DNA of 64,000 nt from NCBI RefSeq assembly GCF_000687915.1, contig NZ_JHZY01000004.1:1374001-1438000 (forward strand). The letters are read 5' to 3'. Positions 1 to 64,000 of the stretch are shown piece after piece. The translations under genes and the position numbers were made by a program. The stretch's first letter is position 1; every line of letters begins with the position of its first letter. The notes under the pieces were generated by a model. That model searched no databases and was not told where the DNA came from. It saw nothing but the letters and a program-made list of their open reading frames with translations. This DNA is from Leeuwenhoekiella sp. MAR_2009_132 (lineage in GTDB: Bacteria; Bacteroidota; Bacteroidia; Flavobacteriales; Flavobacteriaceae).

Positions 1-676
1 TAGCAACAAGATCTAAATAAGGAATCAACGTTTTAGCAGGCAAGCCTTTTTCCTGCTCTAAAGCCTGTATTAATTTAAACCCTACGCCACAGCCACACAA
101 TTCATCGTAAGGATAGGTGCAATCCTCTCGTTTAGGATCTAGAACCGCAACAGCATCTGGCAATACTGGGCCCGGTCTGTGATGATCGCAGACGATAAAA
201 TCTATTCCCAGTTTTTTTGCATAAGCAATCTTATCAACTGCTTTAACACCACAGTCTAATGCAATAATTAAGGTAATATCATTATCGTGGGCATAATCTA
301 TACTCATATAAGAGACGCCATAGCCCTCTGCATAGCGATCTGGAATATAGGTAGCAACCTGCGGATAATGGCTTAATAAATAACTACTCATTAAAGCAAC
401 ACTTGTCGTGCCATCTACGTCATAATCACCATAGACTAAAATATTTTCTTCCTGTTTAAAAGCACTATTGATTCGGGCAACAGCTTTATCCATATCTTTC
501 ATTAAGAACGGATCGTGTAATTCATCTAGCGAAGGTCTAAAGAATTTCTTTGCTTTTTCATAGGTGTCTATACCGCGCTGCACCAGTAGCACCGCAATCT
601 TTTCGGGCACTTTTAATTCAAGAGCTAAAGCTTCAGTAATTACTTTATTAGGAGTGGGTTTTAACGTCCAGCGCAT
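1..676 (-). CDS. recJ: Single-stranded-DNA-specific exonuclease RecJ, N-terminal part
   Basis: RecJ degrades single-stranded DNA 5' to 3' in recombination and mismatch repair. Read on the minus strand from ATG at 676, the protein begins MRWTLKPTPN and shows the DHH-family motifs in order: VYGDYDVDGTTS near residue 80, ALDCGVKAVDK near 135 and the DHH triad in FIVCDHHRPG near 155. These aspartates and histidines bind the catalytic metals. The gene runs off the left edge of the window, so the C-terminal DHHA1 and OB parts are missing here. Its start overlaps the stop of the upstream SPOR gene by one base (TAATG), so the two are probably translationally coupled. Confidence 0.93.
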   Translation of the reverse strand, partial: MRWTLKPTPNKVITEALALELKVPEKIAVLLVQRGIDTYEKAKKFFRPSLDELHDPFLMKDMDKAVARINSAFKQEENILVYGDYDVDGTTSVALMSSYLLSHYPQVATYIPDRYAEGYGVSYMSIDYAHDNDITLIIALDCGVKAVDKIAYAKKLGIDFIVCDHHRPGPVLPDAVAVLDPKREDCTYPYDELCGCGVGFKLIQALEQEKGLPAKTLIPYLDLVA

Positions 677-2223
677 TACTCTAAATTTATTTTAAGCATC
701 CAGCATTTGGTTAAATCTTTCATCTTTCGGTAGCCTTTTACACGATTATACAATGCATCGGGGTCTTGACTAAAATCAATATATACATAATGAAATCCGT
801 TTGAGGGTCTCACAAATTGCTTTGGCGAAAAACCTGCCTGTACCATTTTTTTAGCCCAGTTATCTGCATTTTTAGCGCTAGAAAAAACATGGTTTACAGC
901 ATAATAACCACTTACAAGCCCAGGGACCTCAACAGAATTTGCATTGATCATTTCTAATAGGTCTTCACTTCGTTTTTGTACAGCTACTTCCGGTTTTTTT
1001 GTTTCCAAAACCGGTTCGGGAACGCTTTGTTTTTCTTCTAAGGCTACTTTTGTTTCTGATATTTGCTCTGTGGGTTGTGCAACAATACTATCTGGTTTGC
1101 CTTCTACGATAACATTTTGATAATAATCGCTACTTATTTCGGTCTGAAAGGCGTTAAAAAATACAAATAATCGGTCCTCCTCGGTTTTAAACTGAAGCTT
1201 CACGCTGGTAGCATCATTGCTTATGACTTCGTTTTTTACGTTAGGTATTTTAATCTGGGCTAAATCAAAACCTAATGTGTTACTACTAGAAGGAGATCGA
1301 TCTAAATATGTAAGGTCATTTATAGTAATACTGCTATTAAAAAAATTATTTGCAAAACGCACTTTACTCTTTAACGGCATGTATTTTTTCTGCTTATTGC
1401 TATAAATAGAAACGACATCTTTTGAAAGTGCGAGATCACCTTCGAGGCCAGCTAATATCACCGAAGTTTTTACATCTCCCTTAGAAACAGCCCTAAAATT
1501 TTTAAAAACCAACTCCTCTGGTTTCTCTGTACTTATGTATCTAAAACCTTGATAACTTGTAAAATATTGTAAGGGTGCTTTTGCATCTTCATAGACAATA
1601 TATAACATCCACCCGGCAGAACTCCCCCCGTACATCTCCCCTTCTAATGCTGCTACATTTGCTAAAGTATAGGTTCCTGAACCCGCAGCATTAGCAACAA
1701 GTGTTTGGGTTATATCGCTGTAACAGACATAGGGAGCGGCATTTTTTAAATCGGTATTACCATCTACCATCCCATCATATACAAGTTCTCCCTGTACTTG
1801 TATATATTCATTTTTACTCGGAATTTTTAATTGAACCAGATCAAAGGGACGATCTCTCTTTTTCTTTAAATCATAAACAATACGGCCGCCTCGCACTTTT
1901 TGTTTGCCTACTGCACCAGGGTATGTCGCAGCCCAGTATAAGCCGGCATATACGATTTTAGTATTTGCCGGTACTTTTAAATCTGCGCTGCTAGAGCTGT
2001 AGGTGTCTGAGTCGTCATCTATATCTACATAAACCATCTCAGTCTGGTCGTTTATACCTCGGGGCCTATCATAGGCATCTCTTGAGTCGCTACTCAATAT
2101 ATTATTGCCAATTACCCTACTGTCACCGTGCAGGTAATATTCATTAACCCGCTGAAAAGAAACACCCTGGCTAAAACCTGAAACAGCAAAAAATAAACAT
2201 AATATTCGTATTATTAAGCACAT
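676..2223 (-). CDS. Exported protein with C-terminal SPOR domain
   Basis: A 515-residue protein with an N-terminal signal peptide (about residues 1-19, hydrophobic core ending FSQG). The body holds a beta-rich region starting near residue 60 (VYVDIDDDSDTYSSSSADL, then AGLYWAATYPG) that I recognise from other flavobacterial surface proteins but cannot assign a function. A low-complexity linker (about 375-425, rich in E, P, K and V) leads to a C-terminal SPOR-like module (about 430-510), a fold that binds denuded peptidoglycan glycans. It is probably periplasmic or outer-membrane associated. It lies upstream of recJ with a one-base overlap; the link in function is unclear. Confidence 0.75.
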   Translation of the reverse strand: MCLIIRILCLFFAVSGFSQGVSFQRVNEYYLHGDSRVIGNNILSSDSRDAYDRPRGINDQTEMVYVDIDDDSDTYSSSSADLKVPANTKIVYAGLYWAATYPGAVGKQKVRGGRIVYDLKKKRDRPFDLVQLKIPSKNEYIQVQGELVYDGMVDGNTDLKNAAPYVCYSDITQTLVANAAGSGTYTLANVAALEGEMYGGSSAGWMLYIVYEDAKAPLQYFTSYQGFRYISTEKPEELVFKNFRAVSKGDVKTSVILAGLEGDLALSKDVVSIYSNKQKKYMPLKSKVRFANNFFNSSITINDLTYLDRSPSSSNTLGFDLAQIKIPNVKNEVISNDATSVKLQFKTEEDRLFVFFNAFQTEISSDYYQNVIVEGKPDSIVAQPTEQISETKVALEEKQSVPEPVLETKKPEVAVQKRSEDLLEMINANSVEVPGLVSGYYAVNHVFSSAKNADNWAKKMVQAGFSPKQFVRPSNGFHYVYIDFSQDPDALYNRVKGYRKMKDLTKCWMLKINLE

Positions 2224-2358
2224 AGCCGTTTTGTTGAGTAGATTATTACTTAAAAAAAATAGGGGATTGCCGAAGTTACAAATTAGTGTGGTTTTACAAA
2301 TTATTTAAGCTTTCGTATTTTTCATTTAAATTTCTGAAGAAAACTCCAAATAAAAAAG

Positions 2359-2787
2359 ATGATGAAAACGTCAAAAATCAAACTCACCTTTATAAATCAA
2401 TCTCATCTCTGGCGCATTCTGGTGCCGGCAACAGGTGCAGTTTTATTAATTATAGGTCATTTCTTTTTAGAGAATTTAATAATAGGTAGACTCATACAAC
2501 CTTTAGGAATGTTACTTGTTTTTCTTCCCTATTTAATTCCTTTTAAGTTTAAAAATGTCGTGCGTTATTCTACAAATGGAATCAATTTCAAACTAAATAC
2601 AGGAAGTTCTAAGGCTTTTCGCTATTCTCAAATTAAATATCTCGAAGCTCTTGAGAATCATTTAATTTTATGGAAAAGCAAGAAAAAATCAATTAAAATA
2701 GATGTATCTGCGTATAGTAAAGAAGATGTAAACATGCTTATAGATTTATTACAACTTCAAAAAACAAAAGCTATAGAACCTATTTAA
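2359..2787 (+). CDS. Small membrane protein, unknown function
   Basis: A 142-residue protein. Two hydrophobic segments (about residues 17-37 and 42-62) are followed by a soluble, basic, beta-rich C-terminal part (VVRYSTNGINFKLNTGSS... and a KSKKKS stretch). Two short N-terminal helices followed by a PH-like beta domain resembles YcxB-type membrane proteins, but that is only a shape argument. A second ATG at 2362 could equally be the start. Its 3' end overlaps the convergent rsmI by 4 bases. Confidence 0.6.
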   Translation: MMKTSKIKLTFINQSHLWRILVPATGAVLLIIGHFFLENLIIGRLIQPLGMLLVFLPYLIPFKFKNVVRYSTNGINFKLNTGSSKAFRYSQIKYLEALENHLILWKSKKKSIKIDVSAYSKEDVNMLIDLLQLQKTKAIEPI

Positions 2788-3461
2788 TCTTTCGGCTTTC
2801 CTGCTACTACGACTACAAGTTCGCCCTTAGGAGGCTTCGCTTCAAAATGCTTTAAAACTTCTTCTACAGAACCCCGTACGGTCTCTTCATGAAGTTTTGA
2901 AATCTCGCGTGAAACGGAAATTTTCCGATCTGCGCCAAAATATTCTACCATATTTGCAAGAGTCTTAACCAGCTTATGCGGACTTTCATAAAGAATAATG
3001 GTACGCTCTTCTTCTGCCAGAATTTTAAAACGCGTCTGCCTTCCTTTTTTAACGGGTAAAAAGCCCTCAAAAACAAACTTATCATTAGGTAAGCCACTAT
3101 TTACAAGAGCTGGTACAAAAGCGGTAGCGCCTGGTAAACAATCTACCTCGATACCTGCATCTACACAAGCCCGAGTTAATAAAAAGCCAGGGTCTGAAAT
3201 TGCCGGTGTCCCTGCATCACTAATAAGAGCAATGGTTTGGCCACCTTGTATACGTGACACTAAGTTTTCTACAGTTTTATGCTCATTATGCATATGATGC
3301 GAGTGCATCTGTGTAGTAATCTCAAAATGTTTGAGAAGTTTCCCGCTTGTGCGTGTATCTTCGGCTAAAATAAGATCTGCCTCCTGCAAAACTTTAATAG
3401 CTCTAAAGGTCATATCGTCAAGATTACCTATAGGGGTGGGAACAAGAAAAAGTTTGGCCAT
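2784..3461 (-). CDS. rsmI: 16S rRNA (cytidine(1402)-2'-O)-methyltransferase RsmI
   Basis: RsmI uses SAM to 2'-O-methylate C1402 in the decoding centre of 16S rRNA. The sequence shows the tetrapyrrole-methylase fold hallmarks: LFLVPTPIGNLDDMTFRA at the N-terminus, EADLILAEDTRTSGKLL, the glycine-rich ALISDAGTPAISDPG, and LPGATAFVPALVNSGLP. I place the start at ATG 3461 (MAKLFLVPTP), not at the upstream ATG at 3479, because conservation begins there; this gives 225 residues, the usual length. It lies 10 bases downstream of the preceding minus-strand gene, so they are probably co-transcribed. Confidence 0.93.
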   Translation of the reverse strand: MAKLFLVPTPIGNLDDMTFRAIKVLQEADLILAEDTRTSGKLLKHFEITTQMHSHHMHNEHKTVENLVSRIQGGQTIALISDAGTPAISDPGFLLTRACVDAGIEVDCLPGATAFVPALVNSGLPNDKFVFEGFLPVKKGRQTRFKILAEEERTIILYESPHKLVKTLANMVEYFGADRKISVSREISKLHEETVRGSVEEVLKHFEAKPPKGELVVVVAGKPKD

Positions 3462-3471
3462 AGTGCCTGTT

Positions 3472-4353
3472 CTAATCAAATTTACGACCTACCAGTTCCA
3501 TAAAGCGATTTTCATAAACCTCTTTTCCTTCCCACATATTATAATCTGGTTTGATCATTGTATTTATAAGGTTAAAGGCTTCTTCTTTAGACCGGGCTGT
3601 ATTGAGCTGAGAAAGCACCCGGTTGTAATCTGCAGCGTTACCATTAAACAAATGCTTGATAAAGGCAATACGATCATTAAGACCAAAAGACAAACCTCTG
3701 GTGGCACGATCATTTAATTTTTTTGGCTTTAGTTCTTCTTTAGCTGCTTCTTTCTCTTCAAACTCAGGAATACGGCCATATTCACCTATCTCGTCTCTGT
3801 CATTTTTAAGATAATTAGGCTCCTGCGTTATTTTCTGAAACATCTCGTCAATGGCATCAGCTTCAGAAGGCATTTGCGCAACGATGTCTTTTATTTTTTC
3901 CATCACAGGCTCGTAAAGAGACGCCTGATTAATTTTTTCTTCGGTTTTATCTTCTCTAGAGCTTACCACTTGTGGTGCTACGGGTGGTTCTTCAGGCTTT
4001 CTTAATCGCTCAAATAGTTCTGTATTAGATGCTGCTATTCGTGCAATACGCTCCAAATCTGTTTCTTCTTTTGTAGCCTCAAAATTTAGCTGAGGTGCTT
4101 GTTGCGTTTCCTGTACTTCCTGTATAATTTCTTCTAGAGTATCTGTATCTTCTTTTTCTAAAGCTTCAATAATCTCCCGCTTACCTATTGTAGGTTTTGA
4201 ACCTTCAAAATGAGATTCAACATAAGCCATGATAGATAAAGCCTCATAAATTTTAAGAGCTTCGTGTTTTAAAGTCTCATAATCACTATCGGAATCTATT
4301 TTTAAAATCTTATGCGCCAGGCTAACCAAGTCAGATTTTAATTTCTTCTTCAT
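3472..4353 (-). CDS. Conserved flavobacterial protein of unknown function
   Basis: A 293-residue soluble, acidic and helix-rich protein. The N-terminal 75 residues look ordered (KSDLVSLAHKILKID... ALSIMAYVESHFEG). The middle (about 80-200) is charged and low in complexity, and the C-terminal 80 residues look folded (GLSFGLNDRIAFIKHLFNGNAADYNRVLSQLNT). I have seen this arrangement next to rsmI in flavobacteria, but no function is known to me. There is no signal peptide or membrane segment. It is divergent from tdk across a 100-bp promoter region. Confidence 0.7.
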   Translation of the reverse strand: MKKKLKSDLVSLAHKILKIDSDSDYETLKHEALKIYEALSIMAYVESHFEGSKPTIGKREIIEALEKEDTDTLEEIIQEVQETQQAPQLNFEATKEETDLERIARIAASNTELFERLRKPEEPPVAPQVVSSREDKTEEKINQASLYEPVMEKIKDIVAQMPSEADAIDEMFQKITQEPNYLKNDRDEIGEYGRIPEFEEKEAAKEELKPKKLNDRATRGLSFGLNDRIAFIKHLFNGNAADYNRVLSQLNTARSKEEAFNLINTMIKPDYNMWEGKEVYENRFMELVGRKFD

Positions 4354-4453
4354 AAGTTTTTTGTTTGCTCTGTTTATTGCTGGTCTTTTTAATAAATTTG
4401 CTCAGCCCTCAAAAAATAGCACTGTTGCCCTTTAAGAGGTTGAAAAATACAAA

Positions 4454-5095
4454 ATGTTTCTCGAAAATACTGTAAATCACAAGGAGCAATTTGGGTGGAT
4501 AGAAGTCATCTGTGGCTCTATGTTTTCTGGAAAAACAGAAGAGTTAATTAGAAGATTAAAGCGCGCCCAGTTTGCAAAACAGAAGGTTGAAATTTTCAAA
4601 CCCTCTGTTGACACACGCTATGATGAAGAATTAGTTATCTCTCACGATGCCAACAAAATTAGATCGACCCCAGTTCCTGCTGCTGCAAACATACCTATTC
4701 TTGCAGATGGCTGTGATGTTGTGGGTATAGATGAAGCGCAGTTTTTTGATGATGAGATTGTAAAAGTATGTAACGATCTTGCAAATAGAGGTGTACGTGT
4801 AATTGTCGCCGGTCTTGATATGGATTTTAAAGGAAATCCCTTTGGCCCAATGCCGGCTCTTATGGCTACTGCAGAATATGTCACTAAAGTTCATGCAGTT
4901 TGTACTCGTACCGGTAATCTTGCCCAGTATAGCTATCGAAAGGCAGCTAGTGATGATCTTGTATTATTGGGAGAAACTGAAGAGTACGAACCGCTAAGCA
5001 GAGGCGCCTATTATAAAGCCATGCTACGTGAACGCCTCAAAACAATAGATGTTAAGGACCCCGAGGTACTTAAAAATCCTAAAAAAACAGAGTAA
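4454..5095 (+). CDS. tdk: Thymidine kinase (type II)
   Basis: Phosphorylates thymidine to dTMP in pyrimidine salvage. The P-loop [20 protein letters not shown] (residues 19-38), the DEAQFF Walker-B-like motif and the lasso region [18 protein letters not shown] are all present, and 213 residues fits the family. Oddly, the zinc-binding cysteines usual in type II enzymes are mostly gone. The first CxxC position reads CTRT ([13 protein letters not shown]) and the second reads SRGA ([13 protein letters not shown]), so at least three of four ligands are absent. The alanine racemase gene starts on the base after its stop codon. Confidence 0.94.
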
Positions 5096-6193
5096 ATGCC
5101 ACATACTGTTCTTGAAATAGATCTCAACGCTTTAAGTCATAATTATGATTACCTTAAATCTAAACTGAACCCAGACGTAAAAATGCTGGCGGTTGTAAAG
5201 GCTTACGGATATGGTAGTGAATCTGTTGCTATTGCTAAAAAACTAGAAGTAAAAGGCATCGATTATTTTGCCGTTGCATATACCTCAGAAGGAATCGCAT
5301 TACGTGAAGCTGGTATCAAAACACCTATACTTGTGCTACACCCACAAATTGAGAATTTTGAAAAAATAATAGAGCATTGTTTAGAGCCTAGTATTTATAG
5401 TTTTCGCGTTTTAAAAGCATTTATCGCTACCGCGGAAGAAAAAAAAATAACAGATTATCCTGTACATATTAAATTTAATACAGGACTCAACCGCTTAGGT
5501 TTTAAAGATGTAAATGAAAAAGACATTTTAGAACAGGTAAATGCCACTAGCGCTATCAAAATTAAATCCTTGTTTTCACACCTCGTGGCAAGTGAGGATA
5601 TGAATGAAAAAACATTCACCTTACATCAGATTGAAACCTTCACTAAGAATTCTAAAAATATCATTAATGGCCTGGGCTACTCCCCCATATTGCATCAAAG
5701 CAATACTTCTGCGATTATCAATTACCCGCAGGCACAATTTGATATGGTGCGCACGGGTATAGGTCTATATGGTTATGGTAATACTCAGGAAGAAGATTTA
5801 AAACTAAAACCGGTAGCCACATTAAAAACGGTTATTTCTCAAATTCACGAGATTTCAATTGGTGAGACTGTAGGATACAATCGGGCTCATACAGCAGCTA
5901 AAAAAGAACGTACTGCGACCCTGCCCCTTGGTCACGCCGACGGTATCTCAAGAGCTTATGGTAAAGGCCGAGGTTATGTGATGATACACGGAAAAAAAGC
6001 ACCCATAATAGGCAATGTATGTATGGATATGATTATGGTAAATGTTACTAAAATTGACTGCGAAGAAGGTGATGAAGTCATTGTCTTTGGAAAAGAAGCT
6101 TCTGCAGTAGCACTATCTGCACGTATAAAAAGTATCCCGTACGAACTTATAACAGCAATTTCTCAGCGGGTTGAGCGTCGTATTATTGAGTAA
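5096..6193 (+). CDS. alr: Alanine racemase
   Basis: PLP enzyme interconverting L- and D-alanine for peptidoglycan. The PLP lysine lies in MLAVVKAYGYGS near residue 35. The second catalytic base is the tyrosine of ETVGYNRAHTA near 260, and the GNVCMDMIMVNVT signature is near 310. At 365 residues it is a stand-alone Alr, not fused to a MurF-like domain as in some Bacteroidota. It starts immediately after tdk with no spacer, indicating one transcript. Confidence 0.95.
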   Translation: MPHTVLEIDLNALSHNYDYLKSKLNPDVKMLAVVKAYGYGSESVAIAKKLEVKGIDYFAVAYTSEGIALREAGIKTPILVLHPQIENFEKIIEHCLEPSIYSFRVLKAFIATAEEKKITDYPVHIKFNTGLNRLGFKDVNEKDILEQVNATSAIKIKSLFSHLVASEDMNEKTFTLHQIETFTKNSKNIINGLGYSPILHQSNTSAIINYPQAQFDMVRTGIGLYGYGNTQEEDLKLKPVATLKTVISQIHEISIGETVGYNRAHTAAKKERTATLPLGHADGISRAYGKGRGYVMIHGKKAPIIGNVCMDMIMVNVTKIDCEEGDEVIVFGKEASAVALSARIKSIPYELITAISQRVERRIIE

Positions 6194-6271
6194 ATCGATT
6201 AATTATTTTTACGAGCAATTCTATTTTTAACTATATTAGCATTTCTTTAACACTAACTTAAATAACTGAAT

Positions 6272-6694
6272 ATGGCATTTTTAAAAGATTTTAAAGCCTT
6301 TTTAATGAAAGGTGACATTGTAGCTCTTGCTACAGCTGTAATTATAGGCGGAGCCTTTAATAAAATTGTTGGCTCGTTAGTAGCAGATGTTATCATGCCT
6401 GTAATAGGTGTGCTTATGGGCGGAAAAAACGTCAATAATCTATTTTTCTCACTAGACGGTGGCAATTATGAAACTGTTGAGGCTGCGGTAGAAGCCGGAG
6501 GTGCTATTATGACCTATGGAAACTTTTTACAGGCAGTGATTGATTTTATTATCATTGGCTTTGTAATTTTCTGGTTGCTTAAAGGTTATGAGAAAACCAA
6601 GAAGAAAGAAGAGGCAGCTGCACCAGCCGCGCCTGCAGGTCCTACACAAGAAGAATTACTTATTGAAATTCGCGACGAATTAAGAAAGAAATAA
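6272..6694 (+). CDS. mscL: Large-conductance mechanosensitive channel MscL
   Basis: Inner-membrane pentameric channel that opens under membrane tension during hypo-osmotic shock. The N-terminal [31 protein letters not shown] contains the amphipathic helix and TM1 with the pore glycines, and TM2 is near 88-110 ([16 protein letters not shown]). A lysine/alanine/proline tail and a helical bundle ([15 protein letters not shown]) end the 140-residue protein. It lies 78 bases behind alr on the same strand and is followed by a strong terminator, so it is probably the last gene of the tdk cluster. Confidence 0.95.
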
Positions 6695-6749
6695 TTTACG
6701 ATAAATGTGCTTTGAGCACGAACCGCTGCACTGCAGATTTTTTTAACTA

Positions 6750-6783
6750 AACCCTCGGCATCTACCGGGGGTTCTTTTTTGTT
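6750..6783 (+). terminator. Rho-independent terminator after mscL
   Basis: A 9-bp stem (AACCCTCGG at 6750-6758 with CCGGGGGTT at 6765-6773, one G-T pair), a 6-base loop and a run of T after one C. It closes the tdk-alr-mscL transcript. Confidence 0.85.
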
Positions 6784-6992
6784 ATATATCTAACAAAATT
6801 GGTTGAAATTATACAAAATGTCACTTTTAAAACAAATGTGTACATTTTTAAAAAGATAGTCTCCTTTTTTAGAAGGAGTTATTACTTTTGGCCTCTCTCA
6901 AACCAAACAGTAGTTTACCCATGTTTGTTTGATTAAAATATAAATCTCAACACTTAAAAAGCTGAGATTATTTATACGCTAAATTAAAATTT

Positions 6993-7982
6993 ATGAAAGT
7001 AGCTGTTGTAGGCGCTACCGGGATGGTAGGCCACGTGATGTTGCAAGTATTAGCTGAACGCAACTTCCCAATAACCGAATTAATTCCTGTAGCGAGTGAG
7101 CGCTCTGTAGGTAAAACTGTTTCTTATAGAGGCAAAGACTACACCATAAGCTCTATGAATGATGCTATTGCGGCACGCCCAGATATCGCAATCTTTTCTG
7201 CAGGTGGTAATACCTCTTTAGAATTTGCTCCTAAATTTGCTGAGGTTGGTACAGTTGTGGTCGACAATTCATCTGCCTGGAGAATGGATGCCGATAAAAA
7301 ATTAATCGTTCCTGAGATCAATGCAGGTGAATTAACGGCTTCAGACAAGATTATTGCAAACCCTAACTGTTCTACCATTCAAATGGTATTGGCTCTGGCT
7401 CCTTTGCATAAAAAATATAAGATTAAACGTTTAGTAATCTCAACATATCAATCTATTACGGGTACTGGTGTTAAAGCAGTGCAGCAATTAGAAAATGAGT
7501 ACAATGGGGAAAAAGGCGAGATGGCCTACAACTACCCTATTCACCGTAATGCAATTCCTGCCTGTGACGTATTTACAGAAAACGGATACACAAAAGAGGA
7601 AATGAAACTCGTTAACGAGACTCAGAAAATTTTAGGTGATCGCAGTATTGCAGTTACTGCAACAGCAGTGCGTATTCCGGTTGTGGGTGGTCACTCTGAA
7701 GCAATCAACGTTCAGTTTGAAAATGATTTTGATCTTTCTGAAGTTCGTCAGCTACTGCAAGCTCAAGACGGCGTTACCGTACAAGATAATCCAGACACAA
7801 ACACCTACCCTATGCCTATCTATGCACACGGTAAAGATGATGTATTTGTAGGTCGTATCCGTCGTGATTTTTCACAGGAAAACACCTTAAATTTGTGGGT
7901 GGTTGCAGATAACCTGCGTAAAGGTGCAGCAACAAACGCGGTACAGATTGCAGAATATTTAACCGCTCAGGGTTTGGTCTAA
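6993..7982 (+). CDS. asd: Aspartate-semialdehyde dehydrogenase
   Basis: NADPH-dependent reduction of aspartyl-4-phosphate to aspartate semialdehyde, the branch point for lysine/diaminopimelate, threonine and methionine synthesis. The Rossmann motif VVGATGMVGHVML is at residues 4-16. The catalytic cysteine is in IIANPNCSTIQMV near 127, with YQSITGTGVKA near 155 and the active-site histidine in VVGGHSEAINV near 232. 329 residues is normal. It stands alone between two terminators. Confidence 0.95.
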   Translation: MKVAVVGATGMVGHVMLQVLAERNFPITELIPVASERSVGKTVSYRGKDYTISSMNDAIAARPDIAIFSAGGNTSLEFAPKFAEVGTVVVDNSSAWRMDADKKLIVPEINAGELTASDKIIANPNCSTIQMVLALAPLHKKYKIKRLVISTYQSITGTGVKAVQQLENEYNGEKGEMAYNYPIHRNAIPACDVFTENGYTKEEMKLVNETQKILGDRSIAVTATAVRIPVVGGHSEAINVQFENDFDLSEVRQLLQAQDGVTVQDNPDTNTYPMPIYAHGKDDVFVGRIRRDFSQENTLNLWVVADNLRKGAATNAVQIAEYLTAQGLV

Positions 7983-8005
7983 AATCAATTTCCTAACAAA
8001 TAGTT

Positions 8006-8042
8006 AAAACCTTCTAACCACTGTGTTTAGGAGGTTTTTTTA
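8006..8042 (+). terminator. Rho-independent terminator after asd
   Basis: A 10-bp stem (AACCTTCTAA at 8008-8017 with TTAGGAGGTT at 8027-8036), a 9-base loop and a T run. Confidence 0.85.
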
Positions 8043-8075
8043 TAGGTATATTTGAGAGAAATCAATTAAAATGCT

Positions 8076-10241
8076 ATGAAAAAATCAACTCTGATGTTCT
8101 GTTTCGCTTCCTTCGGAACGATTCTTCAAGCGCAAACCATACGAGAAAAATCCTCTAAAATGATTTACCCCGAAACTAAAAAAGTTGATACTATTGACAC
8201 CTATTTTGGCACTCAGGTTCCTGACCCGTATCGATGGTTAGAAGATGACCGCAGTGCAGAAACTGAAGCCTGGGTAAAAGCAGAAAACAAAACCACTTTT
8301 GGATATTTAGATAAAATTCCATTTAAGGAAGAAATAAAGAAAAAACTGGAGAAAATCTGGAATTACGAAAAAATTGGCGCTCCCTTTAAAGAAGGCGACT
8401 ATACCTATTTTTATAAAAATGACGGACTTCAAAATCAGTATGTGATTTACCGCTATAAAACCAAAGCAGATCCTTCAACTGCAGAAGTATTTTTAGATCC
8501 TAATAACTTTTCTGAAGATGGTACCGTTTCTTTAGGTGGTTTAAGCTTCTCTGAAGATGGTTCTCTGGCTGCATACAGCATTTCTGAAGGAGGTAGCGAC
8601 TGGCGTAAGGTTTTGGTAATGAATGCTGAAACTAAAGAAATAACCGAAGACACTCTGGTCGATATAAAATTCAGTGGCATTTCATGGAAAGAGAATGACG
8701 GGTTTTATTACTCGAGTTACGACAAGCCTGAAGGAAGCGAACTTTCAGCAAAAACAGATCAGCATAAAGTATATTACCATAAATTAAATACGACTCAAAA
8801 ATCTGATGAATTAATATTTGGAGGTACTGCAGCTCAAAAACACCGCTATATTGGTGCGGCTACTACAGAAGATAACAAGTATCTTATTGTAAGTGCGAGT
8901 AATGCAACTTCAGGTAATAAGTTATTTATTAAAGATCTTTCTAAACCGGGAAGTTCTTTCATCACGATTTTAGATAATGAGAACACCAATACATCGATTA
9001 TTGAAAATGTAGGTTCAAAACTTTTTTTAGTAACCGATAAAGATGCGCCTAACAAGAAAATCGTAACGGTTGACGCCTCAAATCCCACTCCTGAAAACTG
9101 GGTAGATTTTATTCCGGAAACTAAAAATGTACTGTCGCCTTCTACTGCCGGGGGCTACTTCTTCACCGAATATATGGTGGACGCTGTTTCGCAAATTAAG
9201 CAGTATGACTATGATGGCAAATTAGTACGTGAAGTAGAATTACCGGGTATTGGTAGCGCAGGAGGTTTTGGTGCTAAAAAAGAAGAAACCGAATTGTATT
9301 ACAGCTTTACCAATTACACCACTCCCGGAAGCATTTACAAATACGACATCGCTTCCGGTAAATCAGAATTATTCCGCAAGCCTGCTATTGATTTCAATCC
9401 TGAAAATTACGAGAGTAAGCAGGTTTTTTATACTTCAAAAGATGGTACTAAGGTACCAATGATTATTACTTATAAAAAAGGATTAGAACTCAACGGTAAG
9501 AATCCAACAATCCTTTATGCCTATGGCGGATTTAATATTTCGCTTACGCCATCATTCAGCATCACCAATGCAATCTGGATGGAAATGGGCGGTGTTTACG
9601 CTGTACCTAACCTTCGTGGAGGTGGCGAGTATGGGAAAGAATGGCACGATGCAGGAACTAAAATGCAGAAACAAAATGTGTTTGACGATTTTATCGCTGC
9701 CGCGGAATATTTGACTGCAGAAAACTATACTTCGAGTGATTATTTAGCCATTCGAGGTGGTTCTAATGGCGGTTTGCTCGTAGGGGCGACAATGACGCAG
9801 CGTCCAGATTTAATGAAGGTGGCGCTACCCGCAGTTGGGGTTATGGATATGTTACGCTACCACACCTTCACCGCAGGTGCCGGCTGGTCTTACGATTATG
9901 GCACTTCTGAAGACAGTAAGGAAATGTTTGAATATATTAAAAGCTATTCACCGGTTCATAACGTAAAAGCAGAGACTAAATACCCTGCCACATTGGTGAC
10001 AACTGGAGATCACGATGATCGTGTTGTGCCCGCTCACAGTTTTAAATTTGCTGCAGAATTGCAGGAAAAGCAAGCAGGTGATGCACCGGTGTTAATACGT
10101 ATTGAAACTGATGCGGGTCACGGAGCGGGAACTCCCGTAAGCAAACAAATAGAACAGACCGCAGATATATTTGCCTTTACACTCTATAATATGGGATTTG
10201 ACGTACTTCCTTCAAAAAGTCAGGTAAAAGTAAAGGGTTAA
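8076..10241 (+). CDS. Prolyl oligopeptidase family serine peptidase (S9A), exported
   Basis: Cleaves short peptides after proline. A signal peptide (about 1-20, [11 protein letters not shown]) suggests a periplasmic or secreted form. The N-terminal S9 motif [13 protein letters not shown] is near residue 50, then a beta-propeller (about 90-440), then the alpha/beta hydrolase domain. The catalytic triad is visible: Ser563 in GGSNGG, an Asp near 648 in GDHDDRVVP, and His682 in AGHGAGTP. The 721-residue length fits S9A. It is transcribed alone; no dedicated regulator is seen nearby. Confidence 0.94.
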
Positions 10242-10340
10242 CTGCGGAAAGCACATCTGTAAATTAAGACGAAACTCTTTAAATTTTTAATTAAGACCCT
10301 GCTCGTTTTGAAAACCTGTAGGGTCTTACTATATTAAATT

Positions 10341-11267
10341 ATGCTCAACGTAACTATTAAAAGCTTCGCCTACGCTGAAGAAACGGTTTTAAAGGACCTT
10401 GATTTTAAAGTTGAAAAAGGAACACATACTTCAATTTTGGGCGAAAGCGGTTGCGGTAAAAGTACCTTGCTCAAAATAATTTATGGTTTACTTCAATTAG
10501 AAAATGGTCAGATTTTCTGGGGTGAACAAGAACTAATGGGACCTGATTTTAATCTGGTTCCCGGAGAGCCATTTATAAAATATTTGGCTCAGGATTTTGA
10601 TCTGATGCCTTTTATTTCTGTTTCAGAAAATATAGGGAAACATCTTTCCAGAAGATTTATGGAGCAGCGCCAGGAGCGTATAGACGAACTTCTTGAAGTA
10701 GTTGATATGACCTATTTTGCAGACGTTCACGTAAAACTGTTAAGTGGCGGCCAGAAACAACGAGTAGCTTTAGCGCGTGCAATTGCTAAAGAACCCGAGC
10801 TTTTATTACTTGACGAACCCTTTAGTCACATAGATAACTTTAGAAGGAATGCTTTAAGGCGAAATCTCTATGCATATTTAAAGAAAAAAAATATCACCTG
10901 TATTACAGCCACCCACGATAGCGAAGAAGCTTTGTCCTTTTCTGACGAAATTAAAATGATGCGTAATGGTTCTTTTATACAATTTGCGACACCGAAAGAA
11001 ATATTCGCAAATCCGAAAAATGCCTATGTAGCTTCTTTTTTTGGAGATATAAGCGAGTTGATTATTAATGGAACAAAAACCTTGATAATGCCGCATCAAC
11101 TTTGTGTTTCTGAATCAAAAACACCTTTAAAAGTAACTGTTTTAAAAAGCTATTTTAAAGGAAGTTACTATCTCATTGAAGGATTATATGAAGGTCAAAA
11201 AATTTATTTTTATTCTTCTAAGCTGCTTAAAACAACGCAGGAGGTCTTTTTAAAACTAAGCCAATAA
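10341..11267 (+). CDS. ABC transporter ATP-binding protein with TOBE-like tail
   Basis: A 308-residue nucleotide-binding protein. Walker A GESGCGKST is near residue 34-42, the signature LSGGQKQRVALARA near 133, Walker B LLLLDEPFSHID near 155, and the switch histidine in TATHDSEEA near 193. The C-terminal 80 residues (ISELIINGTKTLIMPHQL...) look like the TOBE domain of PotA/FbpC-type importers. No permease or binding protein is adjacent, so the substrate is unknown. Its 3' end overlaps the convergent oxidoreductase by 12 bases. Confidence 0.85.
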   Translation: MLNVTIKSFAYAEETVLKDLDFKVEKGTHTSILGESGCGKSTLLKIIYGLLQLENGQIFWGEQELMGPDFNLVPGEPFIKYLAQDFDLMPFISVSENIGKHLSRRFMEQRQERIDELLEVVDMTYFADVHVKLLSGGQKQRVALARAIAKEPELLLLDEPFSHIDNFRRNALRRNLYAYLKKKNITCITATHDSEEALSFSDEIKMMRNGSFIQFATPKEIFANPKNAYVASFFGDISELIINGTKTLIMPHQLCVSESKTPLKVTVLKSYFKGSYYLIEGLYEGQKIYFYSSKLLKTTQEVFLKLSQ

Positions 11268-12377
11268 TTCAGCAAGCTCCTTACCAACAAGGCTACCTAT
11301 AGCAACACCCATCCCTCCCATTCTCACGCCACAAAACACATTATTTGAAAGTTGCTTTACAATCGGTTTTTTCTGATCGCCTACACCTAATATCCCACTC
11401 CAACGGTGTTCGATTTCAAAAGGTGTATTCGGTAAAATAGTTTCTGAGAGTAATCGTTCAAGATAGTTTTGAATTTGCTGTGTAGTGCCCAAAAGATCTG
11501 TTTGTTCCCCTTTAAGGTTAAGATTTCGGCCGCCTCCCAAAAGAATTCTATCATCAATATTTCTAAAATAGACATAACCTTCATCTAAATGAAAAGTCCC
11601 CTTAATTTTTAAGTCTTTAATCGGTTTGGTTACCAAAACCTGGTTACGTGCCGGAATAACCTGATTAATGCCTAACTGTGATGCAAAACCATTTGTCGCA
11701 ATTAGAAGTTTATTTGAGTTAAAACAAATACCATTAGCATTGATAACCACTGCTGATTCTGTATCATTGTATTTATCTACCGTCCAATTATTGAGTATGT
11801 TAATATCTTGATCTCTAACCTTTTTAAGAAGGCTGTACATCATTTTGCCGGTATCAAGTTGGCCTTCGGCTTTATTAAGAATAACTCTGGGTTTAATCTT
11901 TTGAAAATTAAATGAATTAGAAATCTCACTAAAAATAGATTCTTTAAATACAGGCTGTAGAAAGTTGTTTATAGTCTTTAGTTTTTCTAAACAGTTCGCA
12001 TAAAGTTTATCCTGTTCTTCAAAAAAAAGTTCATACCCTCCATTATTTTTATAACCTATTGCAGCATCACCAAATGATTGCCTTAAAAGAGCGAGGCCTT
12101 TTACCCGCATTTGCACGAGGTTTAATAGCTCGTCTTCGCTATGTGTGTTTAAATCTGAAATAAGCTCAGAAAGACTCCCGAAACACGCAAAACCTGCATT
12201 CTTCGTACTCGCTCCCTGCGGAAGGCTACCGCGTTCCAAAATTAAAATTTTAGATTTAGGGTAGAGCTTTCGTAGTTGTAAAGCGCAACTTAAACCGGTG
12301 ATGCCACTCCCTACTATGGTGAAATCTATATTAGTTAGCCAGGATTTATATTCCCAATAAGACAACTCCCTTGTCAT
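11256..12377 (-). CDS. FAD-dependent amino-acid-oxidase-like oxidoreductase (DAO family)
   Basis: A 373-residue flavoprotein. The dinucleotide-binding motif FTIVGSGITGLSCALQL is at residues 19-36, followed by ILILERGSLPQGASTKNAGFACFG, where DAO proteins contact FAD. A second FAD-binding segment near the C-terminus (GVRMGGMGVAIGSLVGKELAELL) is also present. HRWSGILGVGDQKKPIV is typical of DadA/glycine-oxidase relatives. The substrate cannot be read from sequence. No signal peptide. It is convergent with the ABC ATPase gene. Confidence 0.85.
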   Translation of the reverse strand: MTRELSYWEYKSWLTNIDFTIVGSGITGLSCALQLRKLYPKSKILILERGSLPQGASTKNAGFACFGSLSELISDLNTHSEDELLNLVQMRVKGLALLRQSFGDAAIGYKNNGGYELFFEEQDKLYANCLEKLKTINNFLQPVFKESIFSEISNSFNFQKIKPRVILNKAEGQLDTGKMMYSLLKKVRDQDINILNNWTVDKYNDTESAVVINANGICFNSNKLLIATNGFASQLGINQVIPARNQVLVTKPIKDLKIKGTFHLDEGYVYFRNIDDRILLGGGRNLNLKGEQTDLLGTTQQIQNYLERLLSETILPNTPFEIEHRWSGILGVGDQKKPIVKQLSNNVFCGVRMGGMGVAIGSLVGKELAELLA

Positions 12378-12454
12378 TGTTGTTTTGCTTTTTATAAATT
12401 GATTCTAAATATAGAACTAAAGCGTTAGGGATTGAAGGGTTTGTTTAAGCTCTT

Positions 12455-12520
12455 CTGCCATTTTAGGCAGAAAGCGAGCCGTGAAAGCCCGGGCCCGGAG
12501 TTTTTACGCAGGGAAACGCC
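12455..12520. other. GC-rich structured intergenic patch
   Basis: Inside an AT-rich spacer lies a GC-rich stretch with a small hairpin (CTGCC 12455-12459 with GGCAG 12466-12470), then an 8-bp palindrome GCCCGGGC (12487-12494) overlapping GGGCCC, then ACGCAGGGAAACGCCC. There is no ORF. It resembles the conserved GC-rich noncoding snippets scattered through flavobacterial intergenic regions. It could be a short RNA, a repeat element or a structured leader; nothing here decides between them. Confidence 0.35.
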
Positions 12521-12530
12521 CACAAAAGAA

Positions 12531-12563
12531 AAACCCCGAACATATAGTAATGTTCAGGGTTTT
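12531..12563 (-). terminator. Terminator downstream of accC
   Basis: An inverted repeat (AAACCCCGAACAT with ATGTTCAGGGTTTT around a short loop), with T tracts on both strands. It lies 20 bases past the accC stop, so it ends the fabH-accB-accC transcript. Confidence 0.8.
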
Positions 12564-12583
12564 CATTGTATAACTAAGAAGTT

Positions 12584-13936
12584 TTATTCTTCTTCTGGTG
12601 CATTCATGACAAAGTCATTCATAAATGCTGTGGTGTAATTGCCTTCTAAATAACGAGGGTCGTCCATTAATTGACGGTGAAAAGGAATTGTTGTTTTAAT
12701 ACCTTCAATCACAAACTCATCTAATGCGCGTTTCATTTTATTGATAGCTTCTTCTCTTGTCTGAGCTGTAGTTATCAATTTTGCGATCATAGAATCGTAA
12801 TTGGGAACGATAGAGTAACCGCTATAAACGTGTGTATCTATGCGTACTCCATGCCCACCCGGTGCATGAAGGTTTGTAATTTTGCCTGGAGAAGGTCTAA
12901 AGTTATTATAAGGATCTTCTGCATTAATACGACACTCTATAGAATGCAATTGCGGATAGTAATTTTTACCGGAGATTGCTACACCTGCAGCTACAAGAAT
13001 TTGCTCACGTATTAAATCGTAATCAACAACTTGCTCTGTAATAGGGTGCTCTACCTGGATACGGGTGTTCATTTCCATAAAGTAGAAGTTGCGGTGTTTA
13101 TCTACTAAAAATTCTACAGTACCTGCACCTTCATATTTTATAAATTCTGCAGCCCGTACAGCAGCATTACCCATTTGTTCACGAAGCTCATCTGTCATAA
13201 ATGGAGACGGAGTTTCTTCAGTAAGTTTTTGATGACGGCGTTGTATAGAGCAATCACGTTCTGATAAATGGCATGCTTTACCATTACTATCTCCTACAAC
13301 TTGAATCTCGATATGGCGTGGCTCTTCAATAAGCTTTTCCATATACATACCATCGTTACCAAAAGATGCTGAAGCTTCCTGACGAGCAGAATCCCATGCT
13401 TTACGCAATTCTTCTTTTTTCCAGACAGCACGCATACCTTTACCACCACCTCCTGCAGTTGCTTTAAGCATTACAGGATATCCGGTTTCATCAGCTATAC
13501 GCTCACAGTCTTCAAAATCTTTAATAATACCATCACTTCCTGGTACACAAGGTACACCTGCAGCTTTCATAGTAGCTTTTGCAGTTGCCTTATCTCCCAT
13601 TTTTGCGATCATATCTGGTGAAGCGCCAATAAACTTAATACCGTGTTCTTCACATATTTTTGAGAAACGTGCATTTTCAGATAAAAACCCATAACCCGGG
13701 TGAATAGCATCTGCATTTGTGATTTCTGCAGCAGCCATAATATTTGAAATTTTCAAATACGATTCACTGCTCGCCGGCGGTCCTATACAAACTGCCTCAT
13801 CAGCAAAGCGTACATGTAAACTTTCGGCATCTGCTGTAGAATAAACAGCTACAGTCTTAATGCCCATTTCTTTACAGGTTCTGATTACCCTTAAGGCTAT
13901 CTCTCCTCTGTTTGCTATTAATATTTTTTTAAACAT
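12584..13936 (-). CDS. accC: Acetyl-CoA carboxylase biotin carboxylase subunit
   Basis: ATP-dependent carboxylation of biotin on AccB, the first half-reaction of malonyl-CoA synthesis. The N-terminus [25 protein letters not shown], the glycine-rich ATP loop [15 protein letters not shown] near residue 165, the catalytic [16 protein letters not shown] near 290 and the [11 protein letters not shown] segment are all intact. 450 residues is full length. It is the last gene of fabH-accB-accC and is followed by a terminator. Confidence 0.96.
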
Positions 13937-14008
13937 ATCTGTTTTGCATTAAAGTTTAAAGTTTAGAAAACTTCAAACGAACTATTTGACGTTATTTTCT
14001 TCTATAGA

Positions 14009-14500
14009 TTAAGAAGGGTCAACCAAAAATAGTGGCTGATCGAATTCTACAGGAGAAGAATCGTCAACAAGTACTTTAACGATTTTACCACTCACTTCGC
14101 TTTCAATCTCGTTGAATAATTTCATCGCTTCGATAACACATAAAACGTCACCTGCTTTAATATCTGCACCTACTTCAACAAACGTGGGTTTGTCTGGAGC
14201 AGGCTTGCGGTAAAATGTACCAATGATAGGAGATTTTACAGTAATGTAATTATCACTTATATCTGCTTTAGGCTTCTCTGCTTCCTGAACAGGCACTTGT
14301 TGAGCGACGGGTTGCTGTTGCATAGCAGGCTGTTGCATCGTATTGCCCATCATAGGTACTTGCTGAAGAATAGTAGTTTCTCCTTTACCCTCTTCACCGG
14401 TTTTAATGGTGATTTTAAAATCATCCATCTCAAGCTTTACTTCGCTTGCACCTGATTTAGCCACAAACTTGATAAGATTCTGAATTTCTTTTAAATCCAT
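14009..14500 (-). CDS. accB: Biotin carboxyl carrier protein of acetyl-CoA carboxylase
   Basis: Carries the biotin that AccC carboxylates. The C-terminal biotinyl domain has the modification motif VIEAMKLFNEIES with its lysine near residue 129, preceded by PIIGTFYRKPAPDKP (the protruding thumb region). The N-terminal part (1-35) is the conserved AccB helix DLKEIQNLIKFVAKSG. A glutamine/proline/methionine-rich flexible linker spans about 45-80. 163 residues is normal. It lies between fabH and accC on one transcript. Confidence 0.96.
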   Translation of the reverse strand: MDLKEIQNLIKFVAKSGASEVKLEMDDFKITIKTGEEGKGETTILQQVPMMGNTMQQPAMQQQPVAQQVPVQEAEKPKADISDNYITVKSPIIGTFYRKPAPDKPTFVEVGADIKAGDVLCVIEAMKLFNEIESEVSGKIVKVLVDDSSPVEFDQPLFLVDPS

Positions 14501-14525
14501 AATTGATAACGTTAGTTAGTTTATA

Positions 14526-15521
14526 TTAAGAGTTGTAAGCCCATTTAAGATAAATAGACCCCCAAGTAAATCCGCCTCCAAAAGCGGCAAATATTAAATT
14601 ATCTCCTTTTTTAAACTTAGTTTCAAAATCACTAAGTAATAAAGGTAATGTTGCAGATGTTGTATTACCATAACGTTGAATATTCATAAGCACCTTACTG
14701 TCGTCAAGTTGCATACGTCTCGCAGTTGCGTCAATAATACGTTTGTTAGCCTGGTGTGCTACAAGCCAACTTACATCATCATTTGCAAGATTGTTACGTT
14801 TCATTATAAGTTCACTAACATCTGCCATATTAGATACTGCAAACTTAAATACAGTTTTACCGTCTTGATATACGTAATGTTGATTGTTAGCAACCGTTTC
14901 TGCAGAAGGTGGTAATAAAGACCCACCGGCTTCTATTTTCAAAAAGTTACGGCCTATACCGTCTGAGCGTAAATACTCATCCTGTAATCCTAACCCTTCT
15001 TCATTAGGTTCAAAAAGTGCCGCGCCCGCGCCATCACCAAAAATGATGCACGTAGTACGATCTGTATAATCTATGATTGAAGACATTTTATCTGCTCCTA
15101 TCAATAATACTTTTTTATACTTTTCTGAAGCTATATAAGCAGAGGCCGTTGACATGCCATAAAGAAAGCTTGAACAAGCCGCTTGAAGATCGTAAGAAAA
15201 TGCATTTGTTGCTCCTATTTGAGTAGCGACATAGGCTGCGGTAGAAGCAACAGGCAAATCTGGTGTGGCGGTCGCTACAATTACCATATCGACTTCTAAA
15301 GGATCGATACCGCTTTTAGAAATCAAATTTTGAGCAGCCTGAATAGCTAAATAAGAAGTTCCTTTATTGGGATCTTTTAATATTCTACGCTCTTTAATTC
15401 CTGTTCTGGAAGTGATCCACTCATCGTTGGTCTCAACCATTGTTTCCAAAATTTCATTGGTAAGCACATATTCTGGCACATAGGCGCCAACAGCTGTTAT
15501 GGCAGCAGTGATTTTACTCAT
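14526..15521 (-). CDS. fabH: Beta-ketoacyl-ACP synthase III
   Basis: Condenses acetyl-CoA (or a branched acyl-CoA primer) with malonyl-ACP to start fatty-acid synthesis. The Cys-His-Asn triad is visible: Cys in DLQAACSSFLYGM near residue 115, His in WLVAHQANKRIID near 255, and Asn in IQRYGNTTSATLP near 285. 331 residues fits FabH. It heads a cluster with accB and accC, coupling chain initiation to malonyl-CoA supply. It starts well downstream of the rpmF terminator, so it has its own promoter. Confidence 0.95.
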   Translation of the reverse strand: MSKITAAITAVGAYVPEYVLTNEILETMVETNDEWITSRTGIKERRILKDPNKGTSYLAIQAAQNLISKSGIDPLEVDMVIVATATPDLPVASTAAYVATQIGATNAFSYDLQAACSSFLYGMSTASAYIASEKYKKVLLIGADKMSSIIDYTDRTTCIIFGDGAGAALFEPNEEGLGLQDEYLRSDGIGRNFLKIEAGGSLLPPSAETVANNQHYVYQDGKTVFKFAVSNMADVSELIMKRNNLANDDVSWLVAHQANKRIIDATARRMQLDDSKVLMNIQRYGNTTSATLPLLLSDFETKFKKGDNLIFAAFGGGFTWGSIYLKWAYNS

Positions 15522-15638
15522 ATAAATCTGGTTTCTGCGAAAAATTGTCTTATTCGCTTAAAAATGGAAGGAAAAGTACTAAAATTCGAACAAACTGGCT
15601 CGAAAATTAACTTTTTTTGCCCATCCTGAAAAATAAAA

Positions 15639-15663
15639 AAAACTCCCAAATAATGGGAGTTTT
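15639..15663 (-). terminator. Terminator after rpmF
   Basis: A 10-bp perfect stem (AAAACTCCCA 15639-15648, TGGGAGTTTT 15654-15663) with T tracts on both sides. It separates rpmF from fabH. Confidence 0.85.
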
Positions 15664-15683
15664 ACTATAAGTATATGCTTTTA

Positions 15684-15884
15684 TTAAGCAGCTTCTTCGC
15701 TAGAAGTAGCATCAATTACAACCTGCCCTCTATAGTAGAGTTTACCTTCATGCCAGTGAGCACGGTGATAAAGGTGTGCCTCGCCAGTAGTAGCGTCTAC
15801 ACCTATTTTTGGCATTGCAGCTTTGTAATGTGTTCTTCTCTTATCTCTTCTTGTTTTGGAGATTTTTCTCTTAGGATGTGCCAT
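15684..15884 (-). CDS. rpmF: Ribosomal protein bL32
   Basis: A 66-residue protein of the large ribosomal subunit. The N-terminus [20 protein letters not shown] is the standard L32 signature. The zinc-ribbon cysteines found in many L32 proteins are absent; the corresponding region reads [21 protein letters not shown], a cysteine-free form common in Bacteroidota. It follows the DUF177 gene by 9 bases, the usual yceD-rpmF pairing. Confidence 0.96.
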
Positions 15885-15893
15885 TACCGTTTA

Positions 15894-16448
15894 TTATTTA
15901 TTATCTGTTAAAAAATCTTTTAATTTATCCCAACGGGGATCAATTTCTTTTTGTTCAGGAGAATTTTTATCCTGTTCTTCGTTACTCTTTATACTTAACT
16001 CTTCGAGTTTATCTAATATGTCTGATTTTAAAGTACCATCTTCAACTCCCGGATGAATACGTTTTGCAGGCATTGCTAAAACTATAAGCTCATATATATA
16101 GTGTGCAATATTTACCTCATATTCTCCATAAGGAAGAATTAAAATATCTTCAACCTCATCATTAAATTCCTGACCAAATTTTACCACCAACTTATAGGTG
16201 GCATCAATGGGCTGATCGTAGGGTTCATTTGTAATATCGCAATTAACGTTTATACTACCCTGCGCATCAAAATAAAACTCCATCAACGTAGACATTTTAT
16301 TCAGGACTATTTTTAAATCTATATTAATAGAATTAAAATCATCATATTCAAAATGCTCAAAGAACGCGTCGTTAATCGTATATTCAAAATCGTGTTCTCC
16401 CTGTTTTAAACCAACAAATGGAATTGTATACGTTTTCAAATGCTTCAT
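15894..16448 (-). CDS. DUF177 / YceD family protein
   Basis: A 184-residue protein of the YceD family, linked to 23S rRNA accumulation in other bacteria and almost always encoded directly upstream of rpmF, as here. Visible family features are the acidic C-terminal half (PAKRIHPGVEDGTLKSDILDKLEEL) and the ending IDPRWDKLKDFLTDNK, which is nearly universal in the family. No membrane segment. Confidence 0.88.
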   Translation of the reverse strand: MKHLKTYTIPFVGLKQGEHDFEYTINDAFFEHFEYDDFNSINIDLKIVLNKMSTLMEFYFDAQGSINVNCDITNEPYDQPIDATYKLVVKFGQEFNDEVEDILILPYGEYEVNIAHYIYELIVLAMPAKRIHPGVEDGTLKSDILDKLEELSIKSNEEQDKNSPEQKEIDPRWDKLKDFLTDNK

Positions 16449-16551
16449 TACCTTTCTCTTTCCTAATCTAATCTTTCCGCAAAAGGCGGGTGCAAAGATA
16501 TAAATTTTTATTTAGCTGTTAATTAAGTGTGGATAAATTTTTTAAAAAGGT

Positions 16552-17622
16552 TTAATTACTACGTGATCTACCCGAAAATTGTTTTTTACGCGGCTGTTTT
16601 TGTAAAACATTTGCGGTTAATTCAGCATACTCAGAGCGTCTCTTGTAAATCTCTAACGCAGCATATACAGCTTCTTTAAAAGAACTATTACTCGCAAGAC
16701 CTTTCCCTGCGATTTCAAAAGCAGTACCATGGTCAGGAGAAGTACGCACCTTATTCAATCCGGCAGTATAATTTACTCCTTTACCAAAAGAAAGGGTTTT
16801 AAACGGAATTAAGCCCTGATCATGATAGGCAGCAATGATCGCATCGAAGTTTTTATAATTTCCACTACCAAAAAAACTATCTGCAGCATAAGGACCATAT
16901 GTTAAATCTCCTTTTTCTCTTAATTGTTTAAGAGTAGGTATTAATATATCATCATCTTCTTTACCTATAACCCCATTATCTCCCACATGTGGGTTTATTC
17001 CCAAAAATGCAATTTTAGGTTTACTAATTCCAAAATCCTGAATTAACGAATGCTCTATTGTTTTAAACTTTTGAATAATTAAAGGTGCATCTATCTTATC
17101 TGAAACGCTACGAACGGCGACGTGATCTGTAAGTAGCCCCACTTTAAGTTTTTCAGTAATCATAAACATAAGGCTGTTACCTTCAAGTTCTTGATTAAGG
17201 TAATCTGTATGACCAGGGAAACTAAAATCTTCAGATTGAATATTTGCCTTATGTATAGGAGCAGTAACCAGCGCATCTATACTATTATTCTTTAAAGCCT
17301 CAACTGCGGCTTTTAACGATTTAATAGCATAGCTTCCTCCTGTAAGGTTTTCTTCACCAAAAGTAATCTGAGGGTTGTCTTGCCACACATTAACAACATT
17401 AATTTTTCCTTCAATAATCGCATTTACAGATTTTACTCCCTGAAAATTTATATCCAGTTTAAAGTGTTTTAAAAGAAATGTAATTGTCTTAGCTGAAGCA
17501 AATATAACAGGAGTACAAAACTCAAGCATTCTTACATCTTCAAACGTTTTTAAAATGATTTCACCTCCAATACCATTTAGGTCTCCAATACTGATTCCTA
17601 ATTTTATATTTTGTTCTTTCAT
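16552..17622 (-). CDS. pdxA: 4-hydroxythreonine-4-phosphate dehydrogenase
   Basis: NAD-dependent step of DXP-dependent pyridoxal-phosphate synthesis. Family segments are present: GISIGDLNGIGGEIILKTFED at the N-terminus, LVTAPIHKANIQ near 130, FPGHTDYL with the metal-binding histidine, AYHDQGLIPFKTL near 270 and RTSPDHGTAFEIAGKG near 300 with the remaining metal histidines. It ends in a short basic tail. It is divergent from ribE over 63 bases, a shared promoter region between two cofactor genes. Confidence 0.95.
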   Translation of the reverse strand: MKEQNIKLGISIGDLNGIGGEIILKTFEDVRMLEFCTPVIFASAKTITFLLKHFKLDINFQGVKSVNAIIEGKINVVNVWQDNPQITFGEENLTGGSYAIKSLKAAVEALKNNSIDALVTAPIHKANIQSEDFSFPGHTDYLNQELEGNSLMFMITEKLKVGLLTDHVAVRSVSDKIDAPLIIQKFKTIEHSLIQDFGISKPKIAFLGINPHVGDNGVIGKEDDDILIPTLKQLREKGDLTYGPYAADSFFGSGNYKNFDAIIAAYHDQGLIPFKTLSFGKGVNYTAGLNKVRTSPDHGTAFEIAGKGLASNSSFKEAVYAALEIYKRRSEYAELTANVLQKQPRKKQFSGRSRSN

Positions 17623-17685
17623 GCTAAACCCCTTTGGCTTTCTTTTGTAAATTGAAATGTAAAAGTACTCAATTAAAACGCAATC

Positions 17686-18276
17686 ATGTTTACAGGTATT
17701 ATTGAAGATTTAGGCACTATAAAACAATTAGAAAGAGATAGAGAAAATCTCCACATTACGGTTAGTAGTTCTCTTTCACCAGAATTAAAAATTGATCAAA
17801 GTGTCGCACATAATGGGGTTTGTTTAACCGTAGTTAATTTAGACGATACGAGCTATACGGTAACTGCAATCGAAGAAACACTATCTAAAACAAATCTGGG
17901 AGATTTAAAACAGGGAGATTTTGTAAATCTTGAGCGCGCCATGATATTAGGTTCACGTTTAGACGGTCACATTGTTCAGGGTCACGTAGATCAAACAGCT
18001 GTTTGCAAAGAAGTAGCTATAAAAGATGGCAGTTGGGTATTTACCTTTGATTACGACCCCAGTCTTAACAATGTAACTATAGAAAAAGGATCTATTACTG
18101 TAAATGGAGTAAGCCTAACTGTAGTAAATTCTAAATCAAATGAATTTAGTGTCGCCATAATACCTTATACATACGAGCACACTACTTTCAAATCTTTTAT
18201 AAAGGGAACAGTAGTTAATTTAGAATTTGATGTAATAGGAAAGTATGTAAAACGCCTTATGGAGTTAAAATCTTAG
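17686..18276 (+). CDS. ribE: Riboflavin synthase, alpha subunit type
   Basis: Dismutates two 6,7-dimethyl-8-ribityllumazines into riboflavin. The two tandem lumazine-binding repeats are visible: MFTGIIEDLGTI with VAHNGVCLTVVN in the first half, and LGSRLDGHIVQGHVDQT with ITVNGVSLTVVN in the second. 196 residues is normal. Its last 20 bases overlap the convergent small-protein gene. Confidence 0.95.
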   Translation: MFTGIIEDLGTIKQLERDRENLHITVSSSLSPELKIDQSVAHNGVCLTVVNLDDTSYTVTAIEETLSKTNLGDLKQGDFVNLERAMILGSRLDGHIVQGHVDQTAVCKEVAIKDGSWVFTFDYDPSLNNVTIEKGSITVNGVSLTVVNSKSNEFSVAIIPYTYEHTTFKSFIKGTVVNLEFDVIGKYVKRLMELKS

Positions 18277-18472
18277 AACGCTCCTTATTATATATACATA
18301 TAACTCCAATAATCAAGGCAAATATTATAAAGAAAGGAATGTAATCATCTATAGGAACCTTTAAACCTACAGGAGGAGGTGGAGGAGGCGCTGGTGGAAC
18401 CTGAGAATAACCCAACAAAGAAAACCCCAAGAAAAAGAGGATTAAAATTAATGTGTTGAATTTTTTATTCAT
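18257..18472 (-). CDS. Small proline-rich exported membrane protein
   Basis: 71 residues: a signal peptide (1-23, FNTLILILFFLGFSLLGYSQ), a polyproline stretch (PPAPPPPPPV), then GLKVPIDDYIPFF leading into a single membrane segment (about 46-63) and a short basic tail. Small proteins with a signal, a Pro-rich segment, a PID motif, a TM and KE-rich end recur in flavobacteria; their role is unknown to me. The general layout recalls C-terminal sorting signals (GlyGly/PEP-CTERM style) but lacks a large cargo domain. Confidence 0.6.
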   Translation of the reverse strand: MNKKFNTLILILFFLGFSLLGYSQVPPAPPPPPPVGLKVPIDDYIPFFIIFALIIGVICIYNKERSKILTP

Positions 18473-19351
18473 ATTCCGTTAAACCAAATAATTTAACAAA
18501 TTTTCGCAAAACTAAATAATCCCTATTACTTTAAAAGACTATTCTTGCATTTAGTCGTAAAATACTTAAAATTAACACTTTGTGTATTAATTTATTATTA
18601 TAAATTTTAAAATCTAACCCAAAGCAGTTTATAAACGTAATTTTTTACCTTTTAGATTTATAGATTTTAAATAATGTAATCTTTTTCTTTCTCCATTTCT
18701 TTATGTTGTTTTATTTATTTTAATAAAACAACACAACACTATATCATATAATTAAAGTTATACTTCGACTATTAGCTAATAATCCGTGTAATTGATTACA
18801 CAGAATATTTGCCAGAAAGATATTTGTGAAAAAAGCGGAATTCATAAAACGATTATCATTATGAAATAATGATATATCGACTTGACTAAAGCACCAAGAA
18901 TTAGTCTTTAGATTAGCATAAAATTCAAAATATATAGTCTTCATAAAATTGGGGGTTGAAGACGCTAATATTAAGCTGGGGGGACTTAAGAAAAGCTTTA
19001 AGGTTTTGTTATGAAGTAAATATAAGACAGTTATCGTTTAAAAACAATATATATCGTTAAAATGCTTAAAATTTAATGAGAAGTAATTATAAAATACTAA
19101 TTAAAGTCGCATTTATAATCGAAAAGACTAGTTAATTACTAGAGAAAATACTATCTGAGCAAAATAGGATTAGAAATTAAGTTTTATTAGTACAAAAATA
19201 AAATGAAAGAAAATTACTAACGATCTTTACTTAATTGAGATGTAGGACAATCTAAATGCGATAAAACATTATAGTGAGCTCTATACTTAAAATTATGATG
19301 GGAAGAATCGATTCAAAATATTAAAATTTCAAAAAAAATCGACATATTAAA
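18473..19351. other. AT-rich spacer between ribE region and the integrated element
   Basis: About 880 bases without a gene I would defend. It contains a perfect 12-bp-stem hairpin with a 6-base loop (18704-18715 with 18722-18733). A 66-codon reading frame at 18744-18944 on the minus strand has no family resemblance and unconvincing composition. I see no tRNA or known riboswitch. Confidence 0.6.
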
Positions 19352-19386
19352 AAAGCCACTATAAACTTAAAGTTTACAGTGGCTTT
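19352..19386 (-). terminator. Hairpin terminator left of attL
   Basis: AAAGCCACT/AGTGGCTTT continued by TAAACT/AGTTTA gives a 15-bp stem with one mismatch and a 3-base loop; read leftwards (minus strand) it is followed by T residues. It sits 5 bases beyond attL, where the tRNA terminator would have been before the element inserted. Confidence 0.75.
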
Positions 19387-19390
19387 AGTT

Positions 19391-19433
19391 GTGGTCCCAC
19401 CTGGGCTCGAACCAGGGACCACCTGATTATGAG
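19391..19433. repeat. attL (43-bp tRNA-derived repeat)
   Basis: Identical to 39445-39487. It starts GTGGTCCCACC and ends GATTATGAG, covering the T arm through the anticodon loop of the tRNA read on the minus strand. After GAG the sequence diverges from the tRNA. Confidence 0.95.
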
Positions 19434-19500
19434 AATTTAAGGAGTGCCTAAATATTAGTTTAAACAAACCTTAATTCACTGATTTTTAAAATATTAACAG

Positions 19501-19536
19501 TTCTTGATATCATTTGATATCAAATGATATCAAGAA
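19501..19536. repeat. Perfect 36-bp palindrome upstream of the integrase gene
   Basis: Begins TTCTTGATATCATTTGAT and ends with its exact reverse complement. It contains three GATATC sites spaced 11 bp apart. It lies between attL and the integrase start, where recombination-directionality or integrase-repressor sites are expected. Confidence 0.9.
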
Positions 19537-19539
19537 AAT

Positions 19540-19558
19540 TTGCGAATAGCTTGCGAAT
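19540..19558 (+). promoter_or_regulatory. Candidate integrase arm-type sites, left
   Basis: TTGCGAAT is repeated directly with an 11-bp period (19540-19547, 19551-19558). The same arrangement with TTGCAAAT occurs at the right end (39379-39397). The role is inferred from position and repetition. Confidence 0.5.
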
Positions 19559-19579
19559 TTTTTTATGTAATTTGAAGCT

Positions 19580-20797
19580 ATGAATACGCGATTTAACCTT
19601 ATTTTAGACACGAGACGCAAGCGAAAAGATAACACTTTTCCAATTATTTTCAGATTGATTCATCTCGGAAAATCTACTTCTATTGCTACAGGATATGCCG
19701 TCGAAAAACGCTATTGGGATCCTGTAAAACAAGAAATCAAAAAATCCTATCCGGACACCTTTTCTGTTGCTCGTTTAAACACGGTACTCCTTAAAGAAAA
19801 AGCCAGAGGAAATGATATTATTAATAAGCTTGCCGATCAACGAAAACTGCGATTTCTCTCCCTTAAAGAATTAAGGGATAAAATCACCACCAAAGCTGTT
19901 TACGATTCATTTTTTGATTTTGGCGATCAGGTTGTGGCCGAGTTGAAAGCGGCAGATCGTATTGGTAGTGCTAAGTGTTATAACGTTACTCTAGGGGTTC
20001 TTAGAACGTTCAATAAGGGCGCAGACCTCAAGTTTAATGAAGTTAACCTAGATTTATTAGAACGTTTCCATAAATATCATATGGCAAAAGGCAATAGCCT
20101 CAACGGGCTTTCCAACTATATGCGAAACATTCGCGCCTTATTCAACAGAGGGATCAAGGCAGGGATTATTGAACAGGAAGCTTATCCCTTTATTCATTAT
20201 CAGATTAGAACGGAACCTACAGCCAAACGGGCTTTAGACCTCCATTCCATTCGTAAAATCGTGAATCTTAAATTAGAGGAAGATGATCCGCTGTTTCATC
20301 ACCGCAACTACTTCTTGATATCCTATATGCTCTATGGGATGCCATTTATTGATTTAGCTTTTTTAAAACTTAAGGACATTCAGGATGGCAGGGTTAAGTA
20401 TAAAAGGAAGAAAACCGCCAAACAGTATAACATCAAGCTTACTGATCAGGTTATTGAACTTCTTGCTCCTTATACAAAAGATAAGGAGCTCGATGACTTT
20501 ATCTTCCCGTTCATTCATCGAGAAAGTCTGGATCATCAATATAAAGACCTGCATCGGGCACGCCGCCTCTATAATTTAGGCTTGCGTAAAATTGGAGAAA
20601 AATGCCAGATTCAACAGACACTCACGGCATACGTAGCCCGGCATAGCTTTGCTACCCAGGCTATGCTGCAAGAAGTGCCGTTACAGGCCATATCAGAGAT
20701 GCTGGGGCATACCAACTTGAATACCACTCAGGTTTATTTAAAATCGCTACCTAGTAACATTTTAGATAACTATAATGAACGGATTGTGATGATTTAG
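19580..20797 (+). CDS. Tyrosine recombinase/integrase of the element
   Basis: A 405-residue site-specific recombinase in the Bacteroidetes family: an N-terminal Arm-DNA-binding domain (FNLILDTRRKRKDNTFPIIFRL), a SAM-like core-binding domain (about 110-200) and a C-terminal catalytic domain. Visible catalytic elements are ARHSFATQAM with Arg and His near 355, and GHTNLNTTQVYLK with the nucleophile Tyr near 390. The position of the first catalytic arginine reads YGMPFIDLAFLK, with Pro where Arg is usual, as in IntDOT-like enzymes that also lack it. Its place next to attL shows it mobilises this element. Confidence 0.93.
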   Translation: MNTRFNLILDTRRKRKDNTFPIIFRLIHLGKSTSIATGYAVEKRYWDPVKQEIKKSYPDTFSVARLNTVLLKEKARGNDIINKLADQRKLRFLSLKELRDKITTKAVYDSFFDFGDQVVAELKAADRIGSAKCYNVTLGVLRTFNKGADLKFNEVNLDLLERFHKYHMAKGNSLNGLSNYMRNIRALFNRGIKAGIIEQEAYPFIHYQIRTEPTAKRALDLHSIRKIVNLKLEEDDPLFHHRNYFLISYMLYGMPFIDLAFLKLKDIQDGRVKYKRKKTAKQYNIKLTDQVIELLAPYTKDKELDDFIFPFIHRESLDHQYKDLHRARRLYNLGLRKIGEKCQIQQTLTAYVARHSFATQAMLQEVPLQAISEMLGHTNLNTTQVYLKSLPSNILDNYNERIVMI

Positions 20798-20820
20798 CAA
20801 GGATTTCGAAAAATTTAGAA

Positions 20821-22734
20821 CTATAGTAACCGAATACAAAAATTCATCAAATTAACTATATTATGTCCTACAGTTGGTAAAATCAAATTTCCCGAGAATT
20901 TTCTCAGAATACCCAAACTCAACGAGGTAATTAGGGTTATGTAGACAATCGTAATATAATCTACTTTAAATTCCATAGCTTCCGTTAGCACGACACCATG
21001 AATCATTGCGAACAGAAAGGTTACGATTATAAATCCCCAGCCAAAAAATATACCTTTCACTTGTTTCGTAGGAATAAAGGCTTTACTCAACAACCATAAA
21101 AGAATACCCCGGTAAACGATTTCATTTATATCCTCTTTTTCCAATAACACCCTGATTTCTTCCAGTGCCTTTTCAGATATAGAATGTTGTACACCGAACA
21201 CTTCCTGTAACACCAAATCGACACCTGCTCCATATGTGTTGAACTCCATGTCTTTTGCTGATCGGGCATTTACAATGTTGTTTTCTCTTTTGAATACAAA
21301 AACATTGTTGGGAAAGCAATCGGAAATAATAAAAGGAGAATGGGAAGTAAGTACCACATCTTTTAAAAGATTATTACCTCCTCCTGCCTTGATGCTGTCG
21401 GACAATACGCGGATGAATTTGCTGCGCCAATCGGGATTGAAATGCGTTTCTGGTTCATCCAGCAACATGAGCGTGCGCCTGTCTTTTAGAAGTAGACAAA
21501 TACCCATGGTGTGCAGAAACTGGTGTTCACCATCAGAAAAATCGCGCAATAGCAATTCCTTATATTTAGTAGGATTTTCCTTGATGCGTTTATCAATGAG
21601 GAAATCCAAAAAGTAAAACACTTTTTGATCGGGTCCGGGAAGTTGTAGTTTGCCGTGTGTGTACTTCCCTTTGGACTCGTACACTTCTTCCTTCGTTTCT
21701 TGCTCTACAAAGTGATTGTTAAGCTCATATAAATGTTGAAAAAAACGAAAGCAGGCAAGCGCGCTGTTGTTAAATATTTTCCGAAAGGCCTTTTTCATAG
21801 TGACATCCACATAAAAGTCGAGTAAGAGGTAGCTTTCACCTCTTACATATCCTTCCTCTTCTGTTCGATCCTCTTCATAAAAGGAGGTGGATATAACTTT
21901 TAGTTTATCAAGTATCGGTTTGATGTAGGCAAATACTGGGTAAGTAAGTTGTGTGTTTTTGTCTCCTTCAAATGCCTTTTTTAGCCGATGGTTATTGAGA
22001 TGCATACGAAAACTGCGGAGTTGTCTAATCCCCAATTCTTTATGTAGCGGTTCCAGTGTCCTGTCTTCTTCAAAAAGCATACAAGACATCAATACTGCTT
22101 GGCTCATTTCCGCATCGATGTATGTTAAACTGTGTGCAGATTCTTTCCAAGTACCGCCTTGTGAAGCCAGTTGTGCATGTTCATCCAATCGGATTAGGCG
22201 CGACTTGAGAAAGGGAATACTCAAAATTTCGTTTTCACCCGATGAATAGCCTACTACCAATTCTGGTAGAAAACCTTTGCCTTCAGCCGATTTCTCGTTG
22301 CTTTTGGCAACAATTTCCATTTCCTTTTCACCGCTTTCCTCATTTGGTCTAACGAAACGTTGCCACATTTTAGGTGATTTACCTATTTCTTTAACAATGC
22401 GGATGTGATTGTATCCGGTTTCGAGGCCACTGGCATCTTTCGGGGCAATGAGGTATTCCACCTCAAACGAATCAGGGCCGTTCGGGTGGTGTGCCGGAGT
22501 GAAAAAGTGTTTAAACCCTTCGGGCTTGTAGCGGTTGGCACACAATTCAAGGTGATAGAAGATGTTTGCCAATGCTTCCAATACATTGCTTTTGCCACTG
22601 CCGTTTAGCCCAGCAAAGCAAAAAGGCTGGAATTGCAGCAACTCTTCATTTTCGGCTTGGGCACGAAATGCGAGCTTGAACCCTGCATCAAGGCTGCGAA
22701 AATCCGTTCCTATAGTGAGGTGAAGCAGCTTCAT
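20821..22734 (-). CDS. Restriction-system-associated AAA ATPase fused to a CPBP-like membrane segment
   Basis: A 637-residue protein. Residues 1 to about 520 form an SMC/OLD-like AAA ATPase: Walker A AGLNGSGKSN (41-50), signature-like DFSDGEHQF and Walker B TLMLLDEPETHFNPD, then VVLTSHSPFIISD. This matches the AAA family encoded beside type I restriction genes. The last ~100 residues are different: NEIVYRGILLWLLSK (538-552), FAMIHG and LPTVGHNIVN in three membrane helices are motifs of CPBP/Abi intramembrane proteases, although the EE of motif 1 reads NE and the domain's N-terminal helices are missing. The start overlaps the hsdS stop by 4 bases. Confidence 0.85.
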   Translation of the reverse strand: MKLLHLTIGTDFRSLDAGFKLAFRAQAENEELLQFQPFCFAGLNGSGKSNVLEALANIFYHLELCANRYKPEGFKHFFTPAHHPNGPDSFEVEYLIAPKDASGLETGYNHIRIVKEIGKSPKMWQRFVRPNEESGEKEMEIVAKSNEKSAEGKGFLPELVVGYSSGENEILSIPFLKSRLIRLDEHAQLASQGGTWKESAHSLTYIDAEMSQAVLMSCMLFEEDRTLEPLHKELGIRQLRSFRMHLNNHRLKKAFEGDKNTQLTYPVFAYIKPILDKLKVISTSFYEEDRTEEEGYVRGESYLLLDFYVDVTMKKAFRKIFNNSALACFRFFQHLYELNNHFVEQETKEEVYESKGKYTHGKLQLPGPDQKVFYFLDFLIDKRIKENPTKYKELLLRDFSDGEHQFLHTMGICLLLKDRRTLMLLDEPETHFNPDWRSKFIRVLSDSIKAGGGNNLLKDVVLTSHSPFIISDCFPNNVFVFKRENNIVNARSAKDMEFNTYGAGVDLVLQEVFGVQHSISEKALEEIRVLLEKEDINEIVYRGILLWLLSKAFIPTKQVKGIFFGWGFIIVTFLFAMIHGVVLTEAMEFKVDYITIVYITLITSLSLGILRKFSGNLILPTVGHNIVNLMNFCIRLL

Positions 22735-24239
22735 ATGGTGGTGAGTCTGGTTTTAATGGAACCATCTTCGTTATCTGACGTTTCTTGGGTTACTAATCCT
22801 TTCTTTAGCATGTGATAAAGGGCATCCTTGGCTCGGTTGTAGGCGGCTACGGATTCAAAGTCGAATGATTTGGTGTCTTCATCTATTGTTGCTTCCTCCT
22901 CTTCTTCCGATAATGCATCTGTTTTGGCTTGGTTGAAACGATCAACGAGGGTTCGTATCAGCACTGCATCAGCTGCAATGGCTTCGAAGTTTTCTTTTTC
23001 TAAATAGCCGTCTAACTGCAAGTCAGGATCTATAGTTAGGTTACCATGAAAGGCACGTTGGAGCAAGGATTGGAAAAGTAAATTCATCTCTTCCAAGGAC
23101 TTCTCTTGAATCTGAATTTGAGCCTCTATTTTATTTGCAAAAATTGCAAATCGATCTTGCTTTTTTCTGTCAGGAAGCCACACCTGAATAGCTTTTATTT
23201 TATTTGGAGAAGTATGACGAACCTTCGCTCCGGTTGATTGAAAATGAATAATTTCTTTCATTAATTCTGATCTAAAAAGATAGAACAAAAACTGTTTGTT
23301 AAGCTTTTTGGATGTAATTTCAACTAATCCTAATCTTTGGTTATGGAGGAAGTTGATTCCCGGTACGAATAGTGGGGTTCCTAACAAACCTTTAGTTTGT
23401 TCCGTCATAACAACAAGAAGATCATCTTTTTTAAGAAGGAATCTTTCAGGAAATTCACCTTCATAAAACTTCTGTTTTTCTCCCAAATCTCTGAACCCTC
23501 CATTTTCATTAAAATTCCCAGGAGTTAACAATTTGTTTTCCCCTGAGGCCTTGAAGAACCTACTTTTGAATGCATACCCATGATGTATGTCAATATAGTC
23601 ACCTAACGGAAATGATTCGGAATCGCCATCGACCGAAGCAATTCCACTAAAATTCAATGTGAAAGTGGCATCCAATAATTCTTTGAAAGTTAGTAGAGCT
23701 CTATGGCGCTTATCAATTAGAATCTTAGCCTTATCCAGAGCGGTCACGATCTCACGCTGGGTAGTGATATTTTCAGGAGCGCTTAACATTAAGTCATCGA
23801 TATCCCGATTCTTGATGTTGAGGATATTAGCTCCTATTGCCAAATTGGCAATTTCTCTGCGGTATCGCTGGCTTTGAAAGTAGTGAGCGATGTAACCACT
23901 TAAAACGTGACTGGAAAACGGTCGGACCACTTTGCAGAAAGCCCCGAAAGAACATCTTTGCTTTCCGGTAAATCGGGCTCCTCTTCCAACAACATTGATG
24001 CTTCCACTTGAGGCAACTATTAAAATATCGCCATCTTGCAAGAATTGCTCCTCCTTAATTAATTCTTCTGGTAAGTAGATCAAGTCTTCATAAGTAATAT
24101 GAAAGCTCTCATTGACATTATTAGCTCGTAAAACAGGCACATAACCAGATTCAGGTTCGCTAAGAGCGAGCTCTTTCTTGTACGACAGTCCTCGAACCTG
24201 CTTAGTAAGGTCTCCAATGCGAAATTCATCCAAATTCAT
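22731..24239 (-). CDS. hsdS: Type I restriction-modification specificity subunit HsdS
   Basis: 502 residues with two target-recognition domains: the first about 5-180 (VPVLRANNVNESFHITYEDLIYLPEE, ILIVASSGSINVVGR), the second about 200-390 (FPLGDYIDIHHGYAFKSRFF, HNQRLGLVEI), each followed by a conserved helix (QREIVTALDKAKILIDKR and KQDRFAIFANKIEAQIQIQEKSLEEMNLLFQSLLQRAFHG). It directs methylation to a bipartite DNA target. It carries a C-terminal acidic extension of about 100 residues (EEEEEATIDED). It overlaps hsdM and the AAA gene by 4 bases each, so the three are translationally coupled. Confidence 0.94.
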   Translation of the reverse strand: MNLDEFRIGDLTKQVRGLSYKKELALSEPESGYVPVLRANNVNESFHITYEDLIYLPEELIKEEQFLQDGDILIVASSGSINVVGRGARFTGKQRCSFGAFCKVVRPFSSHVLSGYIAHYFQSQRYRREIANLAIGANILNIKNRDIDDLMLSAPENITTQREIVTALDKAKILIDKRHRALLTFKELLDATFTLNFSGIASVDGDSESFPLGDYIDIHHGYAFKSRFFKASGENKLLTPGNFNENGGFRDLGEKQKFYEGEFPERFLLKKDDLLVVMTEQTKGLLGTPLFVPGINFLHNQRLGLVEITSKKLNKQFLFYLFRSELMKEIIHFQSTGAKVRHTSPNKIKAIQVWLPDRKKQDRFAIFANKIEAQIQIQEKSLEEMNLLFQSLLQRAFHGNLTIDPDLQLDGYLEKENFEAIAADAVLIRTLVDRFNQAKTDALSEEEEEATIDEDTKSFDFESVAAYNRAKDALYHMLKKGLVTQETSDNEDGSIKTRLTTI

Positions 24240-25837
24240 CCAATCAAATCATTTAGTTCCCGCATTTCATTCAGTATATCATCTTCCAATTCTATCAATC
24301 GGGAAAGGATTTCTTTAGGAGGATCGTAGGTCTGTTCGTCATATACAAATTCCTTGTAGCGATTAAGACTCAGGTCGTATGCTTTTTCTTGTAGTTCACT
24401 TAGTGGCACATAGAAGTGGAGGCTCTTTCGGTCTTCAGGGGTAATTTTTTGATCCTTAATTTGCTCATACGTTTTTACTATTTCGGGCAATGGATTTTCT
24501 GAGAGCTTTTTGCGGTTGTCGTCTAAACTATAGCCATCACTTTTTAGCTCATAAAACCATACTTTTTCCGTGTGAAAGGTTTTCGCATCCTGTTCTACTT
24601 TGGTAAACATAAGAATAGCCGTTTTTACTCCTGTATAAGGCTTGAAAGCTCCTGCAGGTAGAGAAATAACTGCATCTAAGCGGCAATCCTTCATCAGAAT
24701 TTGCCGTACATCTTTGTGTGCTTTGCCCGAATTGAACAATACGCCCTCGGGTACAATCACAGCCGCACGGCCACCTTCTTGTAGCATATATACCATCCGT
24801 TCTAAAAAGAGCAGTTCGGATTGAACGGATTGCTTAACCCGTTTGTTTTCGTCCTTTTTATCGTACTTCGGTGGATACACGCGGTCTAAATTCTCACTTA
24901 CCCCAGGGCTGTCAATTCTACCGGTAAAGGGAGGATTGGCCATAATGTATTTGTACTGACCTTGTATAGCTACATTGGCCAACGTGCTTTTATCTATAGG
25001 ATCAAACTCCTCCTGAAGTTGTAGAGCTTCCCATGCTTCGTATTGAGAAGAAAGGGAATCGAGGTGGACGATATGTGGCTTGGTAATACCATGCATCATT
25101 AGGTTCATCACCCCAATGCGCACCATGGTACGGTCTATGTCAAAACCATAAAAGATGTCTTCCTTTAATTTTTGTTTCTGTTCCGCAGTAAATTGATTAC
25201 CATCCGTTCCTTTTTGAAGGCCATCATCATCCGATTCTTTGTGATCGGAATACTTGGTGAGAATGTATTGATAGGCTGCCACCAGGAAACCTCCGGAACC
25301 CGAAGCCAAGTCACAAATTTTTCCATCAAGATCGGGATCGAGTAAAGCCGCCATCATGTGGATGATGTGACGAGGCGTACGGAATTGTCCATTTTTACCA
25401 GCTTCTGAAGTATGCAGCAAAAGGTGTTCGTAAACATCTCCCTGAATATCATGAAAGTGCTGATTTCTTTCTATCTCTTTATCTATCTCTTGGTAAATGG
25501 CATCGATAAAACCAATGGCACTTTTTAACAAAGCCGGATTTTCTATTTCAAAATTGGCATTCGCCATCGCTTGCGCAAAAGGCTCATCTTGCTGGCCGAG
25601 GTCTGTTTTGATGTAATTGAAAACTGCGCCCATACGCTTCACAAGTTCCTTGCCTTCTATTTTGTGGTAGTTACTCCACTTATATTCCTTTGGTACGGTT
25701 TCGTGAAAGTCCTCTAATCGCTTCATGAAAAGTAAATAGGAAATTTGCTCAATGGCGGTAATAGGGTTAGAAAGTCCACCCGACCATAAACGATCCCAAA
25801 GATTTTGTACCTGACTTTTTATTTCATGATTAAGCAT
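24236..25837 (-). CDS. hsdM: Type I restriction-modification N6-adenine methyltransferase HsdM
   Basis: 533 residues. The N-terminal HsdM_N helical domain (MLNHEIKSQVQNLWDRLWSG to about 150) is followed by the N6_Mtase domain: motif I KICDLASGSGGFLVAAYQY, motif IV YIMANPPFTG (NPPF, for adenine N6 methylation) and VIVPEGVLFNSGKAHKDVR. It is the first gene of hsdM-hsdS-AAA on the minus strand. No hsdR lies anywhere in the window, although this operon type normally has one. Confidence 0.95.
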   Translation of the reverse strand: MLNHEIKSQVQNLWDRLWSGGLSNPITAIEQISYLLFMKRLEDFHETVPKEYKWSNYHKIEGKELVKRMGAVFNYIKTDLGQQDEPFAQAMANANFEIENPALLKSAIGFIDAIYQEIDKEIERNQHFHDIQGDVYEHLLLHTSEAGKNGQFRTPRHIIHMMAALLDPDLDGKICDLASGSGGFLVAAYQYILTKYSDHKESDDDGLQKGTDGNQFTAEQKQKLKEDIFYGFDIDRTMVRIGVMNLMMHGITKPHIVHLDSLSSQYEAWEALQLQEEFDPIDKSTLANVAIQGQYKYIMANPPFTGRIDSPGVSENLDRVYPPKYDKKDENKRVKQSVQSELLFLERMVYMLQEGGRAAVIVPEGVLFNSGKAHKDVRQILMKDCRLDAVISLPAGAFKPYTGVKTAILMFTKVEQDAKTFHTEKVWFYELKSDGYSLDDNRKKLSENPLPEIVKTYEQIKDQKITPEDRKSLHFYVPLSELQEKAYDLSLNRYKEFVYDEQTYDPPKEILSRLIELEDDILNEMRELNDLIG

Positions 25838-25892
25838 TATCCTATATGTTTTTGATTTTTAAATATTTGAGTATTCTCCTAAATCTATTTCT

Positions 25893-26009
25893 ATGGCAAA
25901 TACAATTAAAGCGATGCATCCACAAGAAGCATGGTTAATTCATTTAACTTTAACTATGATAATCGTGGTTTACCTATTCAAATTCGTCTTTAAACTATTG
26001 TTTTCTTAA
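25893..26009 (+). CDS. Possible 38-residue membrane protein
   Basis: An ATG frame encoding MANTIKAMHPQEAWLIHL, then one hydrophobic segment (LTMIIVVYLFKFVFKLLF), ending in TAA. It lies between divergent hsdM and the end of the XRE gene. Single-TM composition is suggestive but there is no homology I recognise and no clear ribosome-binding site. The rest of 25838-26352 holds only AT-rich sequence, a palindrome and the XRE terminator. Confidence 0.3.
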   Translation: MANTIKAMHPQEAWLIHLTLTMIIVVYLFKFVFKLLFS

Positions 26010-26227
26010 TAAATTTATTAGTTAGATATAGTAAATACTTTCGGGTTTATAAGCGTAAAATCAAGAATATTTAGAAAATTTATATTTTATTATAAGCCGC
26101 AAAATACAGTTTCAATTTAATTAATAATGGAGTACGAAAAACTTAAATGCTATATTCGAAATATTTTAATAATAAGTAAGTGTCAAATGGTTCTTCATAA
26201 GAAACTAAAAGTAAATTGATATAATCG

Positions 26228-26251
26228 ATAGCTATATATATATATAGCTAT
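26228..26251. repeat. 24-bp perfect AT-rich palindrome
   Basis: ATAGCTATATAT followed by its exact reverse complement, in the spacer downstream of the XRE gene. It may be a cruciform or a protein site, or simply AT-rich sequence. Confidence 0.6.
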
Positions 26252-26298
26252 TAGAGTATTAGTCACCATAAAAATTTCAATTTTTAAACATAAAAAAA

Positions 26299-26324
26299 AC
26301 CTCAAACTTTTTAAAGTCTGAGGT
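26299..26324 (-). terminator. Terminator after the XRE regulator
   Basis: ACCTCAAACTTT/AAAGTCTGAGGT forms a 12-bp stem with one mismatch and a 2-base loop, followed on the minus strand by T residues. It ends 29 bases past the XRE stop. Confidence 0.75.
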
Positions 26325-26352
26325 CCATTCATAAACTTTTGGTTAGTGAAGT

Positions 26353-26721
26353 TTATTTCTTCTTAAGCAACTCTTCTAAATAAGTCACTTTATCTTTTTC
26401 AGCTTGAACTAGTCGTTCATATAATTCAACTATTTTTTCAATTGGATTGAAATTATTTTGAATTGAATTATCATGAAAGTTATTAATATTGTTAAAAACA
26501 GCTTCGTCTGAGAAGTTCTTTAGTCCTTCCTTAGTCACTCCAAGTACTTTAGCAATTTCCTCCAATTTCGTTTCCTCTAAAGTTTCACTTTTTTCAATGT
26601 GTGAAACACTTTGTTGACTGATCCCTAGTTCTTGGGCAAGAGTTTCTTGTTTCATCCCGCGCAGCTCACGTATGCGGGCGATCTTTTTTCCTATATGATT
26701 GGGTTTGGTTGCTGTTGTCAT
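26353..26721 (-). CDS. XRE-family transcriptional regulator
   Basis: 122 residues. The N-terminal HTH_3 domain (IGKKIARIRELRGMKQETLAQELGISQQSVSHIEKSETLEETKLEEIAKVLGV, about 10-64) is a Cro/CI-type DNA-binding fold. A helical C-terminal part (VELYERLVQAEKDKVTYLEELL) probably dimerises as a coiled coil. It is divergent from the sigma-dCas12f operon, and the 170-bp spacer carries several inverted repeats, so it likely represses itself and that operon. Confidence 0.85.
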   Translation of the reverse strand: MTTATKPNHIGKKIARIRELRGMKQETLAQELGISQQSVSHIEKSETLEETKLEEIAKVLGVTKEGLKNFSDEAVFNNINNFHDNSIQNNFNPIEKIVELYERLVQAEKDKVTYLEELLKKK

Positions 26722-26755
26722 AACTTAAAGATATTGGTTCTTTCTCCTTGATTTA

Positions 26756-26866
26756 CTTGTTTGGTAAAATACAAGTTCATCTTGGTATTTTACAAAAGCC
26801 TTTGGTGGGCTACATTTCTTGACACTACTAATTTAAAGCAAAATTTCTGCTTGGTAAAGCCCAAGC
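26756..26866. promoter_or_regulatory. Divergent promoter region with three related operator-like sites
   Basis: Site 1 contains GTAAAATAC (26764-26772) and site 2 its exact inverse GTATTTTAC (26785-26793), together a 9-bp inverted repeat with a 12-base gap. Site 3 is GCTTGG/CCAAGC (26849-26854 with 26861-26866). Sites 1 and 3 share TTGGTAAA followed four bases later by CAAG. These fit XRE operators controlling both divergent transcripts; binding is inferred. Confidence 0.55.
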
Positions 26867-26891
26867 TTGTTTCACCTTAAAAAAAGTAGCT

Positions 26892-27728
26892 ATGCGTCCT
26901 ACTCCGATATCCTCCAAAGATAGCATTCCTGCAAGGAAGTCTTCCCGGGATGCATATTATTTTGATTTACTTCAATCGGAGTGCCCACAGGCTTTCGCTC
27001 AGATTTACAGGCAATACCAAAGGCGCATCTACTGGATGGGTAGGAGTATACTTAAAGATGTCTTTGTCGTAGAAAATATCCTTCAGGATACGTTTCTAAT
27101 ACTGTGGGAGAAAAGAGACCGGATAAAATCACCGGAGCATATGTGTGCGTTCTTACACTTTGTTATGAAAAGCGAGTGCATTTATTACTATGGCAAGCCA
27201 AGGAAGAAGTTTCAACGAAACCTAAGCAGATTAGAATTTTTTGAGAACTATCAGGAATATATGCACGGATATGATCCGGAGGAAGAAGATACGCATCTAC
27301 TGGGGCAGGAAGCAGACCAGAAAGCTTTCGATCGGATTCAAAGGGTGCTCCCCTTGCTTAGAAGTGAAAGAAAGCTTCTCATTGAACTCTGTTTAAAATA
27401 CGACTTTCAGTATAAAGCTATTGCTCAAGCGATGGGAGTCAGCATCACCAAAACCAGTATCGAAGTAAAAAGCGCCATTGCCGATATTAAAAAGATCATT
27501 ACTAAAGGGAGTACACTAGAAATTAAACCAAAACAGATGCTGGCGGTGCAGATCGGGGATATCTTGACTCAGGAACAGGAAAAGGTGTTACAGCTGCGTA
27601 CAGAAAAGCAGTATTCCTTTGCAGCCATTGCCAGAGAGCTTAACCTTTCCCAAAAGGAAGTGCATAAGGAATTTGTGGCTGCCTATAAACTGATACAGCT
27701 CAAAGACGAACAACAACAATCCGCTTAA
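26892..27728 (+). CDS. ECF-like sigma factor with duplicated region-4 HTH, paired with dCas12f
   Basis: 278 residues. Region 2 (about 33-105: FAQIYRQYQRRIYWMG, ENILQDTFLILWEKRDRI, FLHFVMKSECIYYYGK) is a clear ECF core-RNAP-binding and -10-recognition module. A first region-4-like HTH follows (about 152-203: SERKLLIELCLKYDFQYKAI), then a second one (about 224-270: EQEKVLQLRTEKQYSFAAIA), where ECF factors normally have one. There is no anti-sigma gene. The stop is 2 bases before the dCas12f start. Sigma factors paired with nuclease-dead Cas12f are known from Flavobacteriia, where the RNA-guided protein replaces -35 recognition; I infer the same here. Confidence 0.88.
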   Translation: MRPTPISSKDSIPARKSSRDAYYFDLLQSECPQAFAQIYRQYQRRIYWMGRSILKDVFVVENILQDTFLILWEKRDRIKSPEHMCAFLHFVMKSECIYYYGKPRKKFQRNLSRLEFFENYQEYMHGYDPEEEDTHLLGQEADQKAFDRIQRVLPLLRSERKLLIELCLKYDFQYKAIAQAMGVSITKTSIEVKSAIADIKKIITKGSTLEIKPKQMLAVQIGDILTQEQEKVLQLRTEKQYSFAAIARELNLSQKEVHKEFVAAYKLIQLKDEQQQSA

Positions 27729-27730
27729 TT

Positions 27731-28831
27731 ATGGAAAAAGACAGGATAAAACTCACGCGAAAAATCCAGCTGCAAGTGGACGCCCCTACTCATGAAGAAA
27801 AAAGGGAGGCTTTGGAAACCCTATACCGCTGGCAAAATAGATGTTACAGGGCGGCTAATCTTATTGTAACCCATCTGTACATACAGGAAATAATCAAAGA
27901 ATTCTTTTATTTATCAGAAGGAATAAAATATAGGCTGGCGGATGAAAAAAAAGCGGAAGACGGCATACTAAACCGTTCCAAAACCAATTGTACCTACCGG
28001 GTGGTATCCGATCAATTTAAAGGGGAAATTCCAACCAATATTCTAGCTAACCTGAACAATATCGTTATGAATAGCTTTAGTAACAACTTGCCGGCATACC
28101 GAAAAGGAGAAAGCTCCTTGTCAAATTTCAGAAGGGATATCGCCTTTCCTTTTGGATCTAGAGGCATTCAAGGCTTATCGTATAACGAAGAAAGAAAAAC
28201 ATTTTGTTTTCGACTATTTTCTGTTCCAATGAAAGCATATCTGGGAAATGACTATACGGATAAACGTCGGTTACTGGAACAGGTAGTGTCAGGTGAAATC
28301 AAGCTTTGCGCCTCTAAAATTCAACTCAAAAATCAAAAGATTTATTGGCTAGCCGTATTTGATATGGATAAAGAAAAGCACAGCCTGAAACCGCAAGTAA
28401 TTGCAGAGGCTTCTTTATCTCTTGAATATCCTATAATAGTAAAATCTGGAAAAGCAACGTTGAGTATTGGCAGTCGGGAAGAATTTCTATACAGAAGATT
28501 AGCCATACAGGCTGCACTCAAAAGGGCACAAAACGGTGCCGCCTATTGCAGATCGGGAAAAGGCCGTAAACGTAAAACAAAAGCAATAGACCGGTTTCAC
28601 GAAAAAGAAAAAAACTATGTCGGAAACCGCTTGCATCTATACAGCCGAAAGCTAATTGATTTTTGTATTGAACAACAAGCTGGGACCCTTATTTTGTTAA
28701 ACCAGGAAGATAAAATGGAAATTGCCAAAAAAGAAAATGGGTTTGTTCTAAGAAATTGGAATTACCACGAATTGATGAACAAAATAAAATACAAGGCTGA
28801 TAAAGCCGGTATTGAACTTATAGTAGATTAA
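27731..28831 (+). CDS. Nuclease-dead Cas12f/TnpB homologue (RNA-guided DNA-binding protein)
   Basis: 366 residues. The C-terminal third reads like Cas12f: GKGRKRKTKAIDRFHEKEKN (bridge-helix region, 277-296), then LYSRKLIDFCIEQQAGTLIL, RNWNYHELMNKIKYKADKAG. The N-terminal WED/REC-like part (LTRKIQLQVDAPTHEEKREA) also fits. The RuvC catalytic positions are gone: motif I is ASLSLEYPIIV (227-237) without Asp, motif II is TLILLNQ (319-325) where active enzymes have ED, and the protein ends at IELIVD, before the zinc finger and RuvC-III Asp. It should bind but not cut DNA. It is co-transcribed with the sigma factor; guide-like RNA units follow directly. Confidence 0.85.
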   Translation: MEKDRIKLTRKIQLQVDAPTHEEKREALETLYRWQNRCYRAANLIVTHLYIQEIIKEFFYLSEGIKYRLADEKKAEDGILNRSKTNCTYRVVSDQFKGEIPTNILANLNNIVMNSFSNNLPAYRKGESSLSNFRRDIAFPFGSRGIQGLSYNEERKTFCFRLFSVPMKAYLGNDYTDKRRLLEQVVSGEIKLCASKIQLKNQKIYWLAVFDMDKEKHSLKPQVIAEASLSLEYPIIVKSGKATLSIGSREEFLYRRLAIQAALKRAQNGAAYCRSGKGRKRKTKAIDRFHEKEKNYVGNRLHLYSRKLIDFCIEQQAGTLILLNQEDKMEIAKKENGFVLRNWNYHELMNKIKYKADKAGIELIVD

Positions 28832-28929
28832 ATTCAATTAGGAGGGTGCTTGTACACCCGCAAGGTGAGGTTTTTAAAACACTCACTAAATGCGCACAGC
28901 ATATACAACAAAAGCCTTCCCTTTTTTAT
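28832..28929 (+). ncRNA. Guide-RNA-like unit 1 (scaffold plus putative guide)
   Basis: Begins ATTCAATTAGGAGGGT right after the dCas12f stop. Hairpin 1 is GGGTG/CACCC and hairpin 2 is GTGAG/CTCAC, and the scaffold closes with GCATATACAAC at 28909. The following bases, aaaagccttcccttttttat (28910-28929), are unlike the second unit and are the putative guide. Scaffold-then-guide order matches Cas12 crRNA and TnpB omega RNA. Transcript ends are not known. Confidence 0.65.
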
Positions 28930-28964
28930 CCTATTAAGCTCATAGGCCAAAAGGAAATGGAGTC

Positions 28965-29220
28965 ACAAACTGCTGACCAAAATAAAATACAAGACCGTTG
29001 TAACCAGAATTGAACTTATAGAAGATTCAATTAGGAGGGTACTTGTATATGCGCAAAGTGAGATCGCAGACACTCACCAAATATCAGGCATATATAACGG
29101 CGTAAGATTTTTTATAATTAAACTGTTCATTTACCAATTGACAGCGTAAACTGCTGATGAAAAAGAAAAAATACAGCAACTTTTTAGAAGGAATTAATTC
29201 TATTACGGCAGGATATTGAA
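28965..29220 (+). repeat. Tandem duplication of the dCas12f 3' end plus guide-RNA unit
   Basis: 28970-29023 repeats the last ~55 bases of the dCas12f gene (AAAATAAAATACAAG... TTGAACTTATAG) with substitutions, then continues into the second scaffold; the offset is 198 bases. A third, much decayed start is visible at about 29150-29200 (AAACTGCTGATG, then CTTTTTAGAAGGAATTAATTC). The unit duplicated is gene end plus guide RNA, as expected if the RNA overlaps the gene's 3' end. Confidence 0.75.
29025..29118 (+). ncRNA. Guide-RNA-like unit 2 (scaffold plus putative guide)
   Basis: Same scaffold as unit 1: ATTCAATTAGGAGGGT, weaker hairpin 1 (GGGTA/TATGC), hairpin 2 GTGAG/CTCAC conserved with a different loop, and GCATATATAAC at the end (29098). 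The next bases, ggcgtaagattttttataat (29099-29118), share nothing with unit 1 and are the second putative guide. Confidence 0.65.
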
Positions 29221-29238
29221 TCAAAAATATTAGCCAGC

Positions 29239-29592
29239 TCAATCTTTAAAAGAGGCATTATTTTTCTCCAAAATTTTCCGCTCCACAAGTAAGGGTTTCT
29301 CATTTTTTTGGGGCTGAAATAAGCGCTCTAATAATTCTCGTGAAGGCTTCAATTGTTCTGTTTCCATTCTTCTTAAGATAGCCTCAACAGCATCCATGCG
29401 CTTATCAATGAGTAGGTGTAAACTATGTACAGAATCATCAAAGGGCACAAAAGGATTAATCGAATACTTTTCAAAAAAATCTAAAATAGCCTCTAAGGTT
29501 TCTGTATAATTTGCATCATTTGTTATGGCGTACTTTTTAAAGCGCTCAACAGTTTCGGTGTGGAAATTAATTCTGGAAAATTTAGAACTCAT
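29239..29592 (-). CDS. BfmA/BtgA-type mobilization protein
   Basis: 117 residues from ATG 29592 (MSSKFSRINFHTETVERFKKYA), preferred over the upstream ATG at 29628 because the conserved part begins there. The segment FKKYAITNDANYTETLEAILDFFEKY is typical of small accessory mobilization proteins of Bacteroidetes mobilizable elements, which work with a relaxase at oriT. The partner relaxase gene is absent, so this is probably a relic, or acts with a relaxase supplied in trans. Palindromes lie directly upstream. Confidence 0.7.
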   Translation of the reverse strand: MSSKFSRINFHTETVERFKKYAITNDANYTETLEAILDFFEKYSINPFVPFDDSVHSLHLLIDKRMDAVEAILRRMETEQLKPSRELLERLFQPQKNEKPLLVERKILEKNNASFKD

Positions 29593-29733
29593 AGCTTTAA
29601 AATTTAAAATTAGGACAATCAATCGCACTGTTAATAAGGCTTGCGGAGCGTTTTTAAATTATTTGGCGCAAAAGTGAATTTCACTCCAAATTAAAAATAA
29701 ATTTAAATAACTGAAATACAGCACTTTAAACTT

Positions 29734-29787
29734 AAAAATGAGATCTGTAACAGCGCGCAGCGTGTTACCCTCTTGCTTCTCATTTTT
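29734..29787. repeat. Nested inverted repeats, oriT candidate
   Basis: Outer arms AAAAATGAG (29734-29742) and CTCATTTTT (29779-29787) enclose an inner hairpin GTAACA/TGTTAC (29747-29752 with 29763-29768). Two more hairpins lie to the right: GATAACTT/AAGTTATC (29809-29833) and TTGATA/TATCAA. The position upstream of a mobilization gene suggests an origin of transfer. The rest of 29593-30133 has no gene. Confidence 0.5.
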
Positions 29788-30133
29788 ATCCGCTTCGCTA
29801 CTCAAAACGATAACTTTTAAACCCTAAGTTATCATTAAAAATCCTCATTAATTTTGATAGTAAATAGTATCAAATTAAATGAGATCAAAAAGCCATTTAC
29901 TTATTATATCTGGAGCGTTATCCTTGTAATCTGATTGAACTAGAGATTTTCATCCTTCAAAATTTCAACCAGTATTAAAACGAGAAATACTACTGTTGAA
30001 TTCCATTTACTTTCCATAGAGCTGTATGCGTTTCCTTTTCGATTGCTCCTATTTAAAATTTAGAATTGAGAAAGGCTTTTATAAAAAGAGCGACTTTGGA
30101 GCCTGATTATGCAAAGCGTCTCAAGCTAAATTT

Positions 30134-30341
30134 TAGTTCTTTAAAGAAAAGGAAATGGCTGCTGTAAAGAATGCCTAAATGTTTGTTTTGAGTTTGCTCA
30201 AAGCTCATTTAGAAACTGAAATATTAAGTGAGTAGGATCAAGCGAACGTAATCCCTTTTTCTGGGATTGTGTTCAAGACCTTTGAATGAACCGCTTTTCC
30301 CGTAATGAAGCCTTTCGCGGAATGCAGGGTAATGGGGTGAA
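30134..30341. repeat. Long direct repeat, copy A
   Basis: Starts TAGTTCTTTAAAGAAAAGG and ends GGGTAATGGGGTGAA. By eye about three quarters identical to copy B (36558-36770) over its whole length. It contains an imperfect hairpin GAAC-gt-AATCCC / GGGATT-gt-GTTC. It lies 24 bases past the stop of the helicase gene, so it follows the TerB-type operon. Confidence 0.85.
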
Positions 30342-30365
30342 ATTTAAATATAGGATTTAATAGTA

Positions 30366-32501
30366 CTAAATATCCTGCAAAACAAGTCTTGACTTTTCAA
30401 GAAAACTATATGCCCCGTCGAAGTCAAAGTAGCGATCTTTAATTATTTCTATTTGATAAAAAACAGGAAGATAAACTCCCCATTTAGAGAAATTTAAAAA
30501 TGTTTTATTTTCTAATAATGCCTCTTTTATAGCCAAATCTAAATCTATTTTACTTTTAATATTTGAAGTAAAAATACCTTTCAAATCATCAAGATTGCTA
30601 TTAATATCCAAACTGCTATTATTTTCATCCAAAAGAGATTCATATCCCAAAATAGCAAATATGAATTTTATGCTTTTATTGATTTTACTTCCTGAAAAAG
30701 TATAAACCAAAATGGAATTTTCTTTTAAAACAATTGGAACATCTCTTGAGAAATCATTTATAGTAAAGTGCTTAAATTCAAACCTAAGCTCTTCCAAAAT
30801 AGATTTGCAATTTTCATTTAGTTCGGGATAAGAAAAGTTTGATTTTAAAATACGAAACATTTCTTTTCTTATCTCAGGATGGATATTGCCACCTGTTCCT
30901 GAGTATGTAGGGGGTTTTCCATCATTTGCAGGAATAACCTCTATTTTATTCGAGTTGAAATCAACATCCTTAATTTTCCAAATTCTAGCTGCAAGTAAAA
31001 TGTTTTCTCCTACTTCTATTTGCGGAGAAAAAGGCATTTCTCCAATTTTACGACCTTGAGAAGAAACTTTAAAATTCTCTTCTGTTTTAAATACACTGTA
31101 AAAGTCTTTTGAATTAACAATATATTCTCCCTCCAAACCTAAGATGATCTCATCTCTGATTTTTTCCAAATATTCTAGTTTAAGACATTCTTCAATTATT
31201 TCTTCGACCTCATTTTGTCTGATTAACTTAAATACAGGATTCAAAATTATAAAATTAATTAGCTCCGCCTGTTTTATACCACTATTCTGCTTAGCAATAG
31301 ATAATAATTGATGAAGTAATATATCATAAGCCTTTTCAGAAATTCTTAATGGCTCCAAAAAATCTTTCTCATATAAACCCCAACAAGCTAGAGATTGTAA
31401 AAAACTCCATTTGGTAGTGGTATATATAATAACATTACTAGACTCACCTTCTTTTCTACCACTTCTACCTATCCGTTGAACTAATGAAGAAACTGAAAAG
31501 GTAGAATCTATTTGAACAACTTTATCAACTGTTCCTATATCAATTCCTAATTCTAATGTTGAAGTACAAGAAATACAAAAATTAAAACGTTCATTGGTTT
31601 TAGCAAAATTCTCTACTGATTCTCGAATTTCCTTATCTACAGATGAGTGATGTGAAAAATAATTTTTATGCCCTCCAACTTTATCTGAAATTCGTCTTAG
31701 TTTAACTGCAATTTCCTCAGTTTTAGCTCTACTATTTGGAAATACTAACGTTTTAGAATGGTTTGTTTCAAGATATAAGTCCTTTAAGAGGTCCAATCCA
31801 TATTCCTTTCCTTTATTCTCGAAATATTTAAAATATGCTTTTGTTATTTTTTTCGTCTTATCAACTAAAACTTTTGTGCGCTCAACGTCTCCTGTGATTT
31901 TTTTTATCTCTAGAAAATTCTCATTTCCTATTGTTGCTGAAAGACCAATGATAGCAAATTGTGCATTTGTTCTTTCTTTTAATCTAAATAGTAAAGACAT
32001 CAATTGTAATCCTCGATCAACTCCAAGAAAAGAGTGTATTTCGTCAATCACAATAAATTTTAAGTTTTTAAATAATGTCACAACGTTATATGGAGCATTA
32101 ACAAACATTGCCTCAATCGACTCGGGAGTAATTAAAACTATTCCCTGAGGATCTTTTATTAGTTTCTTTTTTAAAGATCGATTAGCTTCCCCGTGCCATT
32201 TAGTAACATCAATCTCAAGGTTTTTACATAGATCTTCTATACGCTTAAATTGATCATTTATTAAAGCTATCAGCGGAGATATATAAAGAACCTGTACTCC
32301 GACTTCGTTAAAATTAACTTTAGAAATTATAGGTAAGAAAGCAGCCTCAGTTTTACCTGAAGCTGTATGTGATGCAAGAATATAATGATTATTAGTTTCT
32401 AATATTTTGGGGATGGCTGCTGCTTGTATAGGTCGTAATTTATCCCACCGCTTTTCCCGTATATATTTTCTAATAGGCTCTGAAAGTAGTTTATATGCCA
32501 C
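30366..32501 (-). CDS. DEAD/DEAH-box helicase, Lhr/BrxH-like
   Basis: 711 residues of superfamily 2 helicase. The Q-motif-like RPIQAAAIPKIL (23-34) precedes Walker A SHTASGKTEAA (44-54), DEIH (153-156) and SAT (188-190). The second RecA domain carries CTSTLELGIDIGTVDKV and VQRIGRSGR. After about 400 residues the C-terminus is an Lhr/BrxHI-type winged-helix and accessory region, shorter than in Lhr. It probably unwinds or translocates on nucleic acid for the adjacent TerB/BrxD-like proteins. It is not an HsdR: no endonuclease motif is seen. It is last in the operon; the start overlaps the ATPase stop by 1 base. Confidence 0.88.
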   Translation of the reverse strand: MAYKLLSEPIRKYIREKRWDKLRPIQAAAIPKILETNNHYILASHTASGKTEAAFLPIISKVNFNEVGVQVLYISPLIALINDQFKRIEDLCKNLEIDVTKWHGEANRSLKKKLIKDPQGIVLITPESIEAMFVNAPYNVVTLFKNLKFIVIDEIHSFLGVDRGLQLMSLLFRLKERTNAQFAIIGLSATIGNENFLEIKKITGDVERTKVLVDKTKKITKAYFKYFENKGKEYGLDLLKDLYLETNHSKTLVFPNSRAKTEEIAVKLRRISDKVGGHKNYFSHHSSVDKEIRESVENFAKTNERFNFCISCTSTLELGIDIGTVDKVVQIDSTFSVSSLVQRIGRSGRKEGESSNVIIYTTTKWSFLQSLACWGLYEKDFLEPLRISEKAYDILLHQLLSIAKQNSGIKQAELINFIILNPVFKLIRQNEVEEIIEECLKLEYLEKIRDEIILGLEGEYIVNSKDFYSVFKTEENFKVSSQGRKIGEMPFSPQIEVGENILLAARIWKIKDVDFNSNKIEVIPANDGKPPTYSGTGGNIHPEIRKEMFRILKSNFSYPELNENCKSILEELRFEFKHFTINDFSRDVPIVLKENSILVYTFSGSKINKSIKFIFAILGYESLLDENNSSLDINSNLDDLKGIFTSNIKSKIDLDLAIKEALLENKTFLNFSKWGVYLPVFYQIEIIKDRYFDFDGAYSFLEKSRLVLQDI

Positions 32502-33814
32502 TATAATTCTTCTATAGAATCTAAATTAGTTTCTTGAGGTCTTTCATCCTTTATTTCAATACTTGAAAAAATAGATGCTTTATCTGCTTTAGGATTTTGA
32601 CGCAATAGACTCATAATATTAAGAAAGTCTCGAATAACTTCTCTTGGTGTTAAAAATTCATCTGCTCCAGGCTTATTAAACATATCCTCCATATACAATT
32701 GGATATCTTCATCTGTGATATCTATCTCTATATCATAGTTAAAGTTGTATATCTCTTTTAGCTTTTTTAGCAAGACAAATATTTCATTATGATTAAGTGG
32801 TTTTAGCTTAATTACAGGTTGGGTGTAATCTCTAAATTCTACTGTCTCAAATTTATTGGTTTGAAGTCTAGTTTTTAAAGCGTCATAACTGAACAACCCC
32901 CTACGCTCATTTTCTAAGAATTCTTTAGTCCCTGCAAAATTTATAAAGAGATTAGATATCTTTCCTTGAAAACAGTCATTAAAAATAGTTAGTATTTTTT
33001 CATAATTTTTGGCTCTTGTGGGTGCAGTTGATATTTTATATAAATTGATAGCCTCATCCAAATTAATCATAAAACCACTATATCCAATACTTACAAATAG
33101 TCTGCAAAAATTTTTGAGCATATCATAGTAGTTCAGGTCATTAATTATTTCCCTAACACCTAAATCTTGTCTAGCTTCTGTCTTTGTTGAGTACTCTCCC
33201 TTTAACCATTTTAAAGCACTCCTTTTTAAATAGTCGTCTCCCGTAATATACCCCTCAAAATATTTGATAACAACCACTCCAAAATCAAATCCACCAGTAT
33301 CAGATACTTCATTAACTGCTTTCATCAAATTATTTTGAATCAAGCTGATATATTTCTCTTCTCTTATTTCAGTAACAGCTATTTTATTTTGCTGAGCTGT
33401 AATAGATATTTCTTGTTCAATCCATTTATCAAGCAAAGTTGGCAAAGCTCCCCCTTCAGGTTTTGTTTGAATAGCTATATTATCCATTATTGCACTATAA
33501 AGCGCTAATGCTTTACCATCATTAGAATATAATCGATTATCTGGTGTGAAATCTGCATTTGATACTACGAACTTCTCTCTAGTCGCTACTGTATTTAGTA
33601 GATGAAGCATAAATGACTTTCCAGAACCAAAATCTCCAATCCAAAATTTGCACATACTATGCCCATTTTTGACATCTTCTAAGGCACTAGTGTAAGCTTC
33701 AATTTCAGGTTCTCTTCCGACGGTTATATGTTGAACTCCAATTCTTGGAACAACACCTCCTGATAATGAATTGACAATAGCTTTCGCTTCTTTAGATCTA
33801 ATTTTAGCTGCCAT
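32501..33814 (-). CDS. BrxD-like P-loop ATPase (BrxC/BrxD family)
   Basis: 437 residues. The opening EAKAIVNSLSGGVVPRIGVQHITVGREPEI and Walker A WIGDFGSGKSFML (58-70) are typical of the DUF2791/BrxD family, found in BREX types with an Lhr-like helicase and in TerB-linked operons. The Walker-B-like segment is YSGFMINLDEAINLYK. A STAND/Orc-like middle and a helical C-terminus (EFLTPREVIRDFLNIMSLLRQNP) follow. It probably acts as the AAA motor that loads or regulates the helicase. It is 4 bases behind the TerB-type gene. Confidence 0.87.
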   Translation of the reverse strand: MAAKIRSKEAKAIVNSLSGGVVPRIGVQHITVGREPEIEAYTSALEDVKNGHSMCKFWIGDFGSGKSFMLHLLNTVATREKFVVSNADFTPDNRLYSNDGKALALYSAIMDNIAIQTKPEGGALPTLLDKWIEQEISITAQQNKIAVTEIREEKYISLIQNNLMKAVNEVSDTGGFDFGVVVIKYFEGYITGDDYLKRSALKWLKGEYSTKTEARQDLGVREIINDLNYYDMLKNFCRLFVSIGYSGFMINLDEAINLYKISTAPTRAKNYEKILTIFNDCFQGKISNLFINFAGTKEFLENERRGLFSYDALKTRLQTNKFETVEFRDYTQPVIKLKPLNHNEIFVLLKKLKEIYNFNYDIEIDITDEDIQLYMEDMFNKPGADEFLTPREVIRDFLNIMSLLRQNPKADKASIFSSIEIKDERPQETNLDSIEEL

Positions 33815-33818
33815 AAAC

Positions 33819-36281
33819 TTAATTTTGTATTATTTCTTCGTAAAAAGATTTTTCTATAATATAATTTTCTTCATCTTCTTCAATTAACACCTCTCCCTCC
33901 AATACCTCAAAACATATCTCATTAATACTGTCAATCAACTGATTTTTTAGAAATCCTCCTTGAATTGCAATTAGCTGCACTGCCTGTTGCGGAATCATAT
34001 ATTCATTATCAACAATTGAATTCAAAATATTTTTTTGTAAATCATTAAAAATCAGACCTTTTCTATATTTTGAGATTGATTCTTCTTTTCGTTTATTTCC
34101 TAGGTCAATTACAATATCCGTCTTTTCAACTTGAGTTATATCATCATCCGATTCTGAAGAGCCTAAATATTTATTTAAGATCTCTATTGTATTTGAATGT
34201 TTATCTTCGACTTCTTGAATTTTCTTCTTATCTAAAATAATTTTTCTTCGTTTTGGCTCGTAAAATCCCGACAAATTTTGAAGAGCTTTTTCAATATTTT
34301 CGGTTGTCATAAGTTCATCAATTATTTTCTGGAACTCTATAACTTGATCTTGACTTTTGAATAGTGACTTTTGAATTGTTTTAGTTAATTGTTTATTATG
34401 AATCTTATCAGATTTCAAATCATAAAAAATGTATTTAGCATAAAATTTTAAAGCTTGCGTTTTATCTACACCTGCTATTATTTTAGAAGCCTCATAAAAA
34501 ACATTTTCAATATTTTGATTTTTAACATTTAACTTTTCCAACCTTTCAATCTCTTGATTAAAAGATTCAACATTTCCTTTATCGAGTTTAATTTTTTTGA
34601 ATTCTTCTTTCCATCTATTTACATTTTGAGAATTTAGTTCTATTTCAGTTTCATCATCAGGAGAGCCTATTTCATTTTTAAAACGCTCTAGTAATTTATC
34701 AATCAGAGGTCCTGTAAAATCTTCAAACTTTTCTATTATAGCATTTTCATGATTAAAATATACCTCAGCACTGATCTTTCGATTATGTCTAAATCTTTCT
34801 CTTAAAACATTCTCAGTACGCTTGAAAACGGATAAATAAAAATCCCTTTCAATATTTTCTGAGGCAAATCGATAATCATACTTATTAGAATATTCTGGAT
34901 TTTTATTTAGAATTATTCGTAGCTCTTCAATGAATAATTCTATAGAAGTGTTTTGCTTTTCTAGCTCAAAATCCAATTCAGTTATTACTTTTAAATAAAG
35001 ATTTATTATAGCGGTGATACATCCTGGGATGGAATTAAAAACATTGGATTGATAATAAAATTTATTAAGAAGAATTACTTCTGAATCTTTTAAATTCAAA
35101 CTTTCACCATAAATCCCACCAAGACGATATGCATTTGGGTCATATTCTGTAAACCCATTCTGGAATTGAAATAGAGGGTCTTCTAATTTAGATAAAAGTT
35201 CTTTTGAATTATTATCAGTCCTTTTTCTTAAGATATCCATCAATAAATAAAGACTGTAAGATTTAATCTTCGGCGTTTCATTCCCTAACAAAATAAGTTG
35301 ATCGTATAGTTTTTGAAAATTCTGATGCTTTTGAAACGAATTATATAAATCAAAGTAAAGTATGAAAGCGTAGTTGGTATTTCCTTCTATGTCGAGTATT
35401 TGTCCATTTAAAAAGCTCTTCTTATATCTTTCATAAAATGCCTTTTGTGACTTAGAAGCATAGCTTATATCGTCATAACTATAAACATACATATGTGACC
35501 AAGATGGCACTGTATTTAAGTATTCTTCCTTTACTATCTCTAGATTTAATTCAAAACTGTTAACATCAAAAATAGAATCATCATTTGGAGCATTATTTAC
35601 ATCTTGAGAGTTTGTAACGTATCTATTGGAAGAGTCTTTAATTTTTGGCCTATGCCTATTATTAACAACCTCATTCCATTGTTCTTTAGTCACGTGACTA
35701 TTCCTTAAATCTTTCTTTTTACTAAAGGGTATTCCTTTATTATATCTTTCGTTAAATTTTAAATCTTGCATAGTGATTAGTATTATAAAATCTATAAAAC
35801 CAATAACGAAAGGAATAAATGTCCAACAAAACAAAGTATAAAGGACTCCTTTACCTATCTGGCCTAAATAATATCTATGCAATCCTATTCCTCCAAAAAA
35901 TAATGCCAATAAGCTTGCTCCTATTTTATTTTTATTCTTAAATCCAATACGGAAAAAAATATAAGCTAATGTGGAAATAACTATTATGGCAATAAAAAAA
36001 TCAAAAAAATCAGAAGATTGATTCAATGCCTTACTCGAATCCGATATTAAAGTTCTTTGAGATAAATTAGAATCTCTCTCAATCTCTTGCAAATATTTAT
36101 TAAATGAATACCCCTCAACTCCTTTATAGGATAACTTAACCCAATTAGAGCCTTTTGCGCCTAAAACTTCTACAGTATCACCTTTGCTAATAACATCAAC
36201 AATAGAAGACGTTGACGAAGAACTACTTCTGAGATTTAAATCAGCGTTGGTAACATAAAATCCTGAATCCTGAATATTCAT
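33819..36281 (-). CDS. Membrane-anchored SH3b-TM2-TerB_N-TerB_C protein
   Basis: 820 residues in this order: an SH3b domain (5-65: VTNADLNLRSSSSSTS, WVKLSYKGVEGYSFNKYL), one membrane helix (92-112), a TM2 domain (118-172: GGIGLHRYYLGQIGKG plus a hydrophobic pair), and a TerB_N-like region (about 245-460: SYDDISYASKSQKAFYERYK, then NTNYAFILYFDLYNSF). A long charged helical part follows, and the end is a TerB_C-like segment (LIDSINEICFEVLEGEVLI). No central TerB domain is recognisable. TerB_N/TerB_C proteins in operons with a P-loop ATPase and SF2 helicase are predicted stress or defence systems; the SH3b-TM2 head would place this one in the membrane. First gene of the operon. Confidence 0.78.
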   Translation of the reverse strand: MNIQDSGFYVTNADLNLRSSSSSTSSIVDVISKGDTVEVLGAKGSNWVKLSYKGVEGYSFNKYLQEIERDSNLSQRTLISDSSKALNQSSDFFDFFIAIIVISTLAYIFFRIGFKNKNKIGASLLALFFGGIGLHRYYLGQIGKGVLYTLFCWTFIPFVIGFIDFIILITMQDLKFNERYNKGIPFSKKKDLRNSHVTKEQWNEVVNNRHRPKIKDSSNRYVTNSQDVNNAPNDDSIFDVNSFELNLEIVKEEYLNTVPSWSHMYVYSYDDISYASKSQKAFYERYKKSFLNGQILDIEGNTNYAFILYFDLYNSFQKHQNFQKLYDQLILLGNETPKIKSYSLYLLMDILRKRTDNNSKELLSKLEDPLFQFQNGFTEYDPNAYRLGGIYGESLNLKDSEVILLNKFYYQSNVFNSIPGCITAIINLYLKVITELDFELEKQNTSIELFIEELRIILNKNPEYSNKYDYRFASENIERDFYLSVFKRTENVLRERFRHNRKISAEVYFNHENAIIEKFEDFTGPLIDKLLERFKNEIGSPDDETEIELNSQNVNRWKEEFKKIKLDKGNVESFNQEIERLEKLNVKNQNIENVFYEASKIIAGVDKTQALKFYAKYIFYDLKSDKIHNKQLTKTIQKSLFKSQDQVIEFQKIIDELMTTENIEKALQNLSGFYEPKRRKIILDKKKIQEVEDKHSNTIEILNKYLGSSESDDDITQVEKTDIVIDLGNKRKEESISKYRKGLIFNDLQKNILNSIVDNEYMIPQQAVQLIAIQGGFLKNQLIDSINEICFEVLEGEVLIEEDEENYIIEKSFYEEIIQN

Positions 36282-36557
36282 TAAGAATTAATCAAAGTAT
36301 AATTATAGTAAGAAAATAACTTGACACTATATTGAAGGGAAGATAGGGTGTCATTTTTTTGATTGACTAAAAGTAGAGGAATATTTTTAAGTAGCAAGTG
36401 AACTTTCTTATTTATCAAAGACAACATTAGACTTTAAGATACTAAGAAGCAGCAACTACTGCTATTTAATTTAGAAGGATTATTATAAATGAACTTTAAT
36501 TTCTGTGTTTAAACCAATAGCAATTAGTCTTAAAACATATTTGATAATGTTAAATAA
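36282..36557. other. Upstream region of the TerB-type operon
   Basis: AT-rich, no gene. It must contain the operon promoter. A gapped inverted repeat TGACAC/GTGTCA (36322-36327 with 36348-36353) is a possible operator. Confidence 0.4.
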
Positions 36558-36770
36558 TAGTTCTTTAATGAAAAGGAAACGGAAACGGCTACTGTGGAGA
36601 ATGGACAAATGTTAGTTTTGAGTTTGCCCAAAGTTTGATTTGAAACGAAATTTCAACCTAATCGGATCAAGTGAACGTAATCCCTTTTTCAGGGGTTGTG
36701 TTCAAGATTTTCGAATGAGCCTCTTTTCCCGAAATGGAGCTTTTCGCGAAATGCAGGGGAATGGGGTGAA
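36558..36770. repeat. Long direct repeat, copy B
   Basis: Partner of copy A (30134-30341), same orientation. The core GAACGTAATCCC is identical in both, and its pairing partner differs (GGGGTTGTGTTC here, GGGATTGTGTTC in copy A), which keeps the stem by G-T pairing. It lies 20 bases past the stop of the 36791-37846 gene. Confidence 0.85.
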
Positions 36771-36790
36771 GATTTAAGAACCTAAAAATG

Positions 36791-37846
36791 CTATTCTATA
36801 GAATTAATAAAATCTAGTTTCTCAATTCTATTTTTAGCCCATTGAATTACTTGATCTTTTTCACCATCTAATGTTTGATTATTTTCAAACATCCCTATAA
36901 ATTCCTTGAGATTTTCAATTCGTTTCCATTGATCAGCTAATTGTAAAAGTTTCTCAAATCGATTTTCTTCTTCGATCTTTTTCCGTTTTAAAGCTTCAGC
37001 CTTTTCTGACTCAATTTTATTTCTCTGATGTCTTACATCACGATAAATGGATTCAGCACGTTCTGTTTTTGCTAAATACTCCAGTTTAGCAATGATTTCA
37101 GAAATCTTATCTTCTATAGTTATTGTTTTTTGATCCTGCCATTCTTTCGCTCTCCATCTATCAATTTTTAAAGCAAGCTTTCCTGTAGGTATATAATCAG
37201 ATCCCCAACCATCATACCTAGAAACCCGTTTGTTAACTTCACGAAGACTAAAGGGATAGGTTTCTCCATAAATACTAATTTCATATTGGTAATTCCGGAT
37301 TTTAAAACGATGTCCTCTTAATCTTAAACTTTTAATCAAACAGTCCATAAATCGAAGCGCACGAGCGTGTAGTTCTTTAGATGTGTTAATAGAAATTGTG
37401 GGATTGTCATAACCGCTCAAGTATTTACCTCGCTTACGAGCCTTTTCTCGCTCCTCTTCCACCCTTAAATACTCTTGTACTAATTTATCAGGCTTACTGA
37501 GTCTTTTTGATACGGATAAATCTAATCGACTATCATTTTCGATTTCTTCTTGAATGTATTTTTCTAATGCCTTTCCGCTTAAGTACATCCAAGAATAAGG
37601 ATCTTTTTTTTCTTTAATAGCTCCCCAAACAATACGGGCATCATTAGGGTTTGGTAGTTTCGGTTGAATCCCTTGTTTACCAAATTTTAATTTTGACCAA
37701 TAATTAGATGGTGGTCTTGGTATATCATGCTTTTTACAAATCGCAATAATGGTATGGTAATCAATATTCAGTTCCTCTTTTATTTTAGTTAAGGTCTTAG
37801 ACCAGACTAGATCATAAAACTTCTCACGAGTGAATTGCTCTATCAT
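36791..37846 (-). CDS. HTH-containing protein of unknown function
   Basis: 351 residues, basic. The N-terminus FTREKFYDLVWSKTLTKIKEELNIDYHTIIAICKKHDIPRPP looks like a helix-turn-helix followed by a short Pro-rich clamp (PSNYWSKLKFGKQG). The centre (about 150-235) is a compact beta/alpha region, and the C-terminal third is a strongly charged coiled coil (about 255-320). I have seen proteins starting this way in bacterial mobile elements but know no function. It is transcribed alone and followed by repeat copy B. Confidence 0.6.
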   Translation of the reverse strand: MIEQFTREKFYDLVWSKTLTKIKEELNIDYHTIIAICKKHDIPRPPSNYWSKLKFGKQGIQPKLPNPNDARIVWGAIKEKKDPYSWMYLSGKALEKYIQEEIENDSRLDLSVSKRLSKPDKLVQEYLRVEEEREKARKRGKYLSGYDNPTISINTSKELHARALRFMDCLIKSLRLRGHRFKIRNYQYEISIYGETYPFSLREVNKRVSRYDGWGSDYIPTGKLALKIDRWRAKEWQDQKTITIEDKISEIIAKLEYLAKTERAESIYRDVRHQRNKIESEKAEALKRKKIEEENRFEKLLQLADQWKRIENLKEFIGMFENNQTLDGEKDQVIQWAKNRIEKLDFINSIE

Positions 37847-37941
37847 AAATGCTTAATTTACCCCCTAAATTATCGAGAGTTAAGCAGTAATCAAAATCAA
37901 TAATACAGTTTTTGTTACAGTTAATATTGGTATAGTATCTA

Positions 37942-37960
37942 ATATCCGGATACAGGATAT
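37942..37960. promoter_or_regulatory. Operator-like site 1 of the wHTH/nucleotidyltransferase pair
   Basis: ATATCCGGATACAGGATAT, with ATATCC/GGATAT arms. Identical to the site at 38007-38025, 65 bases further on. Confidence 0.65.
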
Positions 37961-38006
37961 TATTGTATACTAAACTTATATTTAATATAATATATGATTA
38001 TATTGC

Positions 38007-38025
38007 ATATCCGGATACAGGATAT
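38007..38025. promoter_or_regulatory. Operator-like site 2, 4 bases before the antitoxin start
   Basis: The same 19-bp sequence as 37942-37960. It abuts the start codon at 38030, so binding here would block transcription or translation initiation. Probably autoregulation by the wHTH protein. Confidence 0.65.
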
Positions 38026-38029
38026 CATT

Positions 38030-38551
38030 ATGCAAAAAACAACAGAACTTACTGCAATTGATATAGCAATGCTTCTAAAATTAATTGCTAATCAAGATAA
38101 CCCGCTAATGCAAACTCAGCTTTCGGAGCAATTATATATTGCCCAGTCTGAAGTGAGTAGATCCTTATCACGTTTAGATTATGCACAGTTATATAGTAAG
38201 CATAACAAATCCGTAAATAGAATGAATACTTTTGAGTTTCTTGTTTATGGAGTTAAATATGCATTTCCTGTACAACCTGGTTCAATTGTAAGAGGCATCG
38301 CTACGGCACATAGTGCTCCTCCACTAGCCGATCTCATTATCAGTCAGGAAAATTATGTATGGGCATATGCGAAGGGCACTTTAAGAGGACAGCATGTTGA
38401 ACCCTTTTACAAAAACCTTCCAAAAGCTAGCTTAGAAGATACTAAATTTTACGCACTTTTGGCTTTAGTTGACGCGCTTCGAGTTGGAAAAATAAGAGAA
38501 ACTGCTATTGCAAAAGAAAAGCTAGAGCAAAGTATCATTCATGGAAAATAA
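38030..38551 (+). CDS. Winged-helix regulator, probable antitoxin
   Basis: 173 residues from ATG 38030 (MQKTTELTAIDIAMLLKLIANQ). I prefer this start because the upstream ATG at 37994 would translate the operator. A winged-helix domain fills residues 5-65 (QTQLSEQLYIAQSEVSRSLSRLDYAQLY). The C-terminal half (FPVQPGSIVRGIATAHSAPPL) is conserved in this family but its role is unclear. It overlaps the nucleotidyltransferase gene by 11 bases, the coupling typical of toxin-antitoxin operons of the AbiE kind. Confidence 0.75.
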   Translation: MQKTTELTAIDIAMLLKLIANQDNPLMQTQLSEQLYIAQSEVSRSLSRLDYAQLYSKHNKSVNRMNTFEFLVYGVKYAFPVQPGSIVRGIATAHSAPPLADLIISQENYVWAYAKGTLRGQHVEPFYKNLPKASLEDTKFYALLALVDALRVGKIRETAIAKEKLEQSIIHGK

Positions 38552-39233
38552 AATCATAAATATAGACACCGTTGCACAAGTTGCAATAGCGTTAAAAGAT
38601 CTCAAATCGAAAATGATCTTTGTGGGTGGTGCGATAGTCAGTTTATATACTGATGATCCAAGTGCAGAGGAGATACGCCCTACACAGGATATCGATCTCA
38701 CCACTGAACTGGTAACGTATACCGATCTATTAAATCTTCAGGAAAAACTCAGTGAATTAAAAATTTATCCTGATCCAAATGCGGGAGATATAATAAGTTA
38801 TCTATTTAATAATATCGCAATAGATATTGTTCCAGGAAAAGACGGACTTACTGGCCCAGCAAACAAATGGTACAGCTATGGTTTCAAAGATATCCGTAAA
38901 ACATTTGCTAAGGATCAGGAAATTCAAATATTTAGTCCTGCTGTTTTTATTGCAACAAAATTTGAGGCTTTTCACAGTCGTGGGAGTGATTTTAGAACCA
39001 GTCACGATTTTGAGGATATTATAAACGTACTCAACAACTGTACATACATCGTAGAAGACATAAGCAAAGCTCATAGAGACGTTATTTATTATCTTCAAAA
39101 CGAATTAAGCGTTATAATGGAAAGTCCTTTAAAAAACGAGTTACTTGCCGCTCATATTCATCCGTTGATACGTGAAGAACGAATAATTATTCTTGAAGAA
39201 AAAATTAATAAAATTCTAGCTTTTAGAGTTTAG
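38541..39233 (+). CDS. AbiEii-like nucleotidyltransferase, probable toxin
   Basis: 230 residues. The nucleotidyltransferase core is visible: GG in MIFVGGAIVSLYTDD near residue 28, the DxD pair in RPTQDIDLTTE near 52, and a third acidic residue in NIAIDIVPGKDG near 96. KFEAFHSRGSDFRTSHDFEDIINVL is typical of AbiEii/AbiGii relatives. Such enzymes modify tRNAs or other targets and are held in check by a DNA-binding partner, here the preceding gene. It is the last gene before the right att site. Confidence 0.78.
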   Translation: MENKIINIDTVAQVAIALKDLKSKMIFVGGAIVSLYTDDPSAEEIRPTQDIDLTTELVTYTDLLNLQEKLSELKIYPDPNAGDIISYLFNNIAIDIVPGKDGLTGPANKWYSYGFKDIRKTFAKDQEIQIFSPAVFIATKFEAFHSRGSDFRTSHDFEDIINVLNNCTYIVEDISKAHRDVIYYLQNELSVIMESPLKNELLAAHIHPLIREERIIILEEKINKILAFRV

Positions 39234-39378
39234 TAGAATGTTTGTAAAGCAAGATTTATTTGTTTCTTTCTGTAAATCGCACCAAAATCCCCACAATATT
39301 TCCATTTTAAGTCAAATTGATAAAATTCATAATCAATTGACTGCAAATGAGTTAAATTTTTATTAAAATTAGAGTCAC

Positions 39379-39397
39379 TTGCAAATTACTTGCAAAT
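39379..39397 (+). promoter_or_regulatory. Candidate integrase arm-type sites, right
   Basis: TTGCAAAT (39379-39386) is repeated at 39390-39397 with an 11-bp period and 3-base spacer, matching the left-end pair except for one G/A change. Confidence 0.5.
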
Positions 39398-39402
39398 AAA
39401 AA

Positions 39403-39433
39403 AAGCCTCAGAAGACAAAATCTTCTGAGGCTT
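39403..39433 (-). terminator. Terminator behind the tRNA, supplied by the element
   Basis: A 13-bp perfect stem (AAGCCTCAGAAGA/TCTTCTGAGGCTT) with a 5-base loop, and a T run on the minus strand. It lies 12 bases past the tRNA 3' end and inside the element. Confidence 0.85.
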
Positions 39434-39444
39434 AGTGTTTACTA

Positions 39445-39487
39445 GTGGTCCCACCTGGGCTCGAACCAGGGACCACCTGATTATGAG
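39445..39487. repeat. attR (43-bp tRNA-derived repeat)
   Basis: Identical to attL (19391-19433). It continues rightwards into the intact 5' half of the tRNA gene. Confidence 0.95.
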
Positions 39488-39519
39488 TCAGGTGCTCTAA
39501 CCAACTGAGCTATAGGACC
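39446..39519 (-). tRNA. tRNA-Met (CAU anticodon)
   Basis: A 74-base cloverleaf on the minus strand: acceptor GGTCCTA/TGGGACC, D arm AGCTCAGTTGGTTAGAGC, anticodon stem CCTGA/TCAGG with loop CTCATAA (anticodon CAT), and T arm CCTGG-TTCGAGC-CCAGG. CAU could also be tRNA-Ile2 after lysidine modification. No initiator features (three G-C pairs in the anticodon stem) are seen. Its 3' half was replaced by the element's copy on integration. Confidence 0.93.
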
Positions 39520-39588
39520 GGCATTAATACTATTTAAAGCATCAAAGCGGGCGCAAAAATAACATTAATTTTTTATTACTGCAAACAT

Positions 39589-40011
39589 TTAATTGATCTC
39601 CTTGAATTCAATACCTCTATCCTGACATAATTCTATTAAAACACCACCCGTAGTTTTAGGATGCAAAAATGCAACCCATTTATTATCAGCACCCTGCTTT
39701 GGGGTTTCATTTAATAATTCAAAACCTTCTTTTTTTAAACGATTCATTTCAGACTTAATATCTTCTACAGCATAAGCGATATGATGTACACCTTCTCCTC
39801 GTTTAGCTATAAATTTTGCTATAGGACTACTTGCATTTGTTGCTTCTAACAGTTCTATTTTACTTTCTCCCATTTCAAAAAAAGAGGTGTTTACTCCTTC
39901 TGAAGCTACTTCTTCAGTCTTATAAGGTGCTTTACCAAGCAACTTCTCATAAAGTACATTTGAGGCCTCAAGACTTTTTACCGCAATTCCTATATGTTCT
40001 ATTTTTTTCAT
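39589..40011 (-). CDS. mce: Methylmalonyl-CoA epimerase
   Basis: Converts (S)- to (R)-methylmalonyl-CoA in propionyl-CoA metabolism. A 140-residue vicinal-oxygen-chelate fold with metal ligands visible in KIEHIGIAVKSLE (His near 5), GVHHIAYAVEDI (His near 76) and GVLIELCQD (Glu near 126). Full length, single gene, next to the tRNA. Confidence 0.93.
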   Translation of the reverse strand: MKKIEHIGIAVKSLEASNVLYEKLLGKAPYKTEEVASEGVNTSFFEMGESKIELLEATNASSPIAKFIAKRGEGVHHIAYAVEDIKSEMNRLKKEGFELLNETPKQGADNKWVAFLHPKTTGGVLIELCQDRGIEFKEIN

Positions 40012-40152
40012 AGTATTTCTAATATTATAAGATTATAAAAATAGAACTATTTAAAATGTATCCTAAACGAGGTATGCCATTAAGAAATTTAATCTAAAAC
40101 ACCTCCTCATTATTTACAATTACATCGTATCTAAAAAACGTACTTTTGCAAT

Positions 40153-40545
40153 ATGGAAACGAACAGGCAGAAAAAAGTAGGTGGCGTTTTGCAGCGCGAC
40201 CTCGTAGATGTTATACAAAAAGCACTTGCACAGGCAGGTGTTACAGGTATTATAGTATCTGTAAGTAAAGTAGGTGTTACTACAGATTTATCACAAGCTA
40301 AAGTATATATGAGTGTTTTTCCTCACGATAAAGCAGCAGAAATGTTGCGCGAGGTAAAAGCGGTTAAGCCGTTTATAAAACACGAGATTGCACAACGTAC
40401 GCGTCATCAATTACGCCGTATGCCCGAATTACAATTTTTTATTGATGACTCTTTAGAATATATTGACGGTATTGATAAATCATTAAAAGGTACCGAAGAT
40501 CCTATTGAAAATCCAGATTTATTGCCACGACGCAAAAAATCATAA
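40153..40545 (+). CDS. rbfA: Ribosome-binding factor A
   Basis: A KH-like protein needed for 16S rRNA 5'-end maturation and cold adaptation. 130 residues: KVGGVLQRDLVDVIQKAL at the N-terminus, VTTDLSQAKVYMSVFP in the centre and FIKHEIAQRTRHQLRRMPELQFFIDDSLEYIDGI, the typical C-terminal signature. The permease gene follows by 12 bases. Confidence 0.94.
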   Translation: METNRQKKVGGVLQRDLVDVIQKALAQAGVTGIIVSVSKVGVTTDLSQAKVYMSVFPHDKAAEMLREVKAVKPFIKHEIAQRTRHQLRRMPELQFFIDDSLEYIDGIDKSLKGTEDPIENPDLLPRRKKS

Positions 40546-40557
40546 GAAGAACCTACG

Positions 40558-41760
40558 TTGAAATTTCCTGTATTTATCGCAAAACGTTACCTGTTTACAA
40601 AGAGCAGCAACAATGCTATAAATATTATTACACTAATTTCTGCGATTAGTATTGTAGCAGGTTCTGCTGCATTGTTTATCGTATTGTCCGGTTTTTCAGG
40701 GCTTAAAGATTTTAGTTTATCTTTCTCTTCAATTTTTGATCCTGATTTGAAAGTGATTCCCGCAAGCGGAAAAACAATTCAATTTACAGATAAAAATGCA
40801 ACAGATTTGACGGCTGTATCCGGTGTTGCAGACTTCACTAAAATTATCGAAGAACGTGCATTTCTAGAATTTAGAGGCAAAAACCATATTGCATATCTTA
40901 AAGGGGTTGATGCAAACTATATGCGTGTTAATACTATAGACAGCACGCTACTTTATGGCAATTGGATTACAGAAGACGAACCTGTGGCTGCAATTGGCTT
41001 TGGTATTTCTCGTTTACTTTCTCTTGGAGTTAATAATTATACAGATTTGCTAAGGGTAATGGTTCCCAGACCCGGTGACGGCCAAATTTCAGACCCTACC
41101 CAAGCCTTTAATAGTGCTCAGTTAGTAGTTTCAGATATTTTTCAAGTTAATGAAGAGCTAGATCAAAAGTATATTTTTACTAATCTTGAGTTTGTACGCA
41201 ATCTGTTGCGATATGACAGCACCACATTGAGTGCTCTAGAGATTAAGTTAGACCCACTGGCAGACCCGCTAGCCGTTAAGAAAAATGTAGAAGCTATTTT
41301 GGGCAGAAACGTTGAAGTAAAAACCCGCTTTCAGCTCAATGACAAATTATACAAGATGCTTAATGCCGAAAATCTGGCGGTTTATCTCATTTTCACTTTA
41401 GTGCTCATCATCGCCCTTTTTAATCTGGTAGGTAGCATTATAATGATCATTATCGATAAGAAAGAAAATATTAAAACCTTACACAGTCTGGGTTCTACGC
41501 TAAAAGAAATTAGGTATATTTTCTTTTTACAAGGGGCTATGATGACCATTTTTGGAGGTCTTGCCGGTATTATTCTGGGAGCCTTAATTGTAGGTGCTCA
41601 ACTTCAGTTTAAACTTAAAATGATCACAGCAACGCTTGCCTATCCTATGGAATTTACCTTTACAAATTTCATAACCGTTTTTGCAACGATCTCCATTTTA
41701 GGAATATTGGCTTCTTATCTAGCAGCATCTACCATCAGACCCAAGCTTATTGAAGACTAA
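40558..41760 (+). CDS. ABC transporter permease, LolC/E (MacB/FtsX) type
   Basis: 400 residues with a membrane helix at about 22-48, a periplasmic domain (about 50-265) and three more helices (about 272-298, 318-345, 368-390), the layout of lipoprotein-releasing LolC/E permeases. It starts with TTG at 40558, only 12 bases after rbfA; no ATG fits better, since FPVFIAKRYLFTKSSNNAINIIT is conserved from residue 3. The ATPase partner is not adjacent. Confidence 0.88.
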   Translation: MKFPVFIAKRYLFTKSSNNAINIITLISAISIVAGSAALFIVLSGFSGLKDFSLSFSSIFDPDLKVIPASGKTIQFTDKNATDLTAVSGVADFTKIIEERAFLEFRGKNHIAYLKGVDANYMRVNTIDSTLLYGNWITEDEPVAAIGFGISRLLSLGVNNYTDLLRVMVPRPGDGQISDPTQAFNSAQLVVSDIFQVNEELDQKYIFTNLEFVRNLLRYDSTTLSALEIKLDPLADPLAVKKNVEAILGRNVEVKTRFQLNDKLYKMLNAENLAVYLIFTLVLIIALFNLVGSIIMIIIDKKENIKTLHSLGSTLKEIRYIFFLQGAMMTIFGGLAGIILGALIVGAQLQFKLKMITATLAYPMEFTFTNFITVFATISILGILASYLAASTIRPKLIED

Positions 41761-41793
41761 TTTTTCAATTGAAAAAAGAATAAAATTCAGTTT

Positions 41794-42789
41794 CTAATGT
41801 TCAAAGACATAGTCTGAAAAACGCTCTTCAACCTCATCGAAGGCTGCAAATACATCTATAGAATCATCACTGGTCACCATTTTCATTCGGTATTCTTTAA
41901 AGTCAGGAATCCCTTTAAAATAGTTAGTATAATGACGACGCGTCTCAAAAACACCCAGTTTTTCACCTTTCCAATCTATTGCCATTTGTAAATGTCTACG
42001 GGCAGCATTTATGCGCTCTTGCATTGTAGGAGGTGGTAAGTGTTCTCCAGTTTTAAAATAATGCTTTACTTCTTTAAAAAACCAGGGGTAGCCTATGCTA
42101 GCACGGCCTATCATCGCGCCATCTAAACCATATTCATCACGCATTAAAGCAGCTTTTTCGGGTGTGTCTACATCACCATTCCCAAAAACAGGAATATGCA
42201 TTCTTGAATTGTTTTTAACTGCAGCAATAGGTCTCCAGTCGGCGCTACCTTTATACATTTGGGCACGGGTTCTTCCGTGTATGGAAATCGCCTTGCAGCC
42301 CACATCCTGTAAACGTTCTGCAACCTCCACAATTTTGATAGAATCGTGATCCCAACCCAAACGGGTTTTTACGGTAATAGGAAGGTGTGTATGCTTAACC
42401 ATAGCTTCGGTTAGGGAAACCATAAGGTCTATGTCTTTTAGAATCCCGGCACCGGCGCCCTTAGAAACCACTTTTTTTACAGGACAACCAAAGTTGATGT
42501 CAATAATATCTGGCTTTGAAGCTTCAACGATCTCTACACTTTGCAACATCGATTCGAGATTTGCACCAAAGATCTGAATGCCTACGGGTCGTTCTTTCTC
42601 GTAAATATCGAGTTTCATCACGCTTTTAGCGGCATCCCGAATAAGGCCTTCACTCGAAATAAATTCAGTAAAAACCACATCTGCACCCTGCTCTTTACAC
42701 AATGCGCGAAACGGTGGATCACTTACATCTTCCATAGGTGCTAAAAGCAACGGGAAGTCTCCTACATCAATATCTCCTATTTTTGACAA
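41794..42789 (-). CDS. dusB: tRNA-dihydrouridine synthase
   Basis: An FMN enzyme that reduces uridines in the tRNA D loop. LLLAPMEDVSDPPFRALCKEQGAD at the N-terminus, the active-site cysteine in DINFGCPVKKVVSKGAGAG near 100, TVKTRLGWD near 141, ISIHGRTRAQMYKG near 172 and GDGAMIGR-like GLDGAMIGRASIGYPW are present. 331 residues is full length. Subgroup B is the usual one in Bacteroidota. Confidence 0.93.
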   Translation of the reverse strand: MSKIGDIDVGDFPLLLAPMEDVSDPPFRALCKEQGADVVFTEFISSEGLIRDAAKSVMKLDIYEKERPVGIQIFGANLESMLQSVEIVEASKPDIIDINFGCPVKKVVSKGAGAGILKDIDLMVSLTEAMVKHTHLPITVKTRLGWDHDSIKIVEVAERLQDVGCKAISIHGRTRAQMYKGSADWRPIAAVKNNSRMHIPVFGNGDVDTPEKAALMRDEYGLDGAMIGRASIGYPWFFKEVKHYFKTGEHLPPPTMQERINAARRHLQMAIDWKGEKLGVFETRRHYTNYFKGIPDFKEYRMKMVTSDDSIDVFAAFDEVEERFSDYVFEH

Positions 42790-42874
42790 AACGATAAATT
42801 TTTTGCAAAATTAAGCAATGTTTTGCTAAGTAAGTGTGTAGTTTATATACGTAAAAAAAAGAGTGTAGCTTTAA

Positions 42875-45286
42875 CTATTGTTTTGTTAAGCGCTTTTCTT
42901 CTTCAGTATTAATATCTCTGCTGTTGTCGCTTAACTTGAAATTCCCAAATTTGTAGCGCAGTCCTAGCCGAATCTTTTGAGATTCTGGCATTGCGAAGAA
43001 AGTATTGTTTTGATTCCCATATTTTGAAGTAAGCGGGATATTCATCGTATTAAATATATCTTCAGTACTAAAAGTCGCCGTTAACCTCCCATTCATAAAG
43101 GCCTTCTGTAGATCAAGACTTAAAGCATACTGCGGGCGATCGTATTCATAAGAACCGGCCAGAATATTTGACATAAAATAATTTGTAACTGTTGCGGTAA
43201 GCGATTGATCTATTATTAAATAATTCAGGGTTCGTAAATAAACACCATTAATATTCTTTTTCACGTTATCGACCTGACTTTCGAGTGCTTTAAATTCGTT
43301 TTCCATATTATAAAAGGAAGATTCGACACTCATCCACATCCAATTGGTAACAAATTCAGAATACGTAATATCAAAGCTGAATTGTCGCTCATAATTGAGA
43401 TTAGTATTCACACTTCTTAAGGTCAAATCCTGATTATCCTGAAAAGGTAAACGGCTCATCGCATTATCTATACGATCCCAATATAGATCAATACTCAACT
43501 TATTTTTAAACGTATAATTAAATTGAATTCTATTAGCTATTGCAGGCTGAATATTAGGATCTCCTTCCTGAAAATTATTTTCATTTAAGAAATATCTAAA
43601 AGGATTCAAGCTCTGAAAACGCGGCCGATCAATTCTTCGGTTATAGGTCAAACTAAAAGAATGATTTTCAGACGGGTTGTTAGTTATGTAAACAGTAGGA
43701 AACAACTCGAGATATTCTTGTGTGTTTACAACTCCCAATGTTCGTGAGTCGCCATTTGCAGCTGTATATTCTCCTCGTAAACCGCCTTTAAAACTCCATT
43801 TATCCCAATCTCTAGAAAAGCTGAAATAAGAAGCGTATATATTTTCGGTATAATCAAAATTATCATTTAAAATAGCATCAGAATCACTCACATTTCCGGC
43901 AGTATTGAAAAATTCCTGTCTACTTTCAGAGTTAATTCCTGAATATTTTACTCCGGTTTCAATTGCCCAATTTTCTAAGCTTCCGGTATAATCTAACTGT
44001 CCTGTATAAATTTGAGAATTTTGAGTAGGTATGGTATTGAACGCATTTGCATTTAAAAGGTTTCCCTGGTTAGAAAAATAACGCGTGTTTACAGATTGAA
44101 TTTGATTGTCTGTGTAATCAATATAGTTTGCAATCGTAGTTAACTTCGCACCATTTTCTCCCAGTTCTTTATCGTAGTTTAAACTAAAGATCAAATTATC
44201 ACGGTCATTCTCAAGTAGGCTTTGTGTGGTATATAAAGAATCAAGCTGTCCTTGCGGATTATACGTTTCTGTTCTACCGCTAATATCTGAATCTGCTTTA
44301 GGCGTATGTAAGATATTAGCGCTAAAGCTTAGTAATTCGGTTTCACTTAACGTGAAATCTAAAATAGTATTTAGGCTATGTGAAAATGTACGGGTATCGC
44401 GTTTAAATAAATCTTCCCAGGTTGCTTTTTCGCTTCCATCGGGGTTATAAAATTGTACAAACCCCTCATCGGTTTTAGTATCAAAACGTGAATTAAAGGT
44501 ATAACTGGCATATGCATTTAACCAGTCGGTTTTGTAATATTGGCTTGTTCCTACGGCATATTTAGGAACAATACCCACGGTGTTTGAAGCATTAATACTT
44601 CCTTTATACCCTATTGAAAGATTTTTTGAAGTAATGATATTTAAAATCGCACCGCCTTCTGCATCGTATTTTGCCGGTGGTGTAGTTATAACTTCCACAG
44701 ATTTTACATTGACTCCGGCAAAACCTTCAAGCAATTGCTGCAATTCTTGACTTGTTAAATAAACTTTTCGGTCATTTATATAAATCTGTGCCGGCCTGTT
44801 TTTCACTAAAATCTGATCTTGATTTATAATAACTCCGGGCGTACGCTTTAGAATATCGTATGTTGACCCCGAAGAAATTGCAGTATTTTCTACATCAAAC
44901 ACCAGCCGATCAATCTTGCGTTGTATTACTGGTCTTTTTGCTGTAATGGTAACTTCATCCAGAAATTCTGCACTGTCTTGTAATGTAAAAGGAGGAAGAA
45001 TACTAGCGTCTTTAACATCAATAGGAGTGCTGTAAAAATCTTTATAGCCTACAAAACTTACTTTTATTAAGTAGCGGGCTATCTCTAAATTTGAGAATTT
45101 AAAAGAACCATCATCTTCACTTACTGTCCCTTTTACAAAGCTAGAATCTGCTGCTTTAAGCAATAAGATATTTGCAAAGGAGACCGGTTTCTTCTTAGAA
45201 TCAATGACTTTAGAAGAGATATCGTACTCCTGTGCAATTAGTGCCAAAGGAGCAAGAAATATGTAGAATAGAATTGTGTTCCGCAT
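42875..45286 (-). CDS. TonB-dependent-receptor-like outer-membrane beta-barrel protein
   Basis: 803 residues. Signal peptide (1-18), carboxypeptidase-regulatory-like domain (about 20-100: VIDSKKKPVSFANILLLKAADSSFVKGTVSEDDGSFKF), TonB plug domain (about 120-225: YDILKRTPGVIINQDQILVKNRPAQIYIND) and a beta-barrel of the OMP_b-brl_3 type to the end. The substrate is unknown. No SusD partner is present, so it is not a classic SusCD pair. It stands alone between dusB and lepA. Confidence 0.9.
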   Translation of the reverse strand: MRNTILFYIFLAPLALIAQEYDISSKVIDSKKKPVSFANILLLKAADSSFVKGTVSEDDGSFKFSNLEIARYLIKVSFVGYKDFYSTPIDVKDASILPPFTLQDSAEFLDEVTITAKRPVIQRKIDRLVFDVENTAISSGSTYDILKRTPGVIINQDQILVKNRPAQIYINDRKVYLTSQELQQLLEGFAGVNVKSVEVITTPPAKYDAEGGAILNIITSKNLSIGYKGSINASNTVGIVPKYAVGTSQYYKTDWLNAYASYTFNSRFDTKTDEGFVQFYNPDGSEKATWEDLFKRDTRTFSHSLNTILDFTLSETELLSFSANILHTPKADSDISGRTETYNPQGQLDSLYTTQSLLENDRDNLIFSLNYDKELGENGAKLTTIANYIDYTDNQIQSVNTRYFSNQGNLLNANAFNTIPTQNSQIYTGQLDYTGSLENWAIETGVKYSGINSESRQEFFNTAGNVSDSDAILNDNFDYTENIYASYFSFSRDWDKWSFKGGLRGEYTAANGDSRTLGVVNTQEYLELFPTVYITNNPSENHSFSLTYNRRIDRPRFQSLNPFRYFLNENNFQEGDPNIQPAIANRIQFNYTFKNKLSIDLYWDRIDNAMSRLPFQDNQDLTLRSVNTNLNYERQFSFDITYSEFVTNWMWMSVESSFYNMENEFKALESQVDNVKKNINGVYLRTLNYLIIDQSLTATVTNYFMSNILAGSYEYDRPQYALSLDLQKAFMNGRLTATFSTEDIFNTMNIPLTSKYGNQNNTFFAMPESQKIRLGLRYKFGNFKLSDNSRDINTEEEKRLTKQ

Positions 45287-45455
45287 AGAAAATCAAATCT
45301 AATGTAATTTTAATGTTAAAGCTGAATGAATTTTGACCTTTTTTTAAACTTTAAGAATAATAATTCCCTTAAAATAGATTTATTAGAAAATGGCTTTTCT
45401 AAACTGTATATTTGTGCGCTAAAGCGACTTTAGTGTCGCACGATGAAGAAAGTCT

Positions 45456-47252
45456 ATGAAGAACATTCGCAATTTTTGCATTATAGCTCACATTGATCAC
45501 GGTAAAAGTACCCTTGCAGATCGTTTACTCGACGCTACGGGTTCTGTTACAGCACGTGAAAAACAAGAGCAACTTTTAGATAGTATGGATCTTGAGCGTG
45601 AACGTGGTATCACCATTAAATCGCACGCTATACAGATGGATTATGTACATAACGGTGAGCCCTATATACTTAATCTTATTGACACTCCAGGTCACGTAGA
45701 TTTCTCATATGAGGTATCTCGTAGTATTGCTGCCTGCGAAGGCGCTTTGCTAATTGTTGATGCAGCTCAAAGTATACAGGCACAAACTATTTCTAACCTA
45801 TATCTGGCTTTAGAAAATGATCTTGAGATTATACCTGTTTTAAATAAAGTTGATTTACCCAGCGCAAATCCAGAGGAAGTTACAGACGATATTGTAGATC
45901 TTTTAGGTTGTAAACATGAAGATGTAATTCCTGCAAGTGCAAAGACAGGTTTGGGAATTCAGGAAATTTTAAATGCAATTATTGAACGTATACCTCCTCC
46001 TAAAGGTGTGGTAGATGAACCGTTACAAGCACTTATTTTTGATTCGGTTTACAATCCTTTTAGAGGGGTTGAAACCTATTTTAGAGTTTTAAACGGGGAA
46101 ATTAAAAAAGGCCAAAACATCAAGTTTATGGCTACCGGTAAAACTTACTTTGCAGATGAAGTAGGAACGCTTAATCTTAAACAGACTCCTAAAAAAGTAA
46201 TTAAAACAGGAGATGTAGGTTACCTTATTACCGGTATTAAAGAAGCAAAAGAAGTAAAGGTAGGGGATACTATTACAGATGCAAAGACGCCTACTACAAA
46301 TATGATTGAAGGTTTTGAAGATGTGAAACCTATGGTATTTGCAGGTATTTATCCTGTAGATACTGAAGATTATGAAGATTTACGCTCTTCTATGGAAAAA
46401 CTGCAGTTAAATGATGCTTCTTTAGTATTTGTACCGGAAAGTTCTGCTGCTCTTGGTTTTGGTTTTAGATGTGGGTTTTTAGGAATGTTGCATCTTGAAA
46501 TCATACAGGAACGTTTAGAGCGTGAGTTTGATATGACTGTAATCACTACAGTACCTAACGTATCCTACCATGCATACACAATTAAAAACAGAGATACGCC
46601 TATCTTAGTTAATAACCCTTCAGATTTACCAGACCCTTCTGGGATAGATCGCGTTGAAGAACCATTTATAAAGGCTTCTATAATTACTAAAGCAGATTTT
46701 GTAGGACCTGTAATGTCTCTATGTATTGAGAAGCGGGGTCAGATTACAAATCAAACTTATTTAACTCCAGAGCGTGTTGAATTGTCTTTTGATATGCCGC
46801 TTGCTGAAATCGTTTTTGACTTCTACGATCGTCTTAAAACGGTTTCAAAAGGATACGCTTCTTTTGATTATACACCTATAGGTATGCGTGCATCACATCT
46901 GGTTAAGGTAGATGTATTGTTAAATGCGAATGTAGTAGATGCACTATCTGCACTTTTACACCGTGACAATGCCTACGATATAGGTAAACGAATTTGTGAG
47001 AAATTAAAAGAGCTAATACCACGCCAGCAGTTTGATATACCTATACAAGCTGCAATAGGGGCTAAAGTTATTGCAAGAGAAACGGTAAAGGCTTTACGTA
47101 AAGACGTTACCGCAAAATGTTATGGTGGTGATATTTCGCGTAAGCGTAAACTTCTTGAAAAACAGAAAAAAGGTAAAAAACGTATGCGTCAGGTAGGTAA
47201 CGTTGAAATACCACAGGAAGCATTTATGGCTGTTTTAAAACTTAATGATTAA
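45456..47252 (+). CDS. lepA: Translation elongation factor 4
   Basis: A ribosomal GTPase that acts on stalled or mistranslocated ribosomes. G1 [18 protein letters not shown]2 region [11 protein letters not shown]3 DTPGHVDF, G4 NKVDLPSA, and the LepA-specific C-terminal [23 protein letters not shown], whose RNA-binding tail defines the family. 598 residues. The stop codon overlaps the start of a small membrane protein gene. Confidence 0.97.
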
Positions 47253-47422
47253 TGCAAAAGAAACAACTCATAGGCCTGGGATTAATTGTGGTTTGCGGCG
47301 GGTTAAGTCAATGGACGCCTGCTAAAGAAAATCAACTTATGGTCTGGCTTATGGCACTAGGAGCAATGGCAGGAATGCTGCTGGTCTTATCAGAATATTT
47401 TACTTCAAAAAAAGAGTCTTAG
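47252..47422 (+). CDS. Small two-helix membrane protein coupled to lepA
   Basis: 56 residues starting at the ATG that overlaps the lepA stop (TAATG). Two hydrophobic segments (LIGLGLIVVCGGLSQW and MVWLMALGAMAGMLLVLSEYF) are joined by a short polar loop, and it ends in KKES. A terminator follows directly. The tight overlap and terminator make it a credible gene; function unknown. Confidence 0.65.
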   Translation: MQKKQLIGLGLIVVCGGLSQWTPAKENQLMVWLMALGAMAGMLLVLSEYFTSKKES

Positions 47423-47438
47423 TTAAGACTTTTTTTTT
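47412..47438 (+). terminator. Terminator after lepA/small gene
   Basis: A 6-bp stem AGTCTT/AAGACT with AGTT loop and eight T residues. It overlaps the end of the small gene. Confidence 0.75.
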
Positions 47439-47455
47439 GAAGTAATTCTTAAGAA

Positions 47456-48550
47456 TTAGTACTGTTTAAGTAAAATTTTTGCTCCATTAGTTCTACCAGA
47501 TTCTAAAGCTGCTTCTACAATTTGAATATCACGTAGGCCTTCGATCCCTGGGGCAGTCATCTCTTTATTTTCTAGGATAGAGAGCGCATCATCATCCATT
47601 TGCAGCGTTTGTTGATTGCAATTGCAAGGTTCAAGCTTTTTCCCATCACTAGTGCTACCCTGAACTCCCGTATAACTCTGAAAAGGGGACAGTTCATAAT
47701 TTCCATCTTTACAAGCTACTTTTAAAAAATTTATATTGTCAGCATAAGTTACCCGGCCTTTAGCTGTTATTCCGTCAGGAAATTCTACGTCAAAATAGGT
47801 GATTTCTTCAGCTCCGTTTGTAAACAGCGATTTGCGTTGAGTAACGTGTTTTGCGGTTAATGATACTGGTTCGAGACCCGTTGCATAACGCATTGCATTA
47901 ATAGGGTAAACACCCATATCATAGATTGCACCTCCTCCTTTTGCACCATCTAATCGCCAGCCTGCATCAGCACCAATTTTAAAACCGGCTTCTGTGTGTA
48001 CCTGCTCTAGAGCACCGTAGGGTTGTGTTTTAGACCATTCTATGATTGTCTTTGTGTTTTCTTCATGTTGCATACGGTAGCCAATGGCCAGTTTTACTCC
48101 GTTCTTATCGCAAGCATCTATTATTTCCTGACATTCTGCTACAGTCATTGCCATAGGTTTTTCGCAAAAAACATGTTTACCAGCTTCAGCGGCTAATATG
48201 CAGAATTTTTTATGTAAAAAAGTAGGTGTAACAATGTACACTACATCAATATCTTTATTATCAACTATTGAAGACAGATTTTCATAATTATAAATATTAC
48301 TGTCTTTGATCCCATATCTATCTTTCCAGGTAGGAATTTTTTCAGGACTTCCTGTAACAATACCCCTCAACTCTATATGCTGCGTTTTCTGAAGCGCAGG
48401 AGCTAAATTGTTTGTAGCGTAACTACCCAGACCTAAAAGCGCAATGCCAAGCTTCTTATTAGGTTTTGAACACGCTAAGTAAGGAAATGGAATCGTAGTG
48501 GCTGCAACGGCGAGACCAGATTTTTTAATAAACGAACGTCTGTTTTGCAT
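47456..48550 (-). CDS. Gfo/Idh/MocA-family oxidoreductase with Tat signal
   Basis: 364 residues. A twin-arginine leader NRRSFIKKSGLAVAATTIPFPYLAC (the cysteine may be lipidated), then a Rossmann fold (LGIALLGLGSYATNNLAPAL), the family motif VFCEKPMAMTVAECQEII near 125 and YRMQHEENTKTI with the substrate-side histidine region. Tat-exported Gfo/Idh proteins act on sugars outside the cytoplasm; the substrate here is unknown. Glucose-fructose-oxidoreductase is the nearest class. Confidence 0.87.
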   Translation of the reverse strand: MQNRRSFIKKSGLAVAATTIPFPYLACSKPNKKLGIALLGLGSYATNNLAPALQKTQHIELRGIVTGSPEKIPTWKDRYGIKDSNIYNYENLSSIVDNKDIDVVYIVTPTFLHKKFCILAAEAGKHVFCEKPMAMTVAECQEIIDACDKNGVKLAIGYRMQHEENTKTIIEWSKTQPYGALEQVHTEAGFKIGADAGWRLDGAKGGGAIYDMGVYPINAMRYATGLEPVSLTAKHVTQRKSLFTNGAEEITYFDVEFPDGITAKGRVTYADNINFLKVACKDGNYELSPFQSYTGVQGSTSDGKKLEPCNCNQQTLQMDDDALSILENKEMTAPGIEGLRDIQIVEAALESGRTNGAKILLKQY

Positions 48551-48675
48551 TTTATATTTTTTAGAAATTTACAGAACAATTTGATATTAAAACACATACC
48601 CGCAATCACTTAGCAAAATTTTAATATACGTTGCTACCATAATAAGAAAAAATGCACGAGTCCTTAAAATTATTC

Positions 48676-48706
48676 AATAAAAAAAGGGACTCAATTTGAA
48701 TCCCTT
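48676..48706 (-). terminator. Terminator after the antiporter gene
   Basis: AAGGGA/TCCCTT plus the inner TCAA/TTGA pairing, with one mismatch between them, and a T run on the minus strand. 6 bases past the antiporter stop. Confidence 0.7.
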
Positions 48707-48711
48707 AAATA

Positions 48712-50586
48712 TTATGCTTCTGGCTCTTCTATGACCAGTTTTTCTTTAACCGGCATTTTTTCTGGATCAAATGGTTTTCCTAAATAAACCAACTTAGTAT
48801 CTACATATGAATCTACCTCAAGATCGTCTATATTAGATTTTAAAATTTCGAGTTCGCCAGATTCCTTTTTCAAAAATATAGGAATACTATTTTTATCTGC
48901 TCGGGTACTTTCTATCAACTTCTCAAACATCTCTTTAGAATCAATATTAACTTCCTGAATAGTGGGATGTGCGCGGGCCACTTCGGTTAAGCGAATAAAA
49001 TCGTCTGTAGGTGAAAATAAACCTCCTTCGGGACTGCTTTGAGGATCTTTCATCTCATCTGGAGTAATGAGTCTAAATGCGCCATTTTCACCAAAAATAT
49101 CTTTAAATCTATTAATGGCATATTGATTTATATCACCATTACCGGTTAGTGCCATCAAATATCCTACATCATTAAGTTCTATATTATTCATTAAGCTATC
49201 TGAATAAATGCTGTCTTCAATAGCTTCCAGACCGCGTTCTTTTGCTTTTTCGATATTCACACTGTTACTGTCAACAAGTACAACGTGACGACCACCTTTC
49301 ATCAAATATTCTGCAATAATTCGGGAAGCTTTAGACGCACCTATAATCACTATACCTTTAGATTCAGTTAAAAACACACCTACAATTTTAGCAAAAAGAC
49401 GTGCCGTTGTTGCGTTTAATAAAACCGTTCCTAACACAATCATAAATACAAGAGGCGTGATATATTCTGCCCCGGCAACACCTTCATCTACCAGTTTTAA
49501 TCCAAAGAGTGAGGCAATACCTGCAGCAACAATACCACGTGGGCCTACCCAACTTACAAACAGTTTCTCATTAAACTTGAGACCAGACCCTTTTGAGCTT
49601 AAGAATACGCCTATAGGTCGCAACACAAAAACAACAATAGCAAATAACAATACCGCCTTCCAGGTATAAACGAGATATAAATCTTGGATTTCTATGTTTG
49701 CTGAAAGTAGAATAAACAGCAACGAAATAAGAAGTACACTTAGCGATTCTTTAAAATATAAAAGTTCTTTTAAGTTAGGTAATTTCATATTACCCATTAC
49801 CATACCCATCACCACTACAGAAAGAAGGCCGCTCTCGTGCGCAAATAAGTCTGAAAGTATAAAAACACCTAAAACAGAAGCGAGTGTAAATACATTTAAT
49901 AAGTAATGCGGAATGACTTTTCGTTTAATACATAAAGCCAGTGCATGTGCAAAAGTAAAACCGAAGGTAAAGCCAAAAAGTACAATTTTACCAAACTCTT
50001 CAAGAGCGGTTAATGTAAACTCGCTACCGGCATCTACACTAATAAATTCAAATACTAATACGGCAACAAGAGCTCCTATAGGATCTATTAAAATACCTTC
50101 CCATTTTAAGATTGTCGAAATATCTTTTTTAAGCGGAATATTTCTTAGAATGGGTGTAATCACGGTGGGTCCCGTAACTATTATTAATGCAGAGAATAAA
50201 AACGATATACGTAAACTTAAATCAAAAATATAATAGGCAGCAGCTCCCGCTCCAAAAAACGTAACTAAAGATCCTACAATAATTAACTTTGTAATCACGG
50301 GGCCTACATTTTTTATCTCACTAAAACGCAGTGTAAGGCCTCCCTCAAAAAGAATAATCCCAATTGCCAGTGACACAAAATTAAATAGCCGCTCTCCGGG
50401 AAAAATACCCACTTCACCATTCCATATAGGTTCAATCCATTTTGAACCGTCATAAGTAAATAAGGTAGAGATAGGTCCCACAAAAAGCCCGATAAGTATA
50501 AGCGGTAAAATCGCCGGAATTTTAAACTTCCAGGCAACCCATTGTGCTAGTATTCCTAATATAATGATTCCTCCCAGTTCTAACAT
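48712..50586 (-). CDS. Cation:proton antiporter (CPA1/NhaP-like) with TrkA_N domain
   Basis: 624 residues. About 12 membrane helices in the first 400 residues (start LGGIIILGILAQWVAWKFKIPAILPLILIGL; ALIIVTGPTVITPILRNIP near 135 is the usual CPA motif). A cytoplasmic TrkA_N/Rossmann domain follows (GIVIIGASKASRIIAEYLMKGG near 415) and ends in an acidic tail. The domain suggests regulation by nucleotides. It probably exports Na+ or K+ in exchange for protons. Confidence 0.9.
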   Translation of the reverse strand: MLELGGIIILGILAQWVAWKFKIPAILPLILIGLFVGPISTLFTYDGSKWIEPIWNGEVGIFPGERLFNFVSLAIGIILFEGGLTLRFSEIKNVGPVITKLIIVGSLVTFFGAGAAAYYIFDLSLRISFLFSALIIVTGPTVITPILRNIPLKKDISTILKWEGILIDPIGALVAVLVFEFISVDAGSEFTLTALEEFGKIVLFGFTFGFTFAHALALCIKRKVIPHYLLNVFTLASVLGVFILSDLFAHESGLLSVVVMGMVMGNMKLPNLKELLYFKESLSVLLISLLFILLSANIEIQDLYLVYTWKAVLLFAIVVFVLRPIGVFLSSKGSGLKFNEKLFVSWVGPRGIVAAGIASLFGLKLVDEGVAGAEYITPLVFMIVLGTVLLNATTARLFAKIVGVFLTESKGIVIIGASKASRIIAEYLMKGGRHVVLVDSNSVNIEKAKERGLEAIEDSIYSDSLMNNIELNDVGYLMALTGNGDINQYAINRFKDIFGENGAFRLITPDEMKDPQSSPEGGLFSPTDDFIRLTEVARAHPTIQEVNIDSKEMFEKLIESTRADKNSIPIFLKKESGELEILKSNIDDLEVDSYVDTKLVYLGKPFDPEKMPVKEKLVIEEPEA

Positions 50587-50823
50587 GAATTCAATTTTTT
50601 GCTATGATACGTTTTTCTGCATTGATTCTAAAGCGCACAAAGCCGTTTCCGTGTTAAATATAGCTTAATTAGACGGCTAGAAAAATTTGATTTAACGTGC
50701 TTTTAGTATTTTGCAAGACTTTACCTAATAATTGAGGTGTGCCTTTTAAAAAGATATGTGATAATGTTATGTGATATTTTTTAAAATTCAGTACATATCA
50801 ACTGGTTTACAGAACGCAACTAT

Positions 50824-51681
50824 ATGATAATACACGCAATTGACGCCGGCAGTTTTAAATTAGACGGTGGTGCTATGTTTGGTGTTGTTCCCAAAACATT
50901 ATGGACACGTACAAACCCCGCAGATGCAAATAATATGATAGACATTGGTGCACGATGTCTGCTTATTGAACACAGCAATCGCCTAATACTTATAGACACG
51001 GGAATGGGAGATAAACAAAGTGATAAATTCTTTGGTTATTATCATCCCTGGGGAGATGCTACTTTAGAAAAATCATTGAAGCAAAAAGGCTTTCACCCAG
51101 ATGATATTACCGATGTTTTTCTTACACATTTACACTTTGACCACAGTGGTGGCTCTATAAAATGGGCAAATGACGGCAAAACCCTGATACCTACCTTTAA
51201 GAATGCAATTTACTGGAGTAACGCAGATCATTGGGAATGGGCAACAAAACCTAATGCTCGTGAGAAAGCTTCTTTTTTAGAAGAAAACATTTTACCTATT
51301 AAACAAAGTGGTCAATTGCGATTTGTTGATAAACCTCAAAACGCTTTTTCTGCAACATCAGAACTTGATTTTGGTATTTTATTTGCAGATGGTCATACCG
51401 ATAAGCAAATGATTCCGCATATAGAATACAAAGATAAAACCCTTGTTTTTATGGCAGATTTGCTTCCTACAGCAGGCCATTTACCATTGCCTTATGTAAT
51501 GGGTTTTGATACAAGACCCTTGCTCACCTTAGGTGAAAAAGACACGTTTTTGAAAGAAGCCGCAGATAATAATTATTATTTATGGCTAGAGCATGATGCT
51601 CACAATCCCATAATCACAGTAGAACATACAGATAAAGGGGTTAGACTTAAAGAACGTTTTAAGATCGAAGACGTCCTGTAA
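50824..51681 (+). CDS. MBL-fold metallo-hydrolase
   Basis: 285 residues. The metal-binding HxHxDH motif is TDVFLTHLHFDHSGG (His-x-His-x-Asp-His near 100), followed by YWSNADHWEW, the third histidine in FADGHTDKQMIPH near 203, and YLWLEHDAHNP at the end. It resembles AHL-lactonase-like cytoplasmic hydrolases. There is no signal peptide. The substrate is not readable. Confidence 0.88.
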   Translation: MIIHAIDAGSFKLDGGAMFGVVPKTLWTRTNPADANNMIDIGARCLLIEHSNRLILIDTGMGDKQSDKFFGYYHPWGDATLEKSLKQKGFHPDDITDVFLTHLHFDHSGGSIKWANDGKTLIPTFKNAIYWSNADHWEWATKPNAREKASFLEENILPIKQSGQLRFVDKPQNAFSATSELDFGILFADGHTDKQMIPHIEYKDKTLVFMADLLPTAGHLPLPYVMGFDTRPLLTLGEKDTFLKEAADNNYYLWLEHDAHNPIITVEHTDKGVRLKERFKIEDVL

Positions 51682-51749
51682 ACCAGACCTCTTACTTGAG
51701 TTAAAAGCGAAAACCTTCAAACAAAAATTTAAATAACAACTCCTATAAA

Positions 51750-53399
51750 ATGAAAAGAATTTTTATTGCAGCATTTAGTGCTGCACTGTTTCTAAATGCT
51801 TGCGGTACCGCACCATTACTTACCATACCGGAAGAAAATGTAGATAAACTTCCTTTAAAAATAAGTGACCTCAGCGAAGACCAATTGAAGAATTGGCCGA
51901 TGATGGATATCACTATGGACACTGTGCCGGGTATGAGTGTTGAGAAAACCTATGCCGAACTTATTAAAGGCAAAGGAACTTCTGTAATTGTAGGTGTCGT
52001 CGACAGCGGTATAGATATTACGCATGAAGATCTTAAAAATGTATTGTGGACAAATCCTGGGGAAATTGCCGGTAACGGTATTGACGATGACAAAAACGGA
52101 TATATTGATGACGTGCACGGATGGAATTTTCTAGGAGACATTGTTCAGGAACAATTAGAGAAAAGCAGAATCGTACAGAAATACGATGCACAGTTTAAAG
52201 GCAAAACTTTAGATCAAGTGCCTGCTGCTCAAAAAGAGCTATTTAAAACCTATACCGAGGCTAAAAGACAGGTAGAAACAGAGCGTGATGAATTAATTCA
52301 GCAAAAAACGCAATACGATGGCTTACTTGCAGCCGTAAAAACTGCTCATGCTGCTGCTACAGAAAAATTTGGGAAAGAAGATTATACTGTAGAAGATGTT
52401 GCTACATTACCCGCAACAACAGCGATGGAGGAACGCAATAAAGGTGTGCTTACTCAAATGCTAACGTATGCAGATACGATTCCAGAATTTTTAGTAATGC
52501 TTAATGAGCAACTAGAAAGCATGACAGATCGTCTTAATAACAATTACAATCTAGAGGGTAATTACCGTAGTGTTTTAGGTGATAATCCTGATGATATTAA
52601 AGATGTTGTTTATGGTAATAACAATGTAACAGGACCAGATCCTGATGCTGCTTTACACGGTACACACGTTGCCGGTATTATTGCTGCTCAACGCGATAAT
52701 GGGATAGGGATGAATGGTGTTGCAAACAATGTGAAAATTATGACTGTTCGCGCGGTGCCAGATGGTGATGAGCGCGACAAGGATATCGCATTGGCTTTAC
52801 GATATGCTGTTGACAATGGAGCAAAAGTAATCAATACTAGTTTTGGTAAATACTTTGCTACCAACCCGGAGTGGGTTTACGATGCAATAAAATATGCTGC
52901 AAAAAAGGATGTTCTTATCGTAAATGCTGCAGGTAATGAGGGTATAGATCTTGATATGGGTGATACGGTATATCCTAACGATCAATTAGATAATATTACC
53001 GAGTTTGCAGATAATGTGATTACGGTTGGCGCTTTAAACTATAAATACGGAGGTAAACTGGTAGCAAGCTTTTCTAACTTTGGTAAAGCTAATGTAGATG
53101 TTTTTGCTCCCGGTGTTCAAATCTGGTCAACTACACCAGGTAACTCTTATCAGTTTTTACAGGGGACTTCTATGGCTTCGCCAGAAGTTGCCGGTGTAGC
53201 TGCAATGTTGAGATCGTATTACCCTCAATTTTCTGCTGCACAAATAAAGCAGATTATTTTACAGAGTGGTGTAACTACAAACATTCAGGTTTCTGCAGGT
53301 GAAGAAGGTGAAGTGGTTAAACCATTTTCGGCGTTATCTAAAACAGGTAAAATGGTTAATATGTACAACGCCTTTAAAATGGCCGAATTATCAAAATAA
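51750..53399 (+). CDS. Subtilisin-like S8 serine protease, lipoprotein, with large insertion
   Basis: 549 residues. A lipobox (AALFLNAC, Cys18) anchors it outside. The catalytic triad is Asp85 (VVDSGIDITHEDL), His303 (HGTHVAGIIAA) and Ser474 (GTSMASPEVAG), with the oxyanion Asn396 (NAAGNEG). D and H are 218 residues apart rather than the usual ~40, owing to a charged helical insertion (about 130-290, IVQEQLEKSRIVQKYDAQFK...). It could be a regulatory or pro-like segment. It is next to an M1 peptidase. Confidence 0.93.
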   Translation: MKRIFIAAFSAALFLNACGTAPLLTIPEENVDKLPLKISDLSEDQLKNWPMMDITMDTVPGMSVEKTYAELIKGKGTSVIVGVVDSGIDITHEDLKNVLWTNPGEIAGNGIDDDKNGYIDDVHGWNFLGDIVQEQLEKSRIVQKYDAQFKGKTLDQVPAAQKELFKTYTEAKRQVETERDELIQQKTQYDGLLAAVKTAHAAATEKFGKEDYTVEDVATLPATTAMEERNKGVLTQMLTYADTIPEFLVMLNEQLESMTDRLNNNYNLEGNYRSVLGDNPDDIKDVVYGNNNVTGPDPDAALHGTHVAGIIAAQRDNGIGMNGVANNVKIMTVRAVPDGDERDKDIALALRYAVDNGAKVINTSFGKYFATNPEWVYDAIKYAAKKDVLIVNAAGNEGIDLDMGDTVYPNDQLDNITEFADNVITVGALNYKYGGKLVASFSNFGKANVDVFAPGVQIWSTTPGNSYQFLQGTSMASPEVAGVAAMLRSYYPQFSAAQIKQIILQSGVTTNIQVSAGEEGEVVKPFSALSKTGKMVNMYNAFKMAELSK

Positions 53400-53491
53400 T
53401 TTGAATAAATACCGAAAAATTAAAGATAAGCTTTCAATGTTTCGGGGTTGATTCTGATAATATTTAATACCTCCTAATTGGTAAAATCTAA

Positions 53492-55339
53492 ATGAATATG
53501 AATTTAAAAGTTCTAATAAGTCTTTCTTTTTTAAGTGTTTTTGCTTTCGCGCAGGCACAAGACAATACGTCTTACTGGCAACAACACGTTGACTACAAGA
53601 TGAATGTTGATATGGATGTGGATAACTACACTTATACCGGTACACAAGAATTGGTATATACAAACAATTCTCCAGATACATTAAGTCAGGTTTTTTATCA
53701 TCTTTATTTTAATGCGTTTCAACCGGGAAGTGAAATGGATGTACGCTCTCTAAACATTAAAGATCCTGACGGAAGGGTTAAAGACCGTATTTCAAAATTA
53801 AAGCCAGACGAGATAGGGTTTTTAAAAGTTGATAAACTATCTCAAAACGGAACTCCCTTAACCTATCAAGTTGCAGGGACTGTTCTTGAAGTTAGCCTGG
53901 CAAAACCTATCGCACCAGGTGAAAGCACCACTTTTAATATGAATTTTAACGGGCAGGTGCCAGTACAGATACGCAGAAGCGGTCGTGATAACGCTGAAGG
54001 TGTAGCGCTGTCTATGACGCAGTGGTATCCTAAATTAGCAGAATATGACTTTGAAGGTTGGCACGCAGACCCCTATATCGCTCGTGAATTTCACGGCGTA
54101 TGGGGAGATTTTGATGTTAAAATAACGATAGATTCAGAATACACTATAGGTGGTACCGGTAACTTACAAAACCCGGAAATAGGTCACGGTTATAATGAGC
54201 CGGGTCAAAAAGCGGTTAAACCTGTAAAGGGTAAATACACCTGGCATTTTGTAGCTCCTAATGTACACGACTTTGCTTGGGCAGCAGATCCTGATTATAT
54301 ACACGATAAATTAACCGCAGAAGATGGTACAGTACTTCATTTTTTCTATAAAGACGATAAAGAAATCATAGAAAACTGGAAAAAACTACAACCCAAAACA
54401 GCAGATTTATTAATGTACTATAACGAGCATATAGGTCCTTATCCTTATGATCAATATTCTGTGATACAAGGTGGTGATGGTGGTATGGAGTATGCGATGT
54501 GTACATTAATTACGGGCGGAAGAAATTTAGGCAGCCTTATAGGAGTTACTGCACACGAGTTTGCACATACCTGGTTTCAGTTTTTAATGGCTACAAATGA
54601 GCAAAAACACGAGTGGATGGATGAAGGTTTTACATCCTACATCTCTGATGAAGCAATGAACGTAGTTATGGATGAACAAAAACCAAATCCGCAGGCAGGA
54701 AATTACAATTCGTATTTTAGACTCGCTACAAGCGGCTTTGAACAGCCACAGACAACCTATGCAGACCGCTATGCTTTAAATGCAGCATACGGCGCTTCTG
54801 CATATTCTAAAGGTGCTGTGTTTATGGCACAACTAGGTTATATTATAGGCAAAGAGAATCTTGATAAAACCATTAAGAACTATTACAAAAACTGGCATTT
54901 TAAACATCCTATGCCTAACGATATTAAACGTGAGGCAGAGAAGGTGAGTGGTATGCAGTTAGACTGGTATCTTGTAGACTGGACGCAAACTACAAATACA
55001 ATCGACTATGCGATTAAAAATGTAGAAGAAGTAGACGGTAAAACTCAGGTAACATTAGAGCGTAAAGGCCTTATGCCAATGCCTATAGATTTTTACATCA
55101 ATACTACAGATGATACCAATGAAGCCTATTACATTCCGTTGAGAATGATGCGTGCAGAAAAACCTAATCCATTTCCAGAAATGAAGCGTACGCAACTGGA
55201 AGACTGGCCATGGGCAATGCCTACGTATACATTTACGATAGACAAACCGCTTTCAGAAATTAAAGCAATGACTATAGATGCACAACAATTATTGGCAGAT
55301 ATAGATAGGTCAAACAACAGCTGGACACAGACTGAATAG
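53492..55339 (+). CDS. M1-family metallopeptidase, exported
   Basis: 615 residues with a signal peptide (1-22, LSFLSVFAFAQA). The zinc motif is VTAHEFAHTWFQFLM near 355 with the third ligand in MDEGFTSYISDE near 378. The N-terminal beta-saddle domain and C-terminal half fit M1. It probably trims peptides produced by the neighbouring S8 protease, though that is inference from the neighbourhood. Confidence 0.9.
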   Translation: MNMNLKVLISLSFLSVFAFAQAQDNTSYWQQHVDYKMNVDMDVDNYTYTGTQELVYTNNSPDTLSQVFYHLYFNAFQPGSEMDVRSLNIKDPDGRVKDRISKLKPDEIGFLKVDKLSQNGTPLTYQVAGTVLEVSLAKPIAPGESTTFNMNFNGQVPVQIRRSGRDNAEGVALSMTQWYPKLAEYDFEGWHADPYIAREFHGVWGDFDVKITIDSEYTIGGTGNLQNPEIGHGYNEPGQKAVKPVKGKYTWHFVAPNVHDFAWAADPDYIHDKLTAEDGTVLHFFYKDDKEIIENWKKLQPKTADLLMYYNEHIGPYPYDQYSVIQGGDGGMEYAMCTLITGGRNLGSLIGVTAHEFAHTWFQFLMATNEQKHEWMDEGFTSYISDEAMNVVMDEQKPNPQAGNYNSYFRLATSGFEQPQTTYADRYALNAAYGASAYSKGAVFMAQLGYIIGKENLDKTIKNYYKNWHFKHPMPNDIKREAEKVSGMQLDWYLVDWTQTTNTIDYAIKNVEEVDGKTQVTLERKGLMPMPIDFYINTTDDTNEAYYIPLRMMRAEKPNPFPEMKRTQLEDWPWAMPTYTFTIDKPLSEIKAMTIDAQQLLADIDRSNNSWTQTE

Positions 55340-55362
55340 TTTCAGTTTTTAAAAAAGCTCTT

Positions 55363-55395
55363 AAAGCCGGTTCGTCTATTGAACCGGCTTTTTAT
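55363..55395 (+). terminator. Terminator after the first M1 peptidase
   Basis: An 11-bp perfect stem (AAAGCCGGTTC/GAACCGGCTTT) with a 7-base loop and T run. Confidence 0.9.
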
Positions 55396-55464
55396 ATTCG
55401 GGTTGTTTATAATGTCTTCATTCAATTTTTCCGATATTTAAAATTATCAATGCTACCGTAATTT

Positions 55465-58038
55465 ATGAAACGCTTCTCTTTACTTCTGTTACTAGTTATT
55501 ACTTCAATTTCCTGTCAAAATAAAGATCAGGAAAACATTCTTCCTGAACCCGGAATTTCAAAAGATCTGGCAAATTTTCGCAAAGGGCAATTAAGTGATA
55601 TCACCTACAATTTAGATTTAAGCATCCCTAAAAATCTTGAAGATTCAATACCTGCCAAATTAGAATTAGAAGTTACAATTCACGATACTTCAAGACCGCT
55701 TTATCTGGATTTTAATGTAAATGAAGGTCTTATAAATAGGGTAGTGGCAAACGGAACAGATGTCTCTATTCTACATAAAAATGAGCATTTAATTATTCCT
55801 TCAGAAAATCTTTTAGAAGGCTCTAATACATTTACAATAGACTTTATTGCCGGTGAACAATCACTTAACCGAAATTCAGATTTTTTGTACACACTTTTAG
55901 TTCCCGATCGTGCGAGTACGTTGTTTCCCTGTTTTGATCAACCCAATCTAAAAGCAAACTACATTCTAAAAATAACCGCGCCTAAAGAATGGGAAGTCTT
56001 GTGTGGTGCACCCGAAATTAGTACTAGCACAGCAGGCGATTTTACTACACATCAATTTGGAAAATCTGATAAGATGAGTACGTATCTTTTTTCTTTTGTA
56101 GTGGGTAAATTCAACACGGCAACTCAGAAGGTTGATGAGCTCAATATGAAAATGCTGTATCGGGAAACAGACTCCATTAAAATTGCAAACAGTTTAGATC
56201 CTATTTTCAAATTACATGCAGGAGCTGTAGACTTTCTTGAAGCTTATACTGCGCAAAAGTTTCCATTTCAAAAATTAGATTTTGCTTCAATTCCTATTTT
56301 TCAATATGGTGGGATGGAGCATGTGGGCGCTATTCAGTACAAAGAATCTTCATTGTTTCTAGATCATACAGCCACTGAAAATGATAAACTGGGACGCGCA
56401 AAACTTATTGCTCACGAGACTGCGCATATGTGGTTTGGTGATTTGGTAACGATGAACTGGTTTGATGATGTTTGGATGAAAGAAGTATTTGCAAATTTTA
56501 TGGCAGATAAAATTGTAAATCCTGCATTTCCCGATGTAAATCACGATTTACTTTTCGTGCTCAATCATTATCCCGGTGCTTATAGTGAAGACCGTACACA
56601 GGGTGCAAACCCCATACGACAGCAACTAGATAATCTTAAAAATGCAGGTTCTTTGTATGGCGGTATTATTTATCATAAAGCACCTATTATGATGCGCCAG
56701 TTAGAACTTGCTGTTGGAGAAAAAAAGTTTCGTGAAGGCATACAAGAGTACATAAAAACCTATGCAAATGACAATGCTGTTTGGGACGATCTGGTAGGTA
56801 TACTCGATGCTAAAACCACAATAGATCTTAACAAATGGAGTGACGTCTGGGTAAATCAAAGCAATCGACCTGTATTTACAGATAGTATTGTTTATAACGC
56901 GCAGAACGAAATAAAATCATTTATACTCTCACAACATGCCGAAGATAACACAGATAAAATATGGCCTCAGACCTTTAAAATAGGACTGGTTTACGCAGAT
57001 TCTACGCATAGCATTACGGCAACAGTTGCAGGTGCAAAACTTAATCTAAAGAGCGCGCAAGGTTTACCAAAACCATTACAAATCATTTATAACTATGACG
57101 GAATGGGTTATGGTATTTTTCCGCAAGCGGAAGAAGCGCTAACACAAATTCCTGAAATTACAGATGTTGTTGCCCGTGGTTATAGTTACATTAACAGTTA
57201 TGAAAATTTGCTTAATGGAAGTATTGCACCATCTTCAGCTTTTAAACTGTTTAAAGAAGGAATAAAAACCGAAACAAATGCCTTAATTCTGCGTCAAATT
57301 ACCAGTAAAATGGAAAGTTTATATTGGACCTATTTTGATGATTTACAACGGGAAGCTCATCAAAAAGAATTAGAAGATTTAGTGTACACCCAGCTCCAAC
57401 AAGACTTACCCGCAAATATTAAAAAGACCTTATTTGGCCTGTTTAACAGTATTGCTTATTCTAAAACCGGTAAAGAAAGGTTATATGCTATTTGGGATAA
57501 GAAGATTGAAATAAAAAATCTAAAACTCAATGAGGATGATTATACCGCAATGGCTATGAATCTGGCAGTATATAATCACGAGAATAGAGCAACTATCTTA
57601 AAAGAAGCCGAAGCTTCAATTACAAACCCTGATAAAAAAGTACGTTTTGAGTTTTTGCTACCCGCATTGGCCGCAGATACCACAACTCGCAATGCATTTT
57701 TTGAAGGTTTAAGAAATTCAAAAAATAGGGAAAAAGAATCCTGGGTGATTTCTGCTTTACATTATATAAACCATCCGTTACGTCAGGAAGATGGACTCAA
57801 AAATTTAGAAACTTCGCTAGAATTGCTAGAAGAGATTCAATTAACGGGAGATATTTTCTTTCCTAAAAACTGGCTAAACGCAACAATAGGAAAGTATTCT
57901 TCTGCTGAAGCATACCAAATACGCGAGGCATTTTTAGCTGCACATCCTAACTTAAATCCGGTTTTAAAAAGCAAATTATTACAAGCTACAGATGATCTTG
58001 ACCGTGTGCAAAAGATGCGTAAAACCATAAAAAACTAG
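55465..58038 (+). CDS. M1-family aminopeptidase, lipoprotein
   Basis: 857 residues. A lipobox (VITSISC) anchors it in the outer envelope. The exopeptidase motif reads GGMEHVGAI (the GAMEN loop variant) near 290, and zinc binding HETAHMWFGDLV with the third ligand in FANFMAD near 330-350. The C-terminal helical ERAP1-like domain occupies about 560-855. Likely removes N-terminal residues from peptides taken up for growth. Confidence 0.92.
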   Translation: MKRFSLLLLLVITSISCQNKDQENILPEPGISKDLANFRKGQLSDITYNLDLSIPKNLEDSIPAKLELEVTIHDTSRPLYLDFNVNEGLINRVVANGTDVSILHKNEHLIIPSENLLEGSNTFTIDFIAGEQSLNRNSDFLYTLLVPDRASTLFPCFDQPNLKANYILKITAPKEWEVLCGAPEISTSTAGDFTTHQFGKSDKMSTYLFSFVVGKFNTATQKVDELNMKMLYRETDSIKIANSLDPIFKLHAGAVDFLEAYTAQKFPFQKLDFASIPIFQYGGMEHVGAIQYKESSLFLDHTATENDKLGRAKLIAHETAHMWFGDLVTMNWFDDVWMKEVFANFMADKIVNPAFPDVNHDLLFVLNHYPGAYSEDRTQGANPIRQQLDNLKNAGSLYGGIIYHKAPIMMRQLELAVGEKKFREGIQEYIKTYANDNAVWDDLVGILDAKTTIDLNKWSDVWVNQSNRPVFTDSIVYNAQNEIKSFILSQHAEDNTDKIWPQTFKIGLVYADSTHSITATVAGAKLNLKSAQGLPKPLQIIYNYDGMGYGIFPQAEEALTQIPEITDVVARGYSYINSYENLLNGSIAPSSAFKLFKEGIKTETNALILRQITSKMESLYWTYFDDLQREAHQKELEDLVYTQLQQDLPANIKKTLFGLFNSIAYSKTGKERLYAIWDKKIEIKNLKLNEDDYTAMAMNLAVYNHENRATILKEAEASITNPDKKVRFEFLLPALAADTTTRNAFFEGLRNSKNREKESWVISALHYINHPLRQEDGLKNLETSLELLEEIQLTGDIFFPKNWLNATIGKYSSAEAYQIREAFLAAHPNLNPVLKSKLLQATDDLDRVQKMRKTIKN

Positions 58039-58122
58039 AAGGCAAAAGCTTAAGAATATATCTCTGTAGTATATAAGTTAGCTATATTTACACCTCAAAT
58101 CCTTTCGCCGAATGGCAAAAAA

Positions 58123-58512
58123 ATGAATCAAACTTTCCCTAAAAAAGAACATTTAAAACGTAAAAAACTCATTGATCTTCTCTTTAAAGAAGGTCAAAAA
58201 GTGAGTTCATATCCCTTGTTGCTTTTTTATACTAAAGCACCACTTTTCGAAGAAGGAATAAACATACAAGCTGGGGTTTCTGTTGCTAAGCGTAATCATA
58301 AATTAGCAGTTACCCGCAATCGCTTAAAGCGATTGATGCGAGAAGTTTATCGCAAAAATAAAACTGATTTTCAAACAAATGAGGGCACATTTGCGTTTAT
58401 GTTTATTTACACGGGACGAGAAGTATTGACCTACTCAGAAATTGAAAAGGCTATGTTGAAGTTGATCTCAAAATTTAATACTAAAGAGAATCGACCTTTA
58501 GAAAATAGGTAG
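58123..58512 (+). CDS. rnpA: Ribonuclease P protein component
   Basis: 129 residues: KKEHLKRKKLIDLLFKEGQ, then the RNA-binding loop SVAKRNHKLAVTRNRLKRLMREVYRKNK (family RNR motif near 68). It helps the catalytic RNA mature tRNA 5' ends. Unlike in many bacteria it is not beside rpmH, but in Bacteroidota such separation is common. Confidence 0.92.
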   Translation: MNQTFPKKEHLKRKKLIDLLFKEGQKVSSYPLLLFYTKAPLFEEGINIQAGVSVAKRNHKLAVTRNRLKRLMREVYRKNKTDFQTNEGTFAFMFIYTGREVLTYSEIEKAMLKLISKFNTKENRPLENR

Positions 58513-58583
58513 CTTAGTAGAGTGCGTAACCGCAATTTTGAGAGTATTTGAACTACTTGTTATTATAAACTAAAATATAGGTT

Positions 58584-59399
58584 ATGAAGATTCTAGGCTT
58601 TACGTTGCTGAGTTTAATGTATATGTGCGGTTCTCCTTCTAGCGAGGTTGAAAATATAGGAGCAATGCATATCGAAAATGATGTATATGCTGATGAGCAA
58701 CCGGCTCCTAATTTGCAAGTAGCTAACATCGAACAAAAAATCATTAAAACGGGAAGAATACGCTTTGAAACGCAAGATCTGATACAAACACGCACTCAGG
58801 TTTTGAAAGCTGTAGAAGCTTCAAACGGCTATGTACAAAATGAGAATTCGGGTAAAGATTATTCTGGAAATTTTCAAGAGTTAGAACTGCGTATTCCTAC
58901 TCAGAATTTTCAGAAAGCACTAGATTTAATAAGCGATAGTGTAGCTTTTTTTGATGAAAAATCTATTTCAAGACGTGATGTAACCGAAGAATTTATAGAT
59001 CTAGAAGCCCGTCTTAAAGCTAAACGAGAACTAGAAATGCGTTATCTCGATTTATTGAAAAAAGCAAATTCGGTAAAAGATATTTTAGAAATAGAACGAG
59101 AACTTTCAGTAATACGAGAAGAGATTGAGTCTAAACAGGGTCGTCTAAATTACTTATCAAAACAGGTTTCGTACAGCACTTTAACCGTTAACTTTTACAA
59201 GATTTCGGTTGAAAATGGAATTACAAAATCGTACGGTTCTAAAATTGTACAGGCAATAAAAGGCGGTTGGCAGGGTATTTCTACCTTTTTACTGGGTCTC
59301 ATTTATATTTGGCCGTTTATTATTATTTTAATGGTGGCTATCTTTTTATTACTAAGATGGCAAAAAAGAAATGCTAAAAAGAGAAATTCATCAATATAG
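58584..59399 (+). CDS. DUF4349 domain lipoprotein
   Basis: 271 residues. A short lipobox-like leader (LLSLMYMCGS), then a DUF4349 region: QKIIKTGRIRFETQDL, LELRIPTQNFQKALDLI and the coiled coil LEARLKAKRELEMRYLDLLKKANSVKDILEIERELSVI. It closes with a membrane helix (FLLGLIYIWPFIIILMVAIFLLL) and a basic tail. DUF4349 proteins are widespread with unknown role. It is 5 bases ahead of the S41 protease gene, likely one transcript. Confidence 0.85.
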   Translation: MKILGFTLLSLMYMCGSPSSEVENIGAMHIENDVYADEQPAPNLQVANIEQKIIKTGRIRFETQDLIQTRTQVLKAVEASNGYVQNENSGKDYSGNFQELELRIPTQNFQKALDLISDSVAFFDEKSISRRDVTEEFIDLEARLKAKRELEMRYLDLLKKANSVKDILEIERELSVIREEIESKQGRLNYLSKQVSYSTLTVNFYKISVENGITKSYGSKIVQAIKGGWQGISTFLLGLIYIWPFIIILMVAIFLLLRWQKRNAKKRNSSI

Positions 59400-59404
59400 A
59401 ATTT

Positions 59405-61030
59405 ATGAGAAAGAGAATATTGGTTTCGGTAACCGCAGTGGTAATTTTATTTACAACAGTTAGTTTTAAGAGTGATTTTTTTGAGATTGCTAAGCAGATT
59501 GAAATATTTACCACCTTGTTTAAAGAGCTTAACATGAATTATGTTGATGAGGTAAATCCGTCAAAATTAATGGACGCTGCCATAGAAGGTATGCTTTCTG
59601 AACTGGACCCGTATACAAAGTATTGGACCGAGCAGGAGGTTGAAGATGCCCGTATTAATAACACCGGAGAATATACCGGTATAGGTGCTTCAGTAATTTC
59701 AAAAGACAAAAAAATTATCATTCTGGAAGCTTATAAGGACTATCCGGCAGATAAAGCCGGTTTAAGAGCGGGTGACGAACTTATTAAAATAGGAGATATA
59801 ACTATTGCAGATTTTAATGCTGATGCGGGTGATTTACTGCAAGGTGCTCCGGGAACTTCGATTCCTATTTCTTTTAAACGCCAGGGTACTTTAAAACAAA
59901 CAACTCTTAAACGGGAAGAAATTGATATTAAAGCCGTACCCTTTTACACCTTAATTGATGGAAGTATAGGTTATGTTGTTTTATCTAAATTCAATAAAAA
60001 AGCTTCTTCAGAAACTGCAGATGCAATAAAACAATTAAAAAATGAAGGGGCTACTTCTATAATTCTTGATTTAAGAGGAAACCCCGGAGGTTTATTAACA
60101 GAAGCTATTAATGTTAGTAACTTGTTTATTCCTAAGGCACAGATTATTACCACTACAAAATCTGTTATTGAGAAATACAATCAGGAATACCGCACACCTA
60201 ATGATCCTCTAGATGTTGAAATACCTGTTGCTGTGTTAATAAATGGCCGTAGTGCATCTGCCAGCGAGATTGTTTCGGGTTCTTTACAAGATTATGATCG
60301 TGGTGTTATTGTAGGAGCCAGAAGCTTTGGTAAAGGTCTTGTACAGCGTCCTAAAGAACTAACCTATGGTACGCAGTTAAAAGTTACAATCTCCAGATAT
60401 TATACACCTAGTGGTCGTTGTATACAAGCACTTGATTACTGGAACCGTGATGATCAGGGTAATGCGATACGTACTAACGTTGCAGATTATAATGAGTTTA
60501 AAACAAGAACGGGAAGAACGGTTTATGATGGTGGTGGAGTATTACCCGATATTGAGGTAGAGTCTGCAAAATTAAGCGCGATTACTGAAGCTTTATTAAT
60601 GGACCAGGCAATTTTTGACTTTGCTACAGACTATTTCTACAAGCATAATTACGATAACTTAGAAGATTTTAAATTTACCAGTGCAGACTATACAGCTTTT
60701 AAAACTTTTCTTGAACAAAAAGGATTTACATACCAGACGCAAACTGAAAAAGATTTAGAAAAATCATTTCTTACGGCAGAAAAAGATAACCTTCAAAAAG
60801 AAATTAGTACTCAATATGCTGGTCTTATGAAGTCTATAGATACTGCTAAAAAACAACAACTAGATTCTAAAGAAAAAGAGATTTCTAATTTAATCATAGA
60901 TGAACTTGTAAAGCGGTATTTCTATAAAGAAGGTTTGTATAAATATCAAATTAAACATAATGAAGAGATCGCAGAAGCTATTTCAATATTAAAAGATACG
61001 AAGCGCTATTCGAAGATTTTGAATAAGTAA
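59405..61030 (+). CDS. S41-family C-terminal processing peptidase
   Basis: 541 residues. A signal segment (1-24), an N-terminal helical part, a PDZ domain (about 90-170: GEYTGIGASVISKDKKIIILEAYKDYPADKAGLRAGDELI) and the S41 catalytic core: ILDLRGNPGGLLTEAINVS and the Ser/Lys dyad in INGRSASASEIVSGSLQDYDRGVIVGARSFGKG. A long C-terminal helical tail follows. It cleaves tails of envelope proteins. CtpA family. Confidence 0.93.
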   Translation: MRKRILVSVTAVVILFTTVSFKSDFFEIAKQIEIFTTLFKELNMNYVDEVNPSKLMDAAIEGMLSELDPYTKYWTEQEVEDARINNTGEYTGIGASVISKDKKIIILEAYKDYPADKAGLRAGDELIKIGDITIADFNADAGDLLQGAPGTSIPISFKRQGTLKQTTLKREEIDIKAVPFYTLIDGSIGYVVLSKFNKKASSETADAIKQLKNEGATSIILDLRGNPGGLLTEAINVSNLFIPKAQIITTTKSVIEKYNQEYRTPNDPLDVEIPVAVLINGRSASASEIVSGSLQDYDRGVIVGARSFGKGLVQRPKELTYGTQLKVTISRYYTPSGRCIQALDYWNRDDQGNAIRTNVADYNEFKTRTGRTVYDGGGVLPDIEVESAKLSAITEALLMDQAIFDFATDYFYKHNYDNLEDFKFTSADYTAFKTFLEQKGFTYQTQTEKDLEKSFLTAEKDNLQKEISTQYAGLMKSIDTAKKQQLDSKEKEISNLIIDELVKRYFYKEGLYKYQIKHNEEIAEAISILKDTKRYSKILNK

Positions 61031-61140
61031 AAGACACTATTATTCAATAATTAGTACTAATTTCAGTATTTTAACAATAATACATAAGGGTTTAACCCTA
61101 TCTTAAGATTATTAACAATTTCATTTAGTATCTTCTGTTT

Positions 61141-61518
61141 ATGATAACTATAGATAAGGATACCGATAAGAACACTGAAATTTTAGGAACTGCAATTAGC
61201 TATTTAGAAGATAGAGGATTTGAAAATATAAAGGCCGATACAGAGGGCTTTGAGAGCCCAAAATCTTATATTAAACGAGGTAGCGAAGTATCAATCACAC
61301 CAGATATTGTTGCAGAGCGCGATGGTGAAAAACACATTTTTGAATTGAGCTTGAAATCTAAAAAACCGAGACTTTTAAAATCTAAATGGCTTTTTCTTGA
61401 TGTTTTAAGCGATATGAAGAAATTTAAATTTAAAATTCTTACAACTCGTGGGCATTATAAATTTACAGACGAGATGTTAGACAGTATTAGCTTAAATAAA
61501 ACACCGGTCAAGATTTAA
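61141..61518 (+). CDS. Small PD-(D/E)xK-like protein of unknown function
   Basis: 125 residues. TPDIVAERDGEKHIFELSLKSKKPRLLKSKW looks like the strand-D-strand-ExK pattern of nuclease-like folds, with D-I-V and E-L-S-L-K, but the lysine sits two positions further on than normal. It may be a degenerate nuclease fold. A terminator follows. Confidence 0.6.
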   Translation: MITIDKDTDKNTEILGTAISYLEDRGFENIKADTEGFESPKSYIKRGSEVSITPDIVAERDGEKHIFELSLKSKKPRLLKSKWLFLDVLSDMKKFKFKILTTRGHYKFTDEMLDSISLNKTPVKI

Positions 61519-61542
61519 TTGCACCATATATAACAAAACTAG

Positions 61543-61567
61543 AAACCGCCAAAAGGCGGTTTTTTTA
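61543..61567. terminator. Bidirectional terminator between the small gene and the GNAT gene
   Basis: AAACCGCC/GGCGGTTT, 8-bp stem, AAAA loop, T run; convergent genes on both sides share it. Confidence 0.85.
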
Positions 61568-62008
61568 TTTAGTTCTAAGCATTTTAATATGGGGAATGTT
61601 ATCTTCTAAATAGCCCTCACCAACTTCAACAAAACCAAGTTCATTATAAAATTTCTTGAGATACTTTTGTGCAGAAATTTGAATAATGTTTATCACAAAG
61701 CGAGATTCTAACTCGTTTATAGAGGCTTGCATAATTAACTTACCATACCCATATTTACGTTGATCCTGTTTGGTAAGAACACGGCCTATACTGGCCTCAT
61801 CAAAATAGTTTCCTTTGTTGAAAATTCGCGTATAGGCAACTAACTCTTTATCTTTATAACCCATTACGTGGATAGCTTTTTGATCTTTATCATCTATATC
61901 CTGATACACACAATCTTGCTCAACTACAAAAACGGCAGAGCGTAATTGCAACAATTCGTAAAGCATATGTATGTCAAGCTGATTAAATTCTAGTATTCTA
62001 ATTTCCAT
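61565..62008 (-). CDS. GNAT-family N-acetyltransferase (ElaA-like)
   Basis: 147 residues. LYELLQLRSAVFVVEQDCVYQDIDDKD is the ElaA N-terminus, and the acetyl-CoA loop is SIGRVLTKQDQRKYGYGKLIMQ (Q/RxxGxG/A near 85). Substrate unknown; ElaA relatives acetylate small amines or amino acids. Confidence 0.87.
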   Translation of the reverse strand: MEIRILEFNQLDIHMLYELLQLRSAVFVVEQDCVYQDIDDKDQKAIHVMGYKDKELVAYTRIFNKGNYFDEASIGRVLTKQDQRKYGYGKLIMQASINELESRFVINIIQISAQKYLKKFYNELGFVEVGEGYLEDNIPHIKMLRTK

Positions 62009-62730
62009 AGTTTATAGTTCGTTTTCCTAAGTATAGTGCAATTTTCAAATTTTAAAATATTTGTACCCCTTTTTTTGCTTTTAAAAAATTTGAAACTAGC
62101 AATTAGAATTAAGGTTGAATATAAAAGTTTATATAGGTACTGATTTAGAAAATACCGAAAAATATCTCTTTGTTTAATTAAATATTAGGTGATAGGATCA
62201 CTAAAGATTATTTGTTAATAGTGTTACCGCAAAATTACTTTGAAATAGTGCGCGTTAACAAGAACATTATTGTAAATACACTTAATATTCAATGAGTTAA
62301 CATTTAGTTAACATGACTGTTCATAAGTTGTCATCAAAAAAGTAAAATGAAAATTGCTTTATAATTAAAAAAAAACAAAGCAGAACATGGGTAATACCAT
62401 GCAAGTAAATCTTCCTATTTTTTGTATTCACTTTATGAGCAATCAAAAAGGTTATTTTTAATAAATGTTAGTAAAAACTTATCTAAAATTTTCATTTAAT
62501 TAGGGTTATCAACAATTGTTAACAGCTACTTAAATTACCTTGATAATCAAAGGATTTAAGTTGTATAATGATACTCATAATACGTTTACAACTACCCATA
62601 ATTAATAAAGCAAGAAATATATACCTAAACTTATACCGCTATTAACAGACTATAATAACAATCAGATTTTATTTAAATTTTAAAAAAGAAATATGATTAT
62701 TATATATATTGTTAACATCTAAAATTTCAG
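62009..62730. other. Long AT-rich intergenic region
   Basis: About 720 bases without a believable gene. Short features: a small hairpin CATGG/CCATG (62386-62401 area) and several GTTAAC-rich stretches. No tmRNA, RNase P RNA or riboswitch that I can recognise. Confidence 0.55.
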
Positions 62731-62736
62731 AAAAAA

Positions 62737-62763
62737 AAAGAGCTCCTATTATGGAGCTCTTTT
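62737..62763. terminator. Terminator for the small minus-strand gene
   Basis: AAAAGAGCTCC/GGAGCTCTTTT, 10-11 bp stem with a 6-base loop, A and T tracts on both sides; it lies 23 bases past the stop of the 34-residue frame. Confidence 0.8.
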
Positions 62764-62785
62764 CTTATAATTTAAAAATTGATAT

Positions 62786-62890
62786 TTAGAATTGTGAATT
62801 TACGTACGTAAATACGACTATTATGCCAAGTATAAATATACTTAGAAATAAGATTAGAATTTTGTTCTTCTTGATACTGAGTATCTTCAT
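62786..62890 (-). CDS. Possible 34-residue single-TM protein
   Basis: ATG at 62890: MKILSIKKNK, a basic start, then ILILFLSIFILGIIVVFTYV, one membrane helix, ending VNSQF. A terminator follows on the same strand. The basic-then-hydrophobic layout and the terminator argue for a real gene; too short to be sure. Confidence 0.4.
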   Translation of the reverse strand: MKILSIKKNKILILFLSIFILGIIVVFTYVNSQF

Positions 62891-63094
62891 AGGTTTACTA
62901 AGAATTCATTTAGGTGTAAAATTAAGTTAATTTTAACAACTGGAAACTATTATAGATTAAGAATTGGTTACCAAACGATTAAATAAGGATTTTAGGAAGC
63001 TTATTCCACTAAGATTAACTTAAAGTTCACGTAATAGCTCCTTTAGTTTCAGCTAATAACCCTAATTTTACGAATATTAAATACAAAGCATTGA

Positions 63095-64000
63095 ATGCCA
63101 AATAAAAAAAGAAGAAGACCCACTACACAAATTGCTGACCTTTCTCAGAAAATACTTAAAATTCTAAAAAGAGAACCCGGTAAGTTATTCAACCATAAAC
63201 AAATTGCTGCTAAGCTTCAGGTAGATGATCCTAACAGTCGCAATGAGATTGTAAAAGAACTATCACAACTCACAGCTAAAAAGCATGTAGAAGAAAAAGA
63301 ACGCGGAAAATTCAGTTTTAACGCTTCCTCGCATTACCATACCGGTAAACTCGATTGTACTTCAAAAGGTGATGGTTATGTTATAGTTGAAGGTATGGAA
63401 CAGGATATTTACATTCCTAAAAATAATATGAATAAAGCCTTAAATGGCGATACGGTTAAAGTTTACGTTTATAAACAACGTAGAAGTAAAAAACACGAAG
63501 GAGAAATAGTAGAGGTAATAGAGCGTAAAACAGAGGAGTTTGTTGGCGTGATACAAATGCAAAAAAGCTTTGCCTTTGTAAATACCTCTGCAGAAGGAAA
63601 AATGCGTACCGATATTTTTGTTCCTAAAAACAAAATAGGGGACGCTAAAGATGGTGAGAAGGTTCTTGTGAAAATTGAAGACTGGCCAGAAAAAGCAGAT
63701 TCTCCTTTTGGTCGTGTAATACAAGTTCTGGGAATGCCCGGTGAGCACAATACCGAAATACATTCTATTCTTGCTCAATATGGTTTACCTCACGATTTTC
63801 CTAAAGAAGTAGAAGAATACGCAAATAATATTGATACCAGTATAAAAGAGGAAGAGATTAAAAAACGTCGCGATATGCGTGATGTTTTGACGTTTACGAT
63901 AGATCCTAAAGATGCAAAAGATTTTGATGATGCATTAAGCTTTCAAAAGTTAGAAAATGGCAATTATGAGGTAGGAATTCATATTGCAGATGTATCGCAT
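63095..64000 (+). CDS. rnr: Ribonuclease R, N-terminal part
   Basis: A 3'-5' exoribonuclease that digests structured RNA. From ATG 63095: MPNKKRRRPTTQIADLSQKI, a winged-helix N-terminal domain (about 12-80), two cold-shock OB domains (about 85-220: GDGYVIVEGMEQDIYIP and SFAFVNTSAEG) and the beginning of the RNB catalytic domain (TFTIDPKDAKDFDDALSFQ, with metal-binding Asp residues). The gene runs past the right edge. 302 codons are visible, in frame to the end. Confidence 0.95.
   Translation, partial: MPNKKRRRPTTQIADLSQKILKILKREPGKLFNHKQIAAKLQVDDPNSRNEIVKELSQLTAKKHVEEKERGKFSFNASSHYHTGKLDCTSKGDGYVIVEGMEQDIYIPKNNMNKALNGDTVKVYVYKQRRSKKHEGEIVEVIERKTEEFVGVIQMQKSFAFVNTSAEGKMRTDIFVPKNKIGDAKDGEKVLVKIEDWPEKADSPFGRVIQVLGMPGEHNTEIHSILAQYGLPHDFPKEVEEYANNIDTSIKEEEIKKRRDMRDVLTFTIDPKDAKDFDDALSFQKLENGNYEVGIHIADVSH

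Follow-up and report, generated by a model that had tools for sequence, protein, structure and literature searches.

A probable RNA-guided transcription activator in Leeuwenhoekiella sp. MAR_2009_132: a sigmaE-dCas12f operon that carries a predicted guide RNA, and its candidate target before a SusC operon

A sigma factor gene, a nuclease-dead Cas12f gene (dCas12f) and a predicted guide RNA of Leeuwenhoekiella sp. MAR_2009_132 together probably constitute an RNA-guided transcription activator, with guide 1 directed to a hairpin element, D, in front of SusC operon 1. The locus lies in a stretch of 64,000 nucleotides, here called the window (contig NZ_JHZY01000004.1, positions 1,374,001 to 1,438,000), and its features are collected in Table 1. 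Homology places the gene pair in the dCas12f-sigmaE family of RNA-guided transcription systems. The original prediction had proposed a system of this type; it is strengthened by the full-length match of the pair, the lost catalytic residues, the guide-RNA gene and the matches between guides and leaders, while the kind of system is not new, as solved structures of it exist. Beyond that prediction, two guide-RNA copies were found downstream of the pair, and a second sigmaE-dCas12f operon in the same genome.

Table 1. Features of the sigmaE-dCas12f locus (positions in the window)
Feature	Position	Strand	Evidence
Intergenic promoter region, common to the sigmaE operon and the divergent XRE-type gene	26722..26891	+	Sequence
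ECF-type sigma factor gene (sigmaE)	26892..27728	+	278 aa; Pfam regions 2 and 4; 9n9q_C RpoE
dCas12f gene, predicted nuclease-dead	27731..28831	+	366 aa; 9n9c_A match, Asp/Glu replaced
Guide-RNA scaffold copy 1	28836..28909	+	Three hairpins, ends ATACAAC; R3 95.2 bits (in training set); fold z -3.26
Predicted guide 1 (20-nt length assumed)	28910..28929	+	First 12 nt = D of SusC operon 1, G000:C2:1473870-1473881 (-)
Duplicated dCas12f gene tail, start of second guide-RNA unit	28964..29032	+	80% to 28766-28834
Guide-RNA scaffold copy 2, probably degenerate	29029..29098	+	R3 57.9 bits; fold z -0.04
Predicted guide 2	29099..29118	+	No convincing target found

The two reading frames are as originally described, an ECF-type sigma gene followed after 2 bp by a gene for a 366-residue Cas12f/TnpB-like protein, and both are intact. 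Homology searches with the two products matched the solved dCas12f/RpoE pair over nearly the whole length: residues 2-365 of the 366-aa protein align with 9n9c_A, entitled 'Nuclease-deactivated Cas12f' (E 8.3e-169), and the sigma protein aligns with the RpoE chain of PDB 9n9q (9n9q_C) over residues 24-275 (E 2.3e-75). Sigma-70 regions 2 and 4 were identified by Pfam in two separate stretches of the latter (PF04542, 1.3e-6; PF08281, 5.5e-8). The Cas12f effector 9nzo_B gives a weaker match to dCas12f residues 84-363 (E 8.8e-40). In this alignment the motif GVDLG, whose Asp we take to be that of RuvC-I, stands opposite EASLS, with the Asp on a Ser, and GAIQMER, whose Glu is presumably that of RuvC-II, stands opposite GTLILLN, with the Glu on a Leu. 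The RuvC active site of the window's protein is thus not intact when compared with 9nzo, and the claimed absence of the acidic residues is borne out. The early end of the protein was also correctly noted: dCas12f runs out opposite residue 414 of the 9nzo chain, which has 506 residues, so that the alignment closes there and about 90 C-terminal residues have no counterpart. This short C-terminus is a trait of the family and not a truncation of the window's copy, because the 25 homologues aligned (367 columns) are all about as long. Homologues of dCas12f number 1006 at E<=1e-10, far above chance, and a match at E<=1e-60 is present in 19 of the 397 genomes of the family; a protein 92% identical to that of the window occurs elsewhere (P0001). 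AlphaFold2 modelling of the 366-residue protein from the 25-sequence alignment returned a mean pLDDT of 52.6, and the identity of the fold rests on the sequence match to 9n9c.

Directly past the dCas12f stop codon lies a guide-RNA scaffold composed, in order, of the hairpins GGGTG-CACCC, GTGAG-CTCAC and ATGC-GCAT, followed by ATACAAC. The same scaffold sequence stands behind the dCas12f genes of the relatives read. An alignment of 32 copies, 31 of them distinct, has 98.5% of cells paired in the three helices, whereas shifted controls reach only 26-57%. Four of the 15 pairs are altered on both sides, a value reached by 2 of 500 shuffles; further pair types in these helices are not above shuffles (363 of 500 reach them). 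A scaffold model, R3, detected copies in all 19 dCas12f genomes and in three of 378 others (G021, G364, G376), many of its training copies coming from the dCas12f genomes searched. In the window's genome it detected seven: the window contains two, four follow the second operon, and one stands alone about 7 kb away. Among the matches listed, copy 1, itself in the training set, has the best R3 score. The two units of the window evidently arose by a duplication that took the dCas12f tail along (over 69 nt), and copy 2 is probably degenerate, judged by its predicted fold beside that of copy 1. Folded in isolation, copy 1 is predicted to pair its guide with the scaffold. A guide start at GCGCACAGCATATACA was rejected, since GCGCACAGCATATACA belongs to the scaffold. 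Positions 28600-29250 contain no CRISPR-like array, the only repeats there being the units present in two copies at a distance of 198 nt and one weak family with three members of 21 nt. Tandem guide-RNA units with partly different guides were also observed downstream of dCas12f at L003, L004, L009, L011 and L073, and several relatives carry remnants of the dCas12f tail.

The second sigmaE-dCas12f operon of the genome (C4:103409-104491) encodes a dCas12f 62% identical to that of the window and adjoins another operon, SusC- and SusD-like by eye. Its four guide-RNA copies, and the lone fifth near a SusC-like gene start at 6022, are located at L094:5628-5700 and L094:12861-13394, both on the minus strand.

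The 11-mer AAAGCCTTCCC of guide 1 has four sites in the genome: the guide itself, two in genes on the opposite strand, and one at 84 bp upstream of, and on the same strand as, the gene for a 997-residue SusC/RagA protein (TIGR04056, E 1.6e-201). Three non-self sites compare with about two expected by composition-free arithmetic, so the count is not significant by itself. One extra A extends the SusC site to a 12-nt match starting at -85 of the SusC ATG, on another contig than the window locus, with A, not G, at position -1; one of the two coding sites (L102) likewise extends to 12 nt. As the longest 5'-anchored match of guide 1, these 12 nt have p 0.005 against resampled leaders and p 0.002 against resampled D elements. 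The gene opens SusC operon 1, in which SusC is followed by SusD and an M16 peptidase. SusC operon 2 consists of SusC, SusD and a Dpp5-like peptidase, and therefore both operons may serve peptide uptake. A search of the genome with 18-mer guides and <=3 mismatches gave 32 matches for guide 1 and 19 for guide 2, against 19 and 20 for the reversed control pattern, and no convincing target was found among those inspected (30 of 32 and 19 of 19, respectively).

The site matched by guide 1 forms the 5' arm of the D hairpin, which is palindromic. At E<=0.01, model R2, trained on 13 D copies including both of this genome, identified two D elements in the window's genome; counted from CCTTCCC, they precede the start codons of two SusC genes by 80 and 79 nt. 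With the D of SusC operon 2, guide 1 agrees at 11 of 12 nt. D was found in all 12 genomes searched, every one of them chosen as a dCas12f carrier. Thirty of the 33 matches were read: 23 loci lie before SusC-like genes, six before sigmaE genes, and one (L184) is mis-anchored and was excluded from the SusC count. The distance from D to SusC is 73-86 nt at 22 of the 23 loci and 52 nt (to an upstream ATG) at the other, while D lies 99-250 nt from the sigmaE gene at the six remaining loci.

A second element, leader A, of about 145 nt, is found upstream of many sigmaE genes and was first spotted via guide-like motifs. Its alignment (21 loci, 20 distinct) can be folded into a rod, with 95.2% of cells paired and 16 of 33 pairs altered on both sides. 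In a competing fold, the partner of the rod's 3' arm is a strand farther downstream, which in most rows leads into CCACGCC-TTTTT (99.1% paired; 5 of 16 pairs altered on both sides). Neither the paired percentage nor the covariation score of either fold was reached by any of 500 shuffles. The competing fold resembles an intrinsic terminator, which makes the leader a likely attenuator. Model R1 identified three copies of leader A in the window's genome at E<=0.01, one for the second sigmaE operon and one for each of the two SusC operons; a further R1 match, at 30838-30978 of the window (E 0.0021), runs antisense to a helicase gene and was set aside as chance. By eye, 32 leader A loci were assigned: 12 precede sigmaE genes (L120 being short), 15 SusC-like genes, one a truncated SusC-like start and four other genes. 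Ten SusC-like genes picked from leader A/D loci all have Plug and CarboxypepD_reg domains. Of the 19 genomes that have dCas12f, 18 contain leader A, as do 51 of the 378 genomes without dCas12f (Fisher p 4.5e-14). Several of the genomes searched had supplied training loci for models R1-R3, so that matches in them are partly by construction. Since genomes lacking the system contain it too, leader A probably belongs natively to SusC operons and is read by the dCas12f-sigmaE system. Among the loci read in genomes without a close dCas12f (e.g. L113, L118, L124), it stands mostly before SusC-like genes. A further conserved stretch (TTTAAGCACACCGGTGAATTAGCC and flanks) was noticed between A and D in Leeuwenhoekiella leaders (L107:1850-2030, L010, L103), with no fitting Rfam match in L010 or L103. 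Rfam searches of five loci at E<=1 (L017, L077, L016, L010, L103) gave four sub-threshold matches, none over A or D.

The window's own sigmaE operon has a different upstream region, a promoter region of 170 bp shared with the divergent XRE-type regulator gene (26353-26721, minus strand; HTH_3 7.1e-13). Leaders A and D are absent from it (no R2 match below E 1.4 and no R1 match). The best guide match in this region gave nothing for the window: self-targeting by guide 1 was rejected as too weak, the match being 9 nt at 26793 with C at -1, and two other 9-nt matches occurring in the window. Inverted repeats seen by eye in 26353-26891, GTAAAATAC/GTATTTTAC, may be the operator of the XRE gene.

Guides of the window's genome and of relatives were compared with the leaders of their own genomes by taking the longest 5'-anchored match and 200 first-order Markov resamples, ignoring phylogeny. 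This comparison covered 28 guides from 12 of the 19 dCas12f genomes, with the near-identical guides of G094 taken once and the later R3 guides left aside; the unscored genomes had only a sigma leader, no leader, or an unplaced anchor (L141, L146, L148; L155 wrongly placed). Fifteen of the 28 guides have p<=0.05 and 13 have p>0.05; for guide 2 of the window and 6 of the 28, p exceeds 0.4. Guide 2 of the window, guide u1 of the window's genome and of G144, and both guides of G309 match leaders no better than resamples do. Eleven of the 15 significant matches are on the sense strand, and position -1 is G in eight of these and A in three, including the window's. The published dCas12f-sigmaE system reportedly uses a 5'-G TAM and starts transcription about 46 bp from it. 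Class A guides are identical to the rod's 3' arm, a strand that doubles as the terminator's 5' arm. A separate comparison with D was made for genomes with CCTTCCC-type guides (17 guides, 10 genomes, 24 of the 30 D loci, guide 1 alone from the window's genome), using first-order Markov leader resamples and shuffled guides as controls and again ignoring phylogeny. Ten of the 17 guides reach p<=0.05 and seven fail. The significant matches are of 15 and 12 nt in G100, 14 in G397, 12 in G398, 12 in the window and 11 twice in G400, and of 8 nt in G401, G403 and G329, the last being of the same genus as the window's genome. Model R2 had received no D copy from five of the genomes; three of the five show matches of 14, 12 and 11 nt, and the other two reach 8 nt (p 0.088) and 7 nt (p 0.093). 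At some loci a change in the guide is mirrored in its target: GCGTGACAT, present instead of the usual leader sequence GCGTGGGC, is common to guide u2 of G144 and one SusC leader of that genome, and an unrelated guide in G301 agrees with the SusC leader of its genome in 14 of 16 nt, G standing at -1.

In the proposed mechanism, guide 1 would recruit RNA polymerase with the sigma factor to D, where the match begins 85 bp before the ATG of the SusC-SusD-M16 operon, and transcription would start between D and the SusC start codon. The start would fall about 39 nt before the ATG, a position obtained by applying the reported 5'-G TAM and spacing of about 46 bp to the guide 1 target. The guide ends, R-loop formation, sigma recruitment, direction of regulation and start site are those that we infer. 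Both SusC operons carry leader A, with its rod and U-tract terminator, upstream of the proposed start, and initiation downstream of it would therefore bypass the likely attenuator. Where leader A itself is read by the guide, initiation would occur beyond the terminator's 5' arm, and the mRNA would escape the leader terminator. In relatives whose guides match the leader of their own sigmaE operon, an autoregulatory loop would result; no such match was seen for the window's operon. Speaking against the mechanism are the A at -1 of the guide 1 target, the shortness of a 12-nt match, the predicted copy 1 fold that ties up its guide in the scaffold, and those guides, guide 2 among them, that fit no leader better than resamples do. 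Extended to the Flavobacteriaceae, the model would have dCas12f-sigmaE guides tuned to A and D of SusC and sigmaE-dCas12f operons, initiation past the terminator arm bypassing the attenuator, a positive loop on the system's own operon in many species, and mobile islands taking over peptide or glycan uptake of the host. We offer this wider model tentatively and consider it rather more doubtful than probable.

Several other explanations were weighed. The pair could be an RNA-guided activator whose 12-nt match at SusC operon 1 is incidental, guide 1 being used elsewhere, for instance in another host of the island. We give this a lesser but appreciable chance: the match is only 12 nt long with A at -1, and no longer genome match (<=3 mismatches in 18 nt) exceeds the control level, but the site sits in D, an element found twice in the genome and both times before SusC, and guides of relatives match D of their own SusC genes over up to 15 nt. 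A very unlikely alternative is that the guide RNA acts on the leader RNA, pairing with the opposite arm in the transcript and shifting the balance between rod and terminator. The identity of class A guides with the rod 3' arm and terminator 5' arm, and the palindromic nature of D, would suit this, but it would make the sigma partner superfluous, and G precedes eight of the 11 significant sense matches, as for a dCas12f DNA target with the 5'-G TAM reported for the published system.

The window's copy might instead be a decaying passenger on a mobile island that no longer regulates anything. Copy 2 of the guide RNA does look degenerate and the sigma gene has no leaders A and D in front of it; nevertheless, the intact frames, the 92% identical protein elsewhere (P0001) and the top score of scaffold copy 1 among the listed R3 matches (in the training set) make decay unlikely. 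We also regard as improbable a role of dCas12f and its guide as a repressor, a roadblock at the SusC leader, with the sigma factor working separately. A nuclease-dead RNA-guided protein alone can repress, as is described for TldR (PMC13418256), and the target does lie between the upstream leader A and the start codon, but the sigma gene is only 2 bp upstream and both proteins match one solved complex that contains both (9n9q). RNA-guided activation remains the reading that we prefer.

We infer that the locus is on a mobile island because integrase and mobilization genes are nearby. On one flank are the XRE gene, a set of type I methylase, specificity and AAA ATPase genes (20821-25837), and a tyrosine integrase gene (19580-20797); the other has a BfmA/BtgA mobilization gene (29239-29628; NF041200, 8.1e-16). 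At L010 and L012, a similar mobilization-gene sequence follows dCas12f by eye. The restriction-associated AAA ATPase (20821-22734, minus strand; TIGR04435, residues 1-534) is apparently fused to a CPBP/Rce1-like membrane protease domain (residues 537-631). The region 30366-36281 on the minus strand matches SngC (1.4e-201), SngB (8.6e-163) and SngA (2e-35) of the anti-phage system Shango, the helicase corresponding to SngC, a BrxC/D-type ATPase to SngB and a TM2/SH3/TerB-C protein to SngA. The TerB and restriction genes which the original prediction had singled out as a new context for the pair are indeed present, but the TerB-type gene most likely belongs to this SngABC defence cassette, for which no connection with the pair emerged.

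Regulation of this kind, with RNA-guided transcription through a sigma factor, is very recent; the locus supplies a concrete, testable candidate pair of guide and target. It also illustrates the multiplication of guide-RNA units by a duplication carrying the gene tail along. It further suggests an architecture whose guides recognise leader elements able to fold either as a rod or as a terminator; if the attenuator-bypass model were true, RNA-guided initiation would be joined to RNA leaders at nutrient-uptake operons. We found no description of the A and D elements, of their joint use by SusC and sigmaE-dCas12f operons, or of the guide matches in a literature search that was thin on subscription journals, and the original papers may contain part of this.

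The closest known system is the dCas12f-sigmaE RNA-guided transcription system (PDB 9n9c, 9n9m, 9n9o, 9n9q), reportedly from a paper of Hoffmann, Sternberg and colleagues. The window resembles it in having both proteins homologous over nearly the full length, replaced RuvC residues, a short C-terminus, adjacent genes and a guide RNA beside the gene. It differs in its two guide-RNA units, one apparently degenerate, in its defence and mobilization neighbours, in a predicted target with A at -1, and in targets that are the leader elements A and D. Active Cas12f (9nzo, 8hr5) and TnpB (9nzp) match the sequence of the window's protein over the middle and C-terminal part, and the scaffold end ATACAAC resembles what we take to be the end of a Cas12f repeat; in contrast to them, the window's protein has its catalytic residues replaced and lacks the last residues (about 90), and no CRISPR-like array accompanies it in the segment searched. 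TldR proteins are nuclease-dead TnpB repressors and share with the window a nuclease-dead, RNA-guided protein of TnpB/Cas12f type on a mobile element (PMC13418256). The window's dCas12f, unlike TldR, is accompanied by a sigma factor, and it therefore likely activates transcription where TldR represses it.
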